The notes under the pieces were generated by a model that was not told where the DNA came from, made no database searches, and saw nothing but the letters and a program-made list of their open reading frames with translations. The position numbers and the translations under genes are program-made. DNA of 64,000 nt from Clytia hemisphaerica (taxonomy: Eukaryota > Cnidaria > Hydrozoa > Leptothecata > Clytiidae): positions 310,001-374,000 of the forward strand of contig CACVBU010000567.1 in NCBI GenBank assembly GCA_902728285.1, in the 5' to 3' direction. Below are positions 1-64,000 of this stretch, in pieces; position 1 is the first letter of the stretch; every line of letters starts with the position of its first letter.

Positions 1-273
1 ATCTGCCGATTTCCTTTTTGTTGACCGAGCCTGGTTTCGTAATTTCGTTCTGCAGTTTTTGTGCGTATAAGTTTTGATGTTATTTTCTTTGTTCTTCTTA
101 AGCTTCGAAGAGAGGTTTTCCAAGCAACAATTTTCAGCCAACGTAATAAGTGCCTCTAAAGGATGCTCGTTGTTTTTCTGAGGGTTCCAATATCTGCCTA
201 CTTGGTTCAGATCATCCTTGGTTGCTTCGGCTTCACCACATATCACACATAAAAGCTCTCCTTCAACATTCAT
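1..273 (-). CDS. N-terminal part of an unidentified Cys/His-rich protein (runs off the left edge)
   Basis: An open frame of 91 codons runs from an ATG at 273-271 to the first base of the window without a stop. The head has a CVICGE motif (C-x2-C) at about residues 9-12, and a THKNC motif (H-x2-C) follows at about residues 71-74. A basic, Lys/Arg-rich stretch comes next. The spacing resembles the treble-clef or zinc-ribbon-like head of many uncharacterised invertebrate proteins, often associated with transposons; that link is inference. It lies on the CWC27 strand, left of exon 14, so it would fall inside the last CWC27 intron if the final exon is further left. Function unknown. A start further upstream or an upstream exon cannot be excluded. 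Confidence 0.5.
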   Translation of the reverse strand, partial: MNVEGELLCVICGEAEATKDDLNQVGRYWNPQKNNEHPLEALITLAENCCLENLSSKLKKNKENNIKTYTHKNCRTKLRNQARSTKRKSAD

Positions 274-1567
274 TGCTATATTTCATGTTCAAATTATTAT
301 TTCTAGTTTTAATGCAGGTATTCTAAACGAAAGAAAAAATATCAAAAAATTGCCTCAACCTTTCGAATATTTTCCATCTTATTCACAAGTTATAGTACAC
401 AAACTGCACTATTGCTATTTCACATTCATTTGAACAGAACATTTCAACAGAGCGTTTTTTAAAAGTTCACAAATCCTTGCTCAACCCCAATTAAAATTGA
501 AGAAACGTAAAGGCTTTTCTGTGCTTCGGGAATTGGCAGCACGTTTTAATCTAAGGTTATAAAAAGTCATTAGCAATTTTTCTGATGTCAGCAATTCCTA
601 TCATTTTCTAAAGCTAATTGCTATTGTTTCGATAAGGGCTATAAACAATTTTGTAGGAAAGAATGTGTGGTTCTAAACTACGTTTGCGTTAAAACTTTGT
701 CGAAAAACATGCTTTTTTAACAGAAATTGTCATTTTTGATGACGTCATCATTTTTTTCGATTTTTTTTTTGAAATTTTGAATTTTTTAAATACTCCTTAC
801 CATTCTCAGAGAAGTTTTGCAAAGTTTCAAGGTTGTATCATGAGCCAATCCTGACTTATAGTGAACTGTTCAAAAGCCTCTGAAGTGCTCATTTTCGGAA
901 TTTAGCAAAAATACCACCTGTCACCATTTTGTCAATAACTTTTTTTGCCCAAGGTGTAAAATGTGACTCTACCCCTCATTCGAAAGCTGATAAAATTATC
1001 TTTCCAACGGTATATAGAAACCTTTTATCTGAATTTTTTCTAGGTTGACTCTGTTTTCGACCAAATTCTACAGGACTATTTGTGGTTTTATTTTGCTACC
1101 ATCAGAAGATTTGTGATTTGGTTCCAAATTATTTAAACAAAAGGAACTTCAGCGGGATAAGCTTGGTCTTCGAATGGTAGAATAGAGAGAACGTACGGGG
1201 GTCGCGTGCGAAGAGCGAAATGTCGGCGTTTTTATTGGAAATGTCGGAAATGTCGGCGTTTTTCTTAAGATCACAATCAAGACCAACAGTAAGATTGTTA
1301 AAATCCTGGCATTTTTTGACAACAAAAAACCGTCAATTTTTTCTTCAAACACCGAAACACTGACAAAGGGCTTATACCGTTACACTGCCAAACCTGTACG
1401 CCCAAGTAGGAATCACAGCGCTGACGGACGCGAGCTGCCAAACCATGGCGTATACTGACATTCGAACGACACTTAGAGAGCGATGCTCACGAGCGCCACA
1501 GCACGTTAAAATACCAGTCTAATCTACCCACACTCTTATATCAGATTAATGGTACCCAATTCACCAT
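274..1567. other. Gene-free stretch with a dispersed repeat
   Basis: No coding exon is seen. The part at about 917-1040, including the phrase CCCTCATTCGAAAGCTGAT, recurs in diverged form at about 23141-23262 near CWC27 exon 8, so it is an interspersed repeat. A GATGACGTCATC palindrome occurs near 738. A search here for the missing last CWC27 exon (a DPRNP-like motif on the minus strand) found nothing. Confidence 0.4.
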
Positions 1568-1646
1568 TCACTTGCCAAGCGAATCGTAGTGACACGGTGG
1601 GTATCGAACTCGGGTCTTCCTCGACTCGGGTCAGTGCTATTAAGCA
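1568..1646 (-). repeat. tRNA-like head of a possible SINE
   Basis: Read on the minus strand, the stretch has an A-box-like TAGCACTGACCC followed by a B-box-like GAGTTCGATACCC at normal tRNA spacing. No cloverleaf with a credible acceptor stem is visible, so a SINE head is likelier than a tRNA gene. The body would run toward about 1390 on the same strand. Confidence 0.3.
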
Positions 1647-1683
1647 AGTCAGAAAATTACAATTACAAATTACAAAATTAGAT

Positions 1684-1837
1684 TTCATGATATTCATGAA
1701 GTAATGTTTTCTATGAAAATACCACGTTTTTGCCAGTAGCGGCACTTTTAAACTAGACAAAAGTTGTATAAAATTTGCCACTACTGGCAAAAACCGGGGT
1801 CTTTCCGTAGAAAACATTACGTCATGAATATCATGAA
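1684..1837. mobile_element. Palindromic MITE next to the CWC27 exon 14 donor
   Basis: The first 62 bases and the reverse complement of the last 62 are nearly identical. Both start TTCATGATATTCATGA and continue with GTAATGTTTTCTA and TTTTTGCCAGTAG. The element could fold into one long hairpin. It ends 10 bases short of the exon 14 splice donor at 1847. No clear target-site duplication was found. Confidence 0.75.
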
Positions 1838-1847
1838 TAACCCTTAC

Positions 1848-4800
1848 CAATCATCTCCTTTCATATTTGCATCTTTTGCTCCGCTCAACTCTGGATCCTT
1901 TTCAAACTCCAGTTTATGTGTCAGCCTGTAAAGCAAGAAAATAGTTATGTACAGTAGAGTCTCCATAACTCGAAAAAACACACGGAAGCAAAATTTTGTT
2001 CGAGTTACGGAGTACTGTAAAGTTTATCAGGCATTGTTAACCGAAAGGACCATAAAGTTAGTTCGAGTTAAAAAGGCATTCCATTCCTTATAGAGATTCA
2101 CGTTAAAAAGACTCCATTGTAGTAAGTATCTAAGTGAGTTTTTTTTATTGAACCTCTTTTTTCCTCTTTTCTTTCCGCCCCCGGGATCTTGCCGGAGTCA
2201 CATATAACCTCTATCAGTTATGACTTGATGGATCTCCAAAGTAGAGCGCTTACCACTAACCAACTAACCATGGACAAAGCTACATCCGCCATCTTCGATT
2301 GGAGTTTTTATCAAAGTGGTGCCCGCAAAGAAATAATTGTAGTGTTAAAATTTTAAATTAAATGTTGCTATATCACCACACAGTGCTTCGGCTGAAAAGT
2401 GTGTCGTTGTTCGTGACATTACAATAGGATTTCAGCGCTTGACCAATCAGAAACTTCGCGGGTTTTCGAAAAAAATAGCAACAGTATTTTGCCTGCGATG
2501 GTTTAAAGCACGACATATAGCCCTTCGGGCTTTATAAATCTGTGGTAAGGGACGAAAACAATGAAGTATAAGCCCGATAGGCTAGAATCGAATCTCCTTG
2601 GTAGGATTTGAAGCCAACAAATCCTACCAAAGTTGCGCAGCCTTGAGCGGCTCGCCTGGTTTTTTACACAAATGACAGATTAAACTAAAATTTACCGCTA
2701 AATTTCGAAAAAAATATCAATCGTAAACAAAGGAATTGCTAGATTCAATCTGTCGTCAAAAATACCGTACGTTTTTTAAGGCTTCACTTTTTCTTGCCTG
2801 AGAAAGGTTAGAGATTCTACTCTAGCCCTTCGGGCTTTAAACTCAATGGACGGAAAGCGCTCTCGATGTATTTACACCGACATTGAGTAGTGCTACCATT
2901 AGCATTAAGGTACCACTGATTCAAGGGTTTATATAAAGCTCAGTGATACTCACCACCCTTCGTCATCATCATCTTCTTCATTTGTTTCATTTTCATTGTT
3001 TGTAGAGTTCTCCTCAATTTTTGAAGCGATCGATGATTGGAAACTTTGTAGTAAAGCCAGTGTCTAAACAAAAGTAAAGTAGAATCTCCATAATTCTAAC
3101 CTCTATTACACAACTGTTCCTTCGAACAAGACCTTATTGGAGTTTTTGATTTTTCTGAAAAAGCGATCCATTGTGGGATTGTTTCGGGGGTATTACAACA
3201 GAAATCTCTTAGGTGTTCCTCGAGGAAATTCTATTGTCCCCGACCAAAACTTTTACCCGATTTTTTAAACCCCAACCAAAATTAAAATCTAAATTTCTTA
3301 CACCTTTATAAACCGAAATTAGTGCTTTAAACGTCGAATTGCAAGATCTAGGTGACGAAATTTTTCCCCGACAAAATAAAACTCCGAGATTTTTCCCCGA
3401 TAAGGTAGTAGATTTACGGATCTTTACATAACTACACATATAGTAGAAATAGATGTTAGGAAGTGTTGACTTTGATCTAGAAACCCGATCTAGTCAAGAA
3501 GGTAGAGTTCTAACCAACCGAAAAAGGTATCATAGGATAACTTGCTTCGGAAGAAACCACAATAAAAACTAGAATATGTACTACTTTTATATAGAAACCC
3601 GATCTAGTCAAGAAGTTAGAGATCAGTGAGTTAGATACCCGTATACCTCAGCTTGCCTGTCATCTCCTTTCCGTAACAACTTTTCTTTCTTCTTCTTATT
3701 TTTATACTGGTCTCTTTCTTCAGTGAGTTGCTTCATCAAGTCGTTGATTGGCTCTTTCTCTATAGAAAATTGTACCACAGAATAAAAAGACGCTGCGGCT
3801 CTATAGAAAACAAGAAACCGAAGCAGCATTCCAAAACGAATTTGAATAAACAAAGCGCATCTTCATCAAAAACGGACATACTGCACCACAGACAGCGACA
3901 TGCTAATGGAAGGCCCGATAATGCACCAATTGAACCACAGAATATAGAGACTTCCCTGTTTATCAGACCTGGCAGGACCTCCTTCCAAATAGGAATTTTA
4001 AAAATCCCCGGTGTCAAAACTACCCCTAAGACTCGTATCATTTGGAAAATATCCATGGCTCTCTTAAACCTATTTCTTCACTGGCCATCATTTTCGTGCC
4101 CAAGTAGATTGCTGAGAGGTCGAGGAAATTAACTTTCACTGACGCAGTGATCAGGGCAATTATTTCAGATGGTTTTACATCCATAGCTATGAATGCGGCT
4201 GAGAAAATGATAAGAACTTCCACCCAGGATAAAGAGTGTAACCGATTACACCCCATCGAACGGTGATTTCTAATAACACACCGTCATAATTATTACTTTT
4301 GACATTTGACCGAAATTCAATCCCACAATCCTTTTCATATTGATTCGAAATGCGTGCATTAGATATTACTTTTGTGTTGTCAATAAGTGTAATTCATGCA
4401 AAGGATGATGGGATTAAAACTCGGACAAACAGTGATTTCTAATTCTAAAAGTGTGAGCATACTTTTCTTTTTGTCATCCCTTTCTTGTTTCGGATCAGCA
4501 TCAGTGAATGAAGAAGTTTTCGATTTCAATTCCTTCTTCAGTTGTTTGGCTTCTTCTTGTAGCGCTTTCCTGTCAAACACAAAATCGTTGACCTCTAATT
4601 ATTCAATAATAGAGTCAACAGAAGAGTGGTGGAAGGCAGAGAGGAAGTGGCGGAGTGTCTATTTTTCTAGGGGGTGCCGAAAGATGCTCCACCTCTTTTT
4701 CCCACCTCTTTTCCACCCCTAAACAGGTATTTTAGCAGAAAAAAAAAAGAAATAATTCTCTCTCTTTTCGCTCGTGTACTTAAAGAAAAAACAAATTCCC

Positions 4801-7800
4801 TAAAATAGAGTCGTCAAAATCCAAATTTTCATCTAATTCCCAGTGTCTATCAACACCGGTCAGGTAGCTCAGTCGGTAGAGCATACGCCTTCCAATCCAA
4901 TGGCTGTGGGTTCGATCCCGGGTCACCAAACTCAGCGAATGAGTAGCTTAGATTGGGTAATCTGATCCAAGCGGTAAGTTATTGGGAGCTGAGAGTAGGT
5001 GTGGCGCTCCACCTCAGCATTGGACCTCCCAGGTCTAGCGCAAATAGAAAAGGGGACAGCCATCAGATGATATAGTTACTTACTTACCTTACTTGCCAAC
5101 ACAAAGACAAACTTCCGCTAGCCTTTTGTGTTAAAAGAAGCGACACAGACACAACATTTGGTATATCCCAACAAGCGCAAACCTTCTTTTAGAATCATTA
5201 ACAAAAGCACAAGCCCACAACTCAGATCAGCTTTTTCCTCAAAAAGCAAAAACCATCACTAGATCTTTTTCTATACGAGAATTCTAAGAGAACTCTAACC
5301 TATTCTAACCTCTATTCAGTTTTTTTTCTTAACAGACTAGAATTCGAAGTTAATGTCTATCGGCACAAGCACAACCCTCCGTTCCTCTTTTTTTAACAGA
5401 CTAGAACCTAATAAGGTCTATCGGCACAAGACACAAACCTCCGTTCAGCTTTTTTCTTCTCCTCCTCATCTTCGCCATTTTCAACTTTTTGTTTGTTCCT
5501 GAATAGATCCTCTTTTTGTGGTGCTGATACTTCTGTGTCTTTCTTCAATTTCTTGCGAGCTATCGATGCTGAATCTAACTGAAAAGAGTATAGTCTTTTC
5601 GTAAGTGAGAAGCAAACGTTGTAAAGGTCCGAAAAGCGTTAAAATGTTTTCCTTTTCTAAATAGTTTGGCCATCTAAGCAAGCCTTATGTCCTTATATGT
5701 AGTTTCTTCTCATAAAAGAAAACGTGTATCCAGTATTTCTGAAGCCCCAATACGACAAGTTAACTGAACGAGGAAGTCGCCAGCGTCAAAGTGGACGATT
5801 TAAAGTAAAAAGTAAAAAGTAAAGAGCTTGAGCTAAAATTCCTTTTTTAAAGGTAAATCCATGAGTTTTATAAAGTCCGAGGCCTCATTCATTCATTCAT
5901 TCATTCATTGTGCGTACCTCATTCATTCATTCATAAGCAAAACATTTACCTCTACCTCGATTTTAGCATTGTCCAAATCATTGAGCATAACGATAAAAAT
6001 TCATCTGCGATACTAACCGTTTTGGGAGACCGTTATTCTAGTCTTTTACTCTAACTGCTCTCCTAGCTCTTTTTGTTTTTGTTTTTCATTTCTGTTAGTA
6101 ATTATCATAGTAATAGTTAGTTTTTTTTCTCCATTTATTAGTTTATTGTTAGCTTATTTTGGGTTCCTTCCCCAGGGCGGTATGATCTGGTGGTCCTTTT
6201 GCGGGAAGTTAGAAACCTTTAGTTTTGTACTATTTGTTCATGTACTATAGATACTATAGATAAAAAAAACATTTACCTGTTGGTCTTTCCGTTTGAGAGT
6301 ATTTTCATCAACGGCCGGTAGTGCACTCAATTTCTTATCTTCTTTCAAAACATCATGACTGCTTTTGATGCCAAAGTCCTGAAGATTAGAAGAATGTAAA
6401 ACAGCCTATTAGAATCTCGTTTAGTTTAACCTCCCAAAAAATGCTACACTCATTATTTTTCATTCAAGACAACATAAAGAAGTTATAACAAAATGTGCCA
6501 AAATTAGTTCTCGCCAAAATTAAATTTTTGTATTTTGCAAAAATAGTCCCTAAAATTCATCAAAATTGCTGAAAATAATGCAATATAGGTCAGATTGATT
6601 AAGCCTGCCATCCGCCAAAATAGGTTCTCACCAATATAAAAAACTTCCAAGATTTTTCATTAATGTAACTTCCTTGAGAGTAGTTTCCATATGGTAGCGA
6701 AAAAGCGCTAGGTAGAAGACTCGGACGAACTAAAATGACCTTGTAAATTGATTATCTACCGTAACTTGGTCTAATTCCAACACCCTTTTTATCAGCTGAA
6801 ATTTATAGAAAGGTTGAAACTGTTTTTCTTTGCTTAGTGGTCAGAGAGAAATAATCCTTTTTCAATCAGTGATTCAAGCTTTCATTTTACTCCTTTCTCT
6901 AAAGAAGGTAGTCGGAATTAGACGAGGGATGTCGATATTAGACCAACTTACGTTATTGATCGAACAAAGTAATTTCCCCTTTATTAAATTATTCAAACTT
7001 CAGTGAGATAATGAGTTTTAAGAATTCTCTTTAAGACTTTTACTTTACAAAACTTTCTATATTACAAAAACAAATTTTTTAATACATTTAATACTGTAAT
7101 ACATTACTTCAAATAAACGCACGTTTAAATAAAGCTCCCCCCCCCAAGCGTCCCTAAATCAAAGGAAAAATCTTCAATAACCACCCACTTCAAATAAAGC
7201 TTTCCCCTAAGAGGGGCGTTTAGTTGAAACAAGTAGCTGTAAAGAAGTGTTATATGAAAAAAAAACACTTTAGTTCTATGTCAGTAATTACATTCTTTTA
7301 GTATTGGGCTTTTCCAGAAAAAATTTGAATATGGTGGGTGGAGGATATAACAATTTTCAGTGATTTACCCCCCGGACAAGCATCAGTTGAACCCCCCCAC
7401 CCGGATAACCCAAATTACCCTCGAACAGAGCAAATTTACCTCCCGGACAAGGCAAATTTTGATGACTTTTCGCTACCCCCGGAAAATATATCATCCACCC
7501 CCCATGTACGGACATTTTCTGAAAGAGCCCATTCCAACTAATTCTGACCCATTTCGTCATCCCTAAAAATGATACTTTTATACTCGAAGAACGGAAAAGG
7601 CAAAATATGGTTTCCTTTGTTTCCTATTATTTCAAATGCCCGCTTTGAACAAATGCTTCTCCTAAAAACACAAAAATTTTTATAAACACTCGGGCAGTTG
7701 TTCAAAGTAAGACAAGACCAAATTAATTTGTTGTTCTGTCTCTCTGTTTTTTTTCCAAAATCAAAAAATAATAATATTGAATTCGCATTTTATTTTTATT

Positions 7801-10800
7801 ACACCGACCGACCGACCGACCGACCGACCGACCGACCGACCGACCGACCGACCGACCGACCCCGTAGAACAACAAATTAAATTTGTCTAGCCTAATACAG
7901 CATTTAAAATTATCTTAAAAGAAAGTCAAGATAATACAATAAATTAAAATTTTTCCCAATTTAGCACTTATCAGTATAATAAGAAATATAGCTAGTGCTA
8001 GTGTTCTGTAGAAAAAAAAAAGTTCCAGAAAATGTTTCTGGGATCACTATGATAAAAAATGTACGTTTGAGTTTTCAAATTACTTTTCTTCTTCAGGGGC
8101 CTGTCAGGGTACATGAGATAATATGAAATTACGAAGCCAAGAAAATATCATAAATCGTTTATCATCAATAGAAGAATACAGGAAGATTTTGTCAAGAACC
8201 AAATTTGCTGCCACCACGCTCGTCAGATTATGTCTTTTGATGATGGCAGATGTGATGAAGTTGAGATAGTCGTTCAAAATCGACAATAATTTGAATTTCG
8301 GTGGAACTTCTTCGATTTTGGAAATCTTTTCTAATGTACTTTCCAATACAGGCTTAATCTCTTTAAGCCATTCGCTATCTTTGTTGTAATGATTGCAATG
8401 ATCTCTGATGTAAATTGCTGCATATAATTTAAACATTTTTGAAAAGGCACTGTCAATGGATTGGAAATTTAACATATCGAGCTCGGACCGGAGTACAAAA
8501 GGTATTTGGTAGTGCTTAATTTCTTTCCAGAAAGGAATTTCAAATTCCAAATTTCTCTTTGCAATTATACGCGATAGTTTGGAACCATCAAAATCTGCAG
8601 AAAGTTCCAAAAGGTCCTTGAAATTCAAGCTAGAGACAACATAATATACATCTTTCTTAGATATACAGTCCGCGGTAAAATAAGCTTTGAGGAAACTTCT
8701 GCAAAATTCTTTGTCTTGAATGTTTTTCTGCCTTTTTACGAGATCCTCGATAACAAAATTAATGATGCTTTCCAACAGCGAAAGTTGCTCACGTTTTGAA
8801 AAGGAGTTTACGTGTGTTGCTTGTGAACAAATTCTAAATGTCCTTTCCAACAAACGCGAAAGTTCAAGAAGCCAATCGGTTTCCCCGAAATGTAAAAAAT
8901 GATCTACAATATATTCTCCAAAGTATATCTTGAAATTTTGCATAAAAAGATTGTTATTGGGTGAAAGGAAAAACACCTGAAAATCCAGCCCCAAAAATCT
9001 CTCCAAAAAATCAAAGTAGTTCAATAGACCAGACTTACTCTTTTCAAATAAATCTACTAATGATTTGAAGCTTAGAAAACGGCGAAGCTTGTTGTTAGTT
9101 TGTTCAATGTTCTTGCAATCACAGAAAACATGCATGATAATTTTTTTGAGGAATGAAATAGCTTTTAAAGTTTTTGGGCTGAAATCCTCTTTTGACGATT
9201 GCTCCTCCACAAGATCATCAACGATAAATGTCAGAAAATCATGTAAAACTTTAGAGATAGATTCTGCAGAAAAGTTCTTTTCATCGAATTCGGTCAAGTC
9301 TTTAAGAGTAATTTTAAGAATGTATAAAATATTCGTAAGAATATCTCGCCGTGCAAAATGTTTCACATGGTCAATTATGTAATTCATCGTCAAAACCTTA
9401 AACTGGCTTAAAAGTGCGCTTTCTTCCACTGAATGCTGAAGTAGGTTGGCAATCTCGAAATATGCTAAAGTTTGAGAAGAATCGTTGTTTTGGCCAACGA
9501 TAATAAGCTGTGTCGTACATCGCATAGAAATATTACATTCGTGGTGTTCAAGGTTTTCTCGTGCCGTTTGATCGTTTTCGTAAATAACCACAGGACATTC
9601 GAAACCTGATACGTAATTTCGCGATGTAACTAAAATATTTCCTTGGCTTAGGTAGTCGCATGGGTTGTTATTTTCATCAAAATCATTACGTGATAAATGG
9701 TAGAATTTGATTGGTTCACTTGGCGGTATGGGAAATTCGATTGTATCTGTGACGATTAACAATCCTTTCTTTCTTAGCGAGCTTGCTTTAAATACAGCCT
9801 CGCCGATAGAGGACACGTAAATAGGAGGATCACCAGTAAGAAAGTTAACTGGAGTTTCCGAAACACCTTGCACATATTTATAGAGTTGAGTTTCAGCTAT
9901 ATTTTTCGTTTTCTCCACTATTTCCTTTGTATTCCTTAGGTTTGTGTGTAGTTGAATGACTTCAAAACCCTTGAAATTGGTTTTAATAGAAACGAAAACT
10001 TTTGCTTTGGCACGATAAGATGAGTTCGGCGCAATCCAACACACAGGAAAATTGTCCAGCCATTTTAGGTCAATTTCCTTTTCATAGTTTTCGCTCCATT
10101 CGTCAAACACGATAGCTTTGAAATGTCGCCTTATCCACGGAATCTTTAGACTTTCCTACAAAAAAAAAAAGTTCATTCATGTTAGATTCTCGTTCTATTT
10201 TTCTTGTTCTTCGGCCGAGGCAATACCTTTGAGTAAGAGATTGCTTTGCTTTGTCATCATTCATGATATGCACTAATGCAAATTGTCTTCCACGGAACCA
10301 ACAGCTGATTGGTTGAAAGTGACGTATTGACTGATTTTATGTCACTTACAACCAATCAGCTATTGGGTCTGTGATATAAAGTCAGAAGACATTGCAATGT
10401 TGCATATCAAGAATAGAACATTGGTTGAAAAACATTTTAATGGATTTTCAGTGCAGCAAAAAAAACTTACAATTGCTGATTTACCAGTAACAACAGTAAT
10501 CCCTTGCTGCTCGAGTTCAGTTTTTCGGTCGTGATACAACAATCCCTCTCCGTTACAAACAACATACAATATTCTACCTTTATACAAATCATCTTTACTT
10601 AAAATCATGACTTTCTCTCTTAATAAGAAAGTCTTTCCTGTCCCAAAACCAGCCATGAATATGATTTTATTGAAGCATGGGTCGTTACTGCTTATAACAG
10701 GGAGTTGTTGTTTTGAGTAGAAAACTATGTTACGCGCAGTAGAGAGTGAATCGATTGCATTCCTAACATAGTCAAATAAGTATGATGTAGTGATAGGTTT

Positions 10801-13800
10801 CGGTTTGTCTTTGGTCGATACGTGGATTGAAAAGACGATCATTTGAAGAATCTTTTTGAGTTGTTCTAAGGAGGTTTGGAGCGGTTGAGATGTTGAACAT
10901 TTATTGAAAACGTCTGAAAGCCATGTCTCTAAATCAGTATCTAAATCAATATAATAAGGATGATTCGAAAATTTGGTGTTGTTTTTTTCTACACATAGAA
11001 CAGGGACAAATGACCACCCTGGACCGAATTGGTCACCGAGTTGTTTCTCGAGTATTGAATGGTACTTGTGAGTTGTTCAAATGCTGTTGTGTTATTCGTT
11101 AATGTTCTTTTGACTTCAACGCCAATAATGAGCTTACGTGTCCACGAAAAGATGAGCATATCAAATTCTTGGTGTTTTTTACTAGTAACCTCTGTCATGA
11201 AATTAGGTGATGATAAAACGACAATATCTTGGAGGGTTTCATTGTTCTTAAGAGAGATTAACTTTTCGAATATTGAACGCTCAGTTTTTTCTCCACACTC
11301 ATTAAGGTTCAAATTGAAACAATAACTAAGTCTTGGGTCTTGTGGCGGTAGCTTAGCAATTCTTTTATCGACCTTAGCCTTCTTATTCTTTCCTACTAAG
11401 ATATTCAAGAGAGGTGACTTTGGTTTGATATTGTCCAGCGCAGGAATAAATTGCGAAGATGTCGTGGAAGGCAAATTCAATCTTTGAATGTCGTGCTCTT
11501 GGGTCACAAGGTACATCACTTTCGCATTAAAGATCCATTTATCATATTCTGTTTGATTGATTTCAGTAGTAGTTTGAGTTTGAAGAAATTGATCCAAGTC
11601 TTTGGTAAACCAATCGTCTGGTGATTGTTCCTTGAGGTTATTAAGTACCTTTTTCAGCTGACCCATTATGTTAGGATCTAAGTTTGCAGTTGCACATTCT
11701 CTTGAATATTGGCTGCACATAAACTCTTCCGGTATGAAGATTGGATCATGCCGGTTTGAATCGAACAAGAAAGTTTCTCCATATTCTCTCTTCAAAAGTT
11801 CTTCAGCTGCTAGAAAAGGGTCTTGAAACGTTTGGCCATTACCAAGATCGAATTGTTTGATTTGACCGGTCAATACTGCTTTTTGGTTGCCTATTGATCC
11901 TGCAATTTGTTGGTGTAATGAAGTCGATGGTGTACATTTTGTATGATCAATAACTCGAGATGCAAGACTGTTTATTTCTTGTTCTAGGGTAGCCATGGTT
12001 ACTTCATTGCTTTCTACATTCTTGTTTGATTTAGATAATTTCAATTACATGCTGGAAGATAAAATTCATAATACTAAAAATTTGATTCCCTAAAAGACAT
12101 AGCCAAAAAAATCTGGCTCTGACATTTTTTCTGTTATACTGTTCGCGAGAGAGCCAGATTACACCTACTACACACTCCTTCTCATGACTCTAAGAAGTGT
12201 CTTTAAATTATAAACTTTATGTTAAATTTTTTTTTGTCTTTTCATCTCTCAAACATTTTTTGTCTTTTGACACGATTCTGGGTATGAATTTCCTAAAGTC
12301 ATTACGCGTAAGATAATTGCTTTCTTGAGTTTTCTAAGCCAATCAAAATACAAGAACAGAAATATGTGCTAGGTCTCACCGTGCGACCATAGTCACAGCA
12401 GTTGAAACAAATAATGGGTAATCTTTGCTGAGTAGATCATAGTAGTTTGGTACCGGCAATCCTGCATAGCGCGAAGCGAGGCGGCGAGGAAATGGACCTG
12501 ATCGATCAAATTGCCGGCGCTAAACAGTGGTCAGCTTATTTTAAAGATGGCGCGTTATTTTACTTCAGCTGAAGACGAAGAAGTTCTATCTAGTGTTTTA
12601 TTTAGGATATCTGTGTTTTGATGACGGCTCTTTATCCGACACTGACAAATTTTGGGCTCACGCCAGTGGTAAACAGCGGTAAATAACGCCACAACTAACA
12701 AAAATTGCTTATATAAACTCTTCTCAAACTTAATATAAATATTGGCATTAACCTAGTCTACACAATAGACAGCTCCAGGCTTTTATGCGTTACTCTTGGT
12801 CTATAGGCACTGCTATAGGCGGCCACTAGTAACCCCCACCGGGAAATGCTTATTAGGTTTAAACACAATAGACAACTTTCACAAAAGATGTTTATCAATA
12901 GAGATTTCAAAAATAGAATGTTTAAAACACAGCTGATTGGTTTAGGTTTCGAAACTCTCTATAGTTTCATTAAAACCTTAGTGCGCATGCGATTTATCCG
13001 GAGAATTTCAATATTCAAAACAAGAGCAGTGCTCATATCCCGAATAGTAGGAGTTTTACGCTCGAAACGGAGGAAGATATGATGTAGCCTACTTTACCGC
13101 CCTCGGCCTCGTTTTCGTGTAAATATCACTTTTTAAAGCGTCTTTGAGAGATCAGGTTGCTGTATAACACAGGTTACAAGTTACTGGTTAGTGATGACAG
13201 GTACAGCTCTAATTAATTCAATTCAAAAGGAAAATATCTCAAAAGCTAAAAAAATTTATCTATACAATACTCCGCCTCTATTTCATTCACTTAAAACCAT
13301 TTCAAACGTGACAACTCAACCACGTGCTTTTGTCGATCTTTCATATCTTACTGTTTGTATAGAACAGACCTTTCAAAATCAAAATGGATCATTGGGGTTT
13401 GGCGAACCTTTTTTAAGTCAAAAAACATTTCTTGAAAATGTGTTGATACCCCCTGGAAAATGGCAAACTATGCAAAAAACCCTATGAATATTTCTTTTTA
13501 TACCTTAAGCTGGTTTTAGCTTAAATTTACCCCAAATTTTTTTTTTTTCAAAATCGGGATCCCTCACATTTTGGGTACTACCATTGCACATTTTTCAGTG
13601 GTCTAGTCCAAAGATAGGGTAGATCGTCAACTACCATTTTTAGCATGATGTCAAAAATCTCAAAGTGTAGTATTTTTTTGTGAAAATTTTATCTATTGTA
13701 AGACATTTCGCGCAATTTTTAACCTCCTTGATTAAAAACCCAGCATTCCTCAGGGAGTCTTTGATTCTCACTCAAGCGAAAAATGAGTAAAAATGGCATT

Positions 13801-16800
13801 TTTGGCCATTTTAAGGCCATGAAAATCCAGGAAAAGGTCAAAATGGTTTCTAAATGGTGTGTTGTGCGCAGATTTGTAATACTTTCTGCGCAGGTTTGTA
13901 ATACTTCTCTGCGCAGATTTGTAATTTGGAATTGATATTTTCATTGGTAACCAAATTCTATTCTGCGAACAAAATGCATTAAAAAGACTTAGAAAATAAT
14001 ACCCAACTAAAGTTGTGATTATTGAGCACATCGAATAAATAATCAATTAATATTTCTTTTGTAAGCAGAGCTTTTATAAGAAATTTATCTGGTAATATAA
14101 AAATTGTTTATGAGAATAGCACGGACATAATTTTTTATGAGAACTGCTTTTATAAGAAACTAATCAATAACTCGTAAAATAAAAATTATTTCTTGTCGGT
14201 AATTGTTTATTTCGAAGTAAACAAGGTACGAAGAATAACATGAACATGTACATTTTTTATAAGAACTGCTTTTATAAGAAACTAATCAATAAATCGTAAA
14301 ATAAAAATAATTTCTTGTCGGTAATTGTTTATTTCGAAGTGAGCAAGGTACGAAGAATAACATTAACATATTTTTTATAAGCACTGCTTTTATAAGAAAC
14401 TAACCAATAACTCGTAAAATAAAAATAATTTCTTGTCGGTAACTGTTTATTTCAAAGTAAAAAAGGTGCGAAGAATAACATGAACGTATTCATTTTTTAT
14501 AAGAACTGCTTTTATAAGAAACTAATCAATAACTCGTAAAATAAAAATTATTTCTTGTCGGTAATTGTTTATTTCGAAGTAAACAAGGTACGAAGAATAA
14601 CATGAACATGTACATTTTTTATAAGAACTGCTTTTATAAGAAACTAATCAATAAATCGTAAAATAAAAATAATTTCTTGTCGGTAATTGTTTATTTCGAA
14701 GTGAGCAAGGTACGAAGAATAACATTAACATATTTTTTATAAGCACTGCTTTTATAAGAAACTAACCAATAACTCGTAAAATAAAAATTATTTCTTGTCG
14801 GTAACTGTTTATTTCGAAGTAAACAAGGTACGAAGAATAACATGAACATGTTTATTTTTATAAGAACTTTGTTACAAAGTATAGAAATGTGCCCTCCCAG
14901 TTATTACCATAATGGCTTTATGGCAACTCCTGAACTTGGGCACAGGGTGTACGGGATGCACTTTGTTATGAAAAAACAATTAATGATATAAAAATATTTT
15001 TGTCAACATTTTAACATTTCAAGATGTAGTACCAAAATTGATGAACAATTCATAAGATGATATGATAAGAAAATATTGATTTGCTCTAAAACCACCTTCT
15101 ACCCAGCTAGGAAACCTGTCCCCTCTGACTGGATTTCTTTTATAACCTTTCATAGCACCTACATTACATTCCAGCATAATATCTCAAGTAGAAAATTATT
15201 GGAACAATTTCCATTAGATTAAAATATATTGATTCGTTTCTTATAATAGCTCAAAAACATTGTGGCTTTTCATACATTAATAAGGAATGTAACCAACAAT
15301 TTAAACAATATATTTCGACATTTTTTGTCATCATCAGGTCTAAAAACAAATAAAATCAGTTTAAAAACAGATTAAAAACAAACAAACTTTATACACGATA
15401 TAATATGTACATACTCTCTCTCTCATAACACTCTCTCTATACACATATTGACAAATTAAAAGTAAAACGAATAATGTCGCTTAAAATTGCAAGCAATCCC
15501 AAGGGACATTTCCCGTCATGACACTAATTAAAATTTTATTATTAATGTGTGGCTTTTAAATTCATCCTTTGTGTTGAGTGATGGTCTCAGTTCTTTTATG
15601 TACAACGCTTCTTTAATGAGTAATTGTCTTTGATACTTTGCTCTTGCAAGAATTACGACATCGTTTTCCATTGTTATTTTTACGTCACATGCTTTACAAT
15701 GAATTCCCACTGGAGTTGACGGTTTTGCGTGCTCTTTAATTCGGGTAGTTAGATGCAGAACTGACTGTCCGACATAGCGCGAATCACATCGCGGACACGA
15801 AATCATATACACTACACTGCTTTGAAGAGCTTTCTCAATAGGTGGTTTCAATGGAGGAAGTACGGTTTTTAACTTTCGTAAAGTTAAGACGGTTTTACAC
15901 GGGGCTTGCATTCGTTTTAACGTACACTTAAACTTGTCCGTCAATTTTCCACGATATTGAAGGAAAAAGAGCTTTTCTTCCTCCTCGATGGATTCTTCTT
16001 CCACATTTACAACTTCCGGCTGGATTATTGAATTTAAACATTTCTCAATAATTGGATCGTAGAACGCAGGTGGATATTGGTTATTTTCCAATATCTTTTT
16101 TGCCTTCTCAAGACTTTGGTGAATGTTTTTCCATGTATTACATGCACGAAAAATTCGATGTACCATACCAGCTACTACTGAACGTTTGTAAGTAATGGGA
16201 GCTAACGCGTGGAAATTCATAAGTAACCCAGTGTCGGTCTCTTTACTGTACCAAGTAGATGTCAGGTCTCCATCTGGGCTACGTTGAATAAGCATGTCAA
16301 GAAATGGTAAGGAACGGCCCTTTTCGTATTCAATCGTGAATTTAAGCGATTGGTGTAGATTGTTTATCTCCTCCAATTTTTCGTTGATCTTATCTGCTCT
16401 AATGTTACGTAAGTAGTCATCCATATACCTGGCAAACAAACAAGCATCATCCTTGACATGACAATCAAATCAGTCGACTCCAGTGGGAATTCATTGTAAA
16501 GCATGTGACGTAAAAATAACAATGGAAAACGATGTCGTAATTCTTGCAAGAGCAAAGTATCAAAGACAATTACTCATTAAAGAAGCGTTGTACATAAAAG
16601 AACTGAGACCATCACTCAACACAAAGGATGAATTTAAAAGCCACACATTAATAATAAAATTTTAATTAGTGTCATGACGGGAAATGTCCCTTGGGATTGC
16701 TTGCAATTTTAAGCGACATTATTCGTTTTACTTTTAATTTGTCAATATGTGTATAGAGAGAGTGTTACGAGAGAGAGAGTATGTACATATTATATCGTGT

Positions 16801-19800
16801 ATAAAGTTTGTTTGTTTTTAATCTGTTTTTAAACTGATTTTATTTGTTTTTAGACCTGATGATGACAAAAAATGTCGAAATATATCGTTTCTTAAAAAGT
16901 TGATGCTTATAGGAAAAATGAAAATATTGAAATTGTATTCAAAATCCCATGTTTGTATTGAAAGAACCAACTGCCGAAAGCCAATTTTCATTAGATTGAA
17001 ATATATTGATTCGTTTTTTATAAAGTTGATGCTTATAAGAAAAATGAAAATATCGAAATTGTTCAAAATCCCATGTTTGTATTGAAAGAACCAACTGCCG
17101 AAAGCCAATTTTCATTAGATTAAAATATATTGATTCGTTTCTTATAAAGTTGATGCTTATAAGAAAAATGAAAATATGGAAATTGTTCAAAATCCCATGT
17201 TTGTATTGAAAGAACCAACTGCCAAAAGCCAATTTTCGTTAGATTAAAAGATATTGATTCGTTTCTTATAAAGTTGATGCTTATAAGAAAAATGAAAATA
17301 TCGAAATTGTTCAAAATCCCATGTTTGTATTGAAAGTACCAACTGCCGAAAGCCAATTTCCATTAGATTGAAAGATATTGATTCGTTTCTTATAAAGTTG
17401 ATGCTTATAAGAAAAATGAAAATGCTTAAAATTATTCCCAATCCATGTTTGTATTGAATGAACCAACTGCCAAAAGCCAATTTTCATTAGATTAAAATAT
17501 ATTGATTCCATTCTTATAAAGTTGATGCTTATAGGAAAAATGAAAATATTGAAATTGTATTCAAAATCCCATGTTTGTATTGAAAGAACCAACTGCCGAA
17601 AGCCAATTTTCATTAGATTGAAATATATTGATTCGTTTTTTATAAAGTTGATGCTTATAAGAAAAATGAAACTATCGAAATTATTCAAAATCCCATGTTT
17701 GTATTGAAAGAACCAACTGCCGAAAGCCAATTTTCATTAGATTAAAATATATTGATTCGTTTCTTATAAAGTTGATGTTATAAGAAAAATGAAAATATGG
17801 AAATTCATCAAAATCCCATGTTTGTATTGAATGAACCAACTGCCAAAAGCCAATTTTCATTAGATTAAAAGATATTGATTCGTTTCTTATAAAGTTAATG
17901 TTCATACTAAAGATATACAACCTTTGTGTGATTTTCTGATTATTTTCTAAGTCTTTTTTCGAAACTTTTCTTCGTGGGAAACATATGCCCTCGAAGTAAA
18001 AATCTAAATTCCAAATTACAAATCTGCGCAGAGAAGTATTAGATTTCTGCGCAGCTCAAGTATTACAAATTTGCGCAAAATTTATTACAAATCTGCGCAG
18101 GTATTACAAATCTGCGCAGAAAGTATTACAAATCTGCGCAGGTATTACAAATCTGCGCAAGTATAACAAATCTGCGCACAACATGGTGTCTTGTACTAAT
18201 ATTCAACATAAAAAGACAAAATAACCCCAGTGAGATTGCTCAATGTTTCAATTTCAGGCTAAACAGGCCGATTTTCTCTGATTCTGGGTACCCACAACTT
18301 TTAAACTTTTCAAGGTACACACTTGAAATTTTCAGCAATGAAACATTTCAGAGATAGCTCCAGGAAATATCAATTTTGAGTCTTCAAAAATTTCCTACAA
18401 ATCCATAATGGTGCCCTAGAAGAAAAGCTGGTAACGAACGAATGAACGGCCGAATTGACAATATGACTTAATTTAAAGAATTTCAATGTAGGTCCAAAAA
18501 GCAAGCTGTTGGCGTTAATTTCAAATTACGAAAATTACAAAACTCGTTCTAAGAATTTGATAACATTGAACAAAAGAAATTGACTAAAAAAGTATAAAAG
18601 TCAACAAATAATAATGATAACATCAACAACATCAGAATAAGCAAAAACAATTCTGTAGTCAAAACAAATCAACTCTACAAGTATTAACAAAAGAAATTGA
18701 CTAAAAAAGTGTAAAAGTCAACAAAAAATAATGATAACATCAACAACATCAGAATAAGCAAAAACAATTCTGCAGTCAAAACAAATCAACTCTACAAGTA
18801 TTAACAAAAGAAATTGACTAAATAAGTGTAAAAGTCAACAAAAAATAATAATAACATCAACAACATCAGAATAAGCAAAAACAATTCTGCAGTCAAAACA
18901 AATCAACTCTACAAGTATTAACAAAAGAAATTGACTAAAAAAGTGTAAAAGTCAACAAAAAATAATAATAACATCAACAACATCAGAATAAGCAAAAACA
19001 ATTCTGCAGTCAAAACAAATCAACTCTACAAGTATTAACAAAAGAAATTGACTAAAAAAGTGTAAAAGTCAACAAATAATAATGATAACATCAACAACAT
19101 CAGAATAAGCAAAAACAATTCTGCAGTCAAAACAAATCAACTCTACAAGTATTAACAAAAGAAATTGACTAAAAAAGTGTAAAAGTCAAACAAAAAAAAT
19201 AATGATAAACATCAACAACATCCAGAATAAGCAAAAACAATTCTGCAGTCAAAACAAATCAACTCTACAAGTATTAACAAAAGAAATTGACTAAATAAGT
19301 GTAAAAGTCAACAAAAAATAATGATAACATCAACAACATCAGAATAAGCAAAAACAATTCTGCAGTCAAAAAAAATCAACTCTACAAGTACTAACAAAAG
19401 GAATCGACTAAAAAAGCGTGAAAGTCAACAAAAAATAATAATAACATCAACAACATCAGAATCAAGCAAAAAAAATTCAGCCGTCAAAAAAAATCAACTC
19501 TACACGCATTACTAATACACAAAAAAATACACCCAATTTTTTTCAACGGTAAAAACTAAAATTAATATTAAGAACAAATTTAAGAACACAACATTTTTAA
19601 GCAATCTAAATTCCAAAGAAAGGATCTTAAAACATTACAGAAACATTTGGTTGAAAAGAAGAAAAAATCTAAATGCAAACTGAAATAATAACAGCTGAAT
19701 ATATACATAGGTAGATCCAATTCTTTAGTTCGGTGGCAAAAGTGAAGAAAATAAGAATTTTCGCACAGCCTAAATGGCAAAACCCTAAAGTTCTTATAAA

Positions 19801-22800
19801 AGAAAGAACGTTGAATACCTTTTATTTAATCAATAGCACAGAGAATAAAAGACAACTTTAATTAGTTTGATTGATGTTTGATCTCATGCAGGCTGATTAG
19901 TTGATCTAGTAATAGTAATTACTCATTTCATTTAAAACCATCCATCTATACTTTAACAGGGATTGAAGGTTTTGTTTTTAAATAAGAGTGATATCGTTTG
20001 CTTACTCATTAATTTCAATTTACAACCTTTTTCACATTGGATAGACCTTTTCCACCGTAGCTGCCAATTGCCGCGCGGGCATTTTTTTGTACGCTTTATC
20101 CCACTAAAACCGTCCCAGTCCTTTTTTCGCACCTATAGACAATAGAAAAATGTGTCAAAAAAGGATTGGATCGAGTTTAGGGGATGATTAAGAGCCATTT
20201 TTTTTAAGAGTCTTCAGGGTGTGATACCTCATCCTCTTGGATTTTGATGAAATTTTGACCAAATGATCCATCACACAAGAAAATAAGACCCTGAAAATTT
20301 CACCTTGATATCTCAAGTAGTTTTGAAGATACAGCGTCTCAAAGATAGGCTACTAAGCGGAAATTGACCCCTAAAAATCATGAACTCTGGTGGGGAGCAG
20401 ATTTTGAAAGCCAATGAATTTTTATTCAAGTACATTAGAAAGCTGATTTACAGTGGATTTCAAGAACTTTTTGTAGGGAATCAGAAAAAATCAAATTGAG
20501 TCTCCAAAATTTTCCCCAAAAATCTCTAGCACCTCCTGTAGAGGGCTTCAAACTTTGTGTAATCTGGGTTTGGAAGCACTTTTAGCTGTCTGCTGATGGT
20601 CCTTGAGACTTTTTTGAAGCAAACTTTTGACCTGGAGTGGTTTACTGGTGGGTTTTGGCCACAAAAATAACATTTTCAGGATTTCTATTTTTGCGTAACC
20701 GTAAAAAATGGCCGAAAAAATTGCTATTTTGGCTGATCTGGAGCAAAATTCAAGATGGCGTATCTTTTTGAACCCCCTACAAATTTTTTTGAAACTTTCA
20801 GTAATGCTTCCTAAGTAGGTCTAGTTTATAACCTCAAAAAATCTCAGTGGGGGCTTGAAGTCTCTTAAAGAAAATGATTGAAATTGAAAATTTGCTTAAC
20901 TTCGTTGTTTTTTTTTTCCCTCCTAAAATGCTAAATCAGGCCCACTTAAGGGCTCTAATGGTAAATTTTTGTCAAAATATTGGTTGATCTTCTCTAGCCA
21001 ACTAATCATTGGCATTAAGGGAACAACTGTAAAAAAATTCAGGTCATTTCCATTAACAGATGACATTTTATGACTGTTTCTTTATTTTTAAGTTTAGAAT
21101 ATGTAAAAAAATGGGACTGACATCTGGCCTTTCCTACCATTCCAGGGCCTATATTTTCAGGAAAAGCCTCAACCTTTCACAGTTTGGTAAATATTATTCC
21201 TAAATATAAGCAGGTTACTTCAACTAAATGGGTTTAACAGTACTTAATTCCTATTCAAAAACTTTTTAGACTCATTCAGAAATCCTACTTTGACAATAAT
21301 TTGCGCTTTACCGCAAAATTTCTAAGTCCAAGTGTCGTGATTAACTTTAGACTGGGAAAAAACGACGAAGTTAAGCAATATTTCAATCGATCATATCTTT
21401 AAGAGACTTCAAGCCCCCATTGAGATTTTTTGAGGTTATAAACTAGACCTACTTAGGAAGCATTACTGAAAGTTTCAAAATAATTTGTAGGGGGTTCAAA
21501 AAGATACGCCATCTTGAATTTTGCTCCAGATCTGCCAAAATAGCAATTTTTTCGGCCATTTTTGACGGTTACGCAAAAATAGAAATCCTGAAAATGTTAT
21601 TTTTGTGGCCAAAACCCACCAGTAAACCACTCCAGGTCAAAAGTTTGCTTCAAAAAAGTCTCCAAGGAACATCAGCAGACAGCTAAAAGTGCTTCTAAAC
21701 CCAGATTACACAAAGTTTGAAGCCCTCTACAGGAGATACTAAAGATTTTCGGGGAAAATTTTGGAGACTCAATTTGATTTTTTCTGATTCCCTACAAAAA
21801 GTTCTTGAAATCCACTGTAAATCAGCTTTCTAATGTACTTGAATAAAAATTCATTGGCTTTCAAAATCTGCTCCCCACCAGAGTTCATGATTTTTAGGGG
21901 TCAATTTTCGCTTAGTAGCCTATCTTTGAGACGCTGTATCTTCAAAACTACATGAGATATCAAGGTGAAATTTTCATGGTCTTATTTTCTTGTGTGATGG
22001 ATCATTTGGTCAAAATTTCATCAAAATCTAAGAGGGTGAGGTATCACACTTTCTTTATTCTGAAGATTTTTAAAAAAAATGGCTCTTAAATAATTAAGTG
22101 GCACGCGCCTGACCGCGCGATTACGGTCGAAAAGGTGTATTGACACATATGCGCAGCAAGATTGGTCAAAAAAGAAAAATATTTTTTGCTTATGCCAGCA
22201 TGATATAACAATAGGCAAACACTGTCTTGGGATTAAGTATCTATATGATATGAAACGGGAACACTCATGTAAATATGAAACCTTTAACAGGGATTAATTC
22301 GAAGGGGCTTTAAAAAAAGACGCGAGGCTTGACAACAGAATAATCTTTTGAAAAAATGATCTTTTCTTTCATGCATTTGATAAGAATGCATTGCTTTCTT
22401 TATACGGCGAATAAATGGAATATTCATAATTGAATTGGCCAAAAAAATTAAGAATGTGATAAGAATATCACAATTATGGAATTGCAAACTGAACCTAAGA
22501 TTGCCATTCTTTAGAATATCTTTAGTTTAACTTTCACAAAAATGAATAATGTAAGAATAAGAATACTGTAGTGTAAGAATATTTTAGGATAGTTTTCCCA
22601 AAAAAGTTAAGAATATCCATGATGAAATAGAAAAACACCATTCTTATAAAAAATCGTTACCTCCGCAGTTGTACGCATAAGTTTATTTCTATTCACTGAC
22701 TTACTTAATGATGATAATCAAAATTCTGCCTTATAATGAGCACTTTAATACGTCATAATCGTCAAGCTCAGGAGATAAGAGCTCCTCACAAACTTTATGA

Positions 22801-25800
22801 CAGAGATGCTGTGTAAACTGTGTAATGTGAGTGAGAACAGGTTTTTTTTATAAGAACATTCAAAATTTTTGAAGCCTAATAATGTTTTAACATGTTCTTA
22901 TTTTCGCCATTTTTTGAGTATCTTTGTCCATCCATTTTCCTATGAAATTCGGTGTTCTAGAGCCCGCAAAGCCTTAAAATGTTCTTAATTTGTTCTTAAC
23001 ATTTTGGCCATCGAAGCCTTATGCTCTTATATGGTTTGTTCTTATAAAATAAACGTGTCATAAAATTCAGGCGGAAAGCACTTATTTCAAACCAAAATTT
23101 AATTCTCCATAATATAATCTCCGGTATTTAAGATTTTTACCACCTGTCACTCTTTGTCCATAACTTTTTTTCCCAGCACCTACAAATTGACTTTATCCCT
23201 CATTCGAAGGCTGATAAAATCATCATTCCAACGGTGTATAGAAGAAACCTTTTAATGAATTAATTTTCTATGAAGTTCTAGTGGACTAATACACAACAGA
23301 TTGGATATAAAAGAATTGAAAAGTTTTTAAAACCAACCTCTGTGCTTTCATCTTCATTTTCGTCGTCTTCTGCTTCTTCACCAAACGAAAGCAACTTGTA
23401 ATTCCTTTAAACAATGAATACTATTGGTAAGAAATGACGTAATCGTCTTTCATTAACCATACAATAGAATGTCACCGTATTTCCATCCTTCTATAAAATT
23501 AGCCATTAGCGAGTTTATGTGTTCTTCAGCGACGGAGACGGTTAGCTTCTGATTTGTTTAGATCCTGATCAACTGAGAACGACGGTAAACAAGCACTTTT
23601 ACCGTCCTCGATTACGCGGGTCAGAAGGTTATTCGAAATCGCTTCAGCTACTCCGTCGTCCTCAAAAGGGCAAATACATAAACTCAATATTATTCCTGTA
23701 CAAAGTGAAATTGGAAGCTTGGGTCATGTAATAATCATAATATGAGGATCGATGCATGCTATTAAGAGTTAAAAACTATCAACCAAAAGCCTGATGAAGG
23801 AGACTAGTTCAAGCTTAGCAGGGTCAGATGTTGCCAAAATATTCCATTGCAGTGACAAGCTCACAGATACAGATTCAAAATCATTGTTGTAATTCTTACT
23901 TTGTCGCTTTAGATTTGCTTTTGATTTTGCCGGCCTTTTCGGAATCATCTTTTTGTTTCTTTTTCTTACGATCACGTGGCTCGATATCTTCAAAGGGATT
24001 GGATAAAATCTACGTGAGAAGGAAAAGAAAATGTTGATTTTAAATAGCAGAATAAAATGTCAAGAACTATCTTGTTTTGACTAGATTTTGTTAACCTGCG
24101 CTACAAGATCTGATATCAATAATCCCAGCTGGTGCCCAGCGTTGTTTTATTTATCGTTATATGGACGTTCTGAATATTAGATCACGTTAAGACAACGTTG
24201 TGTGCCACCAGGGAGGAATTTCTTCTCCAGAAATAGAGGGTTTTGTATGCTTCTAATTTTAAGATTCTCCAAACCAACCATTAAGCAGAATGCAGTGTGG
24301 CGAGCAGCGCACACACCCACAAAATTCAACACTATATACAAAACCAATAATTTGATTCAAGGAATTTCTTGGAATCAAATTTTCGCAAAAGGCATAAAAA
24401 AACCATAGAGGTTTAAACGTCGAACTTTTTCGAACTTTTTCAGACGATGCTTATACAACAAAATTTCCCAAGACAATTTGGAAATTGGAATGTAATTTTT
24501 TGTACTTGGCTAAAGGTGGAAATCTGACAGGGAGGGGAGGGTGGAGCTTTGAATCTTAATCATAAAAGAAATTAAGAAATCGTACTTACTTCGGTTTTAA
24601 GAATTTTGGGCGGAGATAAAGGGCGGTCTTCTTGATCGACTTCCAAATCGTTGAAACGTATCATGTTATAAATCGTGTTTCCTGTCACCTGTCAAGAAAA
24701 AGTGATCAAATTGTTACACTTAGGCTAAACTAATACATTCAACTCTCTCTCTCTCTAGTTCAAATCTGAAAAAAGTATTGCCCCCCCCCCTACTGGAAAG
24801 TGGTTAAAATTTTACTCTCTGTGGTTCGAATATTTCTCTAATTCGAAAAAATACAACTGTACTAGAGGTCGGGCTTATCATGTACCCGATATTTTTATAT
24901 TCATAGAATTATATTTCACAGGTCTATCGACCTCTACGAAATAATTTTAGATTTATAAAATATTGTCTAATTCTTCATCTGTCGTCCAGTCGTCAGAAGA
25001 TATGGACAGAGAAGACGTTGTTTTGGTCTTTATCCTAGGTTTTTGAACTAGGCGAAGCTTTGTTCTAGGGCTTCCTCTTACATGCCAAACGAAATCATCA
25101 TTTTTTAAATTCATTTTTTTCGCCTTTTGGCACATATCTTTAATAATTTTTGTTTCGTTGATGGTGAAGTCGTCTGTAATGCTAAAGCCACCAATTTCAT
25201 TGAATCGTTTCAGCTTATGCAGATTTTGCATTATCCGTTCTTTTTCCTCTATACTTTTTAAGATCAACTTGATTGGACGCCAATGTAGCCCTTTTTTGTT
25301 TTGTCCAATGCGATAATGGTGGGACGGTTTGATATCTTGGACGCCAATGTTACCTAGTATACCTTCAATATCTATTTTGTCTTGTTCCTGTTGTTCCTCT
25401 TTGTTATCTACCTCTAATTCCACCATTCCATGTATAATAATATTTCTTTTTCTTGATTCGATGTCTCTTTCTTCATTCTTGTTTTCTTGTTGGTGTTCTC
25501 TCACTGCTGATTTGAAATTATCCTTGTGTTTCTTAGTTATTTCAGCGTATGTTTTTTCTGATGTTTTTTCTATGTAATTCGTCGTTTGCTTTATTTCTTC
25601 TTTTATAATCTGCTTGGTTTTTATTTCAAAGTCAGCCATCTTATTGGTTAAGATGCTTTCGATATCGTTCTTAAGGCTGCTAGCTGGTTTTTAAGCTTTT
25701 TAATGACGTCGTCTTTCTTCTCAATCTCCCTCTGCATCATATGATACGAGTTCTCACCTATTTTACTCATTGGAGATCGTGTTATCCGCACGCAATTCTG

Positions 25801-28800
25801 ACATAGATATTGTTCGTTATAAGTGTTGGCAAAAATTTGCAGCTGATAAAGCGGTAATTGGTGCACTCATAGTGTACCATGCGGTGGCATTTTCGGCATT
25901 TTAGACGGTTTTGGTCATCGTCAGAATTATAATTGGATAAAATATACAAAAATAGTGAGCAGTGCCGTAGCTACCGGGGGGTAGGTATCTTTAAGAGTGA
26001 TTTTTTTCATGAAATGGAGTATTTTACCTTTAAATTTTGCCTTTTTTCTAATTATTTTAGTTTTTTGAGTGTCTTTTTAGCCAATCTAGAGCTCTAGATT
26101 TCAAAATCCCCCCTCCCCTCGGCCCAAACCATGGTTGCCTCTCACGATGTCACTGGACTTATGCTCCCCCTCCATCAGCATGCTTCCTACGGCACTGGGA
26201 GTAAGAATTAATAAGATTCAATTATATTTTCATTTGAAGATTCGAAATAGATAGATCATATTTCTATCAAAAGAAAACTTTATTGACGATTGACTTTTAT
26301 AAGAGCAAGTCATTTAATTATTGTCAGCAAATCATATTACATTATAATATTGGTCTGTGTCAAGTCTCCTTAGAGACTTTCTGAAAAGAAAATATGAACG
26401 CTAATCTATTCAAGTCACTTCCTTGTATCAGCGGAAGTTATAAATTAGTCGGGGACGTTCTGGACATTAGATTAACGTTGAAACAACATTGTGTGCCAGC
26501 TGGGAGAGAAAGTTATAAATCTTATTTCAGAAGCATTTCGTTGATTTGTGCAGTAGCAATCGTTCAGAACGGAATTATCGAAACACACGGCTCAAGAATA
26601 AATCCGTACGTTACACCTTTGTAGGGAATTATGAAGAATTTACAGTTGTGTGTTTTACTATCCTGTTTGGTGTATAATGCTTACTGTTATCCATTAGCAG
26701 GTACAAGACAGTTCTAATTATTATGCTTTTTTGATCATTTTTTTCCATGCTCTTCCATTTTTTCTGAAGGTAACTAACTTAGAAATTAGCTATACGTTTT
26801 TTTATAAGAACATCCAAAATTTTTGAAGCCATTGATGTTCTTAACTTTTTGAGTTTTAAGCCTAAGAATGTTCTTAGCATGTTCTTATTTTCACCATTTC
26901 ATGAGCATTTATGCCTATTTTCTTAATGAAATCGTGTGTTTTAGAGTCCGCAAGGCCTTAAAATGTTCTTAACTTGTTCGTAGCATTATGGCCATCGAAG
27001 CCTTATGTTCTTATAATATTGTTTGTTCTTATAAAAAATGTGTAATGGATGTAAACAGTGGAGTCCCCACAGCGCAAGCCCAGAGGGGGGGGCGTAAATT
27101 TGTTCGAGTTATGGAAAATAACTAACTAAATCTAAAACTATCATTTCACCATTTTTCTTAACCAGATTTGAAGGACGACGAGCAGGTCATTGAGAGAGAT
27201 TCACCATCCGTTCAAAATGCAATGCAACCAGACAATAGCGCACAAAAAGACGAACAACAACAAGGTAAAACACAAAAAGATGAAGAGGAAAAACCAAACA
27301 AAGTTCCTGTAAATCTCCTCAACGACAGCGCTGATGAATCGAACGAGCCGCTCAAAGTTCTTGCTAAAGACGAAAAACCCACTGGGGAAAAGCCAATCAA
27401 ATTACTGCAAAAAGACGAGAAAGAAAACTCAAATGACCACAAAGATGATAAAGACAGTACCGGAAATGATGCTCAAGATGTTGTTGCTGCTGATAGTTCG
27501 AACGGACAGAACGATACCCCAAATCAGACGAATGACAAAAAAGAATCATCAAATTTAGATAAAGCGAATTCAAGTGAGCAAGACATGCCAACTGTTGCCA
27601 AGAAAACACCAGAAAACAAAGCTGATGGAGTTGAAACAAACCAAGATGAATCCATTTCAGATGAAATTGACATCAACAGTGAGGAGGGAGATGTTGCCCA
27701 ACAAGATGCATTTGAAATCAATAACACTGGTGAAGAATTGACTAAGGACGAAAAAGAAACAATCGAAAATGATGCTGAACCAATAATAGATAATTCTGTT
27801 GACAACTCTGAAGAGCAAAATGATGATGAGAACACAAATGATTCTCAGGGCAAATCTGTGGAAAATTCCAATGATCCAAAGGAGAATTCGTTTGAAAACA
27901 CAAAGGATTCTACGGACAATTCCTTGGAAAACAACACAGAGGATCCCTTCGAAAACAACGAGGATGATCCCTTGAGAAATGACGAGAGTGATTCCTTCGC
28001 AAGCAACGAGAATTCCTTGAGCAATGACGAGGATAATTCACTCAAAAAGAACGACGATCTCTTGAGCAATGACGAGGGCGATTCCTTCGAAAGTGACGAA
28101 GAAGTTGATGATGTGATGAGAAGTGCTGACGAAGAAACAGATAATATCGAAGATGAGAGCGAGAGAAGTGTGAAAGATGAAGAAGAGACAAATTCGGAAA
28201 ATGACATAGAAGAGAAGGACGAACAGGAGGAGAAGGATTTAGATATGAGTGAGCAACAAGAAGAAGAGGAAGCTTCTCTTGAATACGAAGAGAAGGATCA
28301 AAATGACGAATATCTTAATGATGAAGAGAAGGATTTAGATGACGAAGATATTAGTGAGCAACAACAAGAGGAGCAGCAAAATAGGGAAGATGAATCTTCT
28401 CTTGACAACGAAGATGAGGAATATGTGACTGAACAACAAGATAATGAAAACGAAGACGAAGATGAAAATAAGGGCGAAGAGTTAGAACAAGACCAAGAAC
28501 AAAACGATGGTGGGAACATTCAAGTGATGGATGTCGACGAAGTTGCCAATTCAAATCAAAATGAAAAAGTAGTGGATAATGATGCGGAAATTCAAAATAG
28601 TCCGATGGATTCTACAGTGGAAAGATTCCATGAGGACTAAAATAATCTATTAAGCTTTCTTGAACATTTTGACAGAACATTGATCAATAATAACAATTAA
28701 ATTGAAAATCCCACTAACTTGAATAAAATGGGTTTTAGGGTAAATTTTAATTTAATCTATAGCATGATTAATTAGACTAATTATTCTCATGATTGTGTAA

Positions 28801-31800
28801 AATATTATTTCAATTTAGTAAATTTCGAATGTAACTAACGATAATGTAGTTTTTCAAACAAACTCATTTCCATCACAATATGCCCGTTAAGATTGGTCTC
28901 GAAAATATCTAAAAAATAGACGTAAGCTTTTGCTAAGCCGCCACTCCCCCGCCATGATCCCATTGCTCCTTTAAACTGTTTTTAAAGAACTGTAAGTAAG
29001 TACTACCTCTAATTACAGTCGAGACTGGTTGGTCAAGTTTGATAAAAATATAATCATTTTAACTTTAGTAGCTGAAGACCAGGCAATATTGGTTATCAAG
29101 CGTTTAAAGTGTACAAATTTTACATAAAGCAACAAACCTTTCCGAAAATGGTATGTTTCTTTTGTAATTCTTCAGTTCGGTCCAACGTGAAGAAGAACTG
29201 GCTTGCATTATCGTCTTTGCCTGCATTTGCCATGGCAACCAAGCCACGCCTGTTGAACTTCAACCGTTGATGAAACTCATCCTGTGAGAAAAAGGATGAA
29301 GCTGTTTACGATGTTAATCAAAATCTTTGTCGTCGATTTAGCTTCATTCCCTCAATGACGTGAAGTTAGTTTTGACAATTTCACGTTAATAAGCCAGGTA
29401 AATCATTCGCAATTAGCCTATGAAAAACTAACGTCATAGATATTTTAGAAGTAACTTTTTATGTGTTATGTTTTGGATTGACAATCAGACATTTGACCTG
29501 TTCATATAGCGTTCTCTAAGGATGGCAGCCATACCCCCAAAATTGGAGTTCACCCTATTCTTTGATTCAGTCCTAAAACAAACCTTGACCTGTTTATGAC
29601 ATTCCAAAATGACATTACAGACCTAACACCTGATTGGTTGCAAGTGACGTATTGAGTGATTATACACGTCACTTATAAACAATTAGCTGTTGGAATGATG
29701 TGAGAAATGTGAAAAGACAATAGTGGTCCTGGCCGAAAATCTATCCCACCCTTTGATTTGGTCCTACAACCACCCATGGTTAGAACGCTTGCCTACAACA
29801 AACCTTGAGCTGTTTATTAGTTTCAAGGACCGTTCTTTTCCATAAAATCTTTTAAAGGTTTATCCATAAGGGTAGGACGCTTTGACTTAATATTTGGAGT
29901 ACTTGAATATGATAATTAGTAGAACAATATAGTTATAAGTTGCTAAAAAGAACTTACTTTGAAAGGTGCTCCATAAATAGATTCACCACCTGATTAAAAA
30001 AAAATTCAATCATCATTCACAGGCTTTGTCGTTTGAAAACTTCAAACGTGTGGTCGATCACACTCCTAACATCTGAATTTAGCTGTCCCCCCCCCTGGAT
30101 TCTGATTTCGCCCAAACTTTTGAGGTATGGGGGGGGGAATGAAAAATTTGAAATTTGAGGGGAGAAAATAAAGAGGGGGAAAAACCATAAATTTTGGAAA
30201 TTTTGATGGGGGAACTTCACTGATCTCAAGGTAATCTTGCGGAAGACCTGTTAAACAATAAAATCAGCAAACCTTACTTGAACCAAATCAATTTTTCATT
30301 TTCAAGCAGTTTCAAGGCTATAATTACGCACGGAGCGAGCGTAAGCGAGCGGAGTGCGACTCTTTTGGCAAACGCATGCGCGTAAGCAAAATTTACAAAA
30401 TTTCAATGATATGCGGGCCCTAAAAATGGAAATTCAGTTTTTTTTCACGATTTTTTTTCGTCTAGCCGCTATTCAAACATGTTTAGCCTCTGGAATGGTT
30501 CAACTTTGAAAATTTCGTGAAAATTAGCGTTTTTAAGAGAAGTCGTTGCAGTGTCAATCTTTCGCAAATTTAAAAACCCACTTTCCCTTGGAAAAAATTG
30601 ACGTTTTTTGGTTTTTTGGGACCCTTGGGGTATAAAGTACCTGTTGACCGCAAAAATTCCAAAATTTGCGAATTGACCGTTGATAACATTAGGGGTAAAG
30701 GGATCCAATGACGTCACGGGTTTGGGAAAAAGTTCAAAATGCGAAATCTCGAGTTTGAAGAGGAGTTGGGAGGTCGTTGACCCCTCATTCTATCGGGAAT
30801 TTTACGGGGAATGAGATTGGAGGGTTTATAAGGCTTGAGTAGGACTTTCAAATTTGGCTGAATTTTCAGCCATTTTAAGTTGATGACGTCATCAAAACAA
30901 AAAAAATGCGATAACGTGAGATTGGAAAGGAGTTGGGAGGTCGTTGACCCCTCATTCTATCTTTAATTTTATGGGGAATGAGATTGGAGGGTTTATAAGG
31001 CTTGAGTAGGACTTTCAAATTTGGCTGAATTTTTAGCCATTTTCAGTTGATGACGTCATCAAAAAAAAATGCGATAACTCGAGATTGGAAAGGAATTAGG
31101 AGGTCGTTGACCCCTCTTTAGATCGGGAAATTTATCGAGAATGCAATGAGAGAGGGGTGTTATGAGGCCTTAGGACGACTTTAAATAAAAATTGGTTAAC
31201 ATTTGGGTAAGCAGCGTGAGAAAATCAAAACTAAACAGCCGAAAAGAACTGAACTCTCGAAATAAATAATGGAAAAGCGTTAAAAAACTATTTTTTGATG
31301 AGCTCTTACTCCATTCTTTCCAAAAAGTCAGTGAAATTAAAACTGATGAAATATATAGAAATTATTACAAAACTACTCGACACACACGTGACACGACCCA
31401 AAGTAAATGGATTCAGTTTTCGGCTCTTTCGTTCGTTTTGCGAAAACCAAACAGTTCTTTTTATCAATGTATGGATAAAAACTTGAAATTCTTTAATACT
31501 TGTCAAGAATATTTTCCATAACAAAACGAGGGAAATTCAATGTCTTTTTCTTTGATTAAACCATAAACCAGGTAAAACGAGGGATTTGTGTAAAAAGTCT
31601 CTTGTGTCTCTGCCAATCCTCCACAAAACTGTGTCTTTGACTTTTCAGCATCAATTCTTCAACAATCAACACTTTTTACTTCGAAAATTCAACCCAATTA
31701 GTTTTTGTTGCAAAAATGTTGTTTCAGACCATTCATAGCTTTTAAACCAGTATGCATTTTCTCATCTATGCATCGATAAACAAAAACATCGAAAGTGTTA

Positions 31801-34800
31801 TCAATCTGATAGAGAAACTCATTAATGAAGAATTTCTTCTCAATCGAAAAAATTCAATGCATCTTCTTTTTCTGTGTTTACTGTAATGTATAATAATTTC
31901 ACATCTCTGAAAAAGCTGCTCATTTATTTTGAAGCTTCTGGATCGACAAAATTTTTCTTTATTTTGATGTGCATAATTTTGGCGGGAACTTCGGTCGAAT
32001 GTTTTTGTTCGAATCTAAAATTCGAATCTAACAAGATTTTCGAACAAAAACATTCGAAATTATAGAGACCCGGAAGTTATTTTTCATTTTTTAACTTTGG
32101 AATTTTTGCTTCCTTAGCTTTCCGAGTTATTATTGATCTTCTAACTCGGGAAATAGTTGGCTCTATAGAATCCCTTTCGCTTTGCGAACACGAGACTCGT
32201 TCTCCGTGCGTAACCCCTTTTACGATTGATTTCAAGCTTTCCAAAACTTTAAACTTGATCTACGGCATTTTTATGTTAAACATATCTGGGAACTGCAAAA
32301 TTGTCAAATAACGTGGGGAAAGCAAAAAAGAAGGGGGGAGCCAAAAATTTTTATAACATGGTGGGGATAAAAAAGAGGGGGAATCGAGAAAAATTTGGAT
32401 TTTTAATAGGGGGGACCAACCCAGGAGGACAGGCATACTATCCACCACTTTTAATAGTAAACAGGTTCAAAAATAGTGTGACATTAAAAAAAGTTTCTAT
32501 TTTTCTTAGAATTAGGAAAATTGCAATATCTGTGGGTTACTTTATCGAAAATTTATAAAAATTTGTAGAAAGGTGGGTTACAATATGCTTAACAGTGTGG
32601 GTAACTTTTATTTTTGTTTTAAGTCAAATTTTGTGGGTTACATTAAAATATAAGTCCTCTTTATTAACGTAACCCACAAGTTTTTGAAAACAAGATTCAT
32701 TTTAACAATTACATAGAATTAGTTCAAAATAGCTTGGCGGACATCAGTAAGAAAAAGGAAAGTAGTCGGATAAGGTTCTTGGCAAATATTGTGGGTCAAA
32801 CTCGAGTAATATTTATTGTATGTGTTATTGAAAATCTTAGATAAGTGTGGGTTACATTGTTCAATGCTGTTGAAACTCACTGAGGTTATTCTATGGTGGT
32901 TTTAATTTCATCGTATATAAGTTAAAATTACTTCCGAGCAATTTTTGTGGGTTACACGCCTTAAAAAAAGAAGATTTTACAGGATGTAACCCTGTGTCAT
33001 TTTATTTCATAAAATAGAAATCTATAACTCTTTCAATAACCTAGAAACCCTAAAAACAACTGTACACAACTTTAACTAAAAATAAGAACTTTTCATCAAA
33101 TAGTGTGGGTTACAAGATTTACATCAGCCAGAGCCTAAATTCGATGAAAACCATCATAGCATAAAGGATGAATTGGTAATCAATGAAAATTATCAAGATG
33201 ACAGGTTTCTAAAAGCCTAATATCTTTCTTTCTAGCTTTTTCATCATAATATTCATACAACACTATCTTCTGAGCAACTTTTGTGGGTTACACAGAAGAA
33301 TGGTTAAAAAAAGGAAATGTTTTTGTAACAAATGTTAAAACTACAATGCAATGTCTTCGGCAACTAGAATTGAAAAAAACTGTTCCACTGTTGGACTGTA
33401 ACCCACAAAACCTTTCTCACTACTGATTCATTTGTAAAACAAAACTTTCTCAAAAGTTTAGTAAAAACTCCTTCAAAAAAATTCTAAACATTCTTCTTTC
33501 TAAAAACGCTATGCAATGCAATGTCCTCTGTGAAAGAATAGTAACTTTGTAACCTTGAATGTAACCCACAATTCTTCAACGAAACATTATTATTTATGTC
33601 TTCATTTAATTCAATATTTTACTTGGAGAGAAAAAGAACACTAAAAAACAATTTGGAGAAAAAAATAAAAAAGTTAGGTCACTGGCAAAGCATTCAAAAC
33701 TTAGCTTCAGTGTATTAAACGGGATAAGTTACCCACAATTCTTGCCTTAATTCTCTAAAAGATAAAATGCATTTGCTTAAGGTAAACACTATTTCTAAGA
33801 ATTGTTTCTAGAACAATTTGTACAAAAACTTCTTAGTAGTTATGTATAAGCAAGGAAGATGTTTAGCAAACACAACTTATATATAATAAGATGAAATCGA
33901 AAATGTAACCCACAAACTTTGACAAAGAGCAATTTTTTTTATTTGAGGAAGCTATGAATAGGTTGGAAAATGTCTGTACAAAAAATTACGCTCAAATATC
34001 AATGTGAAACCAATGGGTCCCTTATTCAGAAATGTAACCCGCATTTCTTGCTTCTATTTGGAAGAATGTTACCCACAAAACTTGTTTAAATCATATTTGA
34101 GACATTCTCTAACAATACCAGCAATTTTTTTTCAAATATCTTGTTCCTATAATGTACAACATGTAATACAAACCAGGCCATGTTGTAACCCACATGCTAT
34201 TGTAACCCACAAAACTTTACCTGTGAAAAACTCGAATAAAATCATACCTAGTTACCCACAAAATTTAATAATTATATCATTGGAAAGCTCAACAATCAGG
34301 CTCTCTTTCTAAAGTTATTTGAAAAATGTAACCCACCTTGACAAAAAATTATAAAGAAAAATGTGGCTCAAATAAGAAAGTCAAAAAAATGTCACAAAAC
34401 CCCCCTTAATTTTTGAAACTGTTCAAAAGCCTAGTAACCACTGTATCCTATTGTTTTTTTCTAAGATAAGGGCCTAGCTTTTATTCAATTTCACCGAGCA
34501 TTTCATGTCTAGATCAGATCTCAATACAAAGAACACGCATACAACAATGGTGCATTTAACACCTTTGGTAAATGTGGATGGAAAGTTCAAATTAATACAA
34601 AAACTTTACCGAATTTCAGTCACTCTTCCAAGGCTTGTAAACAACTTGGACAGAAAATCGTAGTACAATGGAGTATTCAACTCAAACCCTTATAATTGAA
34701 ATGTCTCCTCAATGCAAGCAAGTTTTAAATTCCTATCAGAGATTACCATTCTTTTTAAACCTTACTTCATAACTGTCTCACCTGTACCAGTACCTGTCGG

Positions 34801-36331
34801 ATCTCCACCTTGTGCTATGAAACCTGTTTGGATAAAAAGAAATATATATTGGAAAAACTTACTATTAACTTAAAACATCTATCAACCCTCTTCTTACAAC
34901 CCCTAAGGGTCATCTGTGCTAAATTTCAGCCTTTTATCACCATCTGAATGCTTTTGAGGAGACTGGTAGCGAAAATAAATGGAAAATCCTTCTCGATGAT
35001 GAACAAGTGCAGGAGTGCTCTTGTTAAAAATGCAAAATAGCCTTGCATTGAAGCGATAAAGTAACGTCAATATTGTTTTTTAAGTTATTCCAATGCTAAA
35101 AATAGTTTTCCTTCTATTGCAGAGGCTTTGAAAAATGCCTTTAGAATTTTGGCGAGAATTGGCTTGGTTTAATTTACTTGTGAACTAAAATGCTGTGTGC
35201 CGCAAAAAATGTTTCCACCTTTGAAGTAATTTTCAAGGTTTTAAAATAATTATTAACAAATAAGATTATCAAAGTGAAGCAATTTTGACTTGTGGTGAAT
35301 AGGATTGTCCCTAAACTAAATAGTTACTTTTGACTTTTATTAGCATAGCTGAGCATAGTAAAAAGGAGTCCAGGTTTAGATTTGAATGTCTTTATCAACC
35401 CATCCCACTACTATGTTTGAAAAAATCCCAAAATAACTTTAATAAATATATTGACAAAGTTCAACACTTAATGTTTTCAGCTTCAAAAATATTGGATGTT
35501 TTTATAAAAAGAAAGACATGTAAATATTAATTGACAGATACCTTTAACAACTCGGTGAAAAGCAGTTTCATCGTAGTAACCTTCCATACACAACTGAATG
35601 AAATTGCGACATGCTTTGGGTGTTTCTTTAGACCATAACTCAATGTCAATCTCACCCAGGGATGTTTTCATCAAAACCTGATAAAAAGATATGTCATGTA
35701 CTTATACAGGGATGAGCTGGAGTTTTTATAAGATGCTTCACTATTTCGTCATTTGTAGTAATAGACTTTTCAAAAAAAGTATCAAAATTCTTTTATTGCA
35801 GGTTAACGACCAACCAAATCAAATAAAAGCTTGTTAAAACTCCAACTCATCCCTTTATACATAGAAGTTGACTTTACTAATTAGTCTAATTTGTTCGAAT
35901 TACAAGGAAGGAGATTTGAAGGAAAGTATTTTAACAGGGTTTCCCTTTGACAAGATTTGAGAATTAATTCAAATTGTAAAGGATACTTAAATGCAAAAAG
36001 ATTTTTAATAGCGACTGATCTAACCGCCTCTTAAGAAAAACGTCTTATGGAAAGTAAAATTGAATTAAAACAACATCTACTAGGTGTGTCATAAATAAGC
36101 TACTCCCAGTTGAAATTTCTTGAGTTCTGTAAAGTTTTTTTGAATCAAACTATATCCTATTGGAAGATAAAATTTCATCCATTACATCAAAAGCTATATA
36201 CTAAAATAAAAAAAATCTATCTTCTGAAATCACTCAAGGCGAATTTTAACAAGGGACTTATTTCTGACATATTTGGAAGAATAACTCACCTTTCCGTTGG
36301 TAGGTGGCTCTTGAATATAAATATTACTCAT
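1848..36331 (-). CDS. CWC27: CWC27 spliceosome-associated cyclophilin, exons 1-14 (last exon outside the window)
   Basis: Fourteen exons read on the minus strand: 36290-36331, 35542-35677, 34782-34823, 29958-29989, 29138-29281, 24590-24688, 23900-24009, 23338-23404, 6277-6378, 5439-5578, 4463-4569, 3647-3759, 2954-3063 and 1848-1925. All introns are GT-AG and all phases agree, giving 440 codons plus 2 bases. The start reads MSNIYIQEPPTNGK, as in known CWC27. The cyclophilin domain (about residues 15-165) keeps FHRVV and AQGGDPTGTG. The active-site Trp is replaced by Glu before LQKKHTIFG, as in the catalytically weak CWC27 family. The tail is charged and coiled-coil-rich (RKALQEEAKQLKKEL) and ends in acidic DDDDEGW and W. 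CWC27 is a nuclear protein of the activated spliceosome. The human protein has about 472 residues, so roughly 30 are missing, and no matching exon lies to the left. Introns 5 and 8 host other genes. Confidence 0.95.
1952..2121. mobile_element. Possible pogo/Tigger-like MITE
   Basis: It begins CAGTAGAGTCTCCATAACTC after TA and ends in an imperfect inverted copy (AAGACTCCATTGTA). The style is that of pogo-type terminal repeats. A related start, AGTAGAATCTCCATAATTC, occurs at about 3079. Confidence 0.4.
2122..2953. other. CWC27 intron 13 sequence with small palindromes
   Basis: No exon is seen. AGCCCTTCGGGCT occurs twice, near 2519 and 2824. An inverted repeat GGTAGGATTTG / CAAATCCTACC lies at about 2610-2632. 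These look like remnants of DNA-transposon ends. Confidence 0.35.
3477..3622. repeat. Direct repeat in CWC27 intron 12
   Basis: A stretch containing CCCGATCTAGTCAAGAAG occurs at 3477-3508 and again at 3591-3622, about 114 bases apart, just beyond the donor of exon 12. Confidence 0.6.
3750..3812. repeat. Repeat copy spanning the CWC27 exon 12 splice acceptor
   Basis: About 55 bases here (TTCTCTATAGAAAATTGTAC, then CACAGAATAAAAAGACGC) match a tandem array at 36956-37095 upstream of CWC27 exon 1. The match includes the acceptor of exon 12 and its first coding bases. Confidence 0.75.
4857..5096 (+). mobile_element. tRNA-derived SINE
   Basis: A clear A box (TAGCTCAGTCGG, 4865-4876) and B box (GGTTCGATCCC, 4909-4919) stand at tRNA spacing, but the anticodon arm pairs poorly. 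A tRNA-unrelated body of about 150 bases follows, and the end is a short TTACTTACTTACC-type simple repeat. It lies in CWC27 intron 10. Confidence 0.7.
5316..5452. repeat. Tandem duplication that includes the CWC27 exon 10 donor region
   Basis: Two copies of about 67 bases each contain TTAACAGACTAGAA, then GTCTATCGGCACAAG, then CTCCGTTC. The second copy contains the real end of exon 10 at 5439. In the first copy the matching donor is altered. Confidence 0.6.
5889..5935. repeat. (CATT)n microsatellite
   Basis: CATTCATT repeats in two runs separated by GTGCGTACCT. A short run of AAAAGT repeats lies about 80 bases earlier. Confidence 0.9.
6005..6266 (+). repeat. Probable LINE 3' end fragment
   Basis: A T-rich stretch with GGTTCCTTCCCCAGGGCGGT and no ORF ends in ATAGATACTATAGATAAAAA, a short simple tail like those of CR1/L2 elements. 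It lies directly downstream of CWC27 exon 9. Confidence 0.4.
6757..6954. mobile_element. MITE, copy A of an inverted pair
   Basis: Terminal repeats: TACCGTAACTTGGTCTAATT at the left and a matching inverted end AGACCAACTTACG at the right. The whole sequence recurs reverse-complemented at 45140-45333. TA flanks suggest a Tc1/mariner-type element. Confidence 0.7.
7306..7530. mobile_element. MITE with GGGCT terminal repeats
   Basis: The left end starts GGGCTTTTCCAGAAAAA and the right end is the inverse of GGGCTCTTTCAGAAAA. Similarity between the arms continues through GGTGGGTGGA-GATATA, about 43 bases in all. The centre is C-rich. No coding potential. Confidence 0.65.
7711..7890. mobile_element. 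Hairpin element with a (GACC)n core
   Basis: Arms AATTAATTTGTTGTTCT at the left and AGAACAACAAATTAAATT at the right are inverted copies. Between them, at 7803-7861, is an uninterrupted run of about 14 GACC units. Confidence 0.65.
8104..11996 (-). CDS. NERD-like nuclease / superfamily 1 helicase with three C-terminal repeats (one frameshift)
   Basis: Two exons, 10471-11996 and 8104-10155, are joined by a GT-AG intron in phase 0. The start is the ATG at 11996 in an ACCATGG context; the same frame has a stop 7 codons above the upstream TTG. The full product would be about 1190 residues. Residues 235-300 look like a NERD / PD-(D/E)xK nuclease: GEKTER, then QEFDMLIF, then IIGVEVKR. A P-loop, GFGTGKT, lies near 450. 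A Walker B-like AIVFDEW opens exon 2. Later helicase motifs are SGFECPVVIYE and MRCTTQLIIV. The last 430 residues contain three related helical units. One base appears lost in an A run at about 11002-11006, where frame 0 passes to the frame carrying LGDQFGPGWSFVPVL. It lies on the same strand inside CWC27 intron 8. Likely role is nucleic-acid processing; the biological function is unknown. Confidence 0.75.
10156..10470 (-). other. Intron of the nuclease-helicase gene, with a palindromic MITE
   Basis: Donor ATT|GTAAGT and acceptor TTTTTTTTGTAG are both strong. Positions 10292-10372 form an imperfect palindrome (CAGCTGATTGGTTG and its inverse CAACCAATCAGCT, with GTGACGT / TGTCACTT inside). A relative of this palindrome lies at 29622-29694. 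Confidence 0.7.
12108..12163. repeat. Inverted repeat upstream of the nuclease-helicase gene
   Basis: AATCTGGCTCT and AGAGCCAGATT are separated by about 32 bases. It could be the end of a small transposon or a hairpin in the 5' region. Confidence 0.5.
12164..13851. other. Gene-free stretch of CWC27 intron 8
   Basis: No convincing exon. A 24-codon frame at about 12548-12622 (MARYFTSAEDEEVL) resembles the start of a protein but has no continuation. The rest is AT-rich intronic sequence. Confidence 0.3.
14065..14870 (+). repeat. 121-bp satellite with a three-unit higher-order period
   Basis: About six full units, each starting near TATAAGAACTGCTTTTATAA and ending GGTACGAAGAATAACAT. Units 1-3 (about 14135, 14258, 14378) are repeated almost exactly as units 4-6 (about 14500, 14622, 14740), so a block of about 364 bases was duplicated. 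Confidence 0.85.
15308..16885 (-). mobile_element. Penelope-like retroelement with inverted terminal copies
   Basis: The 3' part of the element (15308-15717) is present again in reverse complement at 16473-16885, including the last 60 codons and the untranslated end. The unique body is 15718-16470. It sits between pieces of the 124-bp satellite: one truncated unit at 15200-15245 and full units right of 16886. Partial inverted copies are a known habit of Penelope-like elements. Confidence 0.8.
15528..16470 (-). pseudogene. Penelope-like RT (C-terminal part) and GIY-YIG endonuclease
   Basis: The 303-codon frame opens with FARYMDDYL, the catalytic YMDD box of Penelope-like reverse transcriptases. 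It ends in a GIY-YIG-type nuclease: VVYMISCPRCDSRYVGQS, then TTRIKEH, then NDVVILARAKYQRQLLIKEA. Upstream of the YMDD box the frame changes: codons for KDDAC continue one base out of phase across a T run on the minus strand at about 16437-16441, so one base seems missing. The N-terminal two thirds of the RT are absent, cut off at the inverted copy near 16473. Not functional as it stands. Confidence 0.85.
16886..17900 (+). repeat. 124-bp satellite, about eight units
   Basis: Units carry AAGTTGATGCTTATAAGAAA, then CCCATGTTTGTATTGAAAGA, then ACCAACTGCCGAAAGCC. Starts near 16900, 17027, 17150, 17274, 17398, 17522, 17647 and 17771. The small frames in these units have no coding meaning. Confidence 0.9.
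18571..19515 (+). repeat. 118-bp satellite, about eight units
   Basis: Units start AAAAGAAATTGACTAAA near 18571, 18686, 18804, 18922, 19037, 19157, 19277 and 19396, and include ATCAACAACATCAGAATAAG. The last units are the most diverged. It lies outside the element ending at 18190 and shows no similarity to its satellites. Confidence 0.9.
19516..20187. other. Gene-free stretch of CWC27 intron 8
   Basis: AT-rich, with no exon. GTTCTTATAAAAGAAAGAAC at about 19792-19811 resembles the terminal repeats of the MITE family at 22846-23055. Confidence 0.3.
20188..22089. mobile_element. Foldback DNA element with arms of about 750 bp
   Basis: The sequence from GAGCCATTTTTTTTAAGAG at 20192 to about 20930 is present again in reverse complement from about 21365 to 22085 with few differences. 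TTAA flanks both ends (20188-20191 and 22086-22089), which would fit a TTAA target site. The spacer of about 430 bases has no ORF. The arms carry no convincing coding frame. Confidence 0.85.
22090..22845. other. Gene-free stretch of CWC27 intron 8
   Basis: AT-rich sequence with no exon, many short AAGAATAT-type words and nothing else recognisable. Confidence 0.3.
22846..23055. mobile_element. MITE with TTTTTTATAAGAAC ends, copy 1
   Basis: Inverted ends TTTTTTTATAAGAAC and GTTCTTATAAAAT. The interior (GCCATCGAAGCCTTATG, then CCTTAAAATGTTCTTAA) matches 26792-27044. A more decayed relative lies at about 5596-5735. Confidence 0.7.
23505..23690. mobile_element. MITE in CWC27 intron 7
   Basis: Wait-free reading of both arms: GAGTTTATGTGTTCTTC then GCGACGGAG at the left, and CTCCGTCGTCCTC then AATACATAAACTC at the right, are inverted copies. 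The element lies between exon 8 (ends 23404) and exon 7 (ends 23900). Confidence 0.55.
24130..24230. repeat. Dispersed repeat shared with 26440-26515
   Basis: GGACGTTCTGAATATTAGAT, then ACAACGTTGTGTGCCA recurs at 26454-26505 with a few changes, upstream of the acidic-protein gene. Confidence 0.55.
24953..25965 (-). pseudogene. LINE ORF1 remnant: PHD-like finger, coiled coil and ORF1 core
   Basis: Three frames continue one protein. The first has KCRKCHRMVHYECT, the start of a PHD-like zinc finger. The next goes on with LPLYQLQIF and YLCQNC, then a coiled coil (REIEKKDDVIKKLKNQL). The last frame of 228 codons has a charged coiled coil, RKRNIIIHGM, HHYRIGQNK and RPIKLILKS, the usual core of LINE ORF1 proteins that bind nucleic acid. 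The two frame changes, near 25860 and 25690, are each repaired in reading by one extra A. No EN-RT frame follows downstream, so the copy is 3' truncated or is only an ORF1 fragment. It lies in CWC27 intron 5. Confidence 0.75.
25960..26197. mobile_element. hAT-like MITE
   Basis: It starts CAGTGCCGTAGCTACC and ends in the inverse (CCTACGGCACTG), a common hAT-type terminus. The flanking 8 bases (ATAGTGAG / GGAGTAAG) match only in part. Confidence 0.65.
26631..28640 (+). CDS. Secreted, highly acidic low-complexity protein
   Basis: Exon 1 (26631-26700) encodes a signal peptide, MKNLQLCVLLSCLVYNAYCY, then PLA, and ends in phase 1. After the intron 26701-27165 (TTTTTCTTAACCAG acceptor), exon 2 (27166-28640) completes a 514-residue protein. 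After the signal it is almost only Asp, Glu, Asn, Ser, Lys and Gln. A middle part repeats short Asp/Glu/Asn/Ser blocks such as NEDDPLRNDESDSF, SLSNDEDNSL and LLSNDEGDSF; the end has Glu/Gln-rich runs (SEQQEEEEASLEYEE). No folded domain is seen. A polyA signal AATAAA lies at 28722. Calcium binding or a role in an extracellular or mineral matrix is a plausible guess from composition only. The gene is nested in CWC27 intron 5 on the opposite strand. Confidence 0.8.
26792..27044. mobile_element. MITE with TTTTTTATAAGAAC ends, copy 2
   Basis: It sits inside the intron of the acidic-protein gene. Ends TATACGTTTTTTTATAAGAA and the inverse of TACACATTTTTTATAAGAAC; interior shared with 22846-23055. 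Confidence 0.7.
28722..28727 (+). terminator. Polyadenylation signal of the acidic-protein gene
   Basis: AATAAA about 80 bases after the stop codon at 28640. Confidence 0.6.
29622..29694. mobile_element. Small palindromic MITE in CWC27 intron 4
   Basis: CCTGATTGGTTGCAAGTGAC at the left, and CACGTCACTT then AACAATTAGCTG inverted at the right. Same family as 10292-10372 in the nuclease-helicase intron. Confidence 0.6.
30000..30700. other. CWC27 intron 3, no gene seen
   Basis: Contains C- and G-runs at 30087-30180 and a GAGCGAGCGTAAGCGAGCGG stretch near 30334. No exon or intact element is seen. Confidence 0.3.
30700..31200 (+). repeat. Three tandem copies of a unit of about 165 bp
   Basis: GGGAGGTCGTTGACCCCTC occurs near 30766 and 30933, and as AGGAGGTCGTTGACCCCTC near 31097. 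Each copy also carries GATGACGTCATCAAAA or a variant and, in the first two, GGGTTTATAAGGCTTGAGT. The third copy is the most diverged. Confidence 0.8.
31201..32529. other. CWC27 intron 3, no gene seen
   Basis: AT-rich. At 31995-32013 and 32039-32057 there is a perfect 19-base inverted repeat (TCGAATGTTTTTGTTCGAA) with a 25-base loop. Nothing else recognisable. Confidence 0.5.
32530..34340. mobile_element. Element built from about 20 copies of TGTGGGTTACA
   Basis: In the left half the motif reads TGTGGGTTAC (near 32531, 32572, 32596, 32632, 32793, 32847, 32946, 33103, 33281). In the right half it reads GTAACCCACA (near 33398, 33560, 33727, 33904, 34033, 34069, 34184, 34199, 34251, 34327). Only one copy, near 32669, breaks the rule. 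No ORF is seen. It is likely a non-autonomous DNA transposon whose motif is a binding site; the exact ends are uncertain. Confidence 0.55.
34341..34781. other. CWC27 intron 3, no gene seen
   Basis: AT-rich sequence between the motif element and exon 3 without recognisable features. Confidence 0.3.
34824..35541. other. CWC27 intron 2, no gene seen
   Basis: AT-rich sequence without recognisable repeats or frames. Confidence 0.3.
35704..35857. mobile_element. MITE in CWC27 intron 1
   Basis: ACAGGGATGAGCTGGAGTTT at the left and AAAACTCCAACTCATCCCT at the right are inverted copies. Confidence 0.6.
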
Positions 36332-36955
36332 CTTAATTGCTCCAAAAGTTATTATAATTTGTATGCTAAAATCATAAAATATGAATACCTTTAATAATAT
36401 TGATACTAAAAAAAATCAAAAAATCGCAAATTACCCAAAAACTGTCAGTTTTCAAGCTTGGTAACATTTTCATTCCAAATCAGCAACCTCAAATCGACTA
36501 AAATCAATGGTCAAAGCTTGTTCACCGACATTTTGAAAAAAAGTGAAATTTTTTTAGGGGGCTGGCCACCACCTAACATGCAAAAAAAGGGCTGTCAGTA
36601 TCCTCAGTATAGACCAAAACTCCTATATATCAAGATTACGGGATTTGGAGTGCTGGCCGATTTTAATTTCGTTTTTAGTGGTTTCACTTTCGATTTCAAG
36701 CCAAAATCTTAGCAACGGGGTACTTACCCATAGTTAAAGGGGTTTGTGCAAAAAAGCAAACATAGAAAATTTTCTGAATCCCATATTTCGATTGAACCAA
36801 TAAAAGATAAAACTTTTCCATGTTTCACTTTTTTGCACCAATTCTTCAAAATGAAAATATTTAAGATTTAAAATTCTTCTTTTATTCAATGATTTTTTAT
36901 GGCACTTTGTTGACAATCTAACTCTCTCATCAAATTCCTGGCACTTTTTCTAGAG
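36332..36955. promoter_or_regulatory. CWC27 upstream region
   Basis: The minus-strand start codon at 36331-36329 is in the context ATTAAGATGA. The 600 bases above it are AT-rich, without a clear TATA box or CpG-rich stretch. This is the presumed promoter by position only. Confidence 0.3.
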
Positions 36956-37095
36956 AAAATTGTAACACAGAATAAAAAGACGCTCCGGCTCTTTCTCTAT
37001 AGAAAATTGTACCACAGAATAAAAAGACGCCCAGCTCTTTCTCTATAGAAAATTGTACCACAGAATAAAAAGACGCCCCAGCTCGTTCTCTATAG
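36956..37095. repeat. Three tandem copies of a unit of about 48 bp
   Basis: Units TTCTCTATAGAAAATTGTAC then CACAGAATAAAAAGACGC, followed by CCAGCTC or CCGGCTC. The same unit occurs once at 3750-3812, across the acceptor of CWC27 exon 12. Confidence 0.85.
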
Positions 37096-37097
37096 TC

Positions 37098-37872
37098 GAC
37101 TATTTTCGATTGGTTCGATTACATTCGATTGATCTTCGATTTTAATCGATTACAATCATGTTCGATAAGATTGATTGCGATTAAATTATTCCGAGCGTTT
37201 TAAGTACGTATGAGGGCAAATAAAATTGAATACAATTGAATCAATCGAATGTACCGTCAACTGCTCCAACTTGGGACTATGCAACATGGGACGGCCATTC
37301 CACCACCCTTTCACCAAACCACCAAATTCATTTGATTTGAGTTTAATGAACCGCGTATTAAAAGATACACAATTTCTCTTTCGCACCGAGTAAGCTTTTA
37401 AATCGAAATATGAAAAAAATCCATAGTGGAACAGGCGCGAAATGTGAGCGTTTGATGTCACTCACGCAGCAAGTTACACACTTGCTTGCTATTTGTTAAT
37501 CTCATCAGGTGGTAGGCGGTTAGGCGGTGGGCGTTCTCTAATTCTCCATTCAGCGTCCGGTCATTTTAAATGAAAACAAAAGTTAAAAAGGGCGCGCTAT
37601 CAGTGAAAGTTATAGTGACATGTTATGACAGTATGATTGATAAACTTGGTGGAGTTATCAAAACAAATTTGTTGTCAAAGAGTCCCATGTTGCGTACACT
37701 CGTCCCGAATATAATGGAACGTAATCGAACGTAATCGAAGCAATTGAACGGCAAATCCTGGGTAATATTCGACTGCAATTCAATTGCGTTCGACAATCGA
37801 ATTGCAATTATTCGATTGTGTTTGATTGCAATCAATTGATTTGACGTTCAATTCGTTCGATTGACACCGTCT
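37098..37872. mobile_element. Element with ATTCGATTG-type motif arrays at both ends
   Basis: The first 110 and last 170 bases consist largely of TCGATT / AATCGA words (CGATTGGTTCGATTACATTC at the left, CAATCGAATTGCAATTATTC at the right). The middle of about 490 bases is unique. A shorter relative is at 60258-60458. Confidence 0.5.
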
Positions 37873-38751
37873 GGTCATATTCAGCTTCAATATACTACCG
37901 TGAGAGGTCCTAAATCCGACACCACTGCCTAAATCTGATGGGGTCTTTCAAAGATACAAAATAAAATAAAAACAAACCTTTCGCTGTGACGCAACGAAGA
38001 TACCAAAGTGTCAACTAAACTGAGAGATTTGATACACTGAACCAATTGAACCAAATAACAATAATTGCTTCTTATAGCAAAACATATTTTTTTATTGCAA
38101 TATGCTCAACATCATAAATGACAACAGTAGTAACAGCATCGTAAAAAGTAATGAGATGTTTTGATTTTCCAAAGCACACGAAAATATAAAAGAGGTCTGT
38201 GTACGAGCATGCTCATTTTGAAACGTTACGTAATCAAGCCTGGTTTTTATTACTTTACACTTGGCTTGGTTTGGGCCTTCCGTAAATAAACATCCGGACT
38301 TATGGGTGGTAAAGAGGGCGTTGATAGTTGCCACTTCATTGATTCGATGTTTGTTATTCAAATTAAGTGATACCGCATCCGCCCTTTTTTTAACTTCGTT
38401 TGCGCCATTTTTACAATTTAGTCTGATTGTTTCTTGATGGAAACCAGCCCAAGTTGTTTCATATTTTTCCCGCACAAGTCACTTTTATTACAAAACTGTT
38501 ATCGTTTTAAAAATGAGCAACTGATCCAGAATAAAAGGTAATTATTTTTACAACTCACACTTTTTAATTACATTAATTGACATCTTGACATTACAGCTAT
38601 CTTGTTAGATGTTTTGTTTCGAGAGTTCTAGCAATAGTTTATCGTTCAACTTGGAGAGGGAATGTTTGTAAACATAGAATTTTTTTTTCATAACAGTTAT
38701 TTGGGGGTCGGAATTAGGCAGTGGAACCATAAACTTATTTTAATAAAGGCG
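37873..38751. other. Gene-free stretch
   Basis: A 127-codon minus-strand frame at 38092-38475 has no recognisable domain and ends in a hydrophobic run; it is not supported as a gene. CCACTGCCTAAAT near 37920 and ATTAGGCAGTGG near 38713 are inverted and could be ends of an element. Confidence 0.3.
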
Positions 38752-38935
38752 TTAGTCACGAACGGGAAACCGTTTGTGACGAACGGTTTTTAAATAAAAC
38801 CGTTCGTGAAGAACGCTTTAAAAACTTCAAGATATAAAACCATACGCGAAGAATGCTTTTCCATTTACCGTGAATGCTTTTGAACAATCGTTTTAAAATC
38901 GTTCGTCACAAACGGTTATAAGTTTTTAAAAATGT
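38752..38935. repeat. Array of CACGAACGG / CCGTTCGT words, left block
   Basis: Repeated GTCACGAACGGG, GTGACGAACGGTTTT and TCGTCACAAACGG. A second block with the same words lies at 43896-44205, so the two could be the ends of one large composite element. Confidence 0.5.
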
Positions 38936-39096
38936 GTGCTGAATGGCCCTTCTTAACAATTGTCAAGATCATCGTCCTTAAAGGTATTCTTTGGGAATAA
39001 AAGGAGCTTATTTTAGGCAGTGTCTTTATGCTGAGTCAGATAAATCAAAGCTATTTTTTATGCAACGATATCCTGTAAACAAGTGAAAGATCAAAA

Positions 39097-39894
39097 CGCT
39101 ACCTTAATTCAAAAGGGGCCTAAGTCCAGGTACCCCCCAGTTCAAAAGGGGCCTAAGTCCATTTTTATGAAATTTGAGATCTTTAGTTTTTTTCAATCTC
39201 TGGCTCATTTGCTCTCTTTTGATGTACATAACAAGTAGTTTTTAAAGTTAAAAAGGTTCAAAACTTCATACTGAAGCTCTGATAAAAGTGATGTTTAATT
39301 CAAAAGAGGCCTAAGTCCATCATCTTTTTACAATTAAGGGCCTAAGTCCATCAACTTTTTACAATAAAAAGGCCTAAGTCCACCAAAATAAGTTTGTTAA
39401 GTTTTGAAGAGGCCTAAGTCCAATTGAATTGCAAATGGGCCTAAGTCCATGCATCCTAAAAAGTTTAATTGAGTTTTTCTTTATTTTACTGAGATTGTCT
39501 TTTCTCTTTATCTTGAATCTAGGTGTAAGTGGTTTTATTTTGGAGTGTCATATGTGCAGGTTTTGAACTCTAAAAGGCAGAAATTAACCCTCACACGTTT
39601 TTCAAAATTCATGTTTAATTCAAAAAAGGCCTAAGTCCACTCTGCAAGATATACTAAGTTGCACCTGTTACATACAAAAATACATTCCTTTCAAACGAAT
39701 GCCTTTTCATTGGAAAAACAACTTATAGCTATGGCTTTCAGAAAACATTTACTTCAAAGCTTTACCATCAAAAATGGTTTCAGAATCAAGGAAAAACTTT
39801 AATTGCAATTTTCTCAAAATGACCCAAATGGACTTAGGCCCCTTTTGAATTAAGGCTCACAGGACTTAGGCCCCTTTTGAATTAAGGTAGCGAA
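39097..39894. mobile_element. Non-autonomous element with a 31-bp TIR and GGCCTAAGTCCA array
   Basis: The ends CGCTACCTTAATTCAAAAGG and its perfect inverse extend over 31 bases. Inside, GGCCTAAGTCC occurs about eight times in the forward direction (near 39114, 39148, 39310, 39340, 39370, 39410, 39440, 39630) and twice inverted at the right end (near 39832 and 39866). No ORF is seen. Confidence 0.8.
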
Positions 39895-40074
39895 AAGTTG
39901 TTTCGAGATGTGACCTCACATTCTTTTGCATTTGTAAACAAAAAAAAGAGGCTCGGAAAACACGAGTTAAAAAACACAAGTTAAAAAACACGAGTTAAAA
40001 AACACGAGTTACAAATAACACGAGTTACGTTAAATGTGACGTCATCAATGGGAAATTATGACGTCACAAGTAGA

Positions 40075-41440
40075 TAATTTAACTCGTCAATTTATGGTGC
40101 ACCTTAATCTTAGGAGTTAATTAACTCGTCAATCTATGGTGCACCTTAATCTTAGGAGTTAATTAACTCGTCAATTTATGGTGCACCTTAATCTTAGGAG
40201 TTAATTAACTCGTCAATTATGGTGCACCTTAATCTTAGGAGTTAATTAACTCGTCAATCTATGGTGCACCTTAATCTTAGGAGTTAATTAACTCGTCAAT
40301 CTATGGTGCACCTAATCTTAGGAGTTAATTAATCGTAATTATGGTGCACCTAATCTTATTAAGTTAATTAAATCTTAATCTGGTAAATTCTCTTAGGAGA
40401 ATTAAAATTTATGCACCTTAATGAGTTTAATTAACTCGTCAATCTTGGTGCACCTTCTTGAGTTTAATTTAGTCAAGTTAATTAATTTGTTAATTTTAAT
40501 TTACTTAATTACCTTAATCTTAATAATTATGGTCTACCTTAACTTAGGAGTTAATTAACTCGTCAATCTATGGTGCACCTTAATCTTAGGAGTTAATTAA
40601 CTCGTCAATTCTATGGGTGTTATTACTCACCTTAATCTTAGGAGTTAATTAACTCGTCAATTTATGGTGCACCTTAATCTTAGGAGTTAATTAACTCGTC
40701 AATTCTATGGTGCACCTTAATCTTAGGAGTTAATTAACTCGTCAATCTATGGTGCACCTTAATCTTAGGAGTTAATTAACTCGTCAATCTATGGTGCACC
40801 TTAATCTTAGGAGTTAATTAACTCGTCAATTTATGGTGCACCTTAATCTTAGGAGTTAATTAACTCGTCAATTATGGTGCACCTTAATCTTAGGAGTTAA
40901 TTAACTCGTCAATCTATGGTGCACCTTAATCTTAGAGAGTAATTAACTCGTCAATTATGGTGCACCTTAATCTTAGGAGTTAATTAACTCGTCAATCTAT
41001 GGTGCACCTTAATCTTAGGAGTTAATTAACTCGTTCAATCTATGGTGCACTTAATCTTAGGAGTTAATTAACTCGTCAATCTATGGTGCACCTTAATCTT
41101 AGGAGTTAATTAACTCGTCAATCTATGGTGCACCTTAATCTTAGGAGTTAATTAACTCGTCAATCTATGGTGCACCTTAATCTTAGGAGTTAATTAACTC
41201 GTCAATTTATGGTGCACCTTAATCTTAGGAGTTAATTAACTCGTCAATTTATGGTGCACCTTAATCTTAGGAGTTAATTAACTCGTCAATCTATGGTGCA
41301 CCTTAATCTTAGGAGTTAATTAACTCGTCAATTTATGGTGCACCTTAATCTTAGGAGTTAATTAACTCGTCAATCTATGGTGCACCTTAATCTTAGGAGT
41401 TAATGAACTCGTCAATTTATGGTGCACCATAAATTGACGA
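40075..41440 (+). repeat. 43-bp palindromic satellite, about 32 units
   Basis: Unit: ATGGTGCACCTTAATCTTAG then GAGTTAATTAACTCGTCAAT. Each unit contains the perfect palindrome GAGTTAATTAACTC. Between about 40320 and 40520 the units are scrambled and shortened, unlike the near-identical copies on both sides. Confidence 0.95.
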
Positions 41441-41545
41441 GTTAAATTATCTACTTGTGACGTCATAATTTCCCATTGATGACGTCACATTTAATTAACG
41501 CTTGTTTTTTGTAACTCGTGTTTTTTAACTCGTGTTTTTTAACGG

Positions 41546-42948
41546 GGCTCCCCAGGGGCTGGCGCGACGCGTGAATGACCCTTTTTTCTGTCGTGAATAC
41601 GTGAATTGGACTTTTTCAACGCTTGAATACGTGAGTTGAGATATCCGCGTGAACGTGAAGATAAGATTTTACCAGCGTGAATTCGTGAATTGAGATTTTG
41701 AGCATGAACGTGAAAAGCAAATTATTGTCTAAAACAAAACTGAATAAACCTAAATATGTAAAATTTTCTTGCTTGCTTCGCTCGCATAATCCTTGATATC
41801 ATATTGACCTATTGCCATTGTAAAGTTATTCAAAATAATCAAAAATTGAAACAGAAACCAATATTTTTTCCTTATTTTTCTAAGGGCGCATTTTGTGATG
41901 CAAATATTGCATCCGGCGAGAGTGTTTTGAGCCAAAACAAAAAAGTCTAAATGAGAAAATTTTCTTTGTCGGCGCTAATGATGGTCGTCTTTCTGTAATC
42001 GCTTATATTGTTACTAAATGCAGTACACAAAATGATACCGCATGAACTTGGAGACAGTGAAGGGTATTTGAGTCTTCGATAATTTACAAAAGTAGGTAGA
42101 TAGTTCTAAAAAATTTTATATGATTGCATCATCGAACATTCAGAAAAAAACTCTTGGGACACCGCACCGTGTAAGGCAGGTACGTCACTCGCCGTACCAG
42201 ATTTGTACCAGTAAATGGTCAGTGTTGAAAATAATCAAAGATTCTGAATGAATTGTTTGACAATCAAGCAAGGCATTGTATGACCAAACAAGGCATATTA
42301 GGGTAACAATAGTGTGTTAAGGCCGTTTTCTCAGCAATGAAAGAGTGAAAGTTGTCAAAAAATTTTCGCGCTCGCTTCGCTCGCTTTTTCCTTTCCACAC
42401 CTTTTCTTCAATGAGACAGGGGGAATTTGTGTCCTCTGGTTGTACCACCTCTTTGAAGCTCGCGCCTTTCCAGACCATGAATTTGGGCCAAACCTCGATT
42501 TAAATTTATTTTCAAAATAAAATATATTTTGTGCCTGCGACAAAGAAAATTCGGGGGGAAACCTTAAAGCTAAGGCTTGACTTTACACTTACCTCCCTTA
42601 AAAAGCAAATTCAGGAAGGGTTTATACCACCGTACGCCAGAGAGGTAGTGTTTTGTAACTTTGGCGTGATAGACGTGATAGACAGACCTTAAACATTGCC
42701 CTATGAAACCTCCAATAATTGTAAGAGGTCTTAAAAGGTCGACGCTGTCGAGAATAAGGTCAAAAAACTGCAGAAAACTTCATGTTGGCCATAAAAAGGT
42801 CAAATTTAGCCCAATAAGGTCACAATCGTTTAACAAAATGAATTAAAAGCAAAATCAGCGCGTGAACGTGAAAATGGTTTTTTTCACGCGTGAATACGTG
42901 AATTGGCAAAAAAATTTGCGTGAATATGTGAATTGAGGGTCGACTGAG
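41546..42948. mobile_element. Inserted element with GTGAATACGTGAATTG motif ends
   Basis: The first 165 bases and last 100 bases carry many CGTGAATACGTGAATT and GCGTGAACGTGAA words. The ends GGGGCTCCCCAG and GAGGCCCCCTCAG (inverse) are similar. TTTAAC flanks both sides and the host element resumes after it. No ORF is seen. Confidence 0.55.
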
Positions 42949-42984
42949 GGGGCCTCTTTAACTCGTGTTTTCCGAGCCTCCAAA

Positions 42985-43895
42985 AAAAATAACAAAGTTG
43001 ATTTCGAGCAAATTTACAATCGAATGTTTTGATTATAAGATAGAAAACGTTCTATTTATTATAAACATAAAAAGATTCCAAAGAGTATCAGTAAAAGTCT
43101 GAGGAATGAGGAATGTTTTTTTATTCAATGTATTCTCATTTTTTCAAATCCTTTTTCTAATCTTGTCGCACTTGTTTTTACCGGCTATAATTTCGGCCAC
43201 GTTGTAGGCTGCACACATCCCTTCTGATATGATTTGTTATAGGAGATGTCGTATCGTCTCGAAACTTTTAAGAGTGTTTCAAAGATCACTTTTATCAAAT
43301 CGCTTTCTTCAAAACTTTTAAGAGTGTTTCAAATATAACTTTTATCAAATCGCTTTCTTTGAAACTTTTAAGAGTGTTTTCTAAGATCACTTTTATCAAA
43401 TCGCTTTTTTCGAAACTTTTAAGACTGTTTCAAATATCACTTTTATCAAAGTCCGATTGCAGCCCTGCATTATCAAAAATAATAACAAAGAATTTGAATG
43501 AGTGGGACAGTGGTATATATACCAAACTTAATTTTTTATTAGGTCATTCTAATACAGGTGCTCTCTAAAAGATCATTCGCGGTCAGACAGGGGTATCTTC
43601 AAAGTTTTTCTTAAATATTCTGGTTTTGACTTTCTAGACGGAATGAAGATTTGATTTGAAAAGAAAAGTTACAAATGATTTTTACCTAAAGTTTCCTTAT
43701 ACGTTATCGAACCAGAACAGTTTTTAAAGCAATGTTGCTGCAAATCTTTAATGACTTTTATTTCAATTTTGACCCCTTCTATAAAGTTATCCTTTTGAAA
43801 AAAACATTAATGAAAGAAGTAACTCAATAAGTAAATTCATTCCCCGTTCCAAAAATATTCTTAGAAATCTTTCCCATTAGAATCCCTTCGTTGCG
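42985..43895. other. Gene-free stretch with a short tandem repeat
   Basis: At 43254-43455 a unit of about 56 bases (CGAAACTTTTAAGAGTGTTT, then TCACTTTTATCAAATCGCTT) occurs four times. The rest shows nothing recognisable. Confidence 0.6.
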
Positions 43896-44205
43896 TATGT
43901 TAAACCGTTTGTGGCGAACGATTTTTTGAATAATTCTTTAAAAGCATTCACGGCAAACGGAAAAGCACTCTTCGCGCACGGTTTCATTTCTCAAATGTTT
44001 GTAAGCGTTCTTCACAAACACTTTTCTTTTCAAGCTGTTCGTCACAAACGGGTTAAAAAGCAAAAGCGATCGTCGCGAACGGTCGCAATCAAACTTTTTT
44101 GTAGGGCGTTCGCGAAGAAGGATGGAAAAGCATTCATTGCGAACGGTTAACCCGTTCGTCACGAATGGAAAAGTGTTCGTGTGTCCGAATCGAACGGTTT
44201 CTGAC
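43896..44205. repeat. Array of CACGAACGG / CCGTTCGT words, right block
   Basis: Words such as GTTTGTGGCGAACG, GTTCGTCACAAACGGG and CCCGTTCGTCACGAATGG. Partner of 38752-38935. Confidence 0.5.
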
Positions 44206-44210
44206 CCAGT

Positions 44211-45092
44211 AGTGGAAGTTGGTAACTTGCATCAGTGGAGGGACGACCCACGGCATGGCCCGAACATGTTAGGGCCTGTTCGGACCATGCTCAGGCCACA
44301 AAAAAGTACTATTGAATCGGCCCGAACATTTTGTTCGGACCATGTTGGGCCATGTATTTACAATTCATAATACGGATTTACTTGCTCGGGCCATGTTAAT
44401 TTTATTTACCTTTCCTGTTTATCATCGTCCATTGTTAAATATTTTCATTAGACAAATTCAAAGTTCCAAATACCAGTTTGATTCACAAAGTTGTATAACA
44501 GTACAAAAAACGATCCAGAAAAATTCTGCTTTGAATAGGAGAAGACCACGAGAAAAGGGAACAAAGAATAAAAAGAAGACCATATTATTATGTAAGATTC
44601 AAATCATTCTTTTTAATAATTTTCCTAACTTAATTGGAAAATAGATGATTAACTTTTATATTTGAACAATATATATTTGAATAAAGATGAAGATTTTTTA
44701 AATTTGTTTACTAAAATAAGGAATTTAAAATATAAATATTGGGTCCTGAAATTACACGCGCGATCGTAGCAAGTTTTCGAAAATCTGGCCCGAACATGGT
44801 CCGAAACTGCGCGGGCCATTTAAAAAAAAGTATTAATCAAGAGGCCCAAACATGTTCGGGCCATGCCGTGGGTCGTGTGGAGGGAAACTTGCATACCCCT
44901 CAAATGAATGACCTGTGCCTCTGGTCATCAAAATACAAAGTTAAATCAAAACAAAAATGGTAGAGTACTATAGAGCTGTGAGCGAGGCTGCGTAATTCAT
45001 TTGTTTTGAAATTCTGCTGTTTTGTTTGGTCAGTCATTGGAGGGCTATGCAAGTTTCCCTCCACTGATGCAAGTTGTTCAACCACCTTCACT
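44211..45092. mobile_element. Outer MITE with a TIR of about 60 bp
   Basis: AGTGGAAGTTGGTAACTTGC then ATCAGTGGAGGG at the left matches the inverse of the right end (CCCTCCACTGATGCAAGTTG then TTCAACCACC). Once the inner element is removed, the match continues through AAACTTGCATA. Confidence 0.75.
44243..44876. mobile_element. Inner hAT-like MITE, 634 bp, with an 8-bp target duplication
   Basis: The ends ACGACCCACGGCATGGCCCG are perfect inverted repeats over 28 bases. GTGGAGGG is present on both sides (44235-44242 and 44877-44884), a perfect 8-base duplication as made by hAT transposases. The words GGCCCGAACATG recur inside. Confidence 0.85.
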
Positions 45093-45139
45093 TCAAGATA
45101 GGCCACCATAGAATGAACTTCCTTTTATAGGATGAACCA

Positions 45140-45333
45140 TACCGTAAGTTGGTCTAATATCGACATCCCTTGTCTAATTCCGACATCCTTCTTTAGATTA
45201 GAGAAAGGATTAATATGAAAGCTTGAATCACTAAGCAAAGAAAAACAGTTTCAACCTTTCTATAAATTTCAGCTGATAAAAAGGGTGTCTGAATTAGAGG
45301 AGGGGTGTCGACATTATTAGACCAAGTTACGGC
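45140..45333. mobile_element. MITE, copy B of the inverted pair
   Basis: TACCGTAAGTTGGTCTAATA at the left, AGACCAAGTTACGG at the right. It is the reverse complement of 6757-6954 with some divergence. Confidence 0.7.
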
Positions 45334-45548
45334 ATTCATGTGGCTTTCAGCCTTGCACTCCATCGCAGAGGCTAATCAATTTTAATGACTTTATTGACTA
45401 ATGACCAAGTTAAAAAATTTTAACTTTTTTATATTTGAGTATTAAAAAGGCATGCATTCAAATAATAAAGGTTTAAAATTTTTCTCTGGGCTAGTTAGTA
45501 AAATATCTCAAATAGGATGGAGTGCAAGGCTGAAAGAGCCACATGAAT
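45334..45548. mobile_element. MITE with a 30-bp TIR
   Basis: TTCATGTGGCTTTCAGCCTT then GCACTCCATC at the left, inverted at the right (GATGGAGTGCAAGGCTGAAA, then GAGCCACATGAA). It abuts the previous MITE directly. Confidence 0.75.
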
Positions 45549-46297
45549 AGACCTTTTCGCCTTTCCATCCGCCATCTTGAATTGTATGCAGAAATACAGG
45601 AACGAAAAAGCTGTGGTTGGATTTAGTTGGAAAGTATGCAAAACATATGCAAGTTTACACAAAGATTAAAAAGACAACAAAGCATCTTATAAATAAATAT
45701 TATAATCATTAGAACAATAAAAGATGGAATTTCTTAATCCAAAAAGTAATATTTACAGAACAACAAAAGCCTTTTAGAAATTTGTTCTTAAAGACATAGC
45801 ATATTCTGTTTTCATGCCATTAAGAAATTCCACGAACACGGAGTACACACATCAAGCTTTCAAAAAGCAGTAATTATGACGTCACACATTATCAATGTTT
45901 TGATTGGATCATTTGGCGGCTCTATTCCCAGGAGAATAATTTACCGTCAGCCGAATAAGGATAATTTTTTACCTTTGTTGGTGATTTTTCAGTTTGAGTT
46001 TATGTCTAATGTTATGGATTTTTAAAGTGCTTGTTCTAAGAGATGAGCGAATATAATTATTTTTAGTTTTCAAGAGAAGAAAATTTAATCTTTCTTCTAC
46101 AAGATTATACAAGATTACACTTTAATATAATGCCAATTGCCCTGTCAGAGGTTTGTTCTTTTTTCTTCTTTAAAAATCTAGATTATTTTATTTTATACCT
46201 ATTTGTGTCAGTTTTGTTTGTATAAGTTTCTTCCATCCCTTTTATTCTCTGCCTGACCTGTGCTGTGTGTCCCGAGTGTGTCTGTTTTTTAGAATCT
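45549..46297 (+). other. Presumed 5' region of the first CR1/L2-type LINE
   Basis: No ORF is seen. The LINE start is probably between about 45900 and 46200, but no boundary is visible. Confidence 0.3.
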
Positions 46298-46655
46298 ATG
46301 CCTGAAATATTCCCTTGCTCAGTTTGTACTAAGAATGTCAGTGAAAAATGTAACTCAATCCAATGTGATATTTGTGACCATTGGATCCACCAAAGAAAAT
46401 GCTCTGGTCTCACGTTAAAACAATTTGAAGTCCTTTCCCTTTCTGGGACCTGGTTTTGTCCGAATTGCATCAATTACTCCCTTCCTTTTCCTGTTGAATT
46501 AAACATTAATAATTCTAATGGTGATGCCCCTGGTGACATGAGTGATAAACTTCGATCCTTAATATCTGATCTCAACAAGGTCGTCACTAGCCTTAGTGAC
46601 GAAATTGATGATGAACTTGAATTTCAGTTTCAAGCTCATAGCTGTAGTTATGTTG

Positions 46656-47187
46656 AGCCTGAACCTTTCATGTCAAAAAAGTCCCGAAAACACTGAAAAC
46701 ACTTTTACCTGAAACACCTTTTCTGAACCTTTCATGGTTTTCTGGGTGTTTTTGGCAAAAACATTTTACCAGAAACACCTTACCTCTCGAGGTGGTGTGT
46801 TTCCAGCATTTCCTGTGTTCCTGGTATTTCCATAAATCAACTCTCAATTTTCTCCACTAAACTCAGGCAAAAATGCCATTTCCCAGAAACACCACCATTT
46901 TGTGAACCATTCAGTCTTTTTCCTGGTGTTCCTGGTATTTTTCAAGACGATTTTGAAGCTCTTGCAGTGTCCTGACTGAACCAATCAGATAAAAATCGGG
47001 TTGAAAATCCGGTTAGAAAATCGGGAAAAAATCGGGAAAATTAGCCAGTCGGGACTTTTTTAACAGTCGGCTTCAACAGGACATTCGGTGTTTTTAAAAA
47101 CTTTGAAAACTGAACCATTCGTGTTCAAAAGTGTTTTCTGCAAACCAGGTAAGCAATGTGTTTTTAAAGACATGAAAGGTTCAGGCT
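46656..47187. mobile_element. MITE of 532 bp inserted in the first LINE
   Basis: Ends AGCCTGAACCTTTCATGTC are a perfect 19-base inverted repeat. TGTTG flanks both sides (46651-46655 and 47188-47192). Removing the element and one TGTTG restores the reading frame of the host LINE. Confidence 0.85.
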
Positions 47188-49368
47188 TGTTGACTGCGAT
47201 GAATTCAAATCGCTTGCAGCCAACACTCCATCTAAATTTTCTGCCTTTCACCTGAACATTGCTTCACTTTCAAAACATTTTGACGACCTTGAAGATTTGC
47301 TTGCCCTCCTCAATTCTAAATTTAGTGTCATAGGGATTTCAGAAACCAAAAGCCTTGTTGACACCGAAACAGAAAGTCCTCTCGAAAAAAAAGAGGACTT
47401 TGCTATACCAGGTTACGAAAAGTTTTTTACACCAACTGAATCTTCTAAAGGTGGAGTAGCCTTATATATTTCACACTCTTTCTCTTACAAACCTAGGACA
47501 GACCTAGACCAAGTTTGCTATTCTTCATGTAGTCTTGAATCATGCTTTGCTGAAATTATCCTACCAAACAGTACCAATATCATTGTTGGTACTATATATC
47601 GCCATCCAAAAATGGTTGGCTTCAATCAAGATTTTCTAAAACCTCTGCTTAGTAAAATTTCTTCTGAGAAAAAGCAACTCCTCCTTCTTGGAGACTTCAA
47701 TCTTAATCTTTTAAAATGCGAGGATGATTCAGAAATAATGTCCTTCATGGATATCCTCGATTCTAATCTTATACTTCCACAGATCCTTTTACCAACAAGA
47801 ATAACTGAGGACTCAAGGACTCTCATTGATAATATTATTTCTAGCCCATCTGATAATGGAACTGTATCTGGCAACATATGCTTTTCCATATCAGATCATC
47901 TCCCCCAGTTTTGTCTCTTTCCATCATTTGAAGGTAAGTTTCCCGGTGAAGATATTACTTTTTTTCAGCAAAACTGGTCTCGTTTCAACCGAGAAGAATT
48001 TATTCTGGATTTTCTTGAAGTTGATTGGGACACCCTTTTTTTGAGATTTGGTCATAATCCAGACTCCTGTTTCAATATTTTTAATGACAGAATGAAAGTA
48101 CTTGTAGAGAGACATCTACCCGCAGTCAAACTTACCAAACGTCAAGTTAGATCAAAAACAAAACCATGGATAACGCCAGGAATTTTGAAAACAATCAAAA
48201 AACGTGACCACTACCAAACAAAACACGCTAAGGCTAAAACTAAGGAGTCCAAAGATCGACTCTATGAATTATATCGTAGGTATCGAAATATGATAGTCAC
48301 TTTGACTAGACGTAGTAAAAAAAACCACTACATCAGATATTTTGATTTCCATTCTAAAAACTCTAGAAAAGTCTGGTCTGGTGTTCGCGATATAATCTCA
48401 ACAAGGGCTAACTCAGAATCACCCATTTCAATCATCACAGGTGACTCTTTGACATCAGATCCTGAGAAAGTAGCCAATTCCTTCAATGATTTTTTCACTA
48501 CTATAGCTGATTCTATTCGTGAAAAAATGCCGCCTTCTTACAATCACTTCAGCAGTTTCATGAAAGATCCAAATCTGCATTCCATCCTCTTAGCACCAAC
48601 CACTAATCAAGAAATTGCGAAGGTGATTGGCTCTTTCTCAATAAATAAAGCAAGTGGTCCTCATAGTATTCCTATAAAAATCCTTAAACTTTTAAGACTT
48701 GATATTTCTGTGCCAATATCGGCGCTGATAAACTACTCCTTTCTCAGTGGTATTTTTCCCTCTACTCTCAAAATATCCAAAGTTGTGCCTGTCTTCAAAC
48801 ACAAAGGTTCTCCCCTTGAAGTCTCTAATTATAGGCCAATTTCACTTTTATCTAACATTGAAAAAATTTTTGAGAAAGCGATGTACTCACGTCTTTCTGA
48901 TTTTCCTGAAAACCATAATCAAATCTACTCTCGACAATTTGGTTTTCGTAAGGCTCACTCTACTGAGCATACACTCATTAATATTGTCGAACGTATCCGA
49001 AACTATCTTGACAATGGTGGGTTTGCCTGTGGTGTATTTGTCGATCTACAAAAGGCTTTCGACACAGTTGATCACGAAATCTTACTTGAAAAACTCGATC
49101 ACTACGGAGTCAGAGGCATTGTTAATGACTGGTTCCGATCTTACCTCACTAACCGCTCCCAGTATGTTTCTCTTTCAGGCTCAAATTCCCTTTTAAAATC
49201 TATTAATCATGGAGTTCCTCAGGGTTCAGTCTTGGGTCCTCTGCTGTTCTTGTTGTATATAAACGATCTTCACCGCTGTATAAGAACCTCTGAAACATAT
49301 CATTTTGCTGATGATACTCATTTACTAAATTTTTCAAAAACTGTATGGAGTCTTTGTGGGAGGGTTAA

Positions 49369-52300
49369 TGATAATTCGTACAAGAAATCCCCTACCGGTA
49401 GGGTGTTTTCTAGCAATTTTTGAGACACCACTCTCAGAAACCCCACCCACCAAATGAGAAACAAGAATTATTTCATGTTATTAGTAATATGGCAGAGCTC
49501 TTTTTCTATCAAACAGTTAGTTCTTATCTAGGGTGGTCACCTCAGGGTCTTTCATCAAAAATTGCATTTTTTTCAAAAAATAGTCAAAAAATTGATTTTC
49601 TAAAATAAAATGTATTTTTTTCAAATATACTAGCCTGTAGCTATTTTCTCTCAATGTGCTGATACTTCAAGGTTATTATGACAATATTTCCAGAGAAGAA
49701 AGTTTCAGCTACAGTGTAACTTAGAAAAATAGCTTTTGAAGTAGAGTATAAAACCCCCTACCGGTAGGGGGTTTTCTATACAGGGTAGGAGCAGAATGAT
49801 TTCACTAATACTGACCTAAGTAAGTGCTTTTAAATGATATCTTTTGATTTTTCTCATCATACTTAACTAATCCTAGCATTACAAAGCAAAATTTACTAGT
49901 AAGATGTTCTTTTTTTCTTTTTTTTGAGATTCCTGCATAAATATTGAATTTTAAGTCATCATCTTTTAGCTATATCCAAAAATAATGACCCAATAAATTC
50001 AGTGGTCCTATTCATAGTAATATACTAGATTGTGGTATCTAAGGCAGGTAAGATACACTGAAAAACTAAAGGAAAAAGCTGAATGGTCAGCTGTAATTAT
50101 CAGGATAGGGTCTACTTAAGAAAAATACCTACCGGTAGGGGGTAACTTTTTCCAACCTAAGTTGGCACAAAGCTTCATAAAAAATCAAATTGAATATGAG
50201 TGAAGCAGTTTTTTGGTTAATTTTATCATTATCCATAATAACAAGTCTCATTTTACATCTACAGCCAGTTACAGTGAAGTATTTTCTTGATCTTAAGGGG
50301 TTTTATCACAAAAATATCAAATTTGCCTTGGACCTTTCAAGGTTAATGATACTATAAACCAGATTAAAGGGGTTTTATTAATTCATGATATAAGAAAATT
50401 GAATCCCAAGTGAGATTTAGCTAACTTGTAACTACAGAACCTCTCATTATTCCTGTTGAAAGTCTAAGAAGAGTCATCATAGAAAACCCCCTACCGGTAG
50501 GGGGTAAAAAGATTAGGCTTTAGAATGAGAGAATCAGCTTGTTTTTCCCAGAAATCTTCTAAGAAAGTGATGTTAGGGTGGTAAAAAGGCCTTCTGTACA
50601 TTCTTAGAGTACTTTGAGGTTATGCCTTCACCAAATCAAAAGAAGCATGCTGAATAATGAGTTAAATTAAAAGATTTTCTCCCATTTTAAGTCTATAGCA
50701 ATACAGATTTATATGATACTATTATGTCAATAACTTTAGGCATATTTTATGACTTTTTTTCTCTTGAAATCATGAATTTTTCGTACCAAGTTTCATTAGC
50801 TTTTTGAGAGAGTAATGTGTAATGTTATGAGGGGTGAAAAAAATAGGGAAGAGACATAGTGTGCAGAGGGGTCTGAACCCCCCCATTAATATTTCATCCC
50901 CCCCTATAAAGGTATCCCCCCTATTTTTAAATTTTTTTGATCCCGCACCATTTACAGGGGTCCGAGCCCCCAGCATAAAATTTGTACTCCCAGTATTGGG
51001 GAAGAATTTTGATGAATGAAATATATTATTCAGTGTGAATTCGTACCAATAGTCAATGAACTTGAAAACACTAGCAAATAAACAGTAAACTAATAATTTT
51101 TTAACCAAAAAGTTACTATCCCCCCCATTTTTATTTGATCCCCCCCTATAAGCTCAAACCCCCCATTTTAACTGGAAAATTGCCCATCCCCCCCTATAAA
51201 GCCTTCCTTGAAAACTCGAATCCCCCCCCTTAAAAAAGGGGGGGTTCATACTATGAGAGAATTCATGTACTTGAATATTTTTCATGCTCTTCTTGGCCAC
51301 AAGCACAAGCTTTATATTTTAGGAAAATAGGAAATTATAAATAATCAAAAATTAAGGATTAGTAATAGAATCAATAGAAAAAGAATAAGATTATAAAAAA
51401 TGGACACAGTAAAATTTGGAAGAACAAAAATCAAAGTTGGGGATTGTGTATCAGTTTCCAACAATTATTTTGGCAATGGATATTTGCAATCAATAACGGA
51501 TGCAGGGCTTGATCATCAACGTATCTATGGACGTGTGGCAAGTATTTGTGAAGGAAACAGGAATTTTGCTGTAAAGTGGGATTTTGATCAAGAGATAACT
51601 TACTCTATGTCCCTTGAAAAGGTCCAATACGAACAGTTTGATACACCTTTACAAGCCAAGCCAAAAACTGTTATTACTGCTGAAGACTTTGAGGGCTTGG
51701 CTGGTGATCAAGAACAATGTAGTGCTAGTAAAGCAGCAGAGACACATGCCCTCCTCTATGAGGATTTTGCTGGAGCCATGGATGAAAAGACAGCTGATAA
51801 AGAAAATCTGGATGCTACTACATACACCCTTTTTGTTGATTCTGGGAAAACAAGAAAAAACTGCTTGCTTGGGAGACTTATTTCCTCTGCTGATGATAGC
51901 CTAGTTCATGGTAAAAAGCTAACTGAGAAACGCTCTAAGTTCTTCATAACTAAAGTACTTGATAACACTTGGAAAGGCTTTGATGCTGATTTCCATACTG
52001 CTGGAGCTTTTGTTGCTTGGGATAAAGATAAATATTTCTCAGAAAGTATTAAACCAACTAATGAAGCAAAGACTTCTAATGAGACCAAATCCAGCAACAA
52101 AGGAAAACATAAAGCAGTAAAAAGAACAACAAAACCTGTAGTCAAAGAACATGATGGATCTGATAAAGAGAATGGCTCAGAAAGCATTCCTAAAAAGAAG
52201 GCTAAACCAAGAAAAGTAAGGAAAGTACCTGTCAAAGTAACTGTGGGAAAAAAGGCAGCAGAAAAACTTACAGAAAGAAATAAAAAGGTCTATGAAGCAG

Positions 52301-54987
52301 ATAACGAATTCGATTATGAAGAGGAAGTTGAAGAGCAGGAATAAGAGACTCCTGTTGACCAGGTTGAGGTGAAGAAAGAGGAGGAGAAAAAGCTGTGGAA
52401 AACAGCAGGTTGGAAGATTAATCCAAGGACAGTCTCACTTCCAAGAGCACAACTGCTAGACCCAGCATCTGCAATTTGGAATCAGGACTCCTTTCTAGAG
52501 TACTTTTTGACTTTCTTCCCAGTTGACTATACTAGGAATGTAATGCTTCCAGCAACAAATAAAGTTGCTAAAGAAAATGGCTGGGAGAAGCCATTCAGTT
52601 TTGAGGAATTTGTTCACTTCCTTGGCCTGCTCTATATGATGGAAGTAGTGCATCTTCCTGAAAGAAGAATGTACTGGCGAAAAGAAGCTGATTGTCTATT
52701 CCCTGCTTTGAACTTTGGGAAGATAATGGATCTCCATCGATTTGAGGAATTTGTAAATGTATGGCAGCTATCTGATTCAGATGACATTGATAAGCAAGTA
52801 TTAGAATTCATTGATGCTGTTAACACCCATCTCAAGGGAGCAATGAAAGCAGGGGATGTATTGTGCATGGATGAGTCTATGATTAAGGCTTACCACAGAG
52901 GGCTTAATGGAAAGATGAAGATTATAAGAAAACCTCGACCGATTGGCAATGAATTAAAAACCGTCAGCGATGCCTCCACTAATATTGTGCTTCATATGGA
53001 ACTCCATGAACCAAAGGAAGACATGGCAGACAAGGAATATGTCAAAGAGTTAGGAGCAACAGCAGCCTGCAATCTCCGCATTACAAATTATTGGAAAGGT
53101 AATATTATTGAGTATAATTCAATAAAAATCACTTTTTAGGTTCTGGCAGGATTGTTGTAGGAGATTCATGGTTTGGATCAGTCAAAACTTGTGTTGAATT
53201 GTGGAATGTCAATGGCCTGTATTCCAACCTATTGGTCAAAACAGCACACAAACGATACCCCCGCCTTCTTCTGCGTGAAACCAAAATCACAAGAGGGGAA
53301 TGGATTTCAAAAGCAGCCGAGATTGATGGAGTTGGTGTGATGGCTACACGCTTTCTTGATCTGCAAGAAAAGCTATTTATATCTTCCTGCTCCACAACAT
53401 TGAGTGGCCCCCCAAGGGTCACAAAGTATCATGGCAATGTTCCTCGACCAATGGTTGCTTACGACTACTTGTCATCAAGCGCTAGTATAGATGTACACAA
53501 TCATTTTAGGACTGGCTCAACTGGATTAGAGGATGCTTGGCAGACTAAAAATGCCAACATGAGACAGGTTGCAGGTGTTATTGGCTTCCTGCTTACCAAT
53601 GCCTTTCTGGCTTATAAACATTTCCAAAAATCAGCAATAAAGCATTCACAGTTTAAAATAAATCTTGCCAATGCCATGACAAAGTTCAAAGAGACTGAAC
53701 AAAGGGCACGTCGCTTATCTTTAGATATGGTTGAGGTTGAGCCCAAAGTTCAGCGAGTGCATGTGCTTAGGCTGCTTGAAAAGCCAGTAAGTAAGGATGG
53801 CAAGAAAAACAGCAGATTTCAAAAAAACTGCTTCTATTGTCAACACAACCCAATGCAAATGCCAATTGAGAGTAAGACGAGTTATCACTGTGATGGTTGT
53901 GCTGGACTTAATGGGCAGAAAGTCTATCCTTTGTGTAACCCAAGTACTGGGAGAAATTGTTATGAGCTTCACATTTCTCACGGCTTACCTGTGAAGCGTC
54001 GATTTTCACGCAAATAACTTTATTTTAGATATTATCCAAAACATTGAAATTTTAGACTCTTTTGCCTAGGCATTGCTGTATTTTTACCATATATTTTACC
54101 TTAGTTCATTTACATTATTTACATTGACATTATTGTAGGAACCATTTTACCATAGGAAACTAGTTCATTTATTTGTTTAAGCCTATTGCGGACAACAAAA
54201 TCCAAATTATGAAAAATACCTACCGGTAGGGGTTTTTCTATCATGAACTCTCTTAGCCCTTAAGGAATGATCTGAAGGAATGGAAAAGTCTTAAAACTCA
54301 ATAAAATTGTTAAATACTTCAGAGGGTATGTAAATAAATCTTAAAATATGACAGTTCAAAGTATTTCTTAGTGCGAGTGAAAATCCCCTACCGGTAGGGG
54401 TTTTTCACAAATAGAGCCTTTTCGGTTTTTGTTCCAGATATTTCAGATTTACATGAAGTTTCAATGTATCATTCGACTCCTACATATTGTAGCAATTCAT
54501 GGTATAATGCTTTTTAGCTGTGTGGGAATATTCTAGTCATACTGAATTTAGCTAGCAACAGGTTTTGATTTTTTGGCTGTCCGACAGGGCAAAATTAGGA
54601 AAAATATTTTTTTAGGAGAACAGGCATGTATTTTTACCCTGCTTTTGGTGATCCAATATATATCAGACACTTTTCAACCAAAATTACTGTTCTAACTTAC
54701 CACAACTTCTTTTCCATAATAAATTATTACTTGTTGCTTTTTTGACAAATTTTGGTATTTTTGAATAAAACTGATGGGGGACCACCAGAGTTTTTTTAGA
54801 CCCTGCAATTTCTCATTGAAAATAATTGTTATTTTCCATTCTGCAGGGGTATAAGCTTAGAGAATGTAGCAAAAGTTATATTTCAGACACAAGAAATAAG
54901 GGTGTGGAAGTCTTTAAATGAGGCATGGTGAAAACACCCTACTGGTAGGTATTAATACCTACCGGTAGGGGGTTGTACGAATTATCA
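49369..54987 (+). mobile_element. Complete piggyBac-type transposon inserted in the first LINE
   Basis: TTAA flanks both ends (49365-49368 and 54988-54991). The terminal repeat TGATAATTCGTACAA (15 bases) is perfect and inverted, but does not begin with the CCC common in piggyBac. Next to it and at internal sites lies the palindrome CCCCTACCGGTAGGGG: 49389, 49754, 50128 and 50487 on the left; 54219, 54385, 54937 (variant) and 54958 on the right. None occurs within the transposase. 49420-51390 and 54018-54930 hold no gene; 50860-51260 is C-rich (CCCCCCTATAAA words) and may be a further small insertion. Confidence 0.9.
51400..54017 (+). pseudogene. piggyBac transposase with N-terminal extension, one in-frame stop
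   Basis: One frame runs from the ATG at 51400 to 53098, interrupted only by a TAA at 52342-52344. A 41-base GT-AG intron (53099-53139) joins it to 53140-54017. The first 315 residues are an extension: GDCVSVSNNYF, IYGRVASICEG and FAVKWDFDQ suggest a small beta-barrel (Tudor/chromo-like) fold, followed by a Lys-rich region. The transposase core has WNQDSFLEYFLTFFPVDY, then the catalytic Asp residues in LCMDESMIKAYHRG, VVGDSWFGS and SASIDVHNHF. The C-terminus is a cysteine-rich domain (CFYCQHN, YHCDGCAG, LCNPSTGRNCYELH). A start downstream of the stop could still give a core protein; otherwise the stop ends activity. Confidence 0.85.
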
Positions 54988-56072
54988 TTAATGCTGATCT
55001 CAGAGTTTTAGTCAGCTGGCTTAATGCCAACAAAATTTCTTTGAATGCTAGCAAAACTGAGTTTGTTATTTTTCGTTCCTCTTGGAGACAGATGGACTGT
55101 ATTCCAAGAATTAAGCTTTGCGGGAAAATTCTATCACCAAGTAAGAGTGTGAAGTATTTGGGTGTTCACCTTGACAATCATCTAAACTGGAAGGTTCATA
55201 CTTCTTTTGTTGCTGCTACATTGAGAAGGGCAAATGGGGCAATATCCAAACTTCGTCACTATGTTCCAATTCACATCCTTCTAAACATTTATCATGCAAT
55301 TTTTGCTTCTCATGTTCGCTATGCTAGTCAACTCTGGGGACTGTGTGACAATACTGTCACACATAGAATTCTTACTCTTCAAAACACTGCACTAAGACTC
55401 ATGACCTTTAGTGAACCAAGAACTTCTGCCACTCCCCTGTTTGCTGAACTTAAATTACTCAAAATCTTTGATCAGGTGAAAGTAATGAATATCTTATTTA
55501 TTCAAAAATACCTCCAGGGTAATCTTCCATCTGATGTCCTATCAACACTTAATTTTGATGAATAATTTTGACAGATAAAAAAAATTCACTCCATTAAGAA
55601 TTAGTGAATAAGGCAAAACCTGGGAAACCGGTGGAGCCATCTTTTTCAGTGTAACTAAAAAGAAAATTTACAAAAACAAACAAGACAATACAAACAACAA
55701 GAAGCATTTGGTTTGAAACTGACAAGGACACAAGGACACAAGTGGACACAAGTGGGCAAACCAAGGAACGTGTGTGTAGATACCCTTGAGGTTTCGGCAA
55801 ATAACCAAGGACCGGCTGTATGTGCGATTGGATCCACGTGCAGCTGAGCAGGTACCTCATATTCTATTCTATCTTCTCTGACTCGATTCATGATGAACCT
55901 GTTTAAAATTTTATTCTTGGTTTTCATCTGGCAACCCACCAGAGAAGAGGTTTCATTAAACCAAGGGAATTCTCTACTCTGCTGCAAAATCCTGTCTAAG
56001 AATGAAATCTCCTTGTTCTCCTTTGCCCTTTCTCATCAGGAACACCGAAACTATCCATACAATCCATACAAA

Positions 56073-59000
56073 ATGAGCACAAGTGCAACACTTCAACCAG
56101 GGGGGGGGTCGGTAGTAAAATCTCAGACATAATGACGTTTACTACGGTGGTGGTGTAACGAAAAATCAAAAAATTTTTTTACTACCCAGGGTAGTTAAAT
56201 ACTAAAATGGGTGGTATCTATGTGTTAAATGTTGAAAAATTTTTACTACCTGGGTAGTTAAAGCTGGTAAAATTAGCAAATTTTAGCTATTTTTGTAATT
56301 CTTTTAATTTTTTGGATGACTTTTCTGAAAGAATCTGAAAATTTTTATAATTTGAAAAAATTTTCTGTTGGAAAGTTGTTTGCTGCAAACAAAAAAATTT
56401 CGAAATTTTTTGTCAAAATAAAAAAGACTTTAATGCTAAGGGCAAAACATTAATTTTTGCACTAAGTGAAAAATGTGTCACAGAAATAATCATTTTTTAG
56501 CTTTTTTTGTAAAATCAGTCCAAAAAGCAACCAAAAAATAGGTGGTCTCCATGACAAATTGTCCCAAAAACTTTTACTACCAGGGTAGTAAAATACCTCT
56601 TCCAAGAGTCTGGGTGGTGGTACGTAAAAATTTGTAAAAATCCTTTTACTACTCATATATGTCTGAGATTTTACTACCGACCCCCCCCTGCTTCAACAAC
56701 TACTATTGATAATCAGTGGATCGGTCGAATTAAACCCTGGACCAGCTTCGAAAGTGAAATATCCATGTGGCGAATGTCGAAAAGCTGTCACTACAGGTGC
56801 TTCCATCGCTTGTGACCTTTGTAATCAATGGTTTCACCGCAAATGTTCGTCAATGAGCGACCAAATTTACAATTGTCATGTTAACGAGGAGAGTTTGGAG
56901 TGGCTTTGTCCAGGTTGTGCACTGGCAGATATTTCGAACAGTCTCTTTGACACCTCAATCTCTTCTTGCAGTTCCGCTTCAAGTATTGAAAACAATCTTC
57001 CAAAGAAAAAAGTCAGTAAGCTTCGAATTGTTATCTGTAACTTTCAAAGTATTTACAACAAAAATGAAGAACTTTCAAATTATCTCATTACAAATGATAT
57101 AGACATTTTGATTGGGACTGAAACACACCTATCTTGTAACATTCTTAACTCTGAGCTTATCCCAAAAACAGGCTATCAAATTGTTCATCGGTGTGACCGT
57201 AATGATGGGTACGGAGGCGTTATCATCATCGCAAAGGAATCTTTGATCACTGAACCCATAAAGGCTTCTAACAGTCATCAAATAATCGCTGTAAAAGTGG
57301 AGACATTCCAGAAGCCCATAATCATCTCATCTTGCTATCGATCACCAAACAGCTCAATTCAGGAAAACAATGACCTTGTCCAATCAATAAACAACCTGTC
57401 CAAAAAATTCAAATCAAACCCTCAGTTTATCGGAGGAGATTTCAATCTACCAGATGTTGATTGGGAGTCATACACAATTACTGGATCTCAATACCCTCGA
57501 GCACTGAATGAGCAATATCTTGAGGCATTTGACATAAACAGTCTTTCCCAAGCTGTCAATTTTCCAACCAGACAAAAATCTATCTTAGACCTACTCATTA
57601 CCAACAGACCGTCCTTCATCGAAAGCTGCAGACCAACACCAGGTTTTGGAGATCACCAGACAGCTGTTCTTGCTGACGTTTATTGCCACCCTAAAAGACA
57701 GCGACCTGTACAACGAAAAATCTACCTCTGGAACCGTGCTAACTTCGACCAGATGAAGCAAGATGTAAGACAAGCGTCAGACCAATTCTTGGAAAACGAA
57801 ACAACCGATACACCGATCAATAACTTGTGGTTAAAATTCAAAAATATCATTACCACTGCTCAAGAAAGCAATGTACCGTGCAAAAATTCAACTAAACGAT
57901 ACAACCAACGGTGGTTTAACCAATCATGTAGACGTGCTGTTCGAAAAAAGCAAAGATTATATAATAGATACAAACGCACAAAGCAATCAGCTGACTGGAA
58001 CAAATACATAAAAGCTGCAAAGAAAGCAAGATTGACTTGTAAACAAACTTGTGATAAATTTATCAACGACAATTTTTTATCAGAACACAAATCAAATCCG
58101 AAAAAGTTCTACAGTTACATCAAATCGAAAAAGCAGGATAATATCGGAATCACTTCTTTGCTCTCAAATGGAAATACTTTTACTGATGACACTCAAATTG
58201 CAAAAATCCTCAATAATCAATTTCTGAGTGTTTTTTCAGAAGATGACGGCCGAACACCAGATATAAAAGGAAATACCTGTCCACCCATCAGTGAATTAGA
58301 AATAACACAAAATGGTGTTCAAAAATTACTTTCAGAGCTCAACCCCAGCAAAGCTAATGGACCAGATCAAATTTCCACCAGAATTTTGAAGGAGTGTGCT
58401 GATATAATAAGTAAACCCCTTACTCTCATCTTTCAAGCTTCGCTGAAGCAATCAAAAATTCCAGATGACTGGCGCAAAGCAACCATTACTCCGCTATATA
58501 AAGGCAACAACAAAAGCAGATCAAACCCTGAAAGCTACCGCCCTGTGAGCCTAACATCTGTACTATGTAAAACACTCGAACACATAATTCACAGTCACAT
58601 AATCAACCATTTAGAGCAGCAAAACATCCTCACTGACCGACAACATGGATTTAGAAAGAAACGATCCTGTGAGACACAATTAGTAAAAACTGTTAATGAT
58701 CTAGTCAAGATATTGAATGAAAAAGGGCAAACTGATGCTATACTTTTGGACTTCAGTAAAGCCTTCGACAAAGTTTGTCACCGCAAGTTACTTTTAAAGC
58801 TAAGCTTCTATGGAATCAAAACAACTTGTTGACTTGGATAGAGGATTTTCTCAGTAACCGAACCCAAAAAGTACTCGTTAGAGGCGTAGAATCACCAGAG
58901 GGAAAAGTAACATCCGGAGTCCCACAAGGATCGGTACTGGGACCCCTGCTGTTTTTAGTATATATAAATGACATATCATTAGCAGTCACATCCTCAGAGA

Positions 59001-59800
59001 TAAGTCTTTTTGCTGATGACGCTCTACTTTACAAATCCATCAAATCAATCAAAGATGCCAGAGATCTGCAAAATGACATGAACCACCTTACCCAATGGGA
59101 AAAGGACTGGTCCATGGAGTTTAATGCTGACAAATGTAAAGTCCTGCGATTTACAAATAAACACAAAAAAACTGAAGAAACATATTCAATCCATGGCTAC
59201 AATCTCGAATTGGTAAAATCAGCTAAATATCTAGGAGTGATCTTGGATAGCAAATTAACATTCAACAAACATATCACAACAACGTCTGCAAAGGCTCATA
59301 ACTGTCGACATTTTTTGCAACGAAATCTTCGAATGTGTGACAAGGAAGTTAAACTCCAATGCTACAAAACCTTTGTACGACCCATAATCGAATATGCATC
59401 AATAGTATGGGACCCAGTAGGAAATCTAAAACTCAATCGACACATAGAGTCTGTACAACGAAAATCAGCTAGATGGATTTCTAATCAATGGCAACGAGAA
59501 GCCTCTCCAACTAGTATGATTAAGAACCTTGACCTGCAAACATTGGAGCAGAGGCGTACAGTCAAGCGCTTAACATCTCTCTACCAGTTTCACCATGGAA
59601 TCAAGTTCATGCCTCCTAATACCATTAAACCTCAGAGATGCAATGATCTTCGATTTCAGCCAATCCAAGGTGCAATTCAACGGTATACCTACTCCTTCTA
59701 CCCATACACAATCAAAGAATGGAATATGCTTTCAGCTGGTCTGGTTAATGCTGAGTCGTTAGATATATTTAATGATAAATTAGTGGCCTTCCTCAAATAG
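56073..59800 (+). pseudogene. CR1-type LINE polyprotein with 2A-like start, split by a MITE and one frameshift
   Basis: Segments 56073-56097, 56698-58821 and 58822-59800 form a 1042-residue protein if one A is added in the A run at 58818-58821. The start MSTSATLQQLLLIISGSV continues into ELNPGP, a 2A-like ribosome-skipping motif with Ser in place of the usual Asp. A PHD-like finger follows (CGECRKAV, CDLCNQWFHRKC, WLCPGC). The endonuclease shows IGTETHLS, GGDFNLPDVDW and FGDHQ. The RT shows YRPVSLTSVLCKTLEHI, HGFRKKRSCETQL, LDFSKAFDKV, GVPQGSVLGPLLF and the catalytic FADD. The C-terminal part (IVWDPVGNLKLNRHIESVQ) is complete. Confidence 0.9.
56098..56690. mobile_element. hAT-like MITE in codon 9 of the second LINE
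   Basis: It starts CAGGGGGGGGGTCGGTAGTA and ends in the inverse over about 30 bases, including ATCTCAGACATA. CTTCAAC flanks both sides (56091-56097 and 56691-56697). Removing it and one flank restores the LINE start. TACTACCCAGGGTAGT-type words recur inside. Confidence 0.85.
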
Positions 59801-60257
59801 ATTATTTTCTTAAGTTTGCTTCAAATCTCAGTGTTAATTAATCTTGTCTTGTCTTATCAAGTTTTCAAAATTCTTTCAGTGATGCGTGAGGTCATAACTT
59901 CTTCTGTAGTTTTTCTCCTCAATTCAACCTTGCAATCTAATTTATTTCAATTTATCTTATGTTTTATATATTAGTTAATAAAATGTTTTTACTCAGAATT
60001 GTTTTTATCCTTCACATATTTTTATCGTTCACATTTTTAGCCTTTTAGTTTGTTTTCAATGTTATTTTATTACCATTTTATTTTACATTCAGGAAATTGT
60101 ACGTATGTACCCTCTGAATTATTGAATAGAAATAGAAATAGAAATCACAGTTCTGCATATTTAAATTACTGCTTGGTATTACGTAAATGAAACCCTACTA
60201 CTTGAGCAGCAGAATCACTGATAGACAAAAGAAGATTTATTTCCTTTCTAATCTCCA

Positions 60258-60458
60258 GACGATCTCAATCGAACGGAATCGACGAACGAACCAGTCGAAC
60301 CAAATGGAACGCAATCGACCAATTGAAATTCAATTGTCGAACGCAATTGAATCTCAATCGAATATTACCGCAATTTTCAGATTCGATTGATATTCGATTG
60401 CATTCGATTCGATTGATGTTCGATTGCGTTCGATTGCGTTCGATCGTTGATTCATTGC
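60258..60458. repeat. CAATCGAA / ATTCGATTG motif array
   Basis: A dense run of CAATCGAACGG, GCAATTGAATCTCAATCG and TTCGATTGCGTTCGATTGCG, changing orientation in the middle near 60360. Related to the ends of 37098-37872. Confidence 0.6.
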
Positions 60459-60744
60459 ATTAACCCCCGGATTGTTCATTGCATAATTTCTACGGGAAAT
60501 CGAAAGTAATTTAATTCGGCTTGTGATGTTTGAGAGCTTGGATGTTGGGAAGTAGACGATGCTATCGTCCGTATAATGTATTATTATGATATAACATAGT
60601 TTGTATATTATCTAAAACGTAATATGTTTCACGGCGGATAGAGTCTGTGTTCAAGACAACAGCTACCCCCGAAAAAAATTCCCGTCTTCACGTTTGTTTC
60701 TCTTAGATGAAACTCGTCTTAGACTCATCATCATCCTTCGACCG

Positions 60745-63700
60745 TTAGGTCGGAAATACCGAGTATCTCTCTCTCCACAGCTCACGGTCTGACATAACTG
60801 TTTTCAATTCTTCTAACTCGAGCCCTGTTTCCCGCCTCAAATTGTCGAGGAAAGTTCGCTTCCTTGAGCGTCTAGGACCAGTAGGGCACCACAATAAGAT
60901 ATCTGAAATGATTTCAGATTTTGCTCTGAAACAATGGCCGGAGAAAGTTAACCTCCTGGAAAAAAGAACAGAAGAGATTCTAGGAAGACCTTGGTAGATT
61001 TGGGCGAGGTTGGGATGATCTCTCCAATCAAGATTTTGAACCCTTTTTAGGAGATTGGTATAACACCCATCAAGACTTTTCTCCATAGATTTTGTCATGG
61101 TCCAGGTTTCAGAACCATAAAGAAGAATGGGCTCCACAAGACACTTGAAAATTTTCAGCTTGAGGTTATTGTCAAGATCACATTGCCAGATTTTGTTGAG
61201 CTTGTTACAAGCTTTCCACGCAAGTGCTTTCCTGGTTTTAAAGTCGCTATCAGAACTGTTGATAAGAGAGCCTAAGTAGTTGAAATCGATTACTTTTTTA
61301 ATGTCAACACCTTTCAAAGAAAATAAAGGGAGAAAGTTTTCAGAGGAGCAAAGATATTCTGTTTTTTTCTCGTTACAGTAAAGACCGACCTGACTTGCTG
61401 CAGTTTCTAAAGAATGGAGTAGAATTTCGAGATTTTGAATACTTTCTGCAACAAGTGCGAGGTCATCAGCAAAATCCAGATCAGTCACAAACAAGCCAGG
61501 ATCGCGTGTGCCCTGGGGCGTTTTAATTTGAATTCCCTTTTTGTTAAAAGTATCAACAGAAATTCTTAAAACATAATCCAAAACAACTATAAAAAGAAAA
61601 GGAGCAAGAGTGTCTCCTTGAAGAACTCCTGCTTGAATATTAAAAATATCTGTATCCCCATCAGGTGATACAACCTTTGCTTTGGAAGAAGTATACAATG
61701 CTTGAATAGCATTTATAATTTTCTCAGGGATACCATAGAGACCTAGAATTTGAAACATTTTTTCTCGACTGATCGAGTCGAAGGCCTTTTTGAAATCAAC
61801 AAAACATATAAAAGCATCTTTATTGAGTTTCCTCATTTCTTCCAGAATTCGTCTGATAGATAAAATTTGAGAGAGTGTGCTCCTGCCCTTCCGGAAACCG
61901 TTTTGGTTTCTCCTAAGGAGGGGGTCAAGAATAGGAACAATACGGTTAAATAAAAGTTTGTTATAAATTTTTGCGGCAATTGGCATCAAGGTGATACCTC
62001 TGTAGTTTGAGGCTAAGGTCAGATCACCTTTTTTGGGAACTGGAATGATACCCCCTGTTAACCATGCAGAAGGTGGCACAAAATCGTTAAATGTATGGTT
62101 ACAAAACTCTAGAAGGAGGTCAAGAAAAATAGGGTCTTTCCATAAAACTGTGGGTATATTGTCTAGACCGGAAGATTTATTGATAGAAAAAGATTTTAAA
62201 GCTATTTTAAGTTCATCTTTAGTAAAAGACTCTGTTGAAATGTGTAAGAGATCAAAAACTTGGTTCAGAGGAAGTTGGTCAGGTCCGAGAAGTGGGGGAT
62301 TTCCAAGCAGTGACTTAAAATGAGCAAGCCAATTCTCTTTTCTTTTCTCTGGAGATCCTCCTTTGAGCTGGATCGATGGATGATCCTTGCGCCCTGACAG
62401 TTCATTGATTGTCTTCCAAGCAGCTGAGTGTTGATTGGAAAAATGAAGATGTGAAATAGAGTCAATTTTACCTTGAATAAAAGATGCTTCAGCTGTTAAA
62501 TAAGCTTCATCTAAATATTTTTGGGCGTCAGCAAGGCGTTTTGAGGTTCTTCTGGTTGCGCGAGATAGGTGCCTTGCTTTGACTTTATCGTATTCATTGC
62601 GTGCTGCGATGACAAGATCATTTTCAGACAGATGTGTTCTTTTGGTTTTAACTTTTTTGGGCAAAAGAGAGAGACAGACATGTTCATTTGCGTCTACCAA
62701 AGTTTGGTATTTCTCTTCAATATTGTGATCGGGACGAGAGAGGAGGTCAAATCTATTTTTCACTTCAACCGCATAAATAGAGCGAAGATTAGAACTTGTA
62801 TAAACTTGTTGCCAATCAATAGATTTCAGAGGGTTGGGTTTGCACTTTTTAGAAGATCTCAAACTTAGACAAATGTGTGCAGAAACGACTCTGTGGTCTG
62901 AGCCAACAGAAGAAAAAGAAAAATATGATTGAGCATTTCTGACACTGTTTTTCCATTTATTTCGGACAAGGACATAGTCTATTTGGGATTTAGTTCCAGA
63001 GGGATGTTGGAAAGTCCAGAGCTTATTAGTATTTTTCATAAAAAGTGTATTTGTAGCAACAAGCTGATGTTGTAACATAAAATCAAAGAGTTTATTACCA
63101 TTTCTATTTGTCGATTTATGGTATGAAAATTTTACATTATCATTCCCTAACTGGGCATTAAAGTCGCCAGCTAATATAAGAAAGTTATGCGCAGGAATAG
63201 AAAGGATAGTTTGAGAAAGAATGGAATAGAAACTATCGACATCAACCTGTTCAGAGACATTAGTTGGACTGTAACAAGCTACAAAGGTTGTTTTAGGGTT
63301 GCTATTAAATTCGGCAACAATAATTCGATTTGAAATTTTACGGAGAGATAAAAGATTTTCTGCTGCTCTAGAAGAGAGTAGCATACCAATACCCCCGATT
63401 GTTGTTCCCTGGGAATTTTTCCATGCTGAGGCGGTTACAAGCTTGTTTTTACCAAGATTTGAGTGGAGGAACTCAATGTCTTTGTGTAGAAATCTATGCT
63501 CTTGAATACTGAGCACATCAATTTGGAATTTGGAAAAACACGAAAGAAGCTCTTGTTTTCTACTAACAAGAGATAGAGAGCGCACGTTGAAAGTGCTAAA
63601 AATGGCTGGATGTTTGCAAACTAGTAGTCTTTGTGTTTTAGGTTTTGTTACAGACTCAATCCTATCACCGTCAACTCTCTCTGGTGAGTTTGGAGAAGAC

Positions 63701-63789
63701 GGTTCATTGGTTTCGCGGGAAACAAGGTTTAAGTTTGAAACTGAGAAAGCAGGGGCTTTAACCCTGGTGCTGTTTAAAGAGTTATTCAT
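60745..63789 (-). CDS. RTE-like LINE endonuclease / reverse transcriptase, intact
   Basis: A single uninterrupted frame of 1014 residues from the ATG at 63789. Residues of about 65-310 are an APE-type endonuclease (STFNVRSLSLVSRKQ, LSIQEHRFLH, LAGDFNAQLG, VGSDHRVVSAH). The RT spans about 500-850 with GGIIPVPKKGD, NYRGITLMPIAAK, QNGFRKGRSTLSQI, CFVDFKKAFDSI, AGVLQGDTLAPFLF and the catalytic LDFADDLALVA. The C-terminus has YGSETWTMTKSMEKSLDG and RRLTFSGHCFR, as in RTE-type proteins of invertebrates. It is the only LINE here without stop, frameshift or insertion, so it may be young. Lack of a separate ORF1 fits the RTE group. Confidence 0.9.
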   Translation of the reverse strand: MNNSLNSTRVKAPAFSVSNLNLVSRETNEPSSPNSPERVDGDRIESVTKPKTQRLLVCKHPAIFSTFNVRSLSLVSRKQELLSCFSKFQIDVLSIQEHRFLHKDIEFLHSNLGKNKLVTASAWKNSQGTTIGGIGMLLSSRAAENLLSLRKISNRIIVAEFNSNPKTTFVACYSPTNVSEQVDVDSFYSILSQTILSIPAHNFLILAGDFNAQLGNDNVKFSYHKSTNRNGNKLFDFMLQHQLVATNTLFMKNTNKLWTFQHPSGTKSQIDYVLVRNKWKNSVRNAQSYFSFSSVGSDHRVVSAHICLSLRSSKKCKPNPLKSIDWQQVYTSSNLRSIYAVEVKNRFDLLSRPDHNIEEKYQTLVDANEHVCLSLLPKKVKTKRTHLSENDLVIAARNEYDKVKARHLSRATRRTSKRLADAQKYLDEAYLTAEASFIQGKIDSISHLHFSNQHSAAWKTINELSGRKDHPSIQLKGGSPEKRKENWLAHFKSLLGNPPLLGPDQLPLNQVFDLLHISTESFTKDELKIALKSFSINKSSGLDNIPTVLWKDPIFLDLLLEFCNHTFNDFVPPSAWLTGGIIPVPKKGDLTLASNYRGITLMPIAAKIYNKLLFNRIVPILDPLLRRNQNGFRKGRSTLSQILSIRRILEEMRKLNKDAFICFVDFKKAFDSISREKMFQILGLYGIPEKIINAIQALYTSSKAKVVSPDGDTDIFNIQAGVLQGDTLAPFLFIVVLDYVLRISVDTFNKKGIQIKTPQGTRDPGLFVTDLDFADDLALVAESIQNLEILLHSLETAASQVGLYCNEKKTEYLCSSENFLPLFSLKGVDIKKVIDFNYLGSLINSSDSDFKTRKALAWKACNKLNKIWQCDLDNNLKLKIFKCLVEPILLYGSETWTMTKSMEKSLDGCYTNLLKRVQNLDWRDHPNLAQIYQGLPRISSVLFSRRLTFSGHCFRAKSEIISDILLWCPTGPRRSRKRTFLDNLRRETGLELEELKTVMSDRELWRERYSVFPT

Positions 63790-64000
63790 GGTATTTCTTT
63801 CGATAGCTAAATGTTTCTAATGCTCCGCGCCACTGGATACATCATAGGGAGAATGACAGTAAATACTGTCTAAAGAGGTCAACCACCCCATGAGGCAAAA
63901 ATAAAACACTGCAAGAAGCCAACCTATGCAGAGTGTGCAGTACCCAACTAACTTGGGCAAAATCCCTTTAGCCTGGAGGCCAAACGGACAGATAGGAGAA
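63790..64000 (-). other. Presumed leader of the RTE-like LINE
   Basis: No frame, no clear boundary; the element may extend past the window. Confidence 0.35.

Follow-up and report, generated by a model that had tools for sequence, protein, structure and literature searches.

The minus strand between positions 11996 and 8104 of the window, the 64,000-nucleotide stretch of the Clytia hemisphaerica genome analysed here, encodes an N-terminal family-specific domain, a PD-(D/E)xK nuclease of the NERD/HSDR_N type and an SF1A (PcrA/UvrD-like) helicase. This locus belongs to a very large, lineage-expanded and little-known family, with ~110 loci on 78 contigs of the same 417 Mb genome. We give roughly even odds to the reading that it is a frame-broken copy within an expanded family of animal nuclease-helicases that are putative parallel defence effectors. 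The motif layout is directly visible in the translations, and its elements are listed here in the order of the encoded protein.

11337..11996, minus strand: N-terminal family-specific domain, residues 1-220, with the ATG at 11996; conserved in 27 paralogues
11070..11324, minus strand: PD-(D/E)xK nuclease before the frame break, residues 225-309; E239, E277, D279, E294, K296 and Q308 kept in 27/27
11068..11069, minus strand: frame break, a one-base shift at the junction of two frames; open in 27/30 best loci
10469..11067, minus strand: remainder of the nuclease, linker, helicase Q-motif and Walker A in the second frame, placed by alignment to the C513 copy
10630..10650, minus strand: Walker A, GFGTGKT; G454 and K455 invariant in 27/27
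10156..10468, minus strand: GT-AG intron; donor GTAAGT, acceptor TTTTTTTTTTTGTAG
8104..10155, minus strand: last exon with helicase motifs II-VI and C-terminal repeats; 683-aa open frame, stop at 8104-8106
10099..10104, minus strand: helicase motif II, the DE of VFDEW; D and E invariant in 15/15
9931..9942, minus strand: helicase motif IV, NLRN; N, R and N invariant in 15/15, aligned to PcrA NYRSTK
9592..9609, minus strand: helicase motif V, SGFECP (family form SGFEWP); G and F invariant in 15/15
9511..9522, minus strand: helicase motif VI, RCTT; R, C and T invariant in 15/15
9178..9402, minus strand: C-terminal helical repeat 1, a seed of the repeat profile, which has matches in 11/12 other genes
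8713..8934, minus strand: C-terminal helical repeat 2, a seed of the repeat profile
8212..8433, minus strand: C-terminal helical repeat 3, a seed of the repeat profile

All the motifs named in the initial annotation (GEKTER, QEFDMLIF, GVEVKR, GFGTGKT, VFDEW, SGFECPVVIY and MRCTTQLIIV) were located on this strand within 8104-11996. 

Intron and reading frame

The locus had been described as a two-exon gene. Its intron at 10156-10468 carries the expected marks directly in the sequence, with a GTAAGT donor, a T-rich tract and a TAG acceptor. Of 36 family pieces, 25 have a GT[AG]AG donor at about this position (chance 0.09 per piece), and 24 of 29 have an acceptor by a permissive pattern (chance 0.36). 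The first exon, on the other hand, consists of two frames and not a single open one. The ATG-bearing frame (11996-11070) ends in AFEQL; the P-loop lies in the other, which starts with KYHSILEKQL at 11067 and is offset by one base. This break, which falls inside the nuclease domain, was absent from the initial annotation. A short intron at this site was rejected, as the GT..AG reading there would span only ~19 bases. The paralogous copy C513 (identity to the window copy 93% for exon 1, 85% for exon 3) reads through the break site. Among the 30 best exon-1 loci only 3 are broken, one of them the window copy. Unless the assembly is in error here, the window copy, which as assembled would terminate soon after the break, is probably a recently formed pseudogene, given that 27 of these 30 best-matching copies are open at the break site.

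Copy number and relatedness of the family

Direct counting of matches revealed the size of the family, which had not been noted before. Exon 1 gave 128 matches that merge into 110 loci on 77 contigs; adding a second search yielded 113 loci on 78 contigs with a merging gap of 2.5 kb, or 110 loci with a gap of 5 kb. The last exon has 69 matches within its own genome. Deep as well as recent splits are found on a single family tree. Upstream, homology may end roughly 330 bases before the ATG. With its domain layout and changing number of repeats, this very large family resembles a defence gene family more than it does a housekeeping gene. The genome also carries introns, piggyBac elements and non-LTR elements, and transposons are abundant in the window, where scans with Rfam and for tRNAs gave no matches.

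Nuclease and helicase domains

Residue conservation was determined for exon 1 in an alignment of the 27 open copies among the 30 best of the ~110 loci, and for the helicase in 15 joined regions picked from 29. The core residues of the PD-(D/E)xK superfamily (E239, D279, E294-x-K296 and Q308) occur in order in all 27 open first exons, as does the GK of Walker A. In the N-terminal domain, the residues that are invariant across the 27 paralogues include Q45, G52, N53, R70, E71, Y72, G73 and W129. The helicase motifs I, II, IV, V and VI of the SF1A (UvrD/PcrA) type retain their catalytic residues in all 15 joined regions. Together with profile matches that are weak and consistent, these invariant residues support the proposed fusion of a nuclease with an SF1 helicase.

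Profile searches of the kind suggested by the initial annotation gave weak matches to HSDR_N_2, NERD and PcrA. Trimmed nuclease regions matched HSDR_N_2 in 15, DUF4268 in nine and NERD in eight of 20 cases at E<=1; the first member scored 13.7 bits against NERD, and the best NERD match (E 7.4e-5) may score near the cut-off. Among the 27 full exon-1 copies, none exceeded the cut-off of any nuclease or SF1 family. The best full-exon scores were 22.1 against 25 bits for HSDR_N_2 and 21.1 against 22.1 bits for NERD (PF08378; the C806 copy), with no other full-exon NERD match listed at E<=0.005, and a six-frame search of the whole genome with the NERD family gave 0 matches. On these scores the NERD label is borderline. 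The core E...D...ExK...Q is common to the family and to NERD, HSDR_N and HSDR_N_2 nucleases; unlike these, the Clytia family has its own HxExD motif and a GW...P tail.

The joined helicase profile matches PcrA with E 4.2e-5 over the whole chain. Taken alone, the stretch from motif II to motif IV has an i-E of 0.0037; the part with motif I does not reach significance by itself, yet is in register. UvrD-helicase scores stayed below the Pfam cut-off of 23, at 12.5 for the first joined region and 17.5 for the best full exon listed, and in exon-wise Pfam scans the helicase domain is split by the intron. The family shares with PcrA, UvrD and Rep the Q-motif glutamine, Walker A, the DE of motif II, the NxR of motif IV, the G-F/L-E of motif V and the R of motif VI, and differs from them by WIAP for motif III and by its added N-terminal nuclease and C-terminal repeats. 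Single-sequence AlphaFold2 models of exon 1 up to the break (pLDDT 33.7) and of exon 3 (pLDDT 39.0) were unusable.

The C-terminal repeat tail

In 13 genes with hand-picked long last exons, the C-terminus contains 0-5 helical repeats of ~150 aa each. The repeat profile was built from the three window repeats, whose own scores are no evidence, and it made 28 calls spread over 12 of the 13 genes. Four of the calls are weak (the second in C547+, 0.01; C661, 0.001; C714, 5e-4; the second in C717, 8e-5); the best value among 13 reversed and 260 shuffled control sequences was 0.015. Two repeat units within a single gene are 91% identical, which is direct evidence of internal duplication. A Pfam scan of six long last exons returned only sub-threshold matches, such as PP_kinase (28.6 versus 31) and Phage_holin_1 (21.6 versus 22), which we attribute to chance.

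Selection

Low dN/dS was observed directly in the nuclease, ranging from 0 to 0.26 across ten pairs and from 0.07 to 0.26 in nine of them, where some values come from very few changes (2 versus 2, 3 versus 3) and two genes were used twice. Between the window copy and C513, the nuclease has 0 nonsynonymous and 2 synonymous changes in 85 codons, and the second-frame part of exon 1 (10469-11067; 199 codons) has a dN of 0.015 and a dS of 0.10. For this single pair of two damaged copies, the C-terminus has a dN/dS of 0.92, and exon 3 gave 0.29-0.72 in other pairs. As judged from these sequence comparisons, the C-terminus is evolving faster than the nuclease. The value near 1 could reflect relaxed constraint.

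Relatives outside Clytia

Scans able to detect only fairly close relatives identified no confirmed relative in 84,980 bacterial and archaeal genomes, among viral contigs or, with exon 3 as the query, among phages. A tblastn search of plasmids with one nuclease and one helicase member gave only hits with E of about 5, judged to be chance. Lateral transfer, one of the origins considered in the initial annotation, is therefore unsupported within the reach of these scans, and a recent transfer from bacteria or phages was rejected. The window pieces alone gave no useful result against Pfam, PADLOC or PDB; for these pieces and the joined protein, the sole match to PADLOC defence profiles was a weak one to RTasHel (E 0.029) in the P-loop region. 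In the open literature we found no account of such a family, which may have been described under a different name.

Alternative explanations

The P-loop domain might instead be an AAA+/STAND (DnaA-like) signalling NTPase, which would make the protein an NLR-like switch whose effector is a nuclease; we regard this as unlikely. At E<=0.5, 13 of 27 exon-1 copies match Bac_DnaA (PF00308), and one of the 27, the C256 copy, scores above the cut-off (30.6 versus 23 bits, residues 430-504). In addition, nSTAND_NTPase5 matches five of 15 joined regions (best 7.9e-5), and a tail of helical repeats would be apt for a sensor. The best DnaA match is nevertheless limited to the P-loop (profile positions 16-88 of 162), and motifs IV, V and VI with their invariant arginines, along with the PcrA alignment over motifs II-IV, are SF1 features.

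A nuclease and an SF1 helicase in a single chain is also the layout of repair enzymes, and the preserved catalytic motifs would fit a DNA2- or RecB-like repair or replication enzyme that was multiplied by chance. Repair genes are mostly single-copy, so that ~110 loci per genome with a variable repeat tail argue against this, as does the absence of Dna2 and AAA_11/AAA_12 among the Pfam matches listed; we hold this origin to be rather improbable. Slighter still is the prospect that a mobile element or a domesticated virus-like one spread the copies, either as its cargo or as a core gene. Their scatter over 78 contigs, the transposon-rich setting and a weak match of a window piece to TTRAP (transposon-transfer assisting protein, E 0.043) point that way. 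The N-terminal domain, without a Pfam match in the window piece, adds one match at E<=0.005 in the family, to the baculovirus protein DUF816 in 1/27 copies (18.3 versus 24.6 bits). Against such an element, the intron position is common to paralogues, the window copy and C513 share most of 2.5 kb past the stop, as segmental duplication would give, no transposase, reverse transcriptase or capsid is among the Pfam matches listed for family exons, and no viral or phage relative was confirmed in the scans described above.

Putative function and comparison with known systems

The defence reading would assign a role to each part of the chain, in which the N-terminal family domain precedes the PD-(D/E)xK nuclease, a compact helicase of the PcrA-like SF1A kind and, in most cases, 1-5 tandem ~150-aa helical repeats. 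The target recognised by the repeat tail may be a changing one, namely nucleic acid or nucleoprotein of viruses or transposons; the SF1 motor, driven by ATP, would load onto or move along the strand, and the nuclease would cut it. The family as a whole would then form a set of parallel defence effectors, with viruses or transposons probably their targets. A role in innate immunity can reasonably be proposed, and more strongly so because the family is expanded and its C-terminus variable; no fusion to an immune domain was seen in the family. Tentatively, our analysis may even have uncovered a class of intracellular defence effectors in animals that has so far gone undescribed, ~100 parallel nuclease-helicases whose C-terminal arrays of ~150-aa repeats would grow, shrink and change fast in recognising viral or transposon nucleoprotein. 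If so, the ~110 loci of this layout, weakly matched in Pfam and with a variable tail, would represent a new type of effector for animal innate immunity or genome defence. The proteins lend themselves to direct testing.

Proteins that fuse a nuclease to a helicase are common in bacterial defence. Where other immune receptors recognise their targets through LRR or ankyrin arrays, the Clytia family would carry the cutting enzyme and the motor in the same chain as its repeats. PglW of BREX and NERD-fused DndF are bacterial defence proteins in which a NERD nuclease, as an effector, is joined to other modules (PMC12839542, PMC10853773). Those modules are a kinase or another P-loop domain, and no sequence relative was found in our searches. 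TRADD-N proteins of marine invertebrates, which their authors link to immunity (PMC8195603), resemble the Clytia family in their big lineage-specific expansions and variable tails. They differ from it in that no Death-like or TRADD-N domain is among the Pfam matches listed for the Clytia family. The domain order of the family, a PD-(D/E)xK nuclease before an SF1 helicase, is also that of the animal nuclease-helicase DNA2. Unlike DNA2, the joined window protein has no Dna2 Pfam match, and the Clytia family is large and has a different C-terminus.

Gene structure and a frame break in the window copy

The motifs named in the initial annotation were all located on the minus strand within the gene. 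The gene, its intron and the interspersed repeats are as follows:

11996 (ATG) to 8104-8106 (stop), minus strand: gene, from reading frames
10156-10468, minus strand: intron, opening with GTAAGT (5') and closing with a T-rich tract and TAG (3')
5954-6269: high-copy interspersed repeat
13865-14400: high-copy interspersed repeat

Exon 1, which had been read as a single open frame, is divided between two frames that differ by one base. The first (11996-11070) ends in AFEQL and the second, from 11067, carries KYHSILEKQL and the P-loop, which places a one-base shift at 11068-11069. The equivalent position is open in the paralogue on contig C513 of the same genome (identity to the window copy 93% in exon 1 and 85% in exon 3, the last exon). 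Among the 30 best exon-1 loci, 27 have a single open exon from start to P-loop, the broken ones being those of the window, C771 and C276. The C513 copy is also damaged, as its last ~90 codons lie ~1.9 kb farther on, beyond an insertion-like gap. At 7803-7861, beside the 3' end of the window gene, the 4-base unit ACCG is repeated perfectly in tandem 14.8 times.

A large family with a shared intron

Searches of the 417 Mb Clytia genome gave 69 matches with exon 3, 128 with exon 1 and 131 with a distant family member as second query; these are lower bounds, because the search tool scores the best candidates only. The 128 exon-1 matches merged into 110 loci on 77 contigs, of which 84 span >850 nt, with up to six loci on one contig (C732; four each on C512 and C594). 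Pooling the exon-1 search with that of the distant member, with only those rows of the latter that had no plain overlap, gave 113 loci on 78 contigs (2.5 kb merging gap) or 110 loci (5 kb gap), a count that takes in damaged copies and in which a gene with a long intron may appear twice. Paralogues have an intron near the same place, with a donor pattern in 25/36 pieces (0.09 expected per piece) and an acceptor pattern in 24/29 (0.36 expected). On contigs C89, C668, C869, C512, C732 and C775, often with several copies per contig, the match to exon 1 breaks in two near residues 198-212, probably at an extra intron.

The tree of 27 first exons contained both deep and recent splits. Similarity between the window and C513 copies continues over most of the 2.5 kb past the stop, and a high-copy repeat is present in the window copy alone; together these fit a segmental duplication. 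As the C513 copy lacks it, the 5954-6269 repeat was most simply inserted after this duplication.

Nuclease and helicase domains

Residues G235, E239, H275, E277, D279, E294, K296 and Q308 are invariant in all 27 aligned exon-1 copies, which come from the best-matching of the ~110 loci. They fit E...D...ExK...Q, the residue pattern of PD-(D/E)xK nucleases, and on these residues membership of that superfamily is well supported. The narrower assignment to NERD is borderline. When 20 of the 35 trimmed nuclease regions were scanned one by one against Pfam, matches at E<=1 were obtained to HSDR_N_2 (15/20, best 2.8e-5), DUF4268 (9/20), NERD (8/20, best 7.4e-5), HSDR_N (3/20) and PDDEXK_4 (2/20). Among the 27 full exons, seven matched a nuclease family at E<=0.005 (HSDR_N_2 four, DUF4268 two, NERD one) and none scored above a nuclease-family cut-off. 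The sole match of the nuclease in a PDB profile search was EndoMS (0.38).

Fifteen joined helicase regions, picked for diversity out of 29, show no variation in the GK of the Walker motif, the DE of motif II, the N-x-R-N of motif IV, the GF of motif V or the RCT of motif VI; unlike in UvrD, a WIAP motif stands in the place of motif III. The helicase profile matched PcrA (E 4.2e-5, whole chain), with the motif II-IV stretch at i-E 0.0037 and the motif I stretch in register, although without significance by itself. It also matched DNA helicase II, at 0.46-0.53. The remaining PDB chains listed, from DnaI (0.014) downward, were taken as P-loop or chance matches. Counting against a helicase, Bac_DnaA matches 13/27 first exons at E<=0.5, with a single copy (C256, 30.6 vs 23 bits) above the cut-off of that family, and nSTAND_NTPase5 matches 5/15 joined regions. 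Where their location was given, these matches cover the P-loop part and leave motifs IV-VI unexplained.

A variable repeat tail and selection

The last exon of the window copy contains three copies of a helix-rich unit (starts at residues 252, 408 and 575; 28-35% identical). The C18 copy has five units at a 146-residue step, of which units 2 and 3 have 91% protein identity and 94.7% DNA identity. In 11 further hand-picked genes, 1-3 repeats were called in ten and none in C428; calls were weak in 4/28, and the best control score was 0.015.

Between the window and C513 copies, the 85 codons of the nuclease core differ by 2 synonymous changes and no nonsynonymous ones. Their dN/dS is 0.15 in the remainder of exon 1 past the break, 0.37 in the helicase and 0.92 in the C-terminus, where 100-codon windows reach 1.9 on few changes. 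Nine other pairs, with C93 and one C41 copy each used twice, gave nuclease values of 0.07-0.26, the firmest being those of three diverged pairs (0.15, 0.16 and 0.18). Exon 3 gave 0.42 (C18/C409), 0.41 (C41), 0.72 (C428) and 0.29 (C895/C717), and in C93/C170 0.06 in the helicase part and 0.44 later. Judged from these point estimates, the nuclease is maintained in many copies, and the tail is evolving faster than the nuclease, through relaxed or positive selection.

Origin and possible function

Scanning 84,980 bacterial and archaeal genomes twice (598 and 306 pattern hits) yielded no confirmed relative, and neither did two viral-contig scans (101 and 31 hits), a phage search with exon 3 or the plasmid searches. 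An ancient transfer is conceivable, as the search methods used miss distant relatives.

The layout by motifs, the copies, their conservation and the low nuclease dN/dS are directly supported. The protein would carry an ATP-driven motor and a nuclease on one chain, the variable repeat tail might aim both, and the family members could act in parallel as defence effectors. Fusions of NERD nucleases with BREX and Dnd proteins are described as likely effectors (PMC12839542; PMC10853773), and marine invertebrates as having large immune-type expansions with variable architectures (PMC8195603). Among the papers listed in the literature search, none described this nuclease-helicase family.

Other features of the window

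27162-28640, plus strand: 492-aa open frame, very acidic and low-complexity, lacking Pfam matches at E<=0.01
47168-49423, plus strand: reverse transcriptase of a non-LTR-type retrotransposon, with endonuclease domain
56667-59800, plus strand: a second such reverse transcriptase with endonuclease domain, starting with a PHD finger (domain scan of the element outside the 58760-59800 frame)
60745-63816, minus strand: a third such reverse transcriptase with endonuclease domain
51397-54017, plus strand: piggyBac-type transposase (Pfam DDE_Tnp_1_7), divided between two frames at 52345-54017 and preceded by an open frame
15528-16469, minus strand: open frame bearing a GIY-YIG domain, which is found in Penelope-like elements
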